Made by a program: the position numbers and the translations under genes. A stretch of DNA of 64,000 nt from Coffea arabica (lineage: Eukaryota > Streptophyta > Magnoliopsida > Gentianales > Rubiaceae): assembly GCF_036785885.1 (NCBI RefSeq), contig NC_092323.1, forward strand, positions 13,462,501-13,526,500, read 5' to 3'. Shown in pieces: positions 1 to 64,000 of the stretch. The notes below the pieces were generated by a model. It did not search any database and was not told the origin of the DNA. It saw only the letters and a program-made list of their open reading frames with translations. The stretch's first letter is position 1. The number at the start of each line of letters is the position of its first letter.

Positions 1-30
1 TTATTAAAACTTCCAGTTGCATGCAAATAG

Positions 31-489
31 TTAGACCAAGGCAATGCTGCTCTCACCACCAGGGGGTTTGCGCACTCCACCCAAGAAGTCTCTAGCTTCA
101 ACCTTGCCATCAGCAAAAATATTGTTGCCACTCATTTCTTTCAGCTTCGCTGTGCTCAGATGCTTTTCAGCAGAGCCTGGAGGAACATCTCCTTTGAAAA
201 TGTCATTGCCAGTCAACTCTGCAAATTTGTGGTCATGTAGTTTCTTTGAAGTCTTGACAACTGGTTCTTCACCAAACAAGATGTTACTTTGACCGCCAGC
301 AGGCTACAAAAGTTCAAACAAGACCATAAAAATTCCAGCATTTTGGACAACCAGTCCGAAAAGAATAGACTTTAGGTAATAGGTTGCAAAGAAACTGTCA
401 AAAAAATTTCCCTAAATATAACAGATCCAAAAGCTGATATAGACATCATAATGACAATACAAATGCAAAATGCTATCCTAAAACATTCA

Positions 490-531
<42 letters not shown>

Positions 532-3172
532 TGTGTGTGTGTGTGGCTGTTTGTTTGTACATGTGCATTATCAGCAGGCCATACGGGGTACAAGAACGAG
601 AGATAAAGAGGAGAAAATGGAAGTTAATCTAACAGATGAGTCCCACGAGTTAACTTACATTAGAAACCTTGACTGATGTTCGTAGATTTCGCGGTGCAGG
701 TTCTCCCATGTCCTTGCTTTCTTTTGCTTCCATAGAGCGCACAGCAGCCAATGATCTGGAAGGAGCTTCAGAAGGAGGGCCAAAGATATCATTACCGCTT
801 AGTTCCTTGTTCTTCGCATCAGACAGCTGCTTCTTCATCTTACTATCAGCTTCGCTTTCCAGTGTTCCACTTAACTCCCGCTGCTTTGCAACCTCAGTAA
901 GAGTTGTCGGCTTCTTTGGAGAAATCCTTTCTTCAGTACCAAAGGAGATCTGGCTGATTCCATTTGCAGCTTGCTAACAACAATCAAGAGCAATTGCATT
1001 CGCAGTCAAAAGACCTGTTATGGGCATCATGGTTTATAGAAGAATATGGCTGTATGGGCTTCATTCAGCCAATGGAAGGGATTCAGGCATGCTGAGAATA
1101 CAGAGTTACTACAATTACATCTACAGATACCTGAACCATACGTACAGATGTCCTATTATTAGAAGAGACATGACCATTTCCAGATTCTGATGCACCATCT
1201 TCACTCTCTCCAGAAAATATTTTGCTTCCAGTAATCTCCTTCAACTTATATCCTGAGCATGGTTTCCTGAACACACGAACAAACCGCAGCAAATAAGAGC
1301 TCAAATGCTAAGAATCAAGGTTCCAAATTGCACTATGCAACGATGCTAAATCAATCATGAGCGTCTGGCACATTTTAACAATTTACTTTTGAATATACTA
1401 CATTTTAGTATGCAAAAGATGAAAATGCTTGGAAAGAAATGGACCAGATGATGTTTCCACAAGCCTAATGACATGCTCAAATTGTCTGTTCTAAACTGAC
1501 TGCCATAAAATTAAACGAACTTTCACCTTTAGAAACTCAAGCTTTACAAACATCTTGACAAGAAGACTTTGACCTTTCATGTTTCTACATGGCAACAGAA
1601 CCTAATGACATGCAGTTTTTAAGAGTTCGAGCGGCTCATATAGCACCTTGGAAAGACTTATACACAAAAAGGAAAAAAAGCAGGGATTATGGTGATTGGT
1701 TAGCATTGATATATAGTGACATCACATTGACCAGTAAAGGCAACTTATTACGTATGTCACTTGGATATACATCAGCAACAAAAGCCAAGACCTATGCTTA
1801 TATTGACATGCAAAAATATTACCTTTGCAGAAACAATTACCTAAACATCTTATCTTGCTATTGCAAAGCATGATTCTTGACGGGTGTTAAAGAGTCTAGC
1901 CATACACACATGCACACGCAAGTAAAACACAAGCATCTCCCTGATTGCTACAATGCAACATTCAGATAGACATAGGATACTAGCAATCAAGAACATTCAG
2001 CCAGGTTAGCTTTTGGTCAAAACTTGGCATTCCAATTATAAGTATCATTTTTTAAATCGAAGAACCACATATTCCAGAACCACTTGCCATTGACCTCTTG
2101 AATGGGAAATGTTATTTGCACTCTATTTTTTGTTATGTGCACCCACCATTTATTTTATCATATAGTCTAATAAATGAAAACTATATGATTAAAATGATAT
2201 TGGAAGTGTGATTAACAAAAGTGGGAGTGCAAATAACATTTTCCAAAATTGTACTCCAGTTGTTAATCAAATAATCAAAAAGCCAACAAAAGTTACCCCC
2301 ATACGTATAGCTGTATTTAAGCAAAATATCTTCCAAAGTACGAAGTAAGCTACATTAATTCCAGTTAAAGAAAAAGTCACAGGTTATATCAAAGTGAAAA
2401 AGTAAATTAGGTAGTAAGATTCAGAAAACATGTAAGTTCAACCAAATATGTAATATTTTCTGTTTATATTCTACTCATAAACCAATATTACCCAAAATAT
2501 TTCCCAAAAAAGGAAAGCCATCGGAGAAAAAAATAAATCTTTAAAATAGATGCATAATACAAATAATTTCACTGCTGAAACAGTAATTATCTACTAAATA
2601 AACATAAAAACTGAAGCATGGACTCACAGATCCATTATACTATCATCCAACTTCTAGTAAATTAATACAGGAAAAATGCAAATAAGAAAAACCCAAAAAA
2701 AGAAATAGGGGTCTAGATTCTTGACAATGCAAGTAAAGTTTCAAACTTGACATCTTAATTTGCATCTCAGTGCAACTTCTCCTGAATTATACAAGCAAAA
2801 ACAAAAAAAAGAAAAAGAAAAAAGATATGCATCTGATTACAATAACCTTCTGTTGAGACTTTCAGCTTCCTCATCAGTGATCTGTCCTCCAAACACCACC
2901 TTACCAATCCCATCTGCTGGCTACAATAATTTCAACCAGAAAAAAAGAAAAAGAAAAACATTAAAAAGAGTACAATTCTAAATCTCCGGCTACAATGCAG
3001 TGCATTTTAAAGTTGCTAGTTAAACAAGAAGGTGTACCTGCTGGGGACGAGTGGCAGAGCGGGAGACATTGGCAGAGGCGGAGGTGGAGGAGTCGGACGG
3101 AGGCGCCTCCGACCATGTCAGCAAGTCGGCCGTGGAAGTATGGGGCTTCCGGGCAGGCGTTACTCTCTCCAT
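31..3172 (-). CDS. DUF4057-family protein, 5 exons, 310 aa
   Basis: I assembled five exons with GT-AG borders: 3038-3172, 2847-2920, 1131-1266, 659-973 and 31-303. They give 930 coding nt, or 310 residues plus TAA. The start MERVTPARKPHTSTADLLTW and the end KPPGGESSIALV match the plant DUF4057 family as I remember it (Arabidopsis At1g78150-like). The length is close to the usual 300 or so. The protein is hydrophilic with no signal peptide or membrane segment. It repeats a short motif: LKEITGSKIF (78-87), NKELSGNDIF (170-179), FAELTGNDIF (247-256) and LKEMSGNNIF (274-283), with a half copy RELSGT at 147-152. These alternate with FG-centred motifs (VVFGGQ, ISFGTEE, ILFGEE). The family is sometimes annotated HN1/Jupiter-like, but its biochemical role is not established. 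The start is the only ATG that opens the family N-terminus. All exons read cleanly, so the gene looks functional. Confidence 0.93.
488..545. repeat. (GA)n/(GT)n microsatellite in intron
   Basis: A run of about 20 GA units followed by a short GT run lies in the last intron of the DUF4057 gene. It is a compound dinucleotide microsatellite with no coding meaning. Confidence 0.9.
2104..2244. mobile_element. Short MITE in intron 2 of the DUF4057 gene
   Basis: A block of about 140 bp has terminal inverted repeats of about 20 bp. It starts GGGAAATGTTATTTGCACTC, and the reverse complement of its right end is GGAAAATGTTATTTGCACTC. The interior is AT-rich with no ORF. I could not define a target-site duplication, so the superfamily is open. 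It sits in the 1.58-kb intron between exons 2 and 3 and does not touch a splice site. Confidence 0.7.
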
Positions 3173-3716
3173 TTCTTTTCTTTTTTTTTTTAATCCCTTT
3201 CGTCTCTCTCCTTTTTCTGTGCTTTTTGTTTTGAACTGAAAGTCTGAAAGGTTTAGTTGAAAATATCCGGAGAGCTGTTGTAGACTGTATAGACAGTAGA
3301 CACCACAAAGAAAGAATATCTGAATCTATCGTTATCAGTCTTAAAATCTTACTTAACACGTGTACTTATTAGGTCCCACCATTTAAGATTCTTCATTTTC
3401 ATTTTCTTCGTTTTATTTATGAATCGATAACATTGGCAAATAGTTATTGGGCATTATTTTTTCAATTTTATTTGCTTACATCATTATTACGATTTTCAAT
3501 ACACCTTTTTATCTTTCCAATTACCTTTTTATCTCACATACATCACATCACAAAAAGTATTACAGTAGAAATATTCCAAATAACTTACAATCCAAACAAA
3601 CCCCATGGTTTGGGAAGTTCATTTTCTGCGAAGAGTTCACTTAAACTATGTGGCTTTAAAAATATTATAGATATGTCTTTTATAGATACAAATATCGTAA
3701 TTACATTTTAATTTTA

Positions 3717-4238
3717 GAGCAAAAAATTTCAGCAGCTATTAAATTATTACTAGTGTTGACTTTTGACCATCAAATAAATTTTCATCGTAAATTAACAACT
3801 AAACTAACTAATCATCACAGCTGTGGCCATTTTCATGGATTTTGGTTTTTAATCTACAAAATAATCAAAACACCCATCGTTATTTTTGTCCACCAGTAAC
3901 TCAACCGTATACTCTTGCTTCATTAAGCTCCAACGAATAACTAACTCTTAATGAAACAACTACGATGCTAAAAGTATCAGATCCTATTTCTTGCAATTCT
4001 TAAAGATCAATGCATGTGGTCTTTTCACCAACTTCGGAATTCATCCAATATAATTAATACTTAGTGGTGAACAAAAATACCCCTAAGCATTCTGATTATT
4101 TTGTAGATTAAGAGTCAAATCCATGAAATGATCACAGCTGTACTGATTAGTTAATTTAGTAACTAATTTGTAACGAAAAATTGTTTGATGGTCAAAAGTC
4201 GGCACAAGTAGTACTTTAATTGCTACTTTTTTGCCCTT
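3717..4238. mobile_element. Fold-back MITE of about 520 bp
   Basis: The two halves are diverged inverted copies of each other. Both contain, in opposite orientation, TTTTGACCATCAAA, ACTAATCA..ACAGCTGT, TTTCATGGATTT and AATCTACAAAATAATCA. The tips are GAGCAAAAAA on the left and TTTTTTGCCC on the right. No ORF is present. Long imperfect arms with a short loop are typical of Mutator-like or other fold-back MITEs. I could not fix the target duplication. Confidence 0.65.
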
Positions 4239-4318
4239 CATTTTATTAATCAATTTTGTATTTCACATATATCAAATGATTAAGAAAAACTTGAAATATT
4301 ATTCTGAACAAATTCTCC

Positions 4319-4320
4319 AA

Positions 4321-4355
<35 letters not shown>

Positions 4356-4358
4356 TAC
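4319..4358. repeat. (TA)n(CA)n microsatellite
   Basis: About ten TA repeats run into a short ACACAC tract. It is a simple sequence repeat in intergenic DNA. Confidence 0.9.
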
Positions 4359-5404
4359 ACTCGAATAAAGGAGGTTTATTCTGTGCCTTTTACTTGCCAG
4401 AATGTTAGTTTTATTTTTGGAAAGAAGGTGTACAATTTTTCATTTTCAGAAAAAACTTTTGCTCTACCACTAACATAAACTTTAGAAAAGGTAAACTTTT
4501 CATGTTCAGAAAAATACTTCTACTCCAGTAATAACATAAGGCAAATTAATTTCACTTTGAAAAAACTACTCTTTGAATTGCCAAAGTGGCACAATCTTAA
4601 TTACTGTCTATCAACCATGGACATATATAACAACTCGACGATATCAACGTGCTTGAATTAGCCTACATTAAGTGTACAAGTGAAGTGCAAAAATGTGCTC
4701 ATATTGGGAATCTAGTATAGTTTCAATGAAACTATTTCTTTTGTAAAAAAATCAAAGGTAATTTGTCTTTATATGTTTAAGGTGTAAATTAATTATTTGA
4801 CTAAGGAGAGCCCTTGGAAGAGCCAACTGGGCTACTTTACAGGGTGGGCTCAAGAATGCGCCGTGGATAATGTTAGCCCAACATGGCAACTTTGAAATTG
4901 AACATGAAAATTAAAACTTGATCACAAGTAGGGTACAAACAATTGAATCGAATCGAGCGTCCTAGTGTTCAAACTTGTTTGTTTGTTTGAACGAACTTGA
5001 AATTTTTGCCGAATTTGAATGAGTTTTTCTTAATCAAGTTTGAATGTTGTTGAGTATACAACGCCATTCAAATTTGACTAGACTAATTGACGAACCAAAC
5101 TAAATTCGAATATCGAGTAATTTGGTTTATCTTTCAACCATAATCACAAGAACATATGGGGAAAAAAATTGTAAACTCTTGTTTACAACAAATCTGGGAA
5201 CCAAAAAGATAGAAATTTTTTCTTAAAAAGAAAGGTAATTTGGGTTGAGGCTCACAAAAGTTAGACTTGATCAGACTGTTTAGTTGTTTTGATAAAATTG
5301 ACATTTTCATGGTTTTTAGCTTTTTTTGAGTTATTTTTCTATCATTTTTCATTTACGATCAGCATTTTTTCTGTCACTTTTCATTTACAATTTATTTGAA
5401 TGAT

Positions 5405-6000
5405 GCTCCTTGACTGCGTAGATTTAAGCTTGCATTCCTGAAATAGATAATGTTAAGTGATAAAAGGAAAACAATAGAATTTGTGGGGACATTTGACTTT
5501 CATTGAATTTTTGGATGGAAAAAATTTGTGAGTCTGATAGTTTTCTGTCAAGCAGCGAGTATCTAGGGTTGTTCATTTTTCTTAAATGGATTTAGATGGA
5601 TTATGTGGATTACCTACTTAAAATCATCAAACCAATTGGATTTACATCAATGTCCATCTAAATTTCTTTAGTAATCCAAAACCATTTAAATGAGGTGGAT
5701 AGAGATGGTTAAATGGATATGAATTAAAATTGCCACCTCTAATTACTTGCATAAATCTAAATTTCTTTAGCAATCCAAAACCATTTGAATGAGGTGGATA
5801 TGGATGAAAAAAATTGCCACCTCTAATTACTCACATAAATGTTGCAAAATCTGGATGAGAATTACTAGGAATATAGAATGGATACTTATTTTATATTTTT
5901 GTTACTCTTTACAATTTTTTTTTCCAAAATTTTAATGTTTTTCATCAAATTTCTATGCCATTTCATTGTTGTGAAAAATTGTATAATTGTAAAATCTCTA
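5405..6000 (+). repeat. Dispersed repeat, left copy of an inverted pair
   Basis: This block recurs in inverted orientation at about 11604-12125, on the other side of the F-box gene. Shared landmarks are GACTTTCATTGAATT, TAGTTTTCTG, a run rich in ATGGATTTAGATGGAT, GCCACCTCTAATTAC, GCAAAATCTGGATGAGAATT and CATTTCATTGTTG. By eye the copies are about 80% alike with several indels, so they are old. Part of this copy (CTAATTAC with CCAAAACCATTT) is also internally duplicated. There are no coding features. It is probably an old unclassified transposable element. Confidence 0.7.
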
Positions 6001-6018
6001 TCCAGCATTACAAACTAA

Positions 6019-6052
6019 CTAGTGGGAATACCCGTGCTACGTACGGTGCTGA
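6019..6052 (-). mobile_element. Helitron 3' terminus, element extends rightward
   Basis: On the minus strand the sequence ends in CTAG followed by T, preceded about 10 nt upstream by an imperfect hairpin around GTACGTAGCACGGGT. This is the hallmark of a Helitron 3' end (hairpin, then CTRR, inserted before T). The element would extend to higher coordinates, but I could not place its 5' TC end. It may lie near 7.1 kb. No Rep/helicase coding is seen, so it is non-autonomous. Confidence 0.6.
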
Positions 6053-9000
6053 CATTATTAAAAAAAATAAAAATAAAAGGGTGAACAAATAAAGGTGAAA
6101 AAATTGTACCAACAAAATTAAAATGTAATATCTGTTTAACAATAGTTTGAAATATAATAGAATGTGTATACCACTACTATGTGGAAACACAGCATCAAGC
6201 GGTTTGCCCTTCCTCATACACACTCTTCCAGCACATGATTCCATTTCAGCTTCCACTATTTGGTCCCTTGTTCTTTTTTTCGTTATATTGACTTACCAAA
6301 ATGAAGTATGATTAACATCTAAAAGTATTAAGAAGTATGGGTCTCTCTATACGCAAATAAAAACACATAAATATTGACCCATCAGAACTGATCATATTCC
6401 CTAATGCAGGAAGGTATGGGATGACTACATCCTAAGTGGCAGGACTCGAAATAACACATTGCACTGGAGAGGGTAATTTAAGTTTTAGAAATATGCTTTT
6501 AACAGTAGACATCAAAGTGGAGTAGCATCTTTGCAAGGGAAATTCTTAAAAAAAACATATATAAAGCTAGTACCTGGCAAACTAGTTCCATCCTTTCGTA
6601 TTGCAATATATCGAATTTAAAGTACAGGAACTCATTAGACTGTATACTTAATTAACAAAATTTTAAAGCAGGTCTAAGCTAGCTCGTTTTGGCGTGGTAA
6701 AGGAAGCAATTGAATGTGAAATTTCTCCCAGAACTCTATAGTTGCATAAGGCCAACTAACTAAATTGTAGGACTGAAAAGGCATCAATTGGACTGTAGGA
6801 GTTGATAACTAGTGGCATTTCATATACGGAGTGACACAAATAAACTAGAAATACTAAGGACTGAAACAAGTGAACAGTGCAGATATGAGTGGGAATTCAA
6901 CAACAAACAAAGACATACAATGGTAACAGTGCAGATATCTCAAGAGGAGTGGATAGAGTACAGTGAAGCATACAAAGATTCGGAGAAGAAATAGCAGCTA
7001 ACCTAACTCAGAGGACAGAAGTGGAGGATGCAGAGTTGATTAAAGTGAGTATTGCTACTCTGCTCATAGGAGACCGAATACTAATGCGGTTGGCATAGGT
7101 GTGACTGCTATGATCGAAGGGGATATCATAGATACAAACTCAAACATTTATAATAATAGATACAAGTTTTGACTTTCCTCCCCAATTCATATCTATCATA
7201 GAGTAGGCTTTTGATTTTCTAAAATTTAAAGTTCTTAACTTTAAAAAAAAAGCATCAAGGTTTTAACTTGATAACTATTAACTACTTTTTAAGTTAGAAT
7301 CAATATACAATTATTTTTTATTTAATATAATTTTATTAAGAAAAATAGAAACAAGAATAATATTTTTTTTTTGTAGAAAAGGAACTAATTTGTTTTTTTC
7401 TTTAAAGCTTTAGTAACAATTAGTTAAATGCAAGAAAAAAAATAAATTATTAATGGCACTAATTGGCTTTTTCCTTAAAAAGCTTTAGTAACAATTAGCT
7501 AAATGTTAAAAAATTATTATATAGTAAAAAAAAAGAAATTTTTTATGTAAGGAAATGTTAGTTGGAAACAATTCTAATTTTTAATGAATTCTTCAACCAT
7601 CCAAACAAAGAATTTGGAATTCCAAATGAATTCTGTATCAATTCTATGCATTTCCCAAACAAAAGAATTCCAATGTTTTAGAATTCCAATTCATAGAATT
7701 CTAATTCTATAGAATTCCAATTCCAATTCTGTGGATATTTCACGATTCACATCAAACGCATTCAACCAAACTTCTCATTAATCCTACTTATCCAATAATA
7801 ATAATAATAATAATAAAAGCCTCGATGAATCACAGACACACGATCCCAAAATATAATTCAAAGCTGATTGTTCTCCAAGAATGGTTTCTAAAGAGTATAA
7901 ATCCCAACTTTGTAGCTTACTAGTACATTTCCTTCTGTTACTGCTTTCACCTAACACAAGATCTTGCGCTTTAAAAAATGAAGAAGAATATGCTTGACAT
8001 AGAGGGACGAACCAGGAATTCCAATTTTTTGGGGTCGATTTCCAATTTTGATATATTTGGTAATGACAATTGTAAAAGCATCTACTATATTAGCAAAGAA
8101 TCTTGTTTCTTTCCTTTGCTTCACTTAATCTTGTTTAATCTAACATGGTTCTTTGTGTTACCACACTTAGACATGTCAATGGATAGGATTTGGGTTCTTG
8201 AATCCTTTGATCCAAATTCGGACCCATTAAATTTAGTTAAGCTCAGATACAAACCCAGATCCTTATGGATATGAAAAATTAGGTTGAAACCTAGACGCTC
8301 CTGGATCTAGCTATCCAATGTGTATCCATTATATTTTTGTAAACATACTAAAATAAAAATATATAGATTTAAAAAATATATCTATATAAACACCATCCAA
8401 TTTTTATTTTCAAATAATAAAATTAATATTCAAAAAATTGAATGCAATATTATAGACTCAAAAAACTAATTACTATCGACTTCTTCTATTTATTTTTGAA
8501 AATTTTATTGTATCTACATCAAATCTTTCATTTATTTACCTTTATTTTTTCTCCTTTTTCTGAAAAAATTTGTGCTAATTACAATGACAACTAGAATTAG
8601 GTTGAAAAAAGAAACAATCATGAAGTCTTATTGTATTTAATCCAATAACCATAGAATATTAGAATATTTTATAAATTTACTAATATATATACATACACAC
8701 ACATATATAATTTAATTATATATACATGGGTCTGGGTAGAGTCTGATATGAATTTTAATTTGGATATGGATCATAAAAAATCAAATCCTATTGAAATCCA
8801 TGATTTTTTTACAGGATCTGAGTTTGGGTACGATCTAGGTTTGAGAAATTAAATTCAAATCTTACCCAAATAAATTAGATCTGCATTGGATTTGAGTAAG
8901 ATTTGATTCATTGACATGCCTAGGCGTAATGGTGTGTCTTTCCACGTCATGCACTCGCGCAAAGCACACTAGCACCTCATCCACAGCTCTTCTCCCTCAA

Positions 9001-9786
9001 ATTTTTTTTTTAAAAAAAAAATCATGTTTTTCGTGCAGTCAATTGAACTATTGAGCCCTTGACAAAATGAAAATGTTGGCTATCGAAATGTTGGCCATAG
9101 TATGGATAGTAAATTTGCAAGCGTTTCGACTGAATTGTGCGATCCTCAATGTTGGTCTTGGTCTTGGTCTCATTTTTTTACAATTTTTTTTTTTTTTTAC
9201 TTCTTTTGGAGAGTCATCACTGTGTAAGGTGTATTTTGTCACTGTATGTTTGATTTCTTCCTGTCAAAACCTCAACTGATTTTGTCACTGGGATTGATCA
9301 CCCACCCGTCTAAAAACTCAAAGATATATATTGGCTTTGTGTTTTAGCACGCTCAAACTAATTTCTTGAATGCCCCGGTAAATGCGAACCCAAGCCAAAA
9401 CCTCGCACGGCACTAGAAGCGGAGCAGCCAGAGAAGGAACCATAATAAATTGCTGACGTCTTCTTAATGGTCTAATACTTCCAACTAAAACAAATTTTGC
9501 TGCTCTCTCCCATCCCACCCGCTCTCTCTCTCTCTCTCTCGCAATCAATCTTGGCCATTTTTATTTCCTTGAAATACGCAGAAGATCATCAACTTCAACA
9601 TTAATGGCAGCAGCAACCTCGTTGTACTAATCCTATGCGACGACAAAAGCAGATCGACTATTGCTGTTAATTTGTTGATCCATATGCTTACGTCATCTTT
9701 TTCCCCCCTTATCGCTTCGATATCTCAGGGTATAACATCAAGAGTCAAAGATTTAATTTTAAGTTATAATTCTGGGATCAGCATAG
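6053..9786. other. Gene-poor region left of the F-box gene
   Basis: This AT-rich sequence has no supported exon. It includes the presumed body of a non-autonomous Helitron (from 6019), a cluster of overlapping GAATTCCA/TGGAATTC palindromes at about 7590-7730 that looks like a small fold-back element, an (ATA)n tract near 7796, a diverged inverted-repeat element at about 8163-8930, and a CT-repeat 5' leader at 9521-9541 shortly before the F-box gene. A 98-codon frame at 7978 is AT-rich and resembles no family I know. Confidence 0.55.
8163..8930. mobile_element. Diverged inverted-repeat DNA element
   Basis: The left end reads TTAGACATGTCAATGGAT and the reverse complement of the right end reads CCTAGGCATGTCAATGAAT. 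Diverged GGATTTGGGT and AAACCTAGA motifs follow inward on both sides. This type of terminus (AGGCATGTCAATG) is common in hAT-like non-autonomous elements. The interior is very AT-rich with no ORF. I could not see a clean 8-bp target duplication, so assignment is tentative. Confidence 0.5.
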
Positions 9787-11088
9787 ATGGAGGCCGATGA
9801 ACCTTCAAATCCAAGTATCTTGCCTTCGTTACCAGAAGACATCATCAGTTGTTTTATCTTGACTTGTCTACCAGTGAAGACCCTCATAAGACTGACTTGC
9901 GTCTGTAAGGCATGGCGGAATCTCATAAACTCAGATCCAGAATTCATCAAGTCTCATCTGCAACAATCTCTCCAAAACAAGGCACACCGCAAAATCTACA
10001 TGCGCAATTGGATCACCTATTGCCCCTGCCATCGATCCATCCTGGATGCCCCAGGTTTCGCGAATTCTGATAATCAACGGACAATTATTCATCAACGCGA
10101 CGAATTCATGTATCTTGGGATGCAAATGTACGTCGTAGGCAGCTCTAATGGGCTGCTATGTATTCTCCAGGATTGCGGTTGTAGCGGGGACTCGATACTA
10201 TATCTTTGGAACCCAGCTTTAGGGCAATTCAAGTTGTTACCTAGAAGCATATGCACAGGTTATTGGACTATTGCTGTAGGCTTTGGCTACGACCCAGGAG
10301 CGGACGATTATATAGTGGCAAAAGTATGCAGGCTGAAAGTAGTACCAGAAGGGTATGTCAGCTACAAGGTTGGGATCTATACCCTAAGAAACCATTCCTG
10401 GAAAACTATCACCTTTGACACTGTTCCCGGAGCGCCCAGACGGGTTGAGCGTCATGATTGTGTAGGTGTGATTCATGAAGGATTCCTTTATTGGATAAGT
10501 GGGACTGACGAGGAAGGGTGCATTTGGTTGAACGCGTTTGATATGAAACGAGAAATATTTCAAGTGATTACGGTTCCAAGTTACGTTCCCGTTAACTCAT
10601 ACCGGAGGCTTAGATTGTTTAGGGGGTGTGTTTCCGTAAGTGGTTTCACATCAGGAGAGTTTGAGCTTTGGGCAATGAAAGAAGAAGGTTCTTGGGTAAA
10701 ACAATTTGTGATCACAAGAAACTCGGATATGGTTATCTGGCCTCATCTTAGCACAACTGATGTCACATCAGGTGGGAAGATTCTGGCATTTCAAGCACAT
10801 TATGCAGCACCAATACGTAAAGAATCAGGACGTCTGGTTTTGTATGATCCAGATAGCCAATTGATTGAGGATGCCATCAGTGGGTTGGCTTATCATGATA
10901 TCAAACCTTCTTGGCTTTGGTTCAAGTACTTTGTAGTGGATAATTATGTGGAGAGTTTAGTTCGTGTTATACCAGATGGTGAAAGGAAAATTTCTCAAGA
11001 GATCATTGATTCCTATGCCAACGGAGGAGAAGAAAAGACCAAGAAGAATTCAAGAAAATTATTCGGCTGCTTCGTGTGTAGGGATTAG
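9787..11088 (+). CDS. F-box protein with F-box-associated domain, intronless, 433 aa
   Basis: This is a single uninterrupted frame. Residues about 12-58 form an F-box: LPSLPEDIISCFILTCLPV, then the conserved RLTCVCKAWRNLI. The F-box binds the SKP1/ASK adaptor of an SCF ubiquitin ligase. From about residue 110 to 390 the sequence fits a plant F-box-associated (FBA) domain: LYLWNPALGQFKLLP, VGFGYDPGADDYIVAKV, VGIYTLRNHSWKTI, and later FELWAMKEEGSW. This region normally selects the substrate. The C-terminus is lysine-rich and ends in CFVCRD. The length is usual for CPR1-like or S-locus F-box-like relatives. I cannot assign an orthologue in this huge family, so no symbol is given. The ATG at 9787 directly precedes the family N-terminus. 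The gene lies between two inverted copies of an old repeat. Confidence 0.93.
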   Translation: MEADEPSNPSILPSLPEDIISCFILTCLPVKTLIRLTCVCKAWRNLINSDPEFIKSHLQQSLQNKAHRKIYMRNWITYCPCHRSILDAPGFANSDNQRTIIHQRDEFMYLGMQMYVVGSSNGLLCILQDCGCSGDSILYLWNPALGQFKLLPRSICTGYWTIAVGFGYDPGADDYIVAKVCRLKVVPEGYVSYKVGIYTLRNHSWKTITFDTVPGAPRRVERHDCVGVIHEGFLYWISGTDEEGCIWLNAFDMKREIFQVITVPSYVPVNSYRRLRLFRGCVSVSGFTSGEFELWAMKEEGSWVKQFVITRNSDMVIWPHLSTTDVTSGGKILAFQAHYAAPIRKESGRLVLYDPDSQLIEDAISGLAYHDIKPSWLWFKYFVVDNYVESLVRVIPDGERKISQEIIDSYANGGEEKTKKNSRKLFGCFVCRD

Positions 11089-11603
11089 ATAATTACAAAA
11101 TTATGTGTTGCAACAAGTGGTTGTTATGATAATTAGCTTCCTTGCATTATATATATTCACCGTTGTTCATAGCGAAGGTCTAGATTTTAATCATCACCGG
11201 TTTAATTATATGGCACAATGAAACTGTTTACTACTTGATTGTTTATTTTGCCCAATCCAAGAAGCAGCTTCTTCTGTTGCTTCTGATCCATGCCATGACT
11301 CGACAATCTTGATCTATATAACAACACGATCTTTTGACGGGTAGAAAGTTCTTTTTTAGGTTATTGGAGATTGGAAATTTTCGATTCTTGGTTTGAGTTC
11401 TTTGGTATATAATAGCGTTATGTTAAATAACGTATTCAACTTAGTAGGGAAAATACAATTATTTCCCAATATTTTTGGACTGTGGACTGACTTGGTCCTT
11501 AATATATCAGTTCAAATAAATGTAGTCACTAAAGTATTAATTTTGATAAAGCTGGTCTCCAATATTTTGATCAAACAAGCGTAGTTTAATTCAGCCAAAT
11601 GAG
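11089..11603. other. 3' flank of the F-box gene
   Basis: The presumed 3' UTR and AT-rich intergenic DNA. There is no second gene and no clear repeat before the inverted repeat arm. Confidence 0.5.
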
Positions 11604-12125
11604 TTTGCATAGATTTTACAATTATACAATTACTCGCAACAATGAAATGGCATAGAAATTTGATGAAAAGCGTTAAAATTTTAGGAAAAAAAAATTGTAA
11701 AGAGTAACAAAATTATAAAATAAGTATCCATTCTGTATTCCTAGTAATTCTCATCCAGATTTTGCAACATTTATGCGAGTAATTAGAGGTGACAATTTTC
11801 ATCCATATCCGCCTCATTCAAATGGTTTTGGATTACTAAAGAAATTTAGATGGATATTGATGAACATCTGCGTAAAACCAATTGGTTTGATGGTTTCAAG
11901 TGGATAATCCATCTAAATCCATTCAAGAAAGTAATAAAACAAATCCAGGTACTCGTTGCTCGCCAGAAAACTATCTCTCAATCACAAATTTTTCCCATCC
12001 AAGAATTCAATGAAAGTCAAATATCTCAATAGATTCCGTCTTTCTTCCTTTTTATCACTGAACATTCTCTGGTTCTGAGCCGCGTAGGCAATCTAGCCCA
12101 ACACCAACATGATTTTAGATTGCCA
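11604..12125 (-). repeat. Dispersed repeat, right copy of an inverted pair
   Basis: This is the reverse-oriented copy of the block at 5405-6000. Read on the minus strand it runs from CTACGCGGC through GTTCAGTGATAAAAAGGAA, TTTGACTTTCATTGAATTC, TAGTTTTCTGGCGAGCAACGAG, the ATGGATTTAGATGGAT zone, AATTACTCGCATAAATG and GGATGAGAATTACTAGGAATACAGAATGG. The two copies enclose about 5.6 kb including the F-box gene. Confidence 0.7.
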
Positions 12126-12659
12126 TTGGAAGAATAAATTCTTCTGTTCACTTTGTCCGGCTCTTTGGAGTTACCTCCATTTTCGCTCCTGCATAATTTT
12201 CTTTTCTTTTTCTTTTTTGAAAAAAAAAAGTTAGTTTGGCATTTTCTTCACAAAATCCTTCTTAATTTTTCCTAAAATTATCAAATTTAAAGATTAAATT
12301 CTTACTAAAATGGAAAGGAGAAGGAGAATTTTGTTCAAATTTAAGGATTAGATACTCTACAAGCTTTAATTCCTCTTTCTTCAGCCAAAAGAGAAAAAGA
12401 TAGGCAAGAAATAGAAATCAAAAAATAGAGAAAAAATAGAAAAATGAAATGATAGAATTAGTTATGTATTAGTTAAATGGATTTTAATGGACAATTGGAT
12501 CTCTATTATCCATTTGGATCCAATCCACATACACCATTTATTTTATGGATTTAAAAGGATTGAATCATTGAATCCATGATCCATTTATATGAAATCAATT
12601 ATGATCCATATATCCATTTTTTATACCTCTACGAGTAATCATTTAGTTCTCTATATTTA

Positions 12660-13667
12660 TCATTCAATGTCCTTGTCACAATATTTTTTAGTAATTCACA
12701 TCCACATTTTCGCGACAATTATGCAAATGATTTTTTAAGTTTCATTATCATTTTGTCTTAAGTCGATGCAAGCAATATTTGCCTTTCTCGTGATAAAAAG
12801 TCATAAGTTGCAACCAAAAATGAAGAGAAACGAAAAGGAAAGCTTAACATGGACCCTATTCAACTAATTTCTTCTCTTGAACTACATTGTTAGATTTAGG
12901 CCTTATTTGATAATTCAATTTAACATTTAAATCTAATGAGTTAAGATCTTAACATATTCAAATGCATTTAATAATTAAGAGTAAAATATCTGAGTTAATT
13001 AAGTGGCACTGAATTTTTTAGACAAAACTCGCTTCAAAAAATAAATGATAAGTTATTCACTTATCACTTAATGTGATGATATACAGTCAAATGTATCAAA
13101 TTTGATGCTTAACAATTCAGTAAATCAATGAATTCATATTTCAAATTTTAGATTTTAATTTTTAAATTTCAATTTTATCAAATACACCCTTAGAATCTGC
13201 AGCAGCAAACACACAAAATCGCAGAAAGTAAAAGAAAGGAGAAAACATAGTGCCTACGAAGCTAGTATTAACATTTGAGACAGTCAGGCCACAAGGCAGC
13301 TGCCTATTGGAATATAGATCAGTCCATATCTATAAATTCGTTCACCAAGATTTGGCTTTGCAGCCAAGTAACACCAAGAATACCAAAAAGATTTATTTTT
13401 AAATCTTTATGTAACCTTTGCACTATACAGTAGTTCTATGTAATTCGTGTTTTAAGTGATGAACAAGTAGGCAAGAAATAATTTTCAGAGTGCTTATCAA
13501 TGATAGCGAGAGAACATATAAACTACAACAAACTAAACATGTAAGCCTTGAAATTGATGCAAGTAATGGAGAGATCCTCATTAAACAGTACGTACTAGCT
13601 TTCTCTTTTGTTACTTTTTGCAAATGCTGTTTTCTTTAAGCAGGATGACTTAGCAGAACCATTCACC
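12660..13667 (+). repeat. U1: first copy of the block repeated around the C2 genes
   Basis: U1 is the most diverged of four related blocks. It shares with U2, U3 and U4 the ordered landmarks GCTTAA(C/T)ATGGACC, CTAATTTCTTCTCT, CTAGTATTAA, TTGAGACAGTC, TTGGAATATAGATCAG, AAGATTTGGCTTT, AAGTGATGAACAAGT, CAGTGATAGCGAGAGAAC and GGAGAGATCCTCAT. A 291-bp MITE (12899-13189) splits it. Indels between copies are often not multiples of three, so I treat it as non-coding. It ends just before the CACTA element that separates it from C2 gene 1. Confidence 0.8.
12899..13189. mobile_element. Tourist/Harbinger-like MITE, 291 bp, TTA target duplication
   Basis: The left tip is GGCCTTATTTGATAATTCAA and the reverse complement of the right tip is GGGTGTATTTGATAAAATTG. 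The copies of TTA at 12896-12898 and 13190-13192 are the target duplication, which points to PIF/Harbinger. The other U blocks lack this insert at the corresponding place (after CTGCATTGCTAGA in U2), so they show the empty site. No ORF. Confidence 0.8.
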
Positions 13668-15113
13668 TAACACTACAGGAAAGTAGGCTTTTTGTGACGT
13701 TTTCGCTGCGGCACAAGGAGAAAATGCAGCTAATAAACTGCACATTTCAAATTTTGTGGCAAAGTTGACAAAGGCGCATAATTTTTGTGGTAACATGACG
13801 TAGTTTTAATGAATCTAGAAAAAGGTATTAAAAAAAAAGGGGAAACCGGCTTTCACTTCCAATGTCTCCATTCTCTGCTAATTTCAAATCTCCCACACTT
13901 CTTTCTTCCAAATTCTAAATTCTGATTCCGAATTCCCAATGAACTTATCTCGCTTTCTCTCTCTCTCTCTCTCTCTCAAATGGTCAAACCTAATTCCACC
14001 TCCTCCATTTTCCTCCGAATACGGCCAACGAATATGCGGCAACCACCTTCATCTTTGAGATACAAAGGAATTCCAGAAGAATAGACAGATTGATTGCTAA
14101 TTGGTTTCGACGCCTGAAGCTAGGGTTTTAACACGAGGAAGATAGACCTCCTCCATTTTTATTCTCAGCAGTTGAAATCGATTCCCAATTGCAGTGCTTC
14201 TCCATGTAATTTTGATCATCGGTGAACTAATTGTAGCTTTGAGAGAACTTACCTAACAATTTTGCTAGCTATTCTGGTTCAAAAGCAAGGTAACTAAGCT
14301 CAATTCCTTTGCAATTTTTTTTCACTTTATTCATTTATTTTATGGTAAAATCAGAGAATTTATTACATGCCCTTAGTGCTCGGGAGTTTATAGACTTTTG
14401 TGGTTATTTTTATGTATTTTTTGTAATTCTTTAGAATATTTAATGTGACTTAAGGGGAGATAATATGAGTTTACTCTCGTTTTAAAGAGTCCAGCCCATA
14501 TTGCAAATGGAAATGAAATCGCCTGAGAAACTCAATACAGTCGTTGTCTTGAAACAACCAGATAGCAGCCGTTGGCAGAAGGTACATTTGAAGCTTAAGT
14601 GCACTCCATCCTCTGGTTTATATATTTGTCCGATTATCATGCTACTGATATTAGGTGTTATTTGTAATTCTGTCATAAATGCTTGTAAACAAATCTCCCT
14701 GTTCTTGGAGACTGGGATCACACAAATAGTTTAGGAGAAATCCCAACTTTGGAGCATAATCATTTCAAGAAAGTGGAAAATGGCAATCAAGTATTGCTGT
14801 TTTAGACCAAGTAATTCCTGATTTAATCCTTAAAAATGGTTACAAGGCATTCAAACTACTTAAAAATGCACTTGCTTATGGTAGCAAGAATTTTTGCTTC
14901 ACACTATGACATGGTATGATAATATTGTAACACAAAATTGTTAAGCATGATTGCCTCTACGGGTATAATAGTAGGCCCACCTTCTCTCATTATTAGCTTG
15001 GTGTTTGTGTTATTTACATAACTTCTATCAGGACCGACACTAATTATAACCATTCTATCTTGCAGTCACCCAGGAGAGATTGTTGTTGTAGAGTTTTGCC
15101 ATCTAAAAAGAGC

Positions 15114-15116
<3 letters not shown>

Positions 15117-15161
<45 letters not shown>
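15117..15161. repeat. (TA)n microsatellite inside the CACTA element
   Basis: About 22 uninterrupted TA repeats, probably polymorphic in length. Confidence 0.92.
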
Positions 15162-15163
<2 letters not shown>

Positions 15164-16301
15164 GGGTAGGCAAATGCAGAACAGATGAGGTGTAGTAGAA
15201 GCAGCATGCAAGAAATTCAGCTAGGCATCTATTCTCTTTTCGTTTTCCTTTAATTTCAGTGGACATTGTTGCTGGAATTCGATTGCGATTGAGTGGTGAG
15301 AATTGATAGAGTTGAAAGTATTGGATTTAGGCTGGAAATCAGAATTAAGGTGCTTTCTAAAAGAACCGTAGGATCCTCAAATTGGGATTATTGGTTGCAT
15401 ACTTTCTCATTTCTTAAATTTTTGGAATACACTGGATATATAACTGCATTATAAATATTCAGTTATTCAATGATGGGCCAACTAGGTACCATCAGCAATA
15501 TAGTCATAAAACAGAACATGTATGTATAAGCTATCAAATCTATGCTAATATATGAAACTTAGTTTAGGATGTTAACGTTGTTACTAAACAAATCACTGAC
15601 TGGAGAATTGAAAAGAATGCTGCCAATGTTAAAGTGAGCTACACAATTTCTACAATAAGCCTTGGAGTTCAATAGCTTTATGGAATTCAGTAATCATGCA
15701 GTTTTTAGTCATGTGTAAAATTATGATATATGGATTCAAGTCATGCAAAATAGAGGATGGAAAATGCTTTTAATGGTATTGTTAATTATTCTTTTATCGT
15801 TCTTTTTTTTTTTCTGAATATGTTTGTGTGAAATGTAAATTCTTTTAGCTTTCTCAGGTCCAATGACAAGTTAAATTGCTAACTTTCTTGGCCACTGAAT
15901 GGACTTTCATGGCAGGTTAGGTATCAACTCATCCATGTATTGGCTCATCTGTAGTTAAGTGGCCCACTGAATGGTAGCTAACTATTTGGTTAAGGATGGT
16001 TGAATACGAAATAGTAGCTAATTTAATTTTTGCCAATTGAGTGCAATTCTGTGTTCACTGAGTCATTGACAAATTTCGCCATTTCCTCCTTGGCTTCAAC
16101 ATACCATTTAATAATTGGTGTTCTTGGTATTTAGTAAAATTCAGTTTCATTTTAAAAGAAAATTCCTTATTTACCAAATATTACTACCTGTAGCAACTTT
16201 GGTTAATTCTTTTTGTAAGAGTTACCAGTTTCTTATATGTGTGTGTTAATTCTGCCCAGATTAATACATGCAATGGCTTCTAGTTGGCTATTTCCCAAAT
16301 A

Positions 16302-16900
16302 AGCTTATAAACCCAAGCTGCGGACTGAAGACTGGACTGGTTGGTTGGTTACCCCATCTCCAACGATGCAGTTATTACTAGTTAGACCCATATTATTGCT
16401 CGTTGGCATTAATTTCATGTCATTCCCCATATTATTGATGCCCATGATACCACCACCAAGCTGATTTGACATCATCATTTCATGTATGATTTTTTGAACA
16501 GAACTCTGGGAATCATTTGCATCTGTGTCACTGGAAAATGTTGGCTGTTGCATTGCAATGTTCGGTGAACTAGCAGAATTCATGTGTGTTCCGGTCGGTA
16601 AGCCACCAAGTGAAGTCTGTGGAGGATTGTTAGATGATGATGCTTTTGGAGACTGGAAAGGATAAGGATTGAGTTGCGGTTGTAGTAAGGTACTCAAGGA
16701 ACACTTGGAGATGGCATCTGAACACCATTTCCTCCATAAGGACAGTTTGCACTACTCTTCGGGTTTTTGCTGTCTCAAGTTCATTGAGTTTTGATGACGC
16801 AGCCCACATATATATGGCACTAGTAAAGGAAGTTGCAGGAGCCGAATTCAGTGGATTGTTTACATTTGCCATGCCATTTCTGGAAGGAAGTTGCAATTAT
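16302..16900 (-). pseudogene. SEUSS-like transcriptional co-regulator fragment inside the CACTA element
   Basis: On the minus strand, two overlapping frames match the C-terminal glutamine- and asparagine-rich part of SEUSS/SEUSS-like (LIM-domain-binding, LUG partner) proteins. The segments are GMANVNNPLNSAPATSF, then, after a frame change near 16.8-16.7 kb, LNPYPFQSPKASSSNNPPQT, SPNIAMQQPTFSSDTDAND, SQSSVQKIIHEMMM and a terminal GLTSNNCIVGDGVTN. SEUSS proteins work with LEUNIG in transcription repression. Only about one exon's worth is present. The LIM-binding core is absent and the frame is broken. It lies wholly between the CACTA ends, so it was most likely captured by the transposon and is not a resident gene. 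Confidence 0.8.
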
Positions 16901-17468
16901 TATGAAAATTGTTTCAATGTGGCCTAATCATATTGAAACGTGATGACTTTTGCAAAATTGGTTGGAATTAGGAACTACTTGTACCTTTTAGAATTAGGTT
17001 ATAATGATGAATTTGGAAATTTGCAATGATTGTTTCCATTTAGATAGTGAATTGAATTAACACTTGAAAGGGGAATGTACTACAAGCATGGAAAATAATT
17101 CATAAAAATATGCAAAAAGTGTAAATCACTTCAGTGCATCTGTTTATTGAAGGAGACTATTTGTGATGCAATTTTTGTGTCGCATGATTTGCCGCGCAAT
17201 TTTTGTTCTGCTTGCATATTTTGTGGCACTAATATGTGTCGCTAATTGTGCGGCAAATACTTGCGACACATTTAAAATAAAGTGTCGTTTTCTTTTGTAA
17301 CGGCTACTTTTGAAGCACAAAGGACTTGCGTTGCAAAAGCGTCGCAAATACTTTTTTGCGGCGATTTTTGGACTTTTTGCAGCACATTCTTGGCGTCGCA
17401 ACAAGCCAAATTTCTTGTAGCTAATCTAAATTAATTAAGCACCTTATTAGTGCTTTACAACCCCTAAT

Positions 17469-18077
17469 CTACAAGGCTTCCAGAGCAAATCCAAGTGCAA
17501 ACAAGTCATAATCAAGAGATTGACATCCACCTTCTTTGCAACCACATGAATAATCCCACCTCCTCCTCCTCAACCTGTCATTATTTTGACTCCATTCGTT
17601 AGTCATCTCTGGAACTCCAATTTTCACCTTTACCTGCACTGAGGGGGGCATGACATCTTGATGCAAGCGTGGATTCTTTGAATTCATCCTAACCCATGTC
17701 TCGACTTCCATGTTTGGTGATTCGAAACCATTTTCCAATGGAATTTCAGCTCTCCCCATGATTTTTGATCCACCAGTAAGTCTTTCAAGAACTGACTTAA
17801 TGCTTCTCAACTCAAAGACAATACTGCCTTGCCTTAATGAGTTGATGGCATCTTCAGTTCCTAGGCACTCTAATGAAAAGAATTCATCCCAAAACAAATC
17901 AGATTCGGATGAGATTTTTTTGCTATTGAGTTGGACTCTTCTTGTGTTGTTTCCTGCTGGAAGATAGCATCTGACAAACAAGTCTCCTGAAGACTTGAAC
18001 TCCATATTTTTGGCTCTTATGATGCTTACTTCACACACAAGACTTGAGAGACATTGAGAAGAAGCATCCATTTTCAT
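17469..18077 (-). CDS. C2-domain protein, copy 1, intronless, 202 aa
   Basis: This is a single frame ending TAG/TGA-free up to FALGFALEAL. Residues about 10-165 fit a C2 (CaLB) fold: CEVSIIRAKNMEFKSSGDLFVRCYL for strands 1-2, VQLNSKKI, then SDLFWDEFFSLECLG (the usual NPxWNE-like position), VFELRS, and MGRAEIPLENGFES. C2 domains bind membranes, often with calcium, but several calcium-site aspartates are not obvious here. A Cys-rich tail (YSCGCKEGGC) follows. The start may be the first ATG (18077) or the second, which begins MDASSQCLSS and matches the start of copy 2. A TATAAATAG box lies about 95 bp upstream. It is about 80% similar to the gene at 37396-37983 and belongs to the same tandem array. 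Confidence 0.88.
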   Translation of the reverse strand: MKMDASSQCLSSLVCEVSIIRAKNMEFKSSGDLFVRCYLPAGNNTRRVQLNSKKISSESDLFWDEFFSLECLGTEDAINSLRQGSIVFELRSIKSVLERLTGGSKIMGRAEIPLENGFESPNMEVETWVRMNSKNPRLHQDVMPPSVQVKVKIGVPEMTNEWSQNNDRLRRRRWDYSCGCKEGGCQSLDYDLFALGFALEAL

Positions 18078-18168
18078 TGTGAGTAGTGTATGAGAGGGGC
18101 AGAGACTGGGTCAGACGATAATAATTAAGGAGTGATGTTTTGATGAAGAGAAGCTTTGGTTCGGTGAA

Positions 18169-18177
18169 CTATTTATA
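18169..18177 (-). promoter_or_regulatory. TATA box of C2 gene 1
   Basis: TATAAATAG on the minus strand, about 95 bp before the start codon. The same motif stands at the same distance before C2 gene 2, which supports function. Confidence 0.7.
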
Positions 18178-19226
18178 GCTCCCATCATGCATGAACTTCA
18201 TTTCATTGTTGGGAGAGGAGAAGGAAGGTGGCATAACTTTTTCCTTTTTTTTTTTTGTTAAATGTGGTATAAATTTTTTTTTTATGAAATTACAACTTGC
18301 TTATCCTCAATAATCGAGAAAGATAGCCACAGGCCCAATAAGATTTAGTTGCAACAAGCAATATGAAGAAATTTGGTGTGTTATTATATGGCATCAAGCG
18401 AATCTACTCGTGATTTTGTGAAAGATTACCTGTTGGATAAAATATAAGCTCTTCAGATTCTTGAAAGGCTAATGTTTATCTCCTCCTATAAACGACTGTT
18501 GGATGAAGATTGAGTTAAAACACTTAGATAAATCAATTTAGTGGGTTGATCACTTGACCATTCAGATTTCAGTCCATGCATTAAACATATAAAATATCCA
18601 CTTTTTCATGGGATTATTTTTCAAAAAAACAAAAAACAAAAAAACATTCATGGTTCGTTGCTTGCTTTCCTATCTCCAGTAGTTACTGTGGTACACGACA
18701 CACATGTCCCCTGGTAATTGGATCTCGTTTAATTGTTTGATTCTCGCACCTTAATCTTATTGCTTTCCTCAGTACATCGGAAATGACTGAAGGGATTAAA
18801 AATTAAAGCAAGCATTCCTCTTGAGCACTTTTCTCTCTCTCTTTTCTTTTGATCTCAAGATCATAATAGCTAGATTGACAGGATATACCATGATCGTTCA
18901 AAGCAGGAGTTCACTGTAAATAAATTAATTAATTGCAGAGAAGAGAAGAATCAGATTAAGAAACTAAGGGGAGTGGGGGGGATCTTTGTCGAGGAACGAG
19001 AATTTTGATTTCTTGTTAAAGCACTTGACCTGGGCTGAATATTTTGTTTTCTACTTGCTACGTGACAGAATTAGTTAAATTTCACTTAGACCCTTCAACA
19101 ATAGACATACTTTTACTTTGGTCCTTTAATTTTATTGTTTAGACACTTTTTTCCCAAGAGAATATTAGCTATATGCCATTGTAATTTCAAAGCTTACTTT
19201 AATACACATTGCCCACATACCATGGA

Positions 19227-19264
<38 letters not shown>

Positions 19265-19859
19265 ACACATAGAGGTTTCTTGTGATACATTTTTTTATAT
19301 ATAAAATAAGTCAAATTTGAAGACAATTAAAAAAATGCAAAAAAAAAAAGGAAAATTCTTGAGATAAGAAAATTGCCATTAGCACTAATAGTCTCCAATA
19401 ATTAGCAATTAGTAAACCACTTAGTACACTAGGGGACAAAGAAAGAGGTTTAAAATAAAATAAAAAAAAAGTCACTTCGAAACTCTAGCAAACGTCGTGA
19501 ATCCTATCTTTCCTATTGTCGAACATATGTTCTGCTAGATGTAATGATCAAAATGTTATTGCTGCTTACAAGATTAGTTTATAATCTATTTTCAAATATT
19601 TATGCTCTGCTGAATATGTTGCACTCCCCATCCTTTGTAGTTTGTGCAATTTCAATGTATCTACAAAAATCGATTAACCCCTGTCAGACTTACTTCCATT
19701 GTGCCTATCACACCATTTTGTTGCAATTCTCCCAAGTACTTTGCACAATTAGGATGCTTCAATCAAAGTTATTTCATACTTCTTTCTCAATCCCTTTACC
19801 ACCATCACACTTCCTCCATGGCCCTTGTCACACACACACACATATACATATATATATAT
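18178..19859. other. Upstream region of C2 gene 1
   Basis: Much of this stretch aligns with the region upstream of C2 gene 2 (38.08-39.02 kb), for example AAGCTCTTCAGATTCTTGAAAGGCTA and TAGTTACTGTGGTACACGACAC, so the promoter was duplicated with the gene. It also holds TA repeats at 19227-19252 and 19845-19862. No coding exon is supported. Confidence 0.65.
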
Positions 19860-21095
19860 ATACAGGTAATTTCATCCGTATTTCACGACAATTATGTGAA
19901 TAACTTTTTTGAAGTTTCTAACTCGATGCAAGTTTCTAAGGATAAAAATCCAAAATTGTGACCAAGAAAGAAGAGAAACAAGAAGGAAAGCTTAATATGG
20001 ACCGCATGTTAACTAATTTCTTCTCTAGAGCTGCATTGCTAGAACTGGAATTTGCTGTAGCACCACATAAAATCACGGAAAGGCAAAATAATAGTAGTAC
20101 TTTTTGTGATGTGATATTAATTTTGAAAAATTACTTAAAATAATATTATAGTATTTTTTTATGATATGATGTATGTAAAATTAAAAGATAGTTGAAAAAT
20201 TGTGTTTATAATACAAGTAAGATGATATTTGTAATTTTTTTTCTCAAAATATACTGTCCAAACGGACCAACAAACTAGTGCCTCCGAACCTAGTATTAAG
20301 ATTTGAGACAGTCGGGCCAAAAAGGAACTTATTGGAATATAGATCAGTGCATATCTACGACAGAGAATCGCGACAAACTACTTCACTAAGATTTGGCTTT
20401 ACAGCTAAACACCTACAGGAAACGGTAAAGTTTCCTTTTTTAATCTTTATATATGTACCCCCATTTGTACACTAGAATATATATAGTTCTATAGTTTGTC
20501 TTTTAAAGTGATGAACAAGTTGGCAGGAAATAATTTTCAGAGTGCTCATCAGTGATAGCGAGAGAACTTATAAAATAGGACAAATTGAACATGCAAGTCT
20601 TGAAAACAATGCCCAGTGGAGAGATCCTCATCCAGAAAAAGAATCAGTTTTATACGTTAAGCATTTCAACTGTGCCCAATATAATGCTTATCTGAACTAT
20701 ATATAAGCCTGAGATTAAAGGAATCCCACGTACAATTTAAGTATATTTTAGCTCAAAAAATTCAAGTATATGTTAATATGTAGGTTTTCCCTTTTGTTAA
20801 TTTTTGTAAATGCTGTGTTCATTCAGCTTAGAAACTCTTTCCTTCATATCAAATAAGAGTACTAATACTTCCCATTAAATCAGGAAAAAACTTTTAATTA
20901 ACTACTATATTGTACTGCAATGAATCCTTTATTTATTTATTTTTTTTTTGCAGCCAAGTTTGATTCACTTATCCTCTTGCTGGTTGTTGAGCCTACATCT
21001 CCAGAGCACTACTGATCTAGTTGTCGAGAATTTGAAACAAAATAATTATTGCAAGTCATTTTTTTTTCATTTTCTACCGAACAAAATGGAACTAT
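19860..21095 (+). repeat. U2: block nearly identical to U3
   Basis: From about 20044 to 21095 this block matches 35922-37037 at about 97-98% by eye, in the same orientation. The differences are scattered substitutions plus one insertion in U3 near 36.94-36.99 kb. U2 also aligns at lower identity with U1 and U4. It holds a short open frame (20278-20475) whose first part reads MPPNLVLRFETVGPKRNLLE. The related copies do not keep that frame, so I do not call a gene. Homology stops abruptly at ATGGAACTATAT, which marks the left edge of the 14.8-kb insert. Confidence 0.85.
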
Positions 21096-22987
21096 ATATC
21101 AAACGGCAGCCTTGAAAGTTATTATCAACACATATGTACTAAATGCGTGGAGGTGTGCCAAGAGAGCTCCTTTTTTTTTGTGATGTGGCAAAATATTATT
21201 GGACGATTTATGGTCGTCTTTGTACGTGAGGATTGCCCGTGTTTGTGCAAACAAAAATTCCGAATGGAAATGTTATTACTCTATTTTTCAAATGAATGCT
21301 GCATGCCTTCACTTTCCTTGCACCCGATTGGACCCCTTTAGCAGCATTTCTGTTTCGGTTTTTCCCATATGTGTTGGGACTTGATTGTCATCATTGTAAT
21401 AATTGAGCTTAGTTGACTATAAGGACAGTTATATTACAATTTTGCCATTCCATTATAATTTTCTTTTATCTTATCAAAATTGTTTCCATTTATCTTTCTT
21501 CTTCAATTTACCTTTCTTACACGTATAAAAATATAGATTCACAGACCAAACCACGTGCTCATTCCTGAATCATTCTCATTTACAACAATGTTATCTCATT
21601 TTTATTATTCTGACAACATGCACCAACTACATATTCAACCACCTTCATTAATTATTCCTGTTCTTATTTCAACCATCTTCATTAATTATTCCTGTTCTTA
21701 TACATTCATTTCGTTAAAATTTTTTTTTTCTAAATTTCTTCATTAACCATATAGTACTAAGGGCGAATGCCCGGTATCCACATCGGACGTGGTCGTCCTC
21801 CGCGTGGCGAGAGGGGATTGGTTTTCTGGTTATGTGGCGCGAAATGATTGGTCGTAAATTTTGCTTGTTGCACCTGATTTTTCCTCCTCTTCGTTCATCG
21901 TCCCGTCTTTCCTTCGACCTGTTTATCACTTTATTGCTACTGTGTTTCTCTGCAGGTGTTCGGTGGAGGTCATTAGCTTCCTCTCTACCCACTCAATCAG
22001 CCTCCTCTCTACCCACTCCAACCTGCTTCTTTCTGGCCACATATTGGTGTTGTTTCCACTCCAAAATTTGACTTGGTTCCACCTTATTTTTTCTCTCCTT
22101 CATTCGTCTTTCCTTCCACTTGTTCTTTGCTACTGTGTTCCTCTCTGCCCATTCCAACCCACTTCTTTTCGGGCAGATACTAGTGCTGTTTCCACTCTAA
22201 AATTACTGTGTCTTCTTTCGTAAGGTCTGCAATGCAGCTCTGTGGTGAGAGCAGGTGAGCTGCTCTTGCAAACAGTGATCCATGTCAAATCACACCCATC
22301 TCTCTTCGATTTTTTGTTGCTAAGGAAAGTTGCAGCTGATTTTCGTCGTCCTCCTTTTCCATGAACACCGCATGAACTTTTTTTTTTTTTTTTTTGCTTT
22401 ATGAGGATTGGTGAGGCGTTGGGCTCAAGAATAAACATCAGAATGTCTCGCCTTGGCCGTGTTCAGCATCGCCAACAAGAAAGCCCTATTTTCCTCTCTT
22501 GTCCTTCATTTTGTGATCCGACCTGATCGGCAACAACAAAATGAACCTTTCTTTCTTCCAAAGCTTCTTCAACTTTTTGGTTCTTTTTTTCCCAATTATT
22601 TACGAGTTTTGTTGTCCAATTTTTTTTCCTTTTTATGATGTTGTACTGTTGCAGGTGCAGATTTTGAAAATTTCCTCCACCATCCCCATGGGGTTTTGTA
22701 ATTTTTGCTTTCCCCTTTGAAGCTGGGTTCTAAATGGTTAGTTTCTAGCAAAAGGGTTATTTCTGCTGTTTTTTTTTCTCATAGTTGCTCTGTTTCTTTA
22801 CTTCATTTTTTTGGGATTTCTTCTTGAATTGCTTGACTTGAATGTTGATCAATCAAACAAGGCATAAATAAAGGGATTCAGAGAAGTTGCAGCACAAGAA
22901 CAAAAGAAATTCCAGTTTCCAATTCCTGTTGCTACTATCGAGAATATTCATCAAATAATAGGCTTGGTGAAGTTGGCTACGGCCGTG

Positions 22988-24071
22988 TTTCAAATCAAAC
23001 CATTTTGCATGATGGACCTCTGGATTCTTGGTTGAGATGGTGGTGTCGTTTGAAGGTCAATAACCAATCCCATGAATAAGGTATAATTTACAGTAAAGGT
23101 CTGTGACTTTTGCTGCCTTATAAAGAGAGGCTGCTTTGTTTATTCTAAAATTACTTGGACGAAACTTTGTATGAAAAATGAAGCTACTATATATATAGAC
23201 CAAATTATCAAAGTTGTCTATCAAAGTGCATTCATCTTATTTCTACTCTCGAAGTTGCAGACATAGAAGTTTTATGATAAACTGGTTCATTAATTTGCAT
23301 GCTACTTGTCTTATTTAAAAGATCCTCCTTTAAAGAAATTTTGAAAGTCAGTATCTACCAAAACCTTTTTCATATGCCTATGAACTAAATCTTAGAGTGG
23401 AGAACTGTAAATCTCTCTCCAAGCATTCTGTTTTTTATCAAGAAAAGTTTTTTCTTTTGGTTGAGTTAATGTATGTACTTTATAGAAATCATAGAAGTTC
23501 AAGTTAAAATATGTACTTAAAATTTTGTCATTTCAAATCAAACCATTTTGCATGATGGACCTCTGGATTCTTGGTTGAGATGGTGGTGTCGTTTGAAGGT
23601 CAATAACCAATCCCATGAATAAGGTATAATTTACAGTAAAGGTCTGTGACTTTTGCTGCCTTATAAAGAGAGGCTGCTTTGTTTATTCTAAAATTACTTG
23701 GACGAAACTTTGTATGAAAAATGAAGCTACTATATATAGACCAAATTATCAAAGTTGTCTATCAAAGTGCATTCATCTTATTTCTACTCTCGAAGTTGCA
23801 GACATAGAAGTTTTATGATAAACTGGTTCATTAATTTGCATGCTACTTGCCTTATTTAAAAGATCCTCCTTTAAAGAAATTTTGAAAGTCAGTATCTACC
23901 AAAACCTTTTTCATATGCCTATGAACTAAATCTTAGAGTGGAGAACTGTAAATCTCTCTCCAAGCATTCTGTTTTTTATCAAGAAAAGTTTTTTCTTTTG
24001 GTTGAGTTAATGTATGTACTTTATAGAAATCATAGAAGTTCAAGTTAAAATATGTACTTAAAATTTTGTCA
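22988..24071 (+). repeat. Near-perfect tandem duplication, units 543 and 541 bp
   Basis: Unit 1 is 22988-23530 and unit 2 is 23531-24071. I see only one 2-bp difference (a TA unit) and one substitution (CTTGTCTTA versus CTTGCCTTA). The pentamer TTTCA stands at the start of both units and just after the second (24072-24076), so the duplication probably arose through microhomology. Its near identity makes it very recent. Confidence 0.95.
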
Positions 24072-24342
24072 TTTCACCTATTTATTTTGAATTCCTTGAC
24101 TATGGTGACTTTTGATTCATTTTCTGAATTTTATTTTTTCAATTCTTGGCTGATGGCAGTCGGAATTTTGAAGTCAATTTTATCCTTCACCGTGATTTTT
24201 ACTTATTCAGGTATGTTGCTTTGTTTCTCAGAGATCTGGTATTTATTTGAACTATAAAATTGTTTTACTTTTGATTCATTTTGGTAGAAATGGGCCACTG
24301 CTCATGAATAACAGATTGTACCAATTATTCATGTGTATGCAG

Positions 24343-25556
24343 GTTGCTGAAATCTTAAAAGATCGACCCTAATGATTTCGTGCTTGCCAAGCTGTGGATG
24401 TCCTTAATGCGATATCTACTGGAAACGGTGGAACCATTGAACTTCTTTATATGCAGGTCAAAGTTTTACGTATGCTGAATTCTGTGGTTGTCATCCACTG
24501 TTAAGCAAAGTTGTTTGACAAATGTAGTTCTGATTTCCTTGTTCAGCTCTATGCCCCTACTACTGTGGCACTAGCTCATGACTTTTGGCTATTACACTAT
24601 ATGCCTGTGATGGAAGATGGCAGTCTCGTTGTATGTACCTCATAGTAAACTAGTGGAATGCAAAATGATCTCATCTTAGTTGCTTTAGGTTGATTTATTA
24701 AATTCTTGAAAAACATTAGGTCTGTGAAAGATCGCTGCACAACACTCAGAATGGTCCCAGTATGCCACTTGTTCAGCATTTTGTAAGAGCTGAAATACTG
24801 CCAAGCGGATACTTGATCAGACCTTGTGAAGGAGATGGCTCCATAATCCATATAGTTGACCACATAGACTTAGAGGTATTCCGCTTAACATACAGGTTTC
24901 ATCATAGAGTATGCTACCCATGCTATAATAATCGTATTGCTTGCCAACAGCCATGGGGTGTGCCTGAAGTGACCCGCCCACTATATGAACTGTCAACATT
25001 GCTTGCTCAGAAGACAACAATGGCGGTATGATATTTAGATTCTATGCAGTTCTCTCCTTTGTGCCAGTCATGCCATTGTATTGGTTTCAGATATTAATCT
25101 CAGTTTTTGGAATGTATTTGTGAATATACTAAAGTATCTAAAAAGAGATGAATATACCATTTTGTTCTCTAATTTGACACTGTAATATCTTGCAGGCTTT
25201 ACACCAATTAAGACAGATCTCACATGAAGTTTCTTAGCCTACTGTCACAGGATGGGGAAGAAGACCTGCAGCATTATGAGCACTCAGCCAATGATTGAGC
25301 AAGTAGGTTTCTGAGTTATTGACATTACGTTCTGATGGCTTCTAATTTTTTATGTGAATCTAAAATTTACTTTATTTTTTCTCTAGGGATTTCAATGAGG
25401 CTGTAAATGGTTTTACAGATGAGGGATGGTCTATGCTTGACAGTGATGGCATTGATGATGTTATTGTTCTTGTGAACTCTTCTCTCAGCAAATTGATGGG
25501 ACTAAAGTTTCATCCGTCAGCAATGTAGTGCCATGTGCCAAGGCCTCCATGCTTTT
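24343..25556 (+). pseudogene. HD-ZIP III transcription factor fragment (START domain), decayed
   Basis: Exon-like blocks with normal intron borders are present at 24343-24456, 24547-24630, 24720-24875, 24951-25025, 25196 to about 25300, and about 25387-25556. They read VAEILKDRP, GGTIELLYMQ, LYAPTTVALAHDFWLLHYM, VCERSLHNTQNGPSMPLVQ, SGYLIRPCEGDGSIIHIVDH, GVPEVTRPLYELSTLLAQKT, VTGWGRRPAA and FNEAVNGFTDEGWSMLDSDG. These are diagnostic for the START domain of class III HD-ZIP proteins (REV/PHB/ATHB8/15 family), regulators of leaf polarity and vascular development. Stops interrupt it (for example TAA-TGA right after DRP, and TAG after SHEVS). The homeodomain, leucine zipper, C-terminal MEKHLA region and the exon bearing the miR165/166 target are absent. 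The introns are kept, so it was copied from genomic DNA and not from mRNA. Confidence 0.88.
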
Positions 25557-26257
25557 ATAGGTCAGGAGATTAAATGCACAGTAAGAAACATTATGAGGCT
25601 CCACTCGAATGTTTAGATTTTCTCTGAAAAGCAAAAGGAATTGATAAATGGATGAAAGTTAAGTTGTGGTACATATTGCCTCAAACTACAACTGTATATA
25701 CCACAGTAAATTTAAAAAATATTTTTTTGTTTTGTAAAATAAGATAATAAGATCAAGAGTTGAAAGTTAACATAATTCCAAGATGTTTGATGGCTAGACC
25801 AAGTAACCATTACCTTTGTGTTCAATACTGTAGGTCACTATCCTTGAAAACTGAAACGAATGTTAAAACATAATTTTCTTTCTCACTGAATCTTCGGGTC
25901 CCATACATGCATAGTAGTTCTATGGGTAATTACAACAAATCTCTTAAGAAAAAATCTCTTAGAGAGTAGTTTACATGCATAGTAGTTCGTTTTTCGTTCC
26001 GTTTGTGTTTTGATACTGTATTTATCTGGAGGTGTTCGTCTTTATTTCTTCTGTGTTTTTTATTTTTTGATCTGTAAAGTTGTTGAGTGCTTATGCTTCT
26101 GGGCATTGGTGTTTGCCCTTCCCATTGGTTTTGCTACCTGTATGCATATCTTTGGCCCATTGGTTTGCTCGTTTGGTGGTTTTTTTTTGTGATAGCATGC
26201 TGCATTTCCTACTCTTTTAGTATGATTTATAAATCATGCTGCTACTAAAGATTCCAT

Positions 26258-26462
26258 GTTTTGGCCTTGAAGGCTTGTTGTGTTGAATATATCATTCTGG
26301 AGAGTGATAACTTATCATCTCTATTTCCTAATGCACATTTAAGCTTGGGAGGACTTGAATTAATTTCAAAACACCTATTTGCTTTGCTCACTACCATCAC
26401 TGTTCTTCCTACTGTTTGGATGCAAGATCTCACTCTAGTTAGTTACATCCCAGATGAGTGAT
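26258..26462 (+). pseudogene. Exon fragment resembling an AVT1-type vacuolar amino-acid transporter
   Basis: A frame of about 66 codons reads KACCVEYIILESDNLSSLFP, then NAHLSLGGLEL, LFALLTTITVLPTVWMQDLT and VSYIP. The pattern VEYIILE-DNLSSLFP with TTI-VLPTVW--DL---SYI is what I recall from plant AVT1-like (AAAP family) transporters, spanning two membrane helices. Only one exon's worth is present, with no transporter start or end around it. It follows the HD-ZIP III fragment in the same orientation within the Helitron body, which fits a second capture. Confidence 0.65.
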
Positions 26463-28288
26463 TTATTAATTAAGGAACTTTTCAAAGGAAAGAAGTACAA
26501 ATTTAGGGGAGCGAGAAAACCTTCTATCCAAAATCTCAGGTGTCTTTCAACTTTTCTCTACTCTTTTTTGGTTGATCCTTGTCCTTTTTTTGGGCTTGTT
26601 TTCATTACTGTCCATGTTGATGGTTTGTTTGTAGCCTTTTTTAAACATTTTTCCCAAAGGGTTTTTGATGATTGACTGCAGTAATTTTATGACTTCTGTA
26701 GTTGTGTGGTGTTGAATTTGTTTGGTTACGCACCAAGTAATTGCCTGTGGTGCACTGGTTTTAGCTAGGTATTTACTTGTGAATGCACTGATTTGATGGG
26801 AAAATAGTTACTTTTAGTGTGTCATGGGGTTAGTTTTTTTTCCTTTTATTTTTTCTTTGTACATATACTTGGCGAATTACTGAAGCATCACACTATCTAT
26901 CTTTTATTTCTTTTCATTATTTTTTCTTTTTGTGATGCCTTCTGTGGATTTTGTTCCTCACGTACCATTTTGTGTGCTTCAGATAGCATCATGTTCACTA
27001 AGAACTTTTTTTCTTTAATTCTTATATTGAATAGGTGAAAGCAATGATCATGGAGGTAGAAGTAGATGAAGAAGATGGAAGATTATGTGATGGTGATTTG
27101 GATGGAGGCTTCAATATTATTTTTACTAAAACCCTTGAGCAGCAAATGGTACCAGTGCTTAAATTAGGATTGATTAACATATACTATTACCATATACTAA
27201 TGAATGGTGAACTTTAATATGCACATTTATGATACACAAAGATGACTAAAAGTTTTCATTTACTATGGTTATACGAGTTTACTACGGCTATCCACAGATT
27301 TCTGATACAACTCAAGATTATTGCCATATTTTCTTCCTCTAAAATCCTTGGAAATTTTTCTGATAGTATCTTGTTTCCATGCCTTTTACACATTGTGGTC
27401 AAATCCCTAAGATAACATGCAGTGATATAAGTTTACTATAGTTCTATACAACTCCCCCCTCCCCCTGGTTTCCAAAAAATCTGAGTTTCTTGCACTCTAT
27501 TACCTCAAAACTTTTTAATCACAAATCTGGTCTTATTGGTTGCTTTAGTTTAATGTTGGTTTGTGAATTTTTTTCCATTGGCCTAAATCTTTTCCCTCTG
27601 CTTGATGCAGGAATTGTGCCCAACCGCTGAATGTTATTTTTCTGTTGGAAGCTTTGTGTTTTTTTTTTTACAGTTATTTTGGATTTTGTTCTGTTTTTTC
27701 CCTTTGTGTACATAGAAGTTTTGCTCCAAAGAAAACATGTGGTGACATGTTCACTACTATTGTCCATGACTTTCCTTTTTTTCCCCAAAAATCTGGTTTT
27801 CTTTCGCTCTATTACCTCAAAACTTTTTATCTTGGTTACCCTTCTTTGGTGTAGTATTTTTTTCCCTGGACTTGAATAACAGTGATGCTGATCTAAGGTA
27901 TAAGCATAGATATAGTACTTTTACAACTTTTATGATGCTGAGATTATGACTTTGTTGTTGATCATAGTCTTAAAGATGGGCATATTCTACTCTTCCTTAC
28001 TCAATCTCGCACTTATTTGCTGTATCAATTTTTGGGGCTGCTGGAATAGAAATTATGTACCCCTGATATTACACGTTCCACATTTAGGTGTTACCTTTGT
28101 AGACTCCCACTCATTAATGAAGTTATGCTTTTCACAAATCGATGATATACTGTTTCTTTCTTCTTTGTAAATTTTTTATGTATTTCAATAAGTGAAGATA
28201 TATGACACAATCACAATATGCTATTTATTCGACCTCTATAATACTTCTACTTAACAAAGACTAAATGGGCATACGTACTATCTATTCC

Positions 28289-28318
28289 ACCGCGCATCGC
28301 GCGGTGCCCTCCTCCTAG
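28289..28318 (+). mobile_element. Helitron 3' hairpin and CTAG end
   Basis: A 7-bp perfect stem with a 3-nt loop, then a 9-nt spacer, then CTAG with T following. All features of a Helitron 3' terminus are met. Confidence 0.85.
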
Positions 28319-28319
28319 T

Positions 28320-30209
28320 TCTCTATATATACCTATCTTTTCTATCCGAGACTTCCTAACTCTACTCCTACCATACATTCATAACTCCTTCAGATTGAAA
28401 ATCTTTTATCATTTCTAAACTTTCATCTTTCACTTCAATTTTAAACCTTACTACCAACTACAACAAATCCATACCTGACTTTTCTTCAAAATGGCAAATA
28501 CTATTTCAAAAAGATGTTGCTTTCTCATCCGATGCAAAAATAGAGGCCAGGTACATTCCTTTTTGTTCAACAGCATACGTTTCCAAATTTTTCTCTAATT
28601 TACATTTCATCTAAAATATTGTTATCTTAATATCATATGCAGGTTTTACCTCCTCTATTCAAATCATTACTTTCTTAACATGGCCGTCACACAATTACCT
28701 TCATGCATGGAACAAAACAATGGAATATTACAGTAAATGCTGACCCGTTTGGAGCAGGATGGGATAAATATTGTGAACAAAATATTACTAATGAACATCA
28801 CATACTATTGCTTCGACATATTGGGAATTTATTTTTTGATGTTATTAATTTTTGTGAATTGCAACAAGAAGTTAATCTCAGCTGGATAGTCCCTCTAACC
28901 AACCTTCATCTTCAGCAAAATTGTATACATTCATAATACATCTTTATCCTTTCTATTTCATAGTAATGTTCCAATCTTACATTATTTATTCCAACAAAAA
29001 TATTTCTTATGTGCAGTTCATGCTGATCCGCCAATTCATGAAGAAATAGTGACATCTTCACTTCAACCTTATTTTTCGCAAGATTTATCCACTTCAGTAT
29101 GCTTTTATCAAAACTTTCACTCAGCCGACCCGTATACATTGGTAAAGAATTCTTATTATATTTTCCTTAAATTATTCCCTACCTAACTCATTTCCTTCAA
29201 CTTAGCTCACTAACTTTTACTTTTTGTATCAGAAAATCCCACGATTTGTTGACTACTTTCTCAACGAACAAAAAACTCCACTTATAGCTCTCAAAACTAA
29301 AGATAACATAACAGAAATTAGAATCAAAGGCAAGCGGCTCAAAAAAAATTGGAAAGCTTTCATTCTTCAACATCAACTCCAGCACAATGACGCCCTTATT
29401 TTCATTCCAGAATCAAAGACCGTCTTTACTGTTTTAATATTTAACAGCAATGGGGATGAAAAAATTTTCCCTTGGTACCCTGTATTTCATATCCATTATT
29501 ATAATTTGCCAATTTATTATTATAATTAGTTATTAACTTTTTGTATCTGTAACATTATTCATGAACTATATTATCCTTATTTATTAATACTCTGTGATTG
29601 ATCAATAAACATGATTGCATAGCTAAAAATACTACAAAAAGATAAAAATCAATTACAAGTTAAACTTTACATCCAATAACAATTTCCTTTTAATAAACAT
29701 TTACCTTCTTATCCATCTTAATAATAGTTCACCTACTTCATGTATAACTGTCATTTATTTTACCAAAAAATTTTACAGTGTAATAGGATACCATGCATTT
29801 CAAAAGCAAAAAATTTTCCACAATATATTTTACCATTATCCACCATTTCATATCCAATTTATCAAATCAACACCTTCTACTTTATAAATAAAACTTTAGA
29901 TATAATTCCATATACAGTTTCATATAATTCCATATAATTCCATTCTAACATTTTCAGCTATCATATACATCACTCTCCTACATTTACTCCTTTCTTGCTT
30001 TTACTTTTCGTTATATGATTGTAGCCTATTTCACTTCCACACTCAACTCTCATTCTTATAATTACATATTTATCCTAATCTAAACTCAACAACCTATACA
30101 GTTTACATGTTTCTTTTTACTCTAACATCACACCAACCCTCAATGACCAATACAAGACAGGGCATAATTGCATTGATCCACTGCCCGTAGCGCGGTCATA
30201 CCCACCTAG
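28320..30209 (+). mobile_element. Second Helitron, about 1.9 kb, carrying a B3 gene fragment
   Basis: It starts TCTCTATATATACC, a typical Helitron 5' end, one base after the CTAG of the preceding Helitron. It ends with an imperfect hairpin around CTGCCCGTAGCGCGGTC (30181-30197) and CTAG at 30206-30209 followed by T. The base before the 5' TC is T where A is usual, so the 5' assignment is less sure than the 3' end. The interior holds a decayed B3-domain gene and no RepHel. Confidence 0.65.
28491..29529 (+). pseudogene. B3-domain (REM-like) protein gene fragment inside a Helitron
   Basis: The first block is MANTISKRCCFLIRCKNRGQ before a GT donor. The next begins VLPPLFKSLLS, then a stop. It continues as HGTKQWNITVNADPFGAGWD, KYCEQNITNEHHILLLRHIG and NLFFDVINFCE, a B3 DNA-binding fold. 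A later block starting near 29232 (IPRFVDYFLNEQKTPLIALK, then IKGKRLKKNWKAFILQHQL and DALIFIPESKTVFTVLIF) is a second B3 domain. B3 domains bind DNA in plant transcription factors. The in-frame stop and poor continuity show it is not intact. Both domains lie between the ends of one Helitron. Confidence 0.75.
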
Positions 30210-30362
30210 TCTGGAACTATCCGCTTATCCCCCTAAGGGAGCACCTGAAGTAGTATTTTCTACCCCACCCAAAAACCAAGAACAATCCATGCCCAAACTC
30301 TACGGCAGAAAACATTAGTGGATATAACACTGACTTTTCAAACCCATGTTCTGTTTGTTTTG

Positions 30363-30914
30363 TTATGAAATCCACGAAAGCAAGACAAGTATGAATACTC
30401 CAGAAGCTATCCCCAATATCTCGAGAGCATCACCCCACACAGAACCATCCCCAGCATACCCTAGTGGGATGCATTTGCACCGTCGTCTAAACTCAACTCC
30501 TTCACTTCTAGCCAGTAGACGATGGCTAAAGATCGACCAAGCGCATCCTGCCAAAGCCACTAGGAGAGCAACCAGGGCTGGTACCCGCCTGTTTTCCCAA
30601 TACACGGCGAATATTTCTACTCCTAATCCCAAAGTGGCCAGGCCAAGCTGAAAGACGAAGAAGTATATATTCAGTACAGCGATATATATTACTACTAAAA
30701 GATAAAAAGAATCTATTACTATTAAAAGAAAAAATGAATCCCCAGCGGTCTTGAAAGAAAATCCCAAAAAAAGAAGAAAGAAGAAAAAGAACCATGATTC
30801 ATCAAAGCTTGGAAAAATTATACCTGAGGAAGATGGCGTCTCTCACACTTCATCGTCAAGAAAAGGTAGTGCCTTGCCCGTAGACCCCCCAGAATCAGAG
30901 ATTTTGTCTGCCAT
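30363..30914 (-). CDS. Small predicted membrane protein, two exons, first exon uncertain
   Basis: Exon 2 (30363-30647, acceptor TTTCAG) reads 94 residues with no stop until TAA. It begins LGLATLGLGVEIFAVYW and contains two hydrophobic segments: VPALVALLVALAGCAWSIF (about residues 22-40) and LEILGIASGVFILVLLSWI (at the end). A basic RRRCKC stretch lies between them. A probable exon 1 (30824-30914, donor CAG|GTATAA) starts MADKISDSGGSTGKALPFLD but meets TGA after DDEV, and its length is one base off the phase that exon 2 needs. So either the true donor lies earlier (GAA|GTGTGA), translation starts at the internal MKCERRH, or the gene carries a one-base change and is broken. I do not recognise the family. 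It sits between a Helitron end and a Harbinger-like element. Confidence 0.45.
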
Positions 30915-31114
30915 CGAAAAGTTGGGTTCTCTTATATGCTTTCTCAGGTACCTCAAGCTAGTATTTATTGTCCGCTCTTGCGTAATGTTGTCCGCTACGT
31001 TTTCAAGTGCTGCCGGGCTTGGTACACGTGTCTTGCTTTGCTTCTTTCTTTCTCTGCCTCTTTAGGAGGCCATTTGTTTTGTTTTCCTGATTCATTAGTC
31101 TAAAGCAAATGTAA

Positions 31115-32026
31115 GGGCCTATTTGGAACCGAGTTTTTTGACCAAAATTTTTAACTATTAATTTTTTAACAACTTTAGCTACATGAACCCAAAAAATCTT
31201 AACAAATTTGTTAACCTACACACTTCAAAATATCTAATACACAAAAAAACTTCTTCTTTTCTTCTTCTTTCTCCCCCACCCTGATCCACCACACCTTCAT
31301 CGCTGGCCACCATCTCCGCCGCCGCTTGCGGTGCCGGCCATCTATTCCGGCATCGGCGTTCCCTTTTTTTTTTCCTTTCTTTCTCTCTCTCTCCTTCCCT
31401 CCCCTCTCCCCCTCTTCTCCTCCTCTCCTCCCTGGCCACCGTCCCCCTTCCCCTAACTGCGATCCGGTCGCGTAACTGACTGCGATCTGGTCACGCGACC
31501 AGATTGGGCAAAGGGGGAGAGGGAGATGGAGAAGAGGAGGAGAGAAAAAGCAAAAAAAACAATTGAAAAACTTCGGCTGCTGGTTCTCTGGCTTCGGGAG
31601 GGAAAGGTGGAGAGTGAAGGGGAGTAGAGGGGGAGAGTAGAGTAGAGAGGGAGAAGAGGGGAAGAGAAAAAGAAAAAAAAATTTGGGCGTGCAGGCTGCT
31701 GGTTCTTCAACGAGGCATAGGTGGCGGGGAAGGAAAGAGGGAGGGGGAAGGGAGAAGAAGAAGAGAGGAAAGAAAAGAAAAAAGAAAGAAAGAAAGAGAA
31801 AAAAAAAAGAGAAAAAGAAAGAAAAAAATTGGTAAGACCATGGCTGTTGGGGAGGCAGAGGTACCGGGAAGGGGGAGGGGGAAGGAAGAAGAAGAAAAAG
31901 AAGAAAGGAAAGAAAAGAAAAGGAAAAAAAGTTTTTGATTTTAAAAAATTTTTTCAAAAACTTCTACAGTGCACTACAGTAAAGTTTTAGACAAACTTCT
32001 AAAAAACTTAGGTTCCAAACGGGGCC
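31115..32026. mobile_element. PIF/Harbinger-like element, 912 bp, with purine/pyrimidine-rich interior
   Basis: The left tip is GGGCCTATTTGGAACCGAG and the right tip, reversed, is GGCCCCGTTTGGAACCTAAG. TAA flanks both sides (31112-31114 and 32027-32029), as expected for this superfamily. No transposase is present. The interior is pyrimidine-rich on the left and purine-rich on the right, with repeated modules of the type GGCTGTTGGGGAGGCAG...GGGAAGGGGGAGGGGGAAGG. Long frames through it are low-complexity and not genes. Confidence 0.75.
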
Positions 32027-32029
32027 TAA

Positions 32030-35000
32030 GATTACTTAGAAACTAGAACTTACAAGTAATTGATTTAACCACTCAAAAGTGTTCATCTATTGTAAATCAC
32101 TCTGTTTATAGTTTATTAAACATTACTTTAATACTGATTTTTATACTAGGCACTTGTATTAATAATTGATTACACCTAACCTCCAATTTTTTTTAATGTA
32201 CAAATTTCAATAATTTAACCATTACAATATATTTACCTTATATAATGTGGATTTTGCCATTATTATTATTACTAGTAAATAAACAAAAACAAAACAAACT
32301 ACAACAAAATAAAGCAACTCTCTCTTTATGACCTTGGCGTAATATATATATATATGTCATGTCAAAAATGGTTACAATTAATGAGAATAACGATTATGAG
32401 AAATTACGGAATTTGCTCTTTCAGGGCTATGACTGTAGTGGAAAGGTTGGACCCCCAATCCAGTAAAGGATTAATTTGCAAGTGATACCCTAATTTCATA
32501 GTAGCACTGGCACAACGGCTATAAGATTGGATATATCATTTTCTGATTAGACACGTAGCTGTTAGGATTGCAATTTTTTAAGGAGCCTTTTTTTTTAAAA
32601 AATTATTTTTATGCAGTAATTTTGTGGGAAAAAAATAATTAAAAAATATGTAAAAACAAATATTCACACAAAAAAAAGAACATGAAATTTTTAACTAAAA
32701 AAATAACAATTCAAACAATCCCTCTAAAGCACTCGTGCAAAAATGTTAAGTGCTAATTCTTTTTTTTATGAAAAGTGAAGCTAATTCGAGAGAGTATAAC
32801 AAATGTTAGTGTGTATAATGCATGTAATATCTTAGGTGTAATTGAAGTGTTTTAAGGAGTGCCCAAGTGCACTCAATTAGAAAAATCCTTTCTAGTGTCT
32901 ATCTATATTGCCCAAATTTGTTGAAATTAAAGGTACATGAAATTAATTACCTAACAACAGTGTCGACCACGTCATTACAATGCATACACACTGTTTTTGA
33001 AAAACGACATTCACATAGTTATCCATAATTTTTGCATAGCTCATAGAACATGTTTTCTATGTTAATACTCTGAATGTAAGCAAGTATTCGAAAATATTTA
33101 ACCTAATAAGAATGAAAGAAGGTATAGGTTATAATTATAAATTTAAAAAATTTGTGCAGTAATTAAATTAAATAGAGTAAGTTTACCATACGCATGATTG
33201 TATATTCGGATATCCATGTTCTCTTTAAATTTGCTATCAACAATGCTTGTGATGTTGTAAAATTACTTGACCTCAACCATGTAACTAACTTTCAAGCACA
33301 TGTATCATTTTCAAACCTACAATTTTTTGAAATACATGTTGATAAGAGTATGAAACAACATTAAAAGTTTGATGTAGTGTTACTGATGGAACTCACCAAC
33401 TGCGCAGGTATCGAGCAAAATCAAAATAAGTGAAGCAAAGGAAAGAAACAAGATTCTTTGCTAGAACTGCATAAGTGAAGCCGGAAAATCTTCAGTACTT
33501 CAAAGTGATTAATATCCTTATACTATTTAAGAACGAGTTTAGAACTAGATTTCAACCGCAGGGGTGAGATTATTTTGGGAATGTGAGAGTGTTTGAAGAG
33601 TAATTGGAACATTGAGTACAAGTCATTATAGCTTTAATTTCACTATAATTACTTATATAACCTTTTAGACATTTAAGGTTACGGGCAGGTTTGGTATGTT
33701 ACAATGTTTGGTGCCAAGTTGAGTATCAAGTACAACTGAATAAAGTTTGTGTTTTGATAGAATTACATAAAAGTCCTTTTAATCATTTATTATACTAACA
33801 TCCAAGCCTTCCAATTTCCTGAAACCTTTCTCATCCGTTAAGAAATTAATTGGATGTTTACATAATTGGATTTTAATTACAATTAATTAACTTAATTATT
33901 ATCTAAACAATCATTATCATTATCATTATCTTTTTTGGTTTCACCTCTTTGGTTTTATTATGGCTATTAAATATTTGGTGGAATGTATAGCTTTTCCTTT
34001 AAATTGAGGTGAGTTCTTTGGGTTTGTCTTCTTCGATTGTAGTTTTTTTTTTTCTGATGATTGGTTTATTTAAGAACTCCATATAATTTGCCTTTTGATA
34101 CTTCTAATTCCAAAAACTGACTAATTGTATTGTTTTCCTTAGTAGATTTTAGAGATTCTGTCTCTGGTCAAAGTACAATTTGAGATAATGTTGTCACTTT
34201 CTAAAATAATCAGAAAAGCAATTTTATCATCTTCTCCTCCTCGGCCAAGGTATTATCTCTTTATTTAAGTCAAATAACCTTATTTCTCATGAACTTTCTC
34301 CTATTGTTCTTGACTCCAGGGATCTGTTGACTACATTCCAGCAGTTATAGTTCAAGTAGTTATTTTTTCATGTAATATGATTTGGAATTCAGCTTGTGTT
34401 TATTTTAATTGGAAATTTTATGATTGTAAAATTTATTAACTTAGAATTTTGTACTTCATTGAAACTAAAAAAGAAAATTAATCATGCTACATAGTACTAA
34501 GATGTCATTTGCACTCTATTTGCTTTCCATGTTATGATCTCATTTTTGTATTATATTGTTTATATAGTTTCAAATACAAAAAATTTGCTTTTTTATGTTA
34601 TCTAAAAGAATTTGTAGTGAATCTTGATGAGTTTAAATGCTTTAGCTACAGCACCATTTTGATTGCATTGTATTGATTCATTTACTCATAATTGTATGTT
34701 GTACAATGATAAATAATGTTTCTTGATTTGATTGAAGCAACTATTATCCATAGTTCAAACGAGTCAATAAAGTAGAGATGTTATATTGGATACTTATACA
34801 AGTAAACATTGGAAAATATCATTAAGCAGTTTCTACCTATAGTTTGCAATTCGAATTCATATGAGGAATTTCTTCTGATTTTAGTTACCATTTTCTACAA
34901 TTTCAAATTTAGAAAATATTATTTGCACCAATTTTTTATAATCAAGATAGTTTCAATTCAGATCTTTAACAATTATGCTGATTTGAACTTATTTATGAGA

Positions 35001-35679
35001 TTATAAAGAAATGCCCTAGCAAAAAACACCAAATTTGAATAGTTTCTACAAAATTTTGAAAAAGACCACTTAAGTTTCTTATTTATCTATCATTTTTGGG
35101 CATTATTATCTTTATAAGAAACATGTGATTAAATCGTATTATGCCCACCAAATTATATAAATAGTTAGTCAAAAATAAAATTATTTTAGATTAGATTGGA
35201 TACAAAGTGATTGATGGATAAACTTGACTTGATAATTCAGGTTGAGCTTAAGTTGAGGGAGAAATCAGAAGCATTGTTTGAGGGATCTTTCACGAACATA
35301 TATATATTCGAGAGATGAAGGGTCCAATTGATACTTTAAAATGTTTTATCATCTTGGATAAGTTTTAGAAGAGACCTTTGGATACTTTTCAATTGCACTT
35401 CAAACATTTTTACATTTTCAAACTATCCTTATCTTTGCAGTTGAAATTCAAACATAACCTTTGATCACAATGGATTCTTATATAGTATAACGATAAAGAT
35501 GTCTTATTGCACATTATTTTTATTGACTCACTATGTAACTTATGATTTTCCTATTAAAATCACATGATAAAATCATCATACTTCAATTCTTATACTACAA
35601 AATATTAAACAATAATTATTAATTAACTTGAATCACAAGCACCAAATTCCCGAGCGTCGCGCGGGCTGTCCCTCCCTAG
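32030..35679. other. AT-rich, gene-free stretch ending in a third Helitron 3' terminus
   Basis: No exon or family match is seen across 3.6 kb. The end at 35649-35679 has a near-perfect hairpin CCCGAGCG-T-CGCGCGGG, a short spacer and CTAG (35676-35679) followed by T, on the plus strand. It is the third Helitron 3' end in this insert. Its 5' end could not be located. The sequence at 32692-32731 reappears as a short patch at 35846-35885. Confidence 0.6.
35649..35679 (+). mobile_element. Helitron 3' hairpin and CTAG end
   Basis: CCCGAGCGTCGCGCGGG can fold into a stem with one mismatch, and CTAG|T follows ten bases later. This is the signature of a Helitron 3' end. Confidence 0.75.
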
Positions 35680-35790
35680 TAATCTATCAACAGGATTAGT
35701 TTGGATGAGTTCACGTCACCGAAAATTCACAATGACTAGTTTTGGCTTTGTATGGGAGACTAGGCAAAATAAACATTGCCATAGAATAAA

Positions 35791-35921
35791 TTTTTGGGTC
35801 GATTTCCAATTTTGAAAGAATCTTGTTTCTTTCCTTTGCTTCACTTAACTAAAAAAATAGCAATTCAAACAATCCCTCTAAAGCAAAATAATAGTAGCAC
35901 CACATAGAGGTTTCTTGTGCT
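35791..35921 (+). other. Patchwork of short copies from elsewhere in the window
   Basis: Successive patches match distant loci in direct orientation. 35791-35815 matches about 8026-8051 (one G missing). 35815-35847 is identical to 8095-8127. 35846-35885 matches 32692-32731 with one mismatch. 35883-35897 matches 20083-20097, 35895-35906 matches 20058-20069, and 35901-35919 matches 19266-19284. Then U3 starts, matching 20044 onward. Neighbouring patches overlap by 2-6 shared bases. This looks like filler DNA from template switching. Confidence 0.8.
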
Positions 35922-37037
35922 ACTGGAATTTGCTGTAGCACCACATAAAATCACAGAAAGGCAAAATAATAGTAGTACTTTTTGTGATGTGATATTATTT
36001 TAAAAAATTACTTAAAATAATATTATAGTATTTTTTTTATGATATGATGTATGTAAAATTAAAAGATAGTTGAAAAATTGTGCTTATGATACAAGTAAGA
36101 TAATATTTGTAATTTTTTTTCTCAAAATATACTGTCCAAACGGACCAACAAACTAGTGCCTCCGAACCTAGTATTAAGATTTGAGACAGTCGGGCCAAAA
36201 AGGAACTTATTGGAATATAGATCAGTGCATATCTACGACAAAGAATCCCAACAAACTACTTCACTAAGATTTGGCTTTACAGCTAAACACCTAGAGGAAA
36301 CTGTAAAGTTTCCTTTTTTAATCTTTATATATGTACCCCCATTTGTACACTAGAATATATATAGTTCTATAGTTTGTCTTTTAAAGTGATGAACAAGTTG
36401 GCAGGAAATAATTTTCAGAGTGCTCATCAGTGATAGCGAGAGAACTTATAAAATAGGACAAATTGAACATGCAAGTCTTGAAAACAATGCCCAGTGGAGA
36501 GATCCTCATCCAGAAAAAGAATCAGTTTTATACGTTAAGCATTTCAACTGTGCCCAATATAATGCTTATCTGAACTATATATAAGCCTGAGATTAAAGGA
36601 ATCCCACGTACAATTTAAGTATATTTTAGCTCAAAAAATTCAAGTATATGTTAATATGTAGGTTTTCCCTTTTGTTAATTTTTGTAAATGCTGTGTTCAT
36701 TCAGCTTAGAAACTCTTTCCTTCATATCAAATAAGAGTGCTAATACTTCCCATTAAATCAGGAAAAAACTTTTAATTAACTACTATATTGTACTGCAATG
36801 AATCCTTTATTTATTTTTTTTTTTTTTGCAGCCAAGTTTGATTCACTTATCCTCTTGCTGGTTGTTGAGCCTACATCTCCAGAGTACTACTGATCTAGTT
36901 GTCGAGAATTTGAAACAAAATAGTTATTGCGAGTCTTTTTTTTTTTTGCTGTTTTTCATGTAATTTAATTACTAAAAGTGCCTCCAGCTAATATGTAATT
37001 TTTTTTTCATTTTCTACCAAACAAAATGGAACTATAT
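35922..37037 (+). repeat. U3: block nearly identical to U2
   Basis: This is the direct-repeat partner of 20044-21095, at about 97-98% identity by eye, with a short extra T-rich stretch near 36.94-36.99 kb. Homology ends at ATGGAACTATAT. It lies directly downstream of the 3' end of C2 gene 2 in the array order. The open frame at 36156-36353 mirrors that at 20278 with a few substitutions. Confidence 0.87.
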
Positions 37038-37395
37038 TACGAGTTCTCCAACTATAAACACTTCTCAGGTCTCTGACCCTTCTTTAGTTTGGCTTGTATT
37101 ATGGGGACAATTATGAACTTCCACGTTAGTAGATATACCAATCGGAAATAATAATTTAGAAGGGGAAAAAATGGAAAAGGAAAAAAAAAGTAGGGACTAG
37201 AACAATTGAAGAAAAGTTGGATTCACAATTTCTTCAAAACGACTTACAAAAGCTGCCTACTGAAAACATACAATTGTCAGCAAAACTCCTGTGCTAAGTA
37301 AGTGCACATATTAGTATTATGAATGACTACGTAGAACTAATCCATTAAGCTAATCTAAAATTAATTAAGCACCTTAGTGCTTTACAGCCGTTAAT

Positions 37396-37983
37396 CTACA
37401 AGGCCTCTAGAGCAAATCCAAGTGCAAAGTAGTCATAATCAACATAATCAAGAGATTGACATCTACTGTCGTTGCAACCACATGAATGATCCCACCTCCT
37501 TTCGTTAGTCATCTCTGGAACTCCAACTTTCACCTTGACCTGCACTGAGGGGGGCTTGACATCTTGATGCAAGCATGGATTCTTTGAATTCATCCGAACC
37601 CATGTCTCAATTTCCATGTTTGGTGATTCAAAAACATTTTTCCAGGGAATTTCAGCTCTTCCCAAGATTTTTGATCCACCGGTAAGTCTTCCAAGAATTG
37701 GTTTAGTGCTTCTCCATCTCAACTCAAAGACAACGTTCCCTTGCCTCAAGGAGTTGATGGCATCTTCAGTTCCTTGGCACTGCAGTGAAAAAAATTCATC
37801 CCAAAACAAATCAGATTTGGATGAGATTTCTTTGGTATTGAGTTGGACTCTTGTGTTGTTTCCTGCTGATAGACAGCATCTCACAAACAAGTGTCCTGAA
37901 GACTTGAACTCAATATTTTTAGCTCTTATGATGCTTAACTCGCATTTAAGGCTAGAGGAACATTGAAAAGAAGCATCCATCAT
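37396..37983 (-). CDS. C2-domain protein, copy 2, intronless, 195 aa
   Basis: This frame starts MMDASFQCSSSLKCELSIIR and ends LGFALEAL. The C2 fold spans about residues 10-160, with KSSGHLFVRCCLSAGNNT, VQLNTKEISSKSDLFWDEFF, VVFELRWRSTKPILGRLTGG and ILGRAEIPWKNVFESPNMEI, followed by a Cys-containing tail HSCGCNDSRC. Compared with copy 1 it lacks the arginine-rich DRLRRRRW segment and has extra residues near the end (DYVDYDYF). The family is predicted to bind membranes, but a specific role is not known to me. A TATAAATAG box stands about 95 bp upstream. It is intact and probably expressed. Its flanks are related to those of copy 1, which shows a segmental tandem duplication. Confidence 0.9.
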   Translation of the reverse strand: MMDASFQCSSSLKCELSIIRAKNIEFKSSGHLFVRCCLSAGNNTRVQLNTKEISSKSDLFWDEFFSLQCQGTEDAINSLRQGNVVFELRWRSTKPILGRLTGGSKILGRAEIPWKNVFESPNMEIETWVRMNSKNPCLHQDVKPPSVQVKVKVGVPEMTNERRWDHSCGCNDSRCQSLDYVDYDYFALGFALEAL

Positions 37984-38074
37984 CAGTGTGTGTAGTATGT
38001 GTGAGGGACAAAGACAACAAGAGACAAAAATTGAGGATTAAAGCTTCGATGAGGAGAAGCAATGTTTTGGTGGG

Positions 38075-38083
38075 CTATTTATA
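38075..38083 (-). promoter_or_regulatory. TATA box of C2 gene 2
   Basis: TATAAATAG on the minus strand, about 95 bp before the start codon. It is conserved in sequence and position with C2 gene 1. Confidence 0.7.
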
Positions 38084-39130
38084 GTTGCATCATGCATGGA
38101 CTTTCTTGATCTGGACAGTAGGGTGAACAAGGGAAAGTGATATACTATAACCTTTCGATGGAATAATAGAGAAATGTTTCCACAGGCCAATAAGATTTAG
38201 TTGCCATAAGCATTATCAAATTTGTTGTATTATTATATGCATGAAGCGAATCTACATGTGATTCTGTGAAAGATTAATTAAACATAAGCTCTTCAGATTC
38301 TTGAAAGGCTATGTATATTGATTCTTGAAAGGCTATGAACGACTAGTGGATGAAGATTGAGTTGAAATTCTTGGACGGTAAAGTTTAGTGGATTGATCAC
38401 TTGACTTGCAACTGGAACATTCGATCCAAAGAATTTGACAAATAGACAAAAACACATTTTCATGGGCTGCTGCTACTTTCTGTCCTATTAGTTACTGTGG
38501 TACACGACACATGTCCCCAGATAATTGGAACTTGTTCAATTGTTTGATTGTCCTTCCTTGCTATCTTGCTATTATCCTTAGTACCTCAGGAATGATCAGA
38601 TTGATTGAGGCAAGAATTGCTCAATTCTTTTCTTTCTACCTCATGGTGTGATGGTGACCTCTGTGGGGGAATGAAAATTTGGACTTCTGCTGGTGCCACA
38701 ATGATTTGATGTCATTGAATTTCAAAATTAAGCACAATTCAAAGCACCAATTTTTCAAGATAACGAAATTTCCAGCACCATTCGGCAATCGCGCCAGTAA
38801 CTAGCAACTAGCAAACCACTTGTAATCTAGTGGAACAAAAGAAAGTACAAAAGAGAAACAATCACCTCGAAAGCTTTTGCAGGTATCAGGAATCCTATCT
38901 TTTTCTTTTCTTTTTTTTTTCCTTTTGAACATATTATATGGAATAGTTAAAATGTCATTGCAGCTTAGAAAATTAATTCGTAATTGATTCCAAGGATTTA
39001 TTATATGCTGAATGTGTCGCATTTCCCAGCTGATTATGTATGCTTCTCAACAACCTGGCCCACAATTCGCTGGGGCAATTCCAATATTTCAATCAAAGGT
39101 AACTATTACTTACACTTCTTTCATGAGATA
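38084..39130. other. Upstream region of C2 gene 2
   Basis: Related to the region upstream of C2 gene 1, in the same order, for example GAAAGGCTATG, TTACTGTGGTACACGACACATGTCCCC, and GAATCCTATCTTTTTCTTTTC near 38.89 kb. No coding exon is supported. Confidence 0.65.
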
Positions 39131-40018
39131 ATTTCAGAAACCTCTCTTGAAGTTTTTTATAATATCACTCAACTCTTTTAATATTTTTTAAAATTTCACT
39201 TACTTCCCCTGTCAATTTGAGAAGACTAAATATTCCTATCAAAAGTCACAAATTGATAATATTACCCTTGCTCTTAATAGCTTTTTAACCAAAAAACAAA
39301 ACAAAATTTTTAAATCAAAAAATGTAGATTTAAAAAAAATAAATTGCTATCTAATAATGGTCCATATTTTTATATATCAAAGTCATGGTGTGACAATAAA
39401 GAATGTGAGTAAATTAAATCTAGTCAAAGTCAACCACATAGAAGGATTTTGGTGAGCAATTGACACATTAAAAAATTTCGTGAACAATTATACGAAAGTC
39501 AAGAAATTTTTTTAGAAAATATGATTTAATACATGATTTAGTTTAAGTTGCACTAAAAACTAAAATAAAAACTAAAATAGTCTCTTCATATGTGTAGTTT
39601 GTAATATAAATCCTACTTATAGGAAAAAACTTTATAAATAATTCCAAATTTAAAAAATAATCAAAAAATGATCTAATGAGCATCAAATATATATTTAGGA
39701 ATATCCTTTTTTTAAAATGTTATACATTATATTAGATAATAATTATTATATATCTATAAGATTACTTGTTATTGCATTTGTAACCGCTCATATTTTCATC
39801 TTATTACTTTTTATAACCTCATTTTATTTTTTATTCTTATTATAAACTTCATAAGTAGGATGACATAAGGGTAAACCAAAGTTTTTATTTTTCTTGCATT
39901 TCCTCTTTAGGGGGTAAAATGTTACTAGAAATGTCAATTCAAAGGAAGCATGTGAGATTTTAAAAATCTAAGACGCTGAGTGATGTTCAACAAAACGTTA
40001 GCGGAGGTTTCTAAAATT
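39131..40018. mobile_element. MITE-like element with long diverged inverted ends (probably Mutator-like)
   Basis: The left end runs ATTTCAGAAACCTCTCTTGA and then TCACTCAACTC..CACTTACTTCCCCTGTCAATTTG. The right end, reversed, runs ATTTTAGAAACCTCCGCTAA, then CATCACTCAGC..CACATGCTTCCTTTGAATTGACA. TTTCAGAAACCTCCCCTGA-type ends are common in plant Mutator-like non-autonomous elements. No transposase is present and I could not settle the target duplication. It sits just left of U4. Confidence 0.6.
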
Positions 40019-40044
40019 GTCCCTTTATTTATTGCCCTAGTCAC

Positions 40045-40534
40045 TATATTTTCTAGTAATTATGCATCCGTATTTCGTGAAAACTAAGTGAATTCTCATT
40101 CTTCCAAGTCCATGCAAGCATTATTTCCTCCTTTGAAGATGAAAAGCCCATAATTGCCAAGGAAAGAAGAGAATCCGGAAGGAAAGCTGAATATGTATAA
40201 TGTGTAACTAATTTCTTCTCTAGAACTACTGTACTATAAATAAAATTTGCAGTAGCTTACCAAGGAAAACAAGGAACTAGGGTTTGCAATAGCAAGGCAC
40301 AAGATCGCATAAAGGCAAAAACATTGTGCTTAACAACGTAGTGTTAACTGTTAAGATTGGCATCCCCCTGCCCCACCCCCCCCCCCCCCCCCCCCCCCCA
40401 CAAAAAAAAAAAAAAAGAGAGGTAATAGGATTGACACGGTCAGGGACAAAAAGCAGCGTATTAGAATATAGATCAGTGCATATCTACTAGATAAGGATCC
40501 CAACAAGCTCGTTCACTGAGATTTGGCTTTACAG
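40045..40534 (+). repeat. U4, first part (continues at 43180-43242 and 45259-45560)
   Basis: The landmarks of U1-U3 appear in order here: GCATCCGTATTTCGTG, GTAACTAATTTCTTCTCTAGAAC, GATCGCATAAAGGCAAAA, GAATATAGATCAGTGCATATCTAC and GAGATTTGGCTTTACAGC. The block is then cut by a hAT element, resumes with CTTTACAGCACAAGAACCCACAGG, is cut again by a Helitron, and resumes with ATCAACAAGTTGGAAGG and CAGTGATAGCGAGAGGACTT to about 45560. A run of about 25 C at 40376-40399 is unique to this copy. Confidence 0.8.
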
Positions 40535-43045
40535 CAATGTTTTCAAACCCGGACCGGGCCGGCCGGGTCGACCGGTTCGACCGCGACCCGGACATGTGTC
40601 CGGTCCGGTCTATAGGTTATGTTGACTTTTATAAGAAACCGGTCAAAACCGTAAAAAACCGTTCAAATCTTTAAAACCGGGTCGGACCGTGAACCGCGGT
40701 TTTCCAATTTTGAGTCAAAATTGACAAAAACTTCAATTTTGACCGATCCCTAATCTTCATTCTTCATTTCTTCACTTCGGCAACTTCGCTTTGCAGAACT
40801 TCGCAGCCTTCGCTCCTGCTCCAGTCTTCCTCTTCGCAGTTCGCAGTTCGCACTTCACTTCGCCGCTTCGGTCTTGGGGAAACGGCGTAGATCAGTTTTG
40901 GTGTGGATCAATTTTGGGGAAACGGCGTAGATGACCACTGGTTGGCGGTGCTCGTTGTCGACTGTGGGCTGAGGTGGTGCGGCTGGTGCGGCTGAGCAGG
41001 GTGGTGCGGCTGAGCAGGGTGATTGAGGTGGTGCGGCTGGTGCGGCTGAGCAGGGTGATTGAGCTGGTGCGGCTCCAATCTTGAAGCCTGAAGTTTTTCC
41101 GCCTGCTGCTCCGATTCCAAGGTCAGGCTCCCCATTCAAGTCTTCAACTAACTTGCCAACACGTTCCACCTCTTCATTGTCTCCTTAACAAAGTTCACAA
41201 TGATTGTGGAGTTTGTGCTATGATTCATCTGAAATGAATGATCACTGTGTTTATACTTTTCCTTTAATTGTGGAGTTTGTGCTATGATTTGACTTCTATC
41301 TATATATACATGTGATTCTTTCTGTTCTCAAGCATATTATTGGGTTTGTGGCCCTACAATTTTTTTTTTCAGAAGAAGAGCGACGGAGGATTGTACTGTC
41401 CATGCATGGACCTGATCATTTTTGCCCTGATGATTGCAGTACATGGAACAAAAAAAGTTTGCATGTGAAATTAAAAGAAGAGAGAAAATAGGAAAATTAT
41501 TGAAAGCTTATTTCCTAAATAGCATTACTTCAGAATAAATAGGAAACTCGAGATTGAGGGAACTGATCTTTACAAAGAACATCAAACTTGAGTGTGAGTT
41601 TCTTTTTTTTTTTTTTTTTTAAAAAAAAGAGTGGAATTCAGATCTATTGAGACTAAAATTTTCGGCCAGCCCAGTTCATTTTCATTAGAGTCCTACCATT
41701 CAACAGAACTACAAATGACGAAATCTGCAAAATTCCCCAGTAGAGAATTTCAAATCAAAGCCCATTTCCTCAACTGGATCAAGATTTCAGCGGTCTGAAT
41801 GCAATAGAGAAGGCTTTTAGCTTTGCTTGAATCATTTATTCATTTTCTCCTTGTTATTGTTTTCTTTATGCAGTCAACAGTTCAGCTGCCAAATGCATGT
41901 GTGTGTATCTGGCTTCTGTTTGTCCCCTGTCAGAATTGGATACTAGAATTGCATTCTAATAATAGTCTAATACATACTGATGCTTGACAAAGTTAACCCT
42001 GACCCCTGGAAGCTTCGAAAACCCAGACCAGATTGTGTCATTAGGCGTACGAAAAATTTTGAATATCTGCAAAACAAAACGACAATGATCTTTAAGGCCA
42101 CAGAGAAGAAAATTAGCTTGAAATCCATACAAAAATCTACAGTAACATGACAGATGAAAGTTATTTGATGTCTTTGAAAGTTATTTGATGTCTTTAAAAG
42201 TTATTTGATGTGCTATTATTTAAAAGTTATTTGATGTCTTTAAATCTCTGTGCTATTATTTAAAAGTTATTTGATGTCTTTAAATCTCTGTGCTGTTATT
42301 TAAAAGTTATTTGATGTCTTTAAATCTCTGTGCTATTATTTAAAAGTATATTTGATGTCTTTAAATCTCTGTGCAAAACCCAGTTACCGTGAAGATACTT
42401 AACACCCTCAAGAAATGCACAAGGCTTAGGGAATTAACTTCACTCGTGCTAAACGGTTGTTAGCTTTAATAATTTGTTTCAGTTTGTGTATATTAATTAT
42501 TTGTTAAGACTAGTTATTTTTAAATATCTCATTTTAGGATGGAGGCTGGTAGCGGTAGTAACTCACAATGTTCACCGGGGGGACCATTCAATAGTGAGGG
42601 ATCTGCAAGTCAGCCCCAAGGTCATAGGCAAAAGACAGATATAGAATTAAATGTTCAAATGGTAATTGGCATAGAATTATTTGTACTCTTTTATTTTTAT
42701 TTTTAAGATTTGTATCAGTTGGTGTGATGAAACTAATATGATTTTATACTTTTATCACTTGTCAGTGATTCACATAATGGTCTTGGATGATGATGATGAC
42801 TTGTCAAGATGGCTTTTTTTGAAGCTTTGTTGTCCCAGAATTATGAAGAAGATTATAGAAGCTTCAGAAATTGGGCTCGTTTGGACCTTTTGATTGTTTT
42901 CTAGACTTGTATTGTTTTTTGTTAATTTTAATATTTAGACAATTGGACATGTAAGTTTCATAACTATGTTAATTGTGTGTTAATTGTTGGATATTGCTCT
43001 TATATTTATTGTGGTTCAGCATTTATATTTTATTCTATGCATAGG

Positions 43046-43076
<31 letters not shown>

Positions 43077-43179
43077 TTATTTATTTATTTATTGAACCCC
43101 GGTTGAACCGGTCCGACCGGTTGAATCTCGACCCTTTCACCTCACCGGTTCGATTGACGGTCCGGGTTTGAAAACATTG
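40535..43179. mobile_element. hAT-superfamily element, 2645 bp, internally deleted
   Basis: The ends are CAATGTTTTCAAACCCGGACC and, reversed, CAATGTTTTCAAACCCGGACC, a perfect inverted repeat of at least 21 bp followed by more CCGGTT-rich sequence. CTTTACAG is duplicated exactly at 40527-40534 and 43180-43187, the 8-bp target size of hAT. U2 and U3 carry this octamer once (in GGCTTTACAGC) and show the empty site. Remnants of a possible hAT transposase are an N-terminal-like frame at 42540 (MEAGSGSNSQCSPGG) and an acidic LDDDDDLSRWLF segment at about 42785. The core is missing. GC-rich exon-like DNA with GGTGCGGCT repeats lies at 40.74-41.17 kb. Confidence 0.88.
42160..42375. repeat. Minisatellite of about 40-bp units in the hAT element
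   Basis: About four units of AAAAGTTATTTGATGTCTTT plus AAATCTCTGTGCTATTATTT stand in tandem, preceded by shorter partial units of AAAGTTATTTGATGTCTTT. Unit length is 40 bp, with few differences. Confidence 0.9.
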
Positions 43180-43242
43180 CTTTACAGCACAAGAACCCAC
43201 AGGATATCAAAAGGCTTCATTCTTTATTTACCCTTTACACAA

Positions 43243-45258
43243 CTAGTAATAGTTCACGTGCTTTGCACGTGATTGTAATATCTTAAAATATATTATTTTT
43301 CAGATACTAAAAGTTTTTTATGAAATTTTGATCATCAACATCATAATATAGTATTTTTATGTTATTTATTTTTTTAAGCTAGTTACTTTTAAAATTTTAT
43401 TAAATGAAAAGAGGCAGAAAGCGTTCCAATGTAATTGACATATCCTTTAGGATTGAATTTGGAATCATGTACCAAACACTTTTTGATTTATAGTTTGAAC
43501 TCTAACATATCAAATATTGATAATATCATGTATTACCAAAATTATTGTATATTCATGATTCTATTGCATATAAGCCACAATCATTGTAATTTTTTATAAA
43601 CGAAGAATATAATTAAGTTAGAAAAATAAATAAACATACATGTAATTTTAAATTCTTTGTATTATGTTAATTCTATTTTTGTCAATAATGGAGTATAAAT
43701 GATCCATGGTGTAAGGTTTTTTTGGCTTGTACATTCTAACAATTGAAAGTTTATAAATAGAGACAGTTGGAGTTTTTCTATTTTTCTTTTTTTATTCATA
43801 TTTTTAGCACAATCCAATGCAAAGCAAAAGCAACAAGTCTACTTTTTTTCATATGAGCACAATATTTTTGGTTTTAGTATTAGTTTTTTTGATGATCATG
43901 GAATTGGAATGAGAATTGTGGCTAATTAACAATTTTAATATTAATTTTTTGTATATTGCAGTGTTTTATTTTTTAATTGTCAATTTTTAATCCATAACCG
44001 CCATCATTATTATCAATTATTGAAATGCACTAAATATCTAATTACAATTGTCACCATAAATAAAATTTACTTAATTTTAAAGTTTTTCATTTCATAACCG
44101 TTTCCATTATTAGCTAATATTGCAATACAATAAATATATGTAATAATTAGAAAAAATAAGGGTATTTTGGGCATCGCTAAAAATAATTTGGATAACATTT
44201 TCATTTTATCAATTTTCATTTTAAATTTACTCTTATTATAATTCTTATTTTATCATTGGAAATGGTTTCTACCTTGATGGATGGATTTGATTTGCTCAAA
44301 CCAATACAAATGAAGCATTACCATATTATTGTCAATAATAATGTTTGTCTTTCCTTGGATATAAGTGATTTGAATGTTATCTTAAGTATTATTTGAAATG
44401 TATTCTAAATTTTTCATTCATTTGCTATTTACTTTATGTCATTTTATGAATAATTTTCAATTTTTCTTGTTTTAATCGATTGCTATTAATGATAATAGTG
44501 GTTTGTATATTGCTATTTCAATTTTTTTTTCCAATTTAATACTACTATTTAAGTTATAAATATGTCATCATTTTTTGTATATTGAAATTCCATTGGGTGC
44601 AATATGAAAAATTCTTTATATTGGCAAAGAGTGCATAATTGTAAAATTTGCTCGTGATATTTGTATGAAGATATACAGATGAACAAGTGTTCTCTTCGTC
44701 TTCTTCATTTTCTAGAGAGTACCTGTATTTTGACATTGATTTTTTTTTTTTTTTTTTACAATCTTAACTAACGACTAATGAGAAATATTTCATTCTTCAA
44801 TTAAGAAATTTTGATACGTATAATAATTGGAAATGGAGTCCAAGGGTAGGTAAATAGTTTTTAATGAGTAATTTTTAATTATGATTACCAATACTATCAA
44901 GATGTAATCAATTGGAGTGTTTTATTTCTTTTAATTAGTGCCACATTAAAATGCAATATTCTAATTAAGAGATATGAGGGTAATTTAGGGATAACAAAAA
45001 CTAAAATAAAAAAAATGTTTACACTTACACTCCCTAATACCAAGAGTGGAGTGCAATGGTAGGTAAATAGTTTTTAATGAGAAATTTTTAATTATAATTA
45101 CCAATGCTATAAAGATGTAATCAATGGGACTGTTTTATTTCTTTTAATTATTACCACTTTAAAATGCAATAATTTTAATTAAAAGACATGAGGGTAATTT
45201 AGGCATAACAAAAACTAAGATAAAAAAGTGCTTACACTTACACTCCCTAATACCAAGA
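43243..45258 (-). mobile_element. Helitron, 2016 bp, both ends identified, minus orientation
   Basis: Read on the minus strand it begins TCTTGGTATTAGGGAGTGTA (preceded by A) and ends with a perfect 8-bp stem TCACGTGC-AAA-GCACGTGA, then ACTATTA and CTAG (followed by T). Insertion between A and T is the Helitron rule. It interrupts U4, and the other U blocks run through the site without it. The interior is AT-rich with no RepHel and no clear captured gene. About 213 bp at its 5' end is duplicated in tandem, with the terminus TCTTGGTATTAGGGAGTGTA recurring inside. Confidence 0.85.
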
Positions 45259-45261
45259 TTC
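44835..45261. repeat. Tandem duplication of the Helitron 5' end
   Basis: 44835-45046 and 45050-45261 are two direct copies (about 90% alike). Both run GGTAGGTAAATAGTTTTTAA...GAGGGTAATTTAGG...CTCCCTAATACCAAGA. The inner copy therefore holds a second potential Helitron 5' terminus. Confidence 0.85.
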
Positions 45262-45560
45262 ATATAGTAATGAAAGAATATTGTTCGATTTCAAGTGATC
45301 AACAAGTTGGAAGGAAACAAACACTTTTTTCAAAGTGCTCAACTGCTTATCAGTGATAGCGAGAGGACTTACATAAAGTATAACAAATTAACTATGTAAG
45401 ATTGGCAAATGAAGCCAATGGAGCGAGCCTCACCTAGAAAAAAGAATCAATCTTATCCATTAAATACGAGCCAGATAACAAAAACTAGCAGCATCACTTA
45501 CCAATACTCATCTCAGATAACAATGACCTTAGACTAAAGGAAGCCCAGGCACAATCTAAC

Positions 45561-46432
45561 TAAATCTCAGATTCCTTCCCGTACAAACCTTTTATCTTGC
45601 TTACAATTTAAAGTACCTAATTGCTAAACCATTTCCATCCCTGCTATCTCACAGGCAGGTCCTTCCAAGGAAAAGATACTAATAAAGTAAGAGATGCATG
45701 CAAGAGATTGAGTCGATCAACAACCCAAAGAAATTCAAGACAAACAATCTGTCTAGAGATCTAAAATATGCAACAGCTGTAGAACTGTGCGTGTGCATGT
45801 CTGTAATATCCACGTAGATGAGTGTGCCTGGTGGCTACTTATTTAACTAAGAAAAGTAGCCTAGTTCCTTCAATCAGGCTCAATCTGGAACACTTTTCAA
45901 GCCTTGCAACCAAAATACAAGAAGATAACTGAGGTTCACGACTCGAGAGTCGAGACCAATGGTAACAATCGAAAACTAAAGTATTTCATAGCTAAAATGA
46001 AAAATTAAAAGAAATTGGCAAATAGATGACACCTATCTTCCCCATTACTTATATTGATAGGGGCTCATCAAAATGATTAGTCGTCAAATTTTTACAACCA
46101 AATGATAGACCAATCATAGCAAGTAGTAAAGCCTATGCATAATTCTTCTATGTTACAATTAATAATGAAATGCTTGTATAATTCTAAACCTAGTTTTCTA
46201 AACTCGATATCAACTAATAATAAGTGTGCCCTTTAAAAAACCTATTTTGCCTCGAACGAATCTGATAGGAGTACCTGTTATCTTCATGTGCACCTTTCGC
46301 GTCATCACCCTGTTCTAGAAAATTTACCAACCTAGTGGAAGCATTATGAACTTGTACCAACCTCACTGGCCACGTCCATTTACAGCATTTAATCGGAACC
46401 GGCAAAGGGCAATGACAGAAAGCAACGTTCTC
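45561..46432. other. Interval between U4 and the ABC transporter 3' end
   Basis: The region holds the presumed 3' UTR of the minus-strand transporter gene next to 46433. I see no other gene. A frame at 46214-46405 has no recognisable features. Confidence 0.5.
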
Positions 46433-49400
46433 TCATTGCTCAATGGAACGAAGCTCCCACTTGCCCTCACCATCAATCAAACGTAATTCCCGCGAATGGA
46501 ATTGTATCAATGCAGGTCGCTGCCAGCACAGAGCAGAGTACATGAAAGAGTAATCAAAAGGAAAGGATAAAAATGAAGCTTAAAAGGAGAAATAAAAAGA
46601 TGTCATCCAAAGCAAGATCAACATATTTCCAATGAAAGTTATTAAAGCGGAATTCTAATTATCATAGTTAAAGGCTTATGCTGCAACCCTAGTTTAACTT
46701 CTTCAACAAGCTAATACCATTTCTTAGTCTTAGCCTGTTCCATTTGGGTAACTTTAGATCCTTGGGGATTTTCTGTTTATGCACTCTTCATTGAGCGAGG
46801 AAAAGAAAAGAATAACCACTACTCACCTGTGATGATGTAACAACTGTGATTCCCATTTCATTTGCAAGCCTATAAAGATGCTCTTCAACGTCAACACTTG
46901 TAGCACTGTAATTTGCACAGAAAATTACTATGAGATGATCACAAGTTTCTTTGTCACAAGAAAAGAATATAACAAATTCTTTCAGCTTACTTGGTGCACT
47001 CGTCAAGTATTCCAAATCGTGGCTTGTGAAAAAATAAGCGTGCCTTGTAACAGAAAAAAGCAATGTCAAAAACAAAGCAATAACCCAAAAACAAGCACAG
47101 ATAGGCGAATCAAAAGAGGGCTTAGTGAACGTTATTAATTATGGATTAGTCCCTGTTTCAGCTCACCATGCCCAATCTCTGCTGTTCACCGAGGGATAAG
47201 ATGTCTTCCCAATTCTGGTTAGCATCCCAGCCACCTTCCCTTTCCAGAAGATAGACTAGTTTAATGTTTTCGAGTATAGATTTTAAATGTTCATCCAAAA
47301 TTTTAGCAGTTCCCACAAGCTTTTGACCTGGAATTCAAAATAACTATGTTATCAAGAAGCAAGAATGCAGCACGTAAGAATGAAGCTGATGACTTTAGGA
47401 GAATGATGGATAGAAGTGACTTGAGACTTAGTATACAACATCTGGGAAGGATTTACAGGAAGGAGGTATGCATGCTATCAGCTCTTAATTTCGAGTATCC
47501 ACAAGCATATTAAATGAAGCCCATCCGTCTCCTTCTGACAAAAACCTCAAGCCTAATCAATTAAAATTTAACTAGTTATGCCAACCCCATATCTAACCAC
47601 AGATTGGTCTTCCTGATCTTAGTTTAAGAATTTACAAAATATACTCAAAAATAAGATTGTAGTAGCCAACATAATCAGTAAAATAACAATGCATCAGGAC
47701 TAAGCAACACTAATTATCCTCCTACTTATCCTTTCAAATAAAATTTTCTCAACCCACCTCACAAGTATGGATTTTTTACTATTTGATAAAACAGTTAGAA
47801 TTCAATGATATGACAGCCTCTACAAAAGCTGGCCCCAATTATTTTCTGCTAATCTAGCTTTAACTAGCACTTTTATACACATTGAAATTACTATCATGAA
47901 ATATATGATACCATAACAATACCTTTGACACATTCCTAATTAGTTCCCCACAGCCAAAGTTAATTTCTGAGTATCACATTTGGATAGGACTGTCAGACTA
48001 CAAATGTATAGCTGGTTTCTGAAAACTTTTACCACCAAAGAAGCAGAAGAAATCCAACCTAAAATTGCAGGTTGGGTGGCAGGCATGGCATAGTGACCTC
48101 TGTTAACTATCACTACCAATCATACAGAATACAAGCCAAAAAGATAAGCTACTAATGTGTAGTTCAATAACTCATTCAATCACCTTTATCTATTGAGTAT
48201 AAAACCCTTCTTTCTGCCTCCTCTTGTGATAGAGGATATATGATTTGATCTCTTAGGGTTCCCAAGCATGTATATGGGCGCTGAGGAACATAGAAGATAC
48301 TGCAACCAGATCTAGAGTTGACCTGTTGAGTTGGTTTAACCAGCTTTCCACTAACAACCGGCCAAAGACCTCGAAGAACTCTGAAGACGGAACTTTTCCC
48401 ACTTCCATTTGGACCTTCAAAAATTTTAAGAGACAGCAAGTGAATAAAAGCTTCTTGGTATATACATCCAGATGCAATCACAATAGAGCAATCCACCAAC
48501 CAGTAACAAGAAGGCTTTTGCCCGCCACAATGTCACAGTTCAACTGCCTAGCCATCACTTTTTGTGCTGGAGTAATTATATCTACCCCGGAGAAAGAAAT
48601 GATATCATCTGACAGAGGTTCTGTCTCTAGAGATGGCAATGAAGAGCTCGAAAAAGATTCCCCTGCATGAAGACCGACTTTGTCATAAAACATCGATAAT
48701 CCTTTACATAACCCAGAGACAGCAGAAATAGAATAATACAAAAATCGACCAATCCTAAGCACTTGGATTTGACAACTGGCTCATAAACCTGCCACTAAAT
48801 GCTAACAGCCATCTCATGGAAGTCCCTCAGTGGATAATAGCCTGATGTTTCAGACTTAAACAGCAAGGGACATCTGTTTTCAAGACATGCATGTAACAAA
48901 GTAATGCCAAATAATTCATCTACTCATATGTCATTTACATACTCAGAGCTAAAAGATTTTTTCCATTTTTTGAGGTAACTAACTTGCTTAAATATTATTC
49001 AGGGTAGAAAAAGGCTAGGTGGCATTTAATATTATCAACTGGCAAAATTAAACAAACGAACAACTCTAGCAAGATAGAACAAATGAAAATCACTACACAT
49101 TTGAGAACAATCATGAAAAATTTTCAAATAGTTTGCACCACATGTTCTTATTTCAACTGCTGCACTATGAGCAAGATGATGCCAAGATCATGAAAGCTGA
49201 CAAAAAGAATAAACACACACCGTCTTGAGCAGTATCTAAAAGCTTTTCCAGCTCAAATATTCGATTGATGCCACCAGAAAGCTCAAGGAACTTTCTATGA
49301 AGCTCAAGAATGTCACCAAAAGCTAAAAAGCTCTGAGACACAACTGACGCTAAGAACCGCAATGCATGTGCCAACTCTCCTGTAAAATACATATGATATT

Positions 49401-52400
49401 ATATCAAAATTCCTCCTATATATCTAATTATAGGATTTCAAGGGTATCACCAAAATATTATCACCTTGGGTCGCAGTCAAGGCTCGGTCACCCTTGTGTT
49501 CCAGAGCGTACAACAGGCTTAATCCCCAAGTCACATTATGTGGAAGTTGCTTTGTAATAAAGTCATCCAGTACACCAAACAGCCATTTCTTCCTAAGAAG
49601 CAATGCTGAATGGTAAAGAAGTTCCCTGAATCTCGATTCAACCATCTGAGGAGGACAAGGGACATTTAAGGATCAGCAGAGGCTAGGCTACTGTGTCCAT
49701 GAAAGAACGCAGCAAGCACATCAGGCAGGAGCACATTGTGGAACAAACAACAAACAACTCTGATAAAAAGCTTTGCAAGTACCTTGAAAATTAGCAAAAA
49801 AAATGATAATAGGAGGCAAAATTGAAATATTTAAACCAACTTGAGTATTTCTTAAAGGACCCCAAGTCAATAAGATTCGCTAGCTATCTCCAAGCCTACA
49901 TATAGCTTCTCTAGCCACGGTGCTTCACAAAGGATGAAACTTTGACAAAAAGAAGTCGAAGGAGGCCAAACAAGGTGGTAAAGAGGTCAAAAAAGCTAAC
50001 AATTAAAGTTTATAATAGCAAGATGGATAAGATGTTTTGAAAGATAACAGTTTACAAGAGAAACAGGATATCACAAAAGAAATGTTCCGTGTAAGAAAGA
50101 GAAAGTCTTCAGGTACCACTCTGTAATATAGACAAAAAGTTCTCTCAATTAGATACCCTTCAAGCACAATATTCATCATACTAGGATTCACATCACACAA
50201 TGACCAACTCTCATAGGGCACCAGGGAAATTTAAACTTTTAACCAGTTCTTCCCTCTTAGCATCAGATCGTTTACAGGAATAAATGAAGGAAACTGCATT
50301 CATATTAATGAAAAATTAAGTGATCAGCTAAATTTGCAAAGGCAACTCATGCATCAGGGATTCCATATTCTCACCCAAACATAAGTTGGTAAGAGGAGAA
50401 TTTACATATAATTTAACTACGTTGAAACCACACACTGAACTCCAGAAAAATTTGTCTGATATAATATCAAACAAAGCAATTACCTCCTTTTCTCGAGCAC
50501 CACCCCCAAAGAAAGCAACAGATTCAGCATGTGTACGAAGTCTCTCATGCATGAACCTAATGAACAAATTCAAAATTATAATACAACTCACAATTAAAGC
50601 TAATTTATGAGAGACATGTATGTGAAAGCAGAAAATAAGTCATCGAGTGACCTGAAGGTTCCTTCCAACTGTTGCTCTTTACTTGCCAGGTCACCAAAAT
50701 CAGGAGTCACAATCCTTAGGAAACCCAAACCCAATAACATATAAGCATATAGAATAGCAACTCCTCTTCTACCAGTTAATAGCTTCATTCTCCACGTGAA
50801 CCTGAAACATTTCTTTAATTCATCAAGTTCTTGCAGGAACATTTCATTAATAAAGTACAATGCCTTGCATGTACTTACCACAAAATGTCGACAGTAGGCT
50901 TTACCATGCCAGTAACTAAGCCAGACAGGTCAGTCGTTAATTTCTCTAGATCTTGTGTTAATCTTTGATCTGCATCAATGTTCTTGCAGGACATGTGAAA
51001 CACCTGCAAAGTTTCTTTTGAGTCATTTTCACCCACTTATGGAGCATCAAACTTCTGAACAATAAGACAGAAGCAAGCTATATTATCCCAAGATCTATGA
51101 TGCATGACAGGGTAGAGACTAGAACCACACGAGAAAAGGAAGATCAGAACCTTCAACAGCTAGATAAAACCTTGACTTTGTAAAAGATCTACTGAAATGA
51201 AATATTGTTTCTTGAGCATAACAGAATAATTGCAGGCGGTAAAAAGGTTGATACCAAACTAAAAGCCATCCAACCATCATGTCTAAGTCAAATATCATCA
51301 ATGATTACAGGCCATGATGTCAAAATTGCTCACCCTGGCCCATTCAAAGTTATAGAAATAGAGATAGACAGGATTGAGTAGACTTGCAGAAATGAGACCA
51401 TTATGCCACATACTGATGAGTGAGTTGTTGTGTTCAAACTCAAGATGGCTCAATCCCGTAAACATGTTACCGATTAAAAGAAGCACCCCGTACGAACTTC
51501 ACTCAGATACAACTAAACGAAGAACACATCATTTTGATAGCAAAGGAAATCTGTGAGATATGTCATAATGGCAAATCAAACAGATGAAAGGGACAGAATC
51601 AAAATGCCAGCAACTTCAAAGTTTTGAGCACTGAAACTTGAAGTTTTGGCTATTTACCGAAAGTTTAATGGCGAAAGAACAGAATATGGTTGGACAAAAC
51701 CTCCAAGTCCCAAAAGGACATCAGTAGATGCTGGAAATATGTTAGATAATTCTAAGTGTTGATTGGCTCAAATGAAACTGATAAAGTTAACTTCGTTACC
51801 TTATAATATGCATTCTTCCTCAAGTAATTCTTTAACAAATGCTTGGTCAAGCGTATTCTCCACCCAAGAGCCAGCATTGACGTCAAGTGCCTATAGACAA
51901 AAGACACAATTCAGGAAGGCCATTACCTCTTTAAAGCTATTGATAAAATAGTTATCTTCTAGAACTCTTTACAAAATGACCAAAAAAATATAGCATAAAA
52001 GTTTAGACACTGCAATATTTAGCCTTTCAAAGGGTCCCAAGTGAACAGCAAAAAGGATGGCTTGCCAGATCAAATTATTCAGTGGACTCTTCTGATAATT
52101 TAAAAAAAAAATACAGATTTCTCCTAATGCAAAATGTGAACTCAGAGAGTAGTCCACTTACTAGAAGAGTACACTATTGAGCATGGCATTTGTATATCTC
52201 TTCCTCTACCGCAGCAGTACTAATGTTTGTACTATGTGGCTTAACTAAATAGGTTCTTACAACCATTTTGCACAGATGACAAAGTATTAAAGAAAATGGG
52301 AAACATATTTAAAGACTGAAAGTTAATAGTGCCTGCATATCCTTTCTTATACCTATTAAAAGAAGGGTCCATTAATCCTAAGCATTTCCAGAAGGATTTC

Positions 52401-55400
52401 TTCAAAATAAAAATTAAAGAGCTCCCCCACCCTCTCAAGCTATTAAGAGAAAACCAAACATGAATTGCAACAATAGTATCAACATTAACCTATACCGAGC
52501 ACCAAACAAGCAGGTAGAACTACTGCCCACCAAAAGAAAACTAGTCAAGAGTACCAAGCCTCTTTATGTTTTATTTGACCCCCCAAAAAAAAAAAATCCA
52601 AGATTGCCTTGTCACCGACTGTAAGTTCAAAATTTACCATGAAATTATCCAGTTTTTCTTAACTAAGAAGAAAAATAGCAATTGCACGATGTGATTAGAA
52701 GCCCATAAAGGACGTAAAGATACCTTAGAGATGGTGCAATAAAAGAAGATGCTGCACTTTGGAGGATGCTGACACCAATCAACCGAATGAAGGATGCCTT
52801 ATCTTGCTCCAACACATACTTAACAGTTGTCCCTGTAAATAACGGTTTCTGAAAGTTAAGTAACATGTCCTAGTCTCCCCTTTTATTGGTGCAATAACAC
52901 AAAAACAGAAGACACAGAAACAAACATAGCAAAGTAGCAACAGGAGATGTGATGCAGCTAAATAGAACCAAAAAAGGAAATAATAACCATTCAAAGAGGC
53001 AATGCGATCAGAAATCCAAGTTCTAGATACCACAAGCACAGCAACTGCAAGAAGCTGTATCCCCTGTTTATCAAGCAACGTGGGAACCTACACCAGGGAA
53101 AAATTATAGAAAGATGAAAAACAAGCTGGTCAGCGAAAGCAATTAGAGAAAATATATTCATTTGTAGGATAACAATGAATATACATATAGGAAGAGTGAA
53201 TGCAAAGAAAAACTCCTCGTTGATGTCAGGGAAAAACATGCTACCATGTTTTCCAGCAAGTTCATTATAACCATCAGGAGGTCATAAGAACCACTTGCAA
53301 AAGCAGAAAATATGAAATTAGAATAGTAGAGCATTACCTAACCAATTTAAACATTTTACTTTCAAATTTTTTGTTTTTGTTTTTATTTTACAGGTCTTTT
53401 AGGGGCTAGGATCCTAGTCCGTCATTAAATGACAAGCCACAGAGATTCAGTCATTTTAAAGCAAGCTTTCCAGCTTAGCTATTAAATAAATCCTGACCAA
53501 TTTCAAATCATGTTTGCAGTTTCAAGAGCTTCTTTCAAAAGAATACACACAGCAAATTTAATATTTTAACAGCATAAAATATGGGCATCCACATCCCACC
53601 AAACTCGCTAATCTGCTCTTTCATGTCTCTGAGCCGGGAATAATCAATAGCTATCAGTTACACAACTTCTCAGTACATCATTGTTTTTTCCACATTAACA
53701 TGCTCATCCATGTCAAATGGTGTTAGAAGCCAATTTTGATGCCACATGTGCAGAGCACTTGTAGAATCCAAACCTCCAAGTCAACGCCTTTGGAAACTAA
53801 CTAAATGTCGCTCTCTCCCGCACTTTTAGGATAGAAAATGTGTTTAAAGTAAGTTATAGCAACTAATCTAAAGCCTACATATCAGGCTAATAACAAACTG
53901 TAGTAACTAATACAAGGCAAGCATATCAGGCTACCAATCATCACAGCAAAACTTTTCTAACCAAATGCAGTCCATTTCCATGAAAACGATAGGTATTTCA
54001 ACACGTTAAGAAACTGCAAGAGAGCAAATTCACCACACCCCTCCCCCGAATCACAAGAAAAAATAAAAAGTGAAGACATATTCCAATAACAAAGTAGCAC
54101 ATGATACTTTTTCATGGCAGGCAAAGAAGCTTCACTCACCAGAACTTTAGACATAGCAGCTACTCTACGAGGCAATGCTGTAGGAACAATTTGCAGTTGC
54201 GGAAAGAGAGGGAGTGGGCACTTATCTTCAATTGGAGATGCTGCTAACAGCTCAGGAAAATATGATTGAGACTTTGAATCCGAAAATGCTGAATCCTAAA
54301 AAGAAAAAAAGGAAGTTAACATGGTATAAATTAAAACTCAGACCAGTAAATAATAACATACAAGATGCTAAAACTCAAAGACCTTTCTTTTGTTGGCAAA
54401 AGCACGTTGAACTGTCATTGCATCACTTTGGCGGTCTGTTTCAGAGTGCTTCTGCTTATTGAACTCAGATTCAGCAAGAGCTGGAGAATCTGCCCTGTAG
54501 AATTCATTTAACACCGATAAGCCAAATTCTAGAAACAAACCAAAACCTTGCATGGAGAAATATTTGTCAACTTTGCTACCTCTTATAGTGAACGCTCCAG
54601 CCTCCTTCACCATCCAAAGACAAGACTACATCATGGAATGCAACCAGTGCAGGACGATGTGATATTGTTATACACGACGTTCCCATGTCTTGAACTTTAG
54701 CACAGAAGCGTTCTTCCATATCAGTTGTCACAGCACTGGTACACTCATCAAGAATAGCAAATTTGGGTTTATGGTAAAAGAGTCTAGCCATTCCCAACCT
54801 TTGTTGCTCCCCTAGAGATAATTCATCACCCCAGTTTACCTCTTTCTCAGGCGGGTATCTATCCAACAGATATTCAAGATCAACCTGAAGAATGAAGAAA
54901 GATTGCACTTGATCAAAACCCAAATAAAATTCTTCAAATCAACAATTATCAGATGATTAAATAACCTTACAGAAGATCACCTCACGCATGGTTTAAACAA
55001 ACTCTTACATTTTTCAGTAGATCAACCATTCCATCACGTGTCAGAGTTTCAACCTCTTGGTCTGCAGTAAGAGGATAGATTAACTGGTCTCGTAAAGTTC
55101 CGACAGCTGTGTATGGTCGTTGTGGCACATAGAAGATTTCTTTATTAAGATCAGAACCAACTCCAGGTTTAACAATATGTCCTGACACTAGCGGCCAGAG
55201 GCCTCCTAAAACTCGGAAAAGTGAGCTCTTGCCACTACCATTTGGTCCTTCATGTAAAACAATTAGGAGTTATAAATTTCAAACATAAGCAGCTCCAAAT
55301 GGTAACATTAAGAATCCCAAAATGCAAATTTTCTAAGAAGGCATGATATCACAACTAAGTAGCAGAGGAAGAAGGGATCCGTATATAACATAGAAAGCGG

Positions 55401-58400
55401 CTACCAAAGAGATTATCATCAACTCAAATATCCACCTATTAACTGATTCGGAAAGTATAGAAGTACAAACTATAGAAAAGATATAATTCGAGAGGTCATT
55501 CATGTAGAATAACAGTGTGTAAAAGTCAAAATATAAGCAGACTCTAAAGGGTAACATTCAGAAGTCAGAAATGCAACTTCTCAGAAGTTGCATGAAATGA
55601 CGACCAAGTAGCAGAGCAAGAAGGGATCCACATAAGTTAGTAACTCATCAACATATAGAAAACCATTAGCCCAAAATTCCAAATGCTGAACTGATTTCGA
55701 GTATATGAATGTACAAATTATATAAAAGCTATCGTTTGAGTGATACAAATAAAGAAAATCCACTATCAAGCGAGCTCTAAAAGACCAATTCATTGGCGGA
55801 AAATTCCAGGACTATTCAAGCATTCTGACTGGGAGACAGAGATACCTAACCTTGCTTTTAATTATACTTGTTACAGAAAGAATAGATTTTGAACCAGCAG
55901 TTTTTCAATGTTTATGGAGAGTGATTGAGACTACAATGGATAGGCGATGTACTGGGTAATCAAGCAGCCAACAACCTTTCACTACAAATTAAAAGAACAA
56001 TCAAGAATGCAGTCTTTGCTGGCCCTCAGCAACGCTCTCTAGGACCCCAGCAGGAAGGCACATTTTAAGGGCCCTAAACCAAGCTTTCTGATACCAAGTG
56101 TAAGGAGGACCTCAGTATAAATTCATATGAAACAAAAAGGATGTATCAGCATGCATTGACTAGATTTTAACTTGAATCAGACTGAAATATAGATAATTAT
56201 ATATGCATTCAAATGCAGACATCACATATCAAGTTTAAAACATTAAATTACTCCTAAAAATAAATTGAACTACAACGATCAAAGGAGACATAAAACCTGA
56301 TTAACATCTAGTAAAATAAGTGAAGCGAAAAGCAACAGTGATGCCTAAACAAAACTCTAACAGAACAAATGCATATTGCCTCTACCATCTAGAAGTGGGA
56401 CAACAAAAAGATAAAACATTTAAAGCCAAGGAGTCCTATTCTTTGTACCATTTGAAACATTAGCCAACTACACTATGCTTAAAGAACACAATAAGAGGAA
56501 GTGCAACAGGCACTTGAAACAAAATAAAACAGTTTCATCACAAGTACCTGTTATCAAAAGATTAGATCCTGTTTCAACCCTTAGAGACAAGTCCTCCACC
56601 AACACATTACCCGTTGGAGTAACAACCTGTAAGTTTTTACGATGCTTGAGGACATAGAAAATATGATTCCGAAGCACCCAAAAAAAAGTATATATGTACC
56701 AAAATTACCTTGACATTGTCAAACTCAATATAATTTGCTTCACTAACATAATTCTTGGTCCCATTTGTTTGTGAAGAAGATACATCACGTGGACCAAGTT
56801 CTCTAGATATAGCCATCAGTTCATAAATGCGATCTGCATACCCACTGCAAAAATTAGAGGAGCTACTCAGTACATGATTTCTTTTTCCATGATTTCCAAA
56901 CACCAAAAGCACAAGCTAAAACCACACCAAGCAAATAATGCAAAAGTTTCATGTCCATGACAACACTACCACATTCAGTTCCTCCCAGTTTCCCCTTCTA
57001 GACTAAAATGCAGAATATTGTACTATTACAACTAGCTTATTGTGCTCTTCAACATAACTACGACACCATCATCAAATTCCAATTACAAATGTTGCAGGTG
57101 CATGGCAACCAATGCAGCATCATTTTGTCCCCATTTCCCCCTTGTTTCTTTTTTTGCTTTTATTGCAACTAATGTAGTGATTGTTCTTCTATTACTACAA
57201 GTCTACCATAGGTCAACAAATGGCACTGTCAAGGATAGAAGGGCTATGAGCTCATCTTGAATTTATTATGTAAGAACTTTCATACAAAAAGCAAATTTGA
57301 GAGCTATTTTAGTTATAAAGATTCCCAACTGAGCATAGCAAAAATGCAAAAAACTTAGGCCCCATGCAATCTACAGTCCTGTGCACCCAAACGTAGCAGT
57401 AGGCCTATAAAACATGGCTCTTTTTTGAATTTTGTGAAAATGACGCCTACCTTACAAAATTTCAACAAAACATCAAAAACAATTCATTTTATACCTTAAA
57501 CGGTTCAACCTTCTTGAACTTATGGAAAGAGTGCCAAGGGACTGGAACAGTGATATTATGACACTTGTATGATATCTTAGATTACTTAACATCTCTGCAC
57601 GACCTAAAGTTGAAGAGTCAGGTCTTAGTTTTCCCGAAAAGAAGGGCTCAATAATCAGGATAACAGCAACAGTAGCACCAAGATACTTCAATAAGAAGTC
57701 CTGAATCATGCCAAACCACCAATGATCATGAAGGACCACACTCATATGGCGAACCAGATTCTTAAACTTCTGTTGAATATGAGAATCTTCTCTATTTTCA
57801 CCACCATAAAATGCAATGCTTTCGGCATGTGTCCTCAATCGTGAATGCAGCTGCCTATACTCCCCTTCCAATTGTTGTTCTTTGGACATTAGTTTCCCAA
57901 ATGCAGGCGAAAAGTTTCGTATCATCGCTCCTGCACCCAAGACATAAGCCTGGAAAGTAGCACAGAAACAGTAAACTTCTCCACTTTGGTGATAACTACG
58001 AGACTGATGTGAAAGAACACAAGCAGATGAGCTATGAAATGGCTTTAGCAGCAAAGGCATGATCAAATTATACAAGCAAAAAGAGTCTAAACATGATAAT
58101 TACCAGTATCCAGAAGATGTATTTTGGGCTAGCATATGAGCACAATCGCCAAGCATAAAGTAGACCATCAGTAACAGCAATGAGATCCTCCTGTACAAGG
58201 TCACTCAACTCTGAGCAGAACCTTGGAACATCACTAGCAATTCTTTGTTCAGGGTTACTTATCCGACCATCAACATGGGATATCTTGTAGTATACCATAT
58301 TCTGAAACCCACCAACAATCACAGTAAGCAGCAAAGAAATCAACCTAAGAAACTTATAAACAGGAATGTAGAGATTAAGAAATTAACAGGGAAGAACTGC

Positions 58401-61400
58401 TCCATTGCAGTCTTCTTGATTCAGTAAAAGATATAACTCCATCTCCTTTAGCTGGTTTGAAGGTTTCAGATAGAACCTGATGGGATTGCAAGCAAATAAA
58501 AAGAGAAAGATAAAGCAGAAGCAAAATGTAGATTCCCTGATTCTTTAATATATGCAAATACTCCTACCATCCTACATGTGGCTGCATCAACAACTTTTTC
58601 CAACAAGACACTCAAGTATCTAAACAGACCATGTAAGAAAGACAAAAGTGCACACTTTTTCTTTTTTTTTTGGTGAGAAGTAAACAAAACATCAGATGAC
58701 AGATAGTTTATGGAGGGTGGTTACTTTAAAATGATCTGTCAACAGAACTAAGCCCACCTGAAAATATTGATCATGGATGAGCTTTGTCAGTATCTTTCTG
58801 AACCGCAAACTTAAGGTCCCTGTTATGTACTTTGAGGTAGAATGCAAAGTTGACTGAAGGAAACATAGCAAGACATTTTCAAAAATAAGACGGAAAAATG
58901 TTGGTACACGTCGAAGAAAAGCAGCACGAAATAGGAATCCTTGCACTCTCGCCAATCTGTTGCTTGCAGCAGTTCGTAAGACCTGAAATAAATCGAAGCA
59001 TAACTGATGTTAAAACCGCATGCACCTTTATCTCTGCTTCTAGAAGCCCTAACTTAAAAGAGCCAACAGCAAAAATTGGAAATATTCACTCGGGTAAAAA
59101 GTTACACGTTCTTAAAGATCCAATTAAAAGTTCATAAAAGTTCCAATATACAGTTTTTCTATCAGAGAGGGAACAGATGTTGATAATGTAAATAAATGCA
59201 ACCTAATTACAACACAGCCCCACAAATACATAGATGTGAGTGTATTTGCTGGAACAGGATGTTGCTAATACATATACAAGCAACTCAATTACACCACAGA
59301 CAGACAAACACATAGATGTGTCTGTATGCCTATACAAACACACATATTATGTTTTGTATTTGGAAAACATATTACTATACATAGTTATATACTGTCCCTC
59401 AGTAGAAAAACAACTCCCAGAAATGCCAACAGTGATCCACCCAGAAACAATAACAATAGCATGGTCAAAAGTAGGAAGAAAATAATTTATTGCTGGGAAG
59501 AAAAAATATATTCAAAATGCCCAGTGGTGAAATAATGATATATTGATATAGTCAAAATGAAAAGCTCACCACTGTGGTCACCAGTGCAAAAAGATCCCTT
59601 GCACCCGCTTGTCCCATGCTGGATAAAAGGATTCTAGCTAGCACATGGAGTGACCTCAATCCTCCTTTCTTTTGCCTACTCTTTTTCACAACACTAGATT
59701 TCCCATCCTTTTTCTCTGATTGAACTTCACTGTTAGTCAGTACATCATAATGACCCAAAGAACTATGCTGTTTAGTAGTGCTTCGCAAGTGCATGTATGC
59801 GGCAGCAGTCCCACCAGCGGCAACAATACCAGCTGCAACCAGTAGAGATTTCCTGTAAGAAGATGCCAAAAATGTTAAAGTTATGAAGAGCCAAAAAGGT
59901 TAAATCTGCAAAATGAATGAGCAAACCAGTAAAGCGAAGACTGCATCAACAGAGGTATTGCTTAGGAGTTACAAAGTCTGTAGTAGGTTAACTCCAGGAA
60001 ACATCTCAGTACACAGCTTAAGTTAATAACCACGCTAACCATTTACCATGTTCCTAAAATCTAAGAAGTTTTACCAATATGTCATAATTCTGATCCCATT
60101 TCCAATTCTCACAAACTAATAAATAATATTAAGAAAAATTAGTTCATCAGAAACAACAGCCAGAATCGACATTGGATTCTCACTGAACCCAACACACCAC
60201 TGCTTAAGAAAATAACCATGAAGCATGCAACCAACAAAAGTACAGAAGAAACGGTGCAGTTTGGCTCACATGGAAAGAATCAGAAACAATAGACTGGTGT
60301 AGAAACCTCAAAACAACAGAAGAATCTGATTATAACAAAGAATTGCTAGAAACTGGTCAAAAAAGTATGTGACCACCAGTTATAATCTGAAAAGTTAAAC
60401 TAGGAATTGCTTATTATTTTTATAAAGAGCTTCAATCCAGATGTGGCCATCATCTTTATGAGACATTGCACAACACTCAGGGATTGTACAAGTTAAAATA
60501 TGTAAAAATCATCTCTGAAGGTAGTCAATGGTACAATAAAGACTTCCCTTTCGGACCTTTAAATACTTAATTTGACATTGCATCTGATATATGCACTAGC
60601 AGCATTTGAGGGCAAAATTACTCATGGAAGCATCTTCAAACTGTTGTGTCCATCAAGTTGCTTTTGCGCCCTTTCAAGCACTAAATTTTGTTTTTATATA
60701 GGGTTGCTCAAGTGCCAAGACCTTCTTCCTTTACAGTAAGATGGGAGAGGGAGGATAACATATTCACAATTGACAGAAAGAGAGTTATCTTCCAATTTCT
60801 TGTGTACCGGAAGACCCATTTTAATTCTTTAACCCTCTTTGGTAGGAATATACTTTCAAACATTTCACCTTAAACAAAGGTGCAGCAAGCAATGGTTCTA
60901 CTAGACAATCGTTAAGACGCACCGTTCAAGTTTTCTTTAAAAGAAAGCTACTCAAAGAAGACCCACTAAAAATTGCGCTACCAGTGGCGAGTATAAAGGT
61001 CAAAACCTTGGGAAAAAGTGTCAATTGTCAATACAGAGCCAGTCTTTTAACTGTGAATATACCCAAGTTCAACTTTAACAGACCAATATCTGAATATACA
61101 GCTTATAAATCATTACTCCAGGGGAAAGAAATGTGGGCTGCAGTTTAAAACTTATACATCCACAAGCTTTTTATATTTTTAAAAATGATCAGTAGGCACT
61201 TAGTGTATACTCGTAAAATTATCCAGGATTTTAAATGACATATTCATTTCAAAACTATAGCACCTTATACTTGAGCAAACTCCTCCATCACTGCAAAGGA
61301 CCATCCCAATCTGCTCGTTTGATTGTCAACAAGAAGCGTTAGCACCCTCATTCCACTACTCCTCTCACTTCTCAATTTCTTGTACCTCTTGAAGAGGTCT

Positions 61401-62194
61401 CTGACATTCTCAAGCTACAATCAACCTTATCTACAACATGCATATCCTAATGCATCTTTGCTCATTATGCATGTAGCCAGATTCTAGAATAACCAATTCC
61501 TGGATGCAAATTTACATCTGGCAAACCGTAATCCTCTCCCATCATGCCAAGTTTCAAGACAACCATGTATAAGGATTTAAATGGAAATTGAAACTCTAGG
61601 TCTGTGCTTTTTACTAAATGATTTTTTTGGGTAGCTAGTTTACAATCAAAGCACAGAAGATGACATGAACTATTAACAGAATACGCAAGTAATTAACTTC
61701 AGATTGTTCACTAAATTGATGACGCAGTTATGGAGCAAAGCTAACCAGCGGCAGATTGAATCTGCAGAAACAGAAATTATGCGCAGATCTTCATGTCTCA
61801 CGACCACAGTCAAACTAGTTTTAGCCAAAGCTCAAAAAACAAACACATAAAATTCTTATATTTTGGGCCTCAAGAGTAAAGTTGTAAATAAACATGTAAC
61901 ATTACCAAGTGGTATGCCAATCAGTACCAGGCTTACACCTCTATCAGTCAAAGTCTACCAAAAGATGTACTAATCAGGAAATTAAAGGAACAATGATGAA
62001 TACAGAACCAACTTTTGAAGACTTAGAACAAAGCAAAGCTCTTCATTCACACATTCGCTACCAGGATCACAACCAGTCAACATTGAATAAGAGTTCTGTG
62101 CACTAAAAATGGAATAGCACCATATTCCATACCTTCTTGAGGCCAATAGGCCTCTGCCATGCTCAGTTAACTGTAAAAGCTGAAGAGATGGCAT
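46433..62194 (-). CDS. ABCD1: Peroxisomal ABC transporter, subfamily D, full-size, 25 exons, 1336 aa
   Basis: This gene encodes the plant CTS/PXA1/PED3 transporter, which brings fatty acyl-CoA and hormone precursors (OPDA, IBA) into peroxisomes for beta-oxidation. Coding exons, 5' to 3': 62133-62194, 59570-59852, 58758-58982, 58104-58301, 57495-57949, 56709-56844, 56548-56626, 55009-55247, 54580-54884, 54383-54494, 54140-54295, 52988-53087, 52724-52832, 51800-51890, 50879-51003, 50652-50801, 50484-50556, 49465-49645, 49221-49379, 48501-48662, 48184-48414, 47167-47327, 46991-47043, 46827-46905, 46433-46519. All phases agree, and Arabidopsis CTS is 1337 aa. The start reads [20 protein letters not shown]. 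Each half has a membrane domain with an EAA-like motif ([10 protein letters not shown] 206-215, [10 protein letters not shown] 860-869) and an ATPase. ATPase 1 has Walker [10 protein letters not shown] 480-488, LSLGEQQ 581-587, FAILDE 601-606 and His635. ATPase 2 has GPNGSGKSS 1134-1142, LSLGEQQ 1254-1260 and FGILDE 1274-1279, but Gln1308 at the switch-His position. Nothing is broken. Confidence 0.96.
55285..55782. repeat. Diverged tandem duplication of about 250 bp in a transporter intron
   Basis: Within the intron between exons 7 and 8 of the transporter, two units lie about 249 bp apart. Shared landmarks are ATAAGCAG, GGTAACATT, AAATGCAA, AAGTAGCAGAG, AAGAAGGGATCC and AACTGATT. The divergence indicates an older event. 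No splice site is affected. Confidence 0.75.
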
Positions 62195-64000
62195 GATTTA
62201 GAAATAGACGTTCCTCAACTACAAATTTCAGCAGCAGGGAATAGCAATATGTTGATGCCTTGAGGAATTAAAGCAAACAAAATTGATCAAAATCTGCACA
62301 ATACGAACTCATGTGAGTAGTCTGGACCTGCAAAAAGAGCAATAAAAATATGTCAAAAGTTGAAGTCAGTAACTCAAGGGAACAAACATACTGGCCAAAA
62401 GAATCGATACTGACAGCAAAGAAATACATCAGCTGATACTCTAATAACAGGACTCCCAGATGACAGCTTCTGCAAGTAAATGGTGCGTGCATAATAGTGC
62501 TAATACCTACCTTTCAGAGGCCAATGATGCTAGCTGTGCTCCATCAGCTTTAGAGATTAAAGTGTATTCTTCTTAATTTCGAGCATTAAACTGGCTACCC
62601 TCTATCATAAATGTCTAAAAGCTGTCCTCAATATAAACTCTGCAAAAGCAATACAGCATTAGAACTCTCTAATTATCATTTTGAAATATTTTGATAGCTG
62701 GCATAAATCAAAAGAGAAACTGAGAACTGACAGCAATGCCAACGTACACTTCAAGGGAACAGAATATAGATGGTACACCAAGTTTATCTGATTAATTTGC
62801 TCTCAGAAAATCCAAAGTGACGCTAATTTGTGAAAACAAGTTCAACAAAAACCTCACCCAACCAATTCAGTTAATTGGAATTTAAAATCTGAAAAAATGA
62901 GCCAGGCGAACTAAGCAGCAAAACTAAATTCAACATCTGGTTTCTTCTTCACCCAATACACGACCATTTAGAAGAAAGAAGGAATATCTTGCAAGAAAAG
63001 TTTAATCGGCAATGCAATGTTCTACAATAATCTTACATGTTTCACGAGACAATATTTGTAGATTTAGGCACCATCTGTTTTGAAAGAATAGGAGGAAAGG
63101 AATGGAAAGGAAAAAGAGGGATAAACTTTTTGTGCTTGGAATGATTTTTGAGGAGTGAAAGCAAGGGATAAGATTACACCATTACTCAAGTTTCATTCCT
63201 GTTCAAGAGTGGACAGAAATGAAGGTATGTGTAACCATTTTGCTGATTAGCCTATAGTATTAATTCCTTTCCTTTCCTATCTGTCCTTTTTCCAAACAAC
63301 ATAGTTAGGTTTCCTTTCTTTTCCTTCCATATCCAATCCAAACAGATATACAGACACTACTTTTTTCACTTCTCTTTCCTTTTTGTTTTTGTGCTAGTAT
63401 CTTTTTCTTTCCTTTCCAGGAGCCTTGACAAATTAGGGTCAATAGAGATGAGGCAGGCTCCAGACATACAATATTGGAATCCCAAAGATGCCTAGGTTTC
63501 ATATCGAAACCTGAAATATGCCCTAGATAGTTAGTGCTACCAAATTCTGAAAATTAGAGTTTATGACACAAGAACTGCTCAGCTTTCTCATGAGAGACAA
63601 GAATAGAACAGAATTCCTCAATCACCATTTGAGAGAGTCAGCAGGCAAGATTAAGCCGATTCTCTTATTAAAGTGGTAATGGGAAACGGACAAAAAATGA
63701 GGCAGGATATTTACATATCCCAGCTGATTAATTTACCCTAGAACACAAGTTGCAGGCTAAGCTCGTATCTCCCGAAATTTGACTTTTATTCTGAAATCTA
63801 CAAGAACCCCTGTATTTGGTAGAGGCTGAAAAGCATAGAACAGTGAACCTCAACATACAGGGATGAACACAGCATGATTAGCAGGTACATACCTCCATAA
63901 CAATTAGATGCGTCATGTCAATACTTCATAACCAGGTAAGCTAGGTGGACGCTATACTGCTAGTCGACATGATCTGACAACAACTACCACCTATTCAGTT
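62195..64000. other. 5' region of the ABC transporter gene
   Basis: No coding exon is seen upstream of the start codon. An AG acceptor-like site (TTTGTAG at about 62215-62221 on the minus strand) lies just before the start codon and a GGAG|GTATGT donor-like site near 63890-63895, so a 5' UTR intron of about 1.6 kb is possible, with the leader exon at the right edge of the window. A probable MITE occupies about 63077-63350. Confidence 0.45.
63077..63350. mobile_element. Probable MITE with GGAAAGGAA-rich inverted ends
   Basis: The left end reads CATCTGTTTTGAAAGAATAGGAGGAAAGG. The right end, reversed, reads TATCTGTTTGGATTGGATATGGAAGGAAAAGAAAGG. The ends are imperfect inverted repeats and the interior is non-coding. 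The target duplication is unclear. Confidence 0.5.

Follow-up and report, generated by a model that had tools for sequence, protein, structure and literature searches.

A mosaic of short, locally templated patches at the left edge of a tandem repeat unit in Coffea arabica, a probable scar of template-switching repair

The window analyzed here, a stretch of 64,000 nucleotides of Coffea arabica DNA (NCBI RefSeq assembly GCF_036785885.1, contig NC_092323.1, referred to below as C14, positions 13462501-13526500), carries a tandem array of C2-like genes and of repeat units designated U. One of these units, U3, lies next to the second C2-like gene, and its left end abuts a short mosaic of patches that match other parts of the same window. 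A high-copy Helitron lies further to the left. The coordinates of these features and of the sequences that could have served as templates are listed in Table 1.

Table 1. Mosaic patches, their candidate sources, and neighboring features (positions are those of the window)
Feature	Position	Strand	Description
P1	35796-35815	+	copy of 8032-8051, 20/20
P2	35815-35848	+	copy of 8095-8128, 34/34
P3	35845-35885	+	copy of 32691-32731, 40/41
P4	35883-35897	+	15/15 to 20083-20097 (U2); also present at 35961-35975 (U3)
P5	35894-35906	+	13/13 to 20057-20069 (U2); also present at 35935-35947 (U3)
P6	35901-35919	+	copy of 19266-19284, 19/19
Source region of P1 and P2	8032-8128	+	
Source of P3	32691-32731	+	
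Source of P6	19266-19284	+	0.76 kb past the end of the U2 tract
37-bp inverted copy of 8091-8127	33427-33463	-	alternative source of P2
High-copy Helitron	33515-35679	+	2165 bp, between the mosaic and the P3 source; outside the mosaic
Left flank of the mosaic	35680-35795	+	no second genome copy found
U2	20044-21097	+	near-identical partner of U3
U3	35922-37037	+	resident unit of the tandem array, on the left side of the second C2-like gene
C2-like gene ORF right of U3	37396-37983	-	Pfam C2_GRDP, above cut-off

In a base-by-base check, six patches of 13 to 41 bp accounted for 124 of the 126 bases of the segment 35796-35921. A looser match of P1 extends leftward to ~35790 (25 columns, 96% identity, the T and G runs differing in length), and an extended match of P6 (23 columns, one mismatch) reaches position 35923; the two bases outside all patches, 35920-35921, are covered only if this one mismatch is permitted. 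Successive patches overlap by A, TTAA, GCA, GTAG, and CACATA, i.e., by 1, 4, 3, 4, and 6 bases. P4 and P5 are both short, and P5 contributes just three bases beyond the coverage of its neighbors. For its first 33 bases, P2 has a further match (33/33) at 33459-33427 on the opposite strand, a copy that had been overlooked in the first reading. The initial annotation described this segment as a patchwork stitched from local sources, with 2 to 6 bases shared at the patch borders: every patch that it named is present, base by base, and shared bases were found at the borders, their number ranging from 1 to 6.

The density of such matches was compared with that in 1146 control segments of the window (132 bp each, taken in 40-bp steps after the exclusion of 29 repeat intervals) and in 500 dinucleotide shuffles. 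A greedy match parse divided the 132-bp mosaic stretch into 10 phrases, compared to a mean of 15.4 and a minimum of 12 in the controls and a minimum of 13 in the shuffles. Matches of at least 15 bp covered 120 of its 132 bases, against maxima of 58 bases in the controls and 34 in the shuffles, and this coverage was equalled by none of the 1146 controls and none of the 500 shuffles. The 15 top-scoring controls shown coincided with microsatellites, with the sources of the mosaic itself, or with the inverted 37-mer. The number of bases shared at the switch points also exceeds chance: compared to random joins, an overlap of 17 bases at five switches (1, 4, 3, 3, and 6, which is one base below that observed) has P = 0.0003, and an overlap of 8 bases at the first three switches has P = 0.011. 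The latter figure is the safer one because the short patches were partly selected by the way in which they were found.

The whole mosaic occurs a single time in the C. arabica genome (1.198 Gb in 131 contigs; search at E values up to 10). The other matches retrieved in that search were the P3 source, the P2 source and its allele on the homologous contig C13, the inverted copy of P2, and the P1 source and its C13 allele; the search yielded 7 matches, with all 5 of the 5 candidates scored, and it skipped very common words and missed short matches, P6 among them. Exact genome searches with P1 (20 bp) and P6 (19 bp) each found three places, namely, the mosaic, the source, and the C13 allele of that source, and the reversed control patterns of both patches had zero exact places genome-wide. 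P2 matched itself, its source at 8.1 kb, the C13 allele of that source, the inverted nearby copy, and nothing else in the genome, and for P3 no genome match was reported beyond the mosaic and the local source. On C14, there is thus one source each for P1, P3, and P6 and two for P2, and the P4 and P5 sequences are found in both U2 and U3. The templates are few enough for their origin to be assignable, and neither the same string at many loci nor a high copy number of P1, P2, P3, or P6, either of which had been named beforehand as counterevidence, was seen genome-wide. Comparisons of the P2 core with prokaryotic genome contigs and viral contigs and of a U-core string with viral contigs gave no match and are uninformative for a plant; a scan of the window with Rfam (at gathering thresholds) and a tRNA scan found nothing.

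The sequence to the left of the mosaic has a layered structure. The Helitron copy in the window has a GC hairpin, a CTAG end, and an A/T insertion point, and the five larger copies that were fetched align to it from 33507-33515 to 35680-35687. With the Helitron removed, the inverted 37-bp copy would lie 160 bp from base 35789, and the end of the P3 source 892 bp from the same base. The 37-bp string is shared, in inverted orientation, by 33427-33463 and 8091-8127, and of these two the 8-kb copy alone was found in the C13 stretch; the inverted 37-mer may itself be a further templated insertion. It adjoins a fragment (32914-33427) of a longer repeat: all seven fetched copies are alike past both of its ends (in the 20-30 bases printed), and, among the 40 of 794 candidates that were scored, the copies are at most 95.3% identical to the one in the window, which is probably an older component of the site. 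The strips 33464-33512 and 35681-35795 gave only self-matches genome-wide at E values up to 10, in searches insensitive to short matches: the query for 33464-33512 held 24 bases of the 37-mer, the known copies of which were not listed. Elsewhere in the window, a second Helitron-like 3' end (a GC hairpin, then CTAG before T) was seen at 28318, and a 24-bp inverted repeat (40533-40556/43158-43181) surrounds ~2.6 kb that interrupt the U4/U5 homology and look like a TIR element. The segment 22988-24076 consists of two ~545-bp head-to-tail copies that are 99.5% identical.

The near-identity of U2 and U3 claimed in the initial annotation holds: over 1053 aligned bases the two units differ by 16 mismatches, with gaps opened three times (once for ~62 bp), and a five-sequence alignment gives 17 differences. 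The ~62-bp gap is best read as a deletion in U2, since all three aligned C13 copies retain the sequence. Divergence in three segments is 1.43, 1.69, and 1.56%, i.e., ~1.5% over the whole common tract, up to the mosaic, and a mismatch-free run of 436-437 bp (20425-20860 versus 36303-36738) is longer than expected (P = 0.003). Of the 17 differing columns, U2 is the odd one out in 10, U3 in 4, and 3 are ambiguous, a count that was made by eye, in which 10 of the 17 columns are without one or both of two C13 copies, and which does not fix the donor.

Comparison with C13 changed the reading of U3. The C13 stretch homologous to the window is 98.2% identical to it over 45508-64000 and 95.9% over 6537-13670, so that C13 and C14 appear to be haplotypes or close homologues. 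Window positions 35992-38387 align unbroken to C13 offset 24849-27259 (95.0% identity), and positions 36526-39371 align unbroken to C13 offset 48710-51555 (93.6%). Both alignments cross 37037/37038 into the C2-like gene, and the two C13 units, being 96.5% alike, may count as one witness. With the U3-C2 junction common to two places on C13, U3 must already have been resident, with the mosaic at its modified left edge, and the junction is older than the split of the contigs. A model in which U2 had been the donor and U3 the acceptor of a pasted U tract, drawn up from the window data alone, was dropped, as the right border of U3 lies inside unbroken C13 homology. The same border contradicts the part of the initial annotation in which the 1.1-kb U copy was the final tract laid down, a reading of U3 that went wrong because older tandem-array homology was misleading. 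A repair-mediated duplication with a pasted kilobase tract needs two new borders, and the right border here is old.

The likeness of U2 and U3 is better read as recent homogenization, by conversion or exchange, within the array. One C13 copy differs from both U2 and U3 by 1.56% in the right half and by 4.8 and 5.75% in the left half, and this pattern of divergence points to repeated conversion or exchange in the tandem array at more than one time. The homogenization of U2 and U3 possibly, although not necessarily, took place in the same repair as the mosaic. The patches carry 1 change in 142 columns (overlaps counted twice), compared to 16 in 1053 for U2/U3 (Fisher P = 0.71), which is compatible with one time, the patch bases being too few to reveal a moderate difference. 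If substitution rates of 2.5e-9 to 1.3e-8 per site per year are assumed, the distance between U2 and U3 (0.0154) corresponds to 0.6-3.1 million years, a range that dates the homogenization and the mosaic only loosely.

The left sides of the U units are far more variable. The left flank of U2 is also found on C13 (19553-20647 corresponds to C13 offset 39350-40451, 90.6% identity), and an upstream block that precedes U1, U2, U4, and the U2 counterpart on C13 is lacking at U3. No two of the three C2-linked U copies are alike at the left end: in the window this end is the mosaic, and on C13 one copy is fused there with a C2 block and the other ends at the counterpart of 36526. The left side of the C2-linked U unit has been rearranged more than once. 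The mosaic is absent from C13. An empty site was sought in the paralogous blocks of the window and on C13, and none was usable, C13 itself being rearranged in this region: it carries other sequence between the counterparts of 30859 and 36526, so that a break or deletion at U3 can only be inferred. More generally, between window 6537-45508 and C13 offset 16470-51595 the C2 and U units differ in number and order, with four C2-like blocks in C13 and two in the window, and large insertions are found on both contigs (e.g., ~9.1 kb at window 21123-30209). The C13 counterpart of U2 is interrupted by a ~5.25-kb element (L012:452-5704) with TIR-like ends and a short target duplication, and a further U copy on C13 breaks off only a few bases from the U position of that element.

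Several of the templates can be narrowed down. At the positions of GC in P4 and CATA in P5, the U2 counterpart on C13 reads TC and CACA, respectively; because of these differences, P4 and P5 are of the C14 type. Their copies inside U3, which lie 13-53 bp from its junction, are indistinguishable as sources from those in U2, and the P4/P5 templates may therefore have been within 53 bp of the junction. For P2 there are two candidate sources of equally long standing, the 8.1-kb site and the inverted copy, and the adjoining P1 favors the former. The source of P6 could be either the site at 19.27 kb or a lost upstream block of U3. The initial annotation had the template switching extend over tens of kilobases, and this survives in part: long jumps are required for P1/P2 (27 kb) and perhaps for P6 (16.6 kb), whereas the P3 source would be only ~0.9 kb distant if the Helitron were removed, a second, inverted copy of P2 is close by, and P4/P5 were maybe copied from within 53 bp.

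Taken as a whole, the segment 35796-35921 very probably represents complex filler DNA, produced in the repair of a break with repeated microhomology-primed template switching. The initial proposal of template-switching repair from local sources is backed by the templated patchwork with shared bases at the switch points. A break on C14 would have been repaired by joining a left end, at or to the left of ~35790, to the left end of the resident U3, which would have lost its upstream flank. Before this joining, a strand would have been repeatedly extended on a template, released, and re-primed on 1-6 shared bases. The putative order of templates is 8.03 kb, 8.1 kb (or the inverted copy), 32.7 kb, the start of the U repeat twice, and finally 19.27 kb or, if one existed, the former upstream block of U3. 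These steps would belong to a single event, carried out by polymerase theta or an SDSA-type polymerase. The present sequence evidence does not discriminate between FoSTeS/MMBIR, SDSA, and polymerase-theta joining. Templates in the immediate flanks, as expected for polymerase theta, are possible for P4/P5 and not for P1, and a 27-kb template would be unusual for this enzyme, the templates mapped in the part of the literature available being mostly near the break (PMC5068794).

The alternative that deserves most attention, tentative as it is, would, as in the initial annotation, have the 1.1-kb U tract copied from U2 by FoSTeS/MMBIR or SDSA along with the patches, in one event, or, in a milder form, would have a broken U3 end invade U2, convert along it, and then switch templates several times. 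It agrees with the constancy of the ~1.5% difference between U2 and U3 right up to the mosaic, with the similar divergence of the patches and of the U units, and with the position of the P6 source, 0.76 kb past the end of the U2 tract. However, the right border of U3 common to two C13 copies argues against the insertion of a new tract there, and the existence of a C13 copy equally close in the right half (1.56%) argues for conversion or exchange at more than one time. A more far-reaching scenario appears doubtful: one break in the tandem C2-gene array would have led to a single template-switching repair that drew on sites of the same contig as much as 27 kb apart; the conversion of U3 to U2 and the entire left edge, with the inverted 37-mer and the adjacent ~160 bp that have no second genome copy, would be its products. 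If it were true, template-switching repair, and not only unequal crossing-over, would drive haplotype divergence in tandem arrays. The opposite view, that several separate small repairs at a fragile array edge left one or two patches each, seems improbable. The inverted 37-bp copy of 8091-8127, found 160 bp from the mosaic in the sequence without the Helitron, and the three left ends among the three C2-linked U copies can be cited for it, and this 37-mer and the truncated repeat fragment nearby do suggest that the site was altered more than once; the patches themselves, however, abut with overlaps and leave just two bases uncovered, as a single reiterative repair would.

The remaining explanations fare worse. 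Capture inside a transposon, either a Helitron or a Pack-TIR element, is brought to mind by the Helitron end at 35679, ~115 bp from the mosaic, and is extremely unlikely: the mosaic (from ~35790) lies outside the Helitron, all five of the larger fetched copies of which end at about the same base, none of the 25 longest of the 45 inverted-repeat pairs in 35200-37800 flanks the mosaic together with U3, and no mobile copy of the mosaic was found elsewhere in the genome. Equally hard to credit is an origin from a degenerate ordinary repeat family, from older array duplications, or by chance; the locus is indeed rich in repeats and tandem duplicates, but the patches are almost perfect copies of mutually unrelated sites and were found at no other loci, and their coverage is unmatched by the controls and shuffles. 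An assembly or polishing artifact is highly improbable too, as six overlapping patches of 13-41 bp, with P3 differing from its source by one base, are in our judgment not a usual assembler error.

Repair scars of the kind favored here, templated filler DNA at a break, are already known in plants. As far as the excerpted accounts go, the filler at the maize p2/p1 junction measures 50 bp and stems from two sites, and the fillers described along with it range from 1 to 131 bp for wx and from 31 to 84 bp for R-r (PMC2686159); further maize fillers (PMC3014980), fillers of 1-123 bp left by rice transposon excisions (PMC4423477), and tobacco and Arabidopsis fillers from one or several nearby stretches (PMC3289645) are covered in similar extracts. 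Templated insertions are also ascribed to polymerase theta (PMC10923293, PMC5068794), vertebrate repair-mediated duplications involve nearby DNA, microhomology, and fillers of 1-68 nt (PMC2671141), and FoSTeS or template switching is invoked for the formation of Pack-TIR elements (PMC8277862), again according to the sections at hand.

FoSTeS/MMBIR consists of serial template switching on microhomology, and the mosaic resembles it in this respect; it would differ in that, on sequence grounds, no gain in copy number is assignable to the mosaic event. The study that puts the share of distant inserts at ~3% reportedly rests on worm data. In the portion of it considered here, polymerase-theta templates are mostly close to the break, and only that small fraction of inserts is distant (PMC5068794). 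The mosaic is similar to such insertions (TMEJ) in its pattern of repeated priming, extension, and release and in the possible P4/P5 templates 13-53 bp inside the flank; in contrast, the TMEJ inserts described in these excerpts are mostly <25 bp with close templates, whereas the mosaic has patches of 34 and 41 bp and distant sources. With the vertebrate SDSA-type duplications, as they are partly documented, it shares duplicated nearby DNA, microhomology, and fillers, but the long tract here, U3, was resident and not inserted. The mosaic is also like plant filler DNA (maize p2/p1, R-r, and wx; tobacco and Arabidopsis I-SceI junctions), in which short nearby templates likewise form a mosaic at the junction. 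Unlike those fillers, at least in the passages available, the mosaic combines six patches, the sources of which lie as far as 27 kb away and were checked genome-wide, and it comes with no pre-break reference allele. It is a natural six-patch filler with its main sources checked in a 1.2-Gb genome, on a contig that can be compared with a homologous one, and it demonstrates how true templated insertions can be told from older tandem-array homology. Given the number of its patches, the checked sources, and the 27-kb reach, this unusually readable mosaic is a good, clean specimen for measuring the template reach of plant repair.
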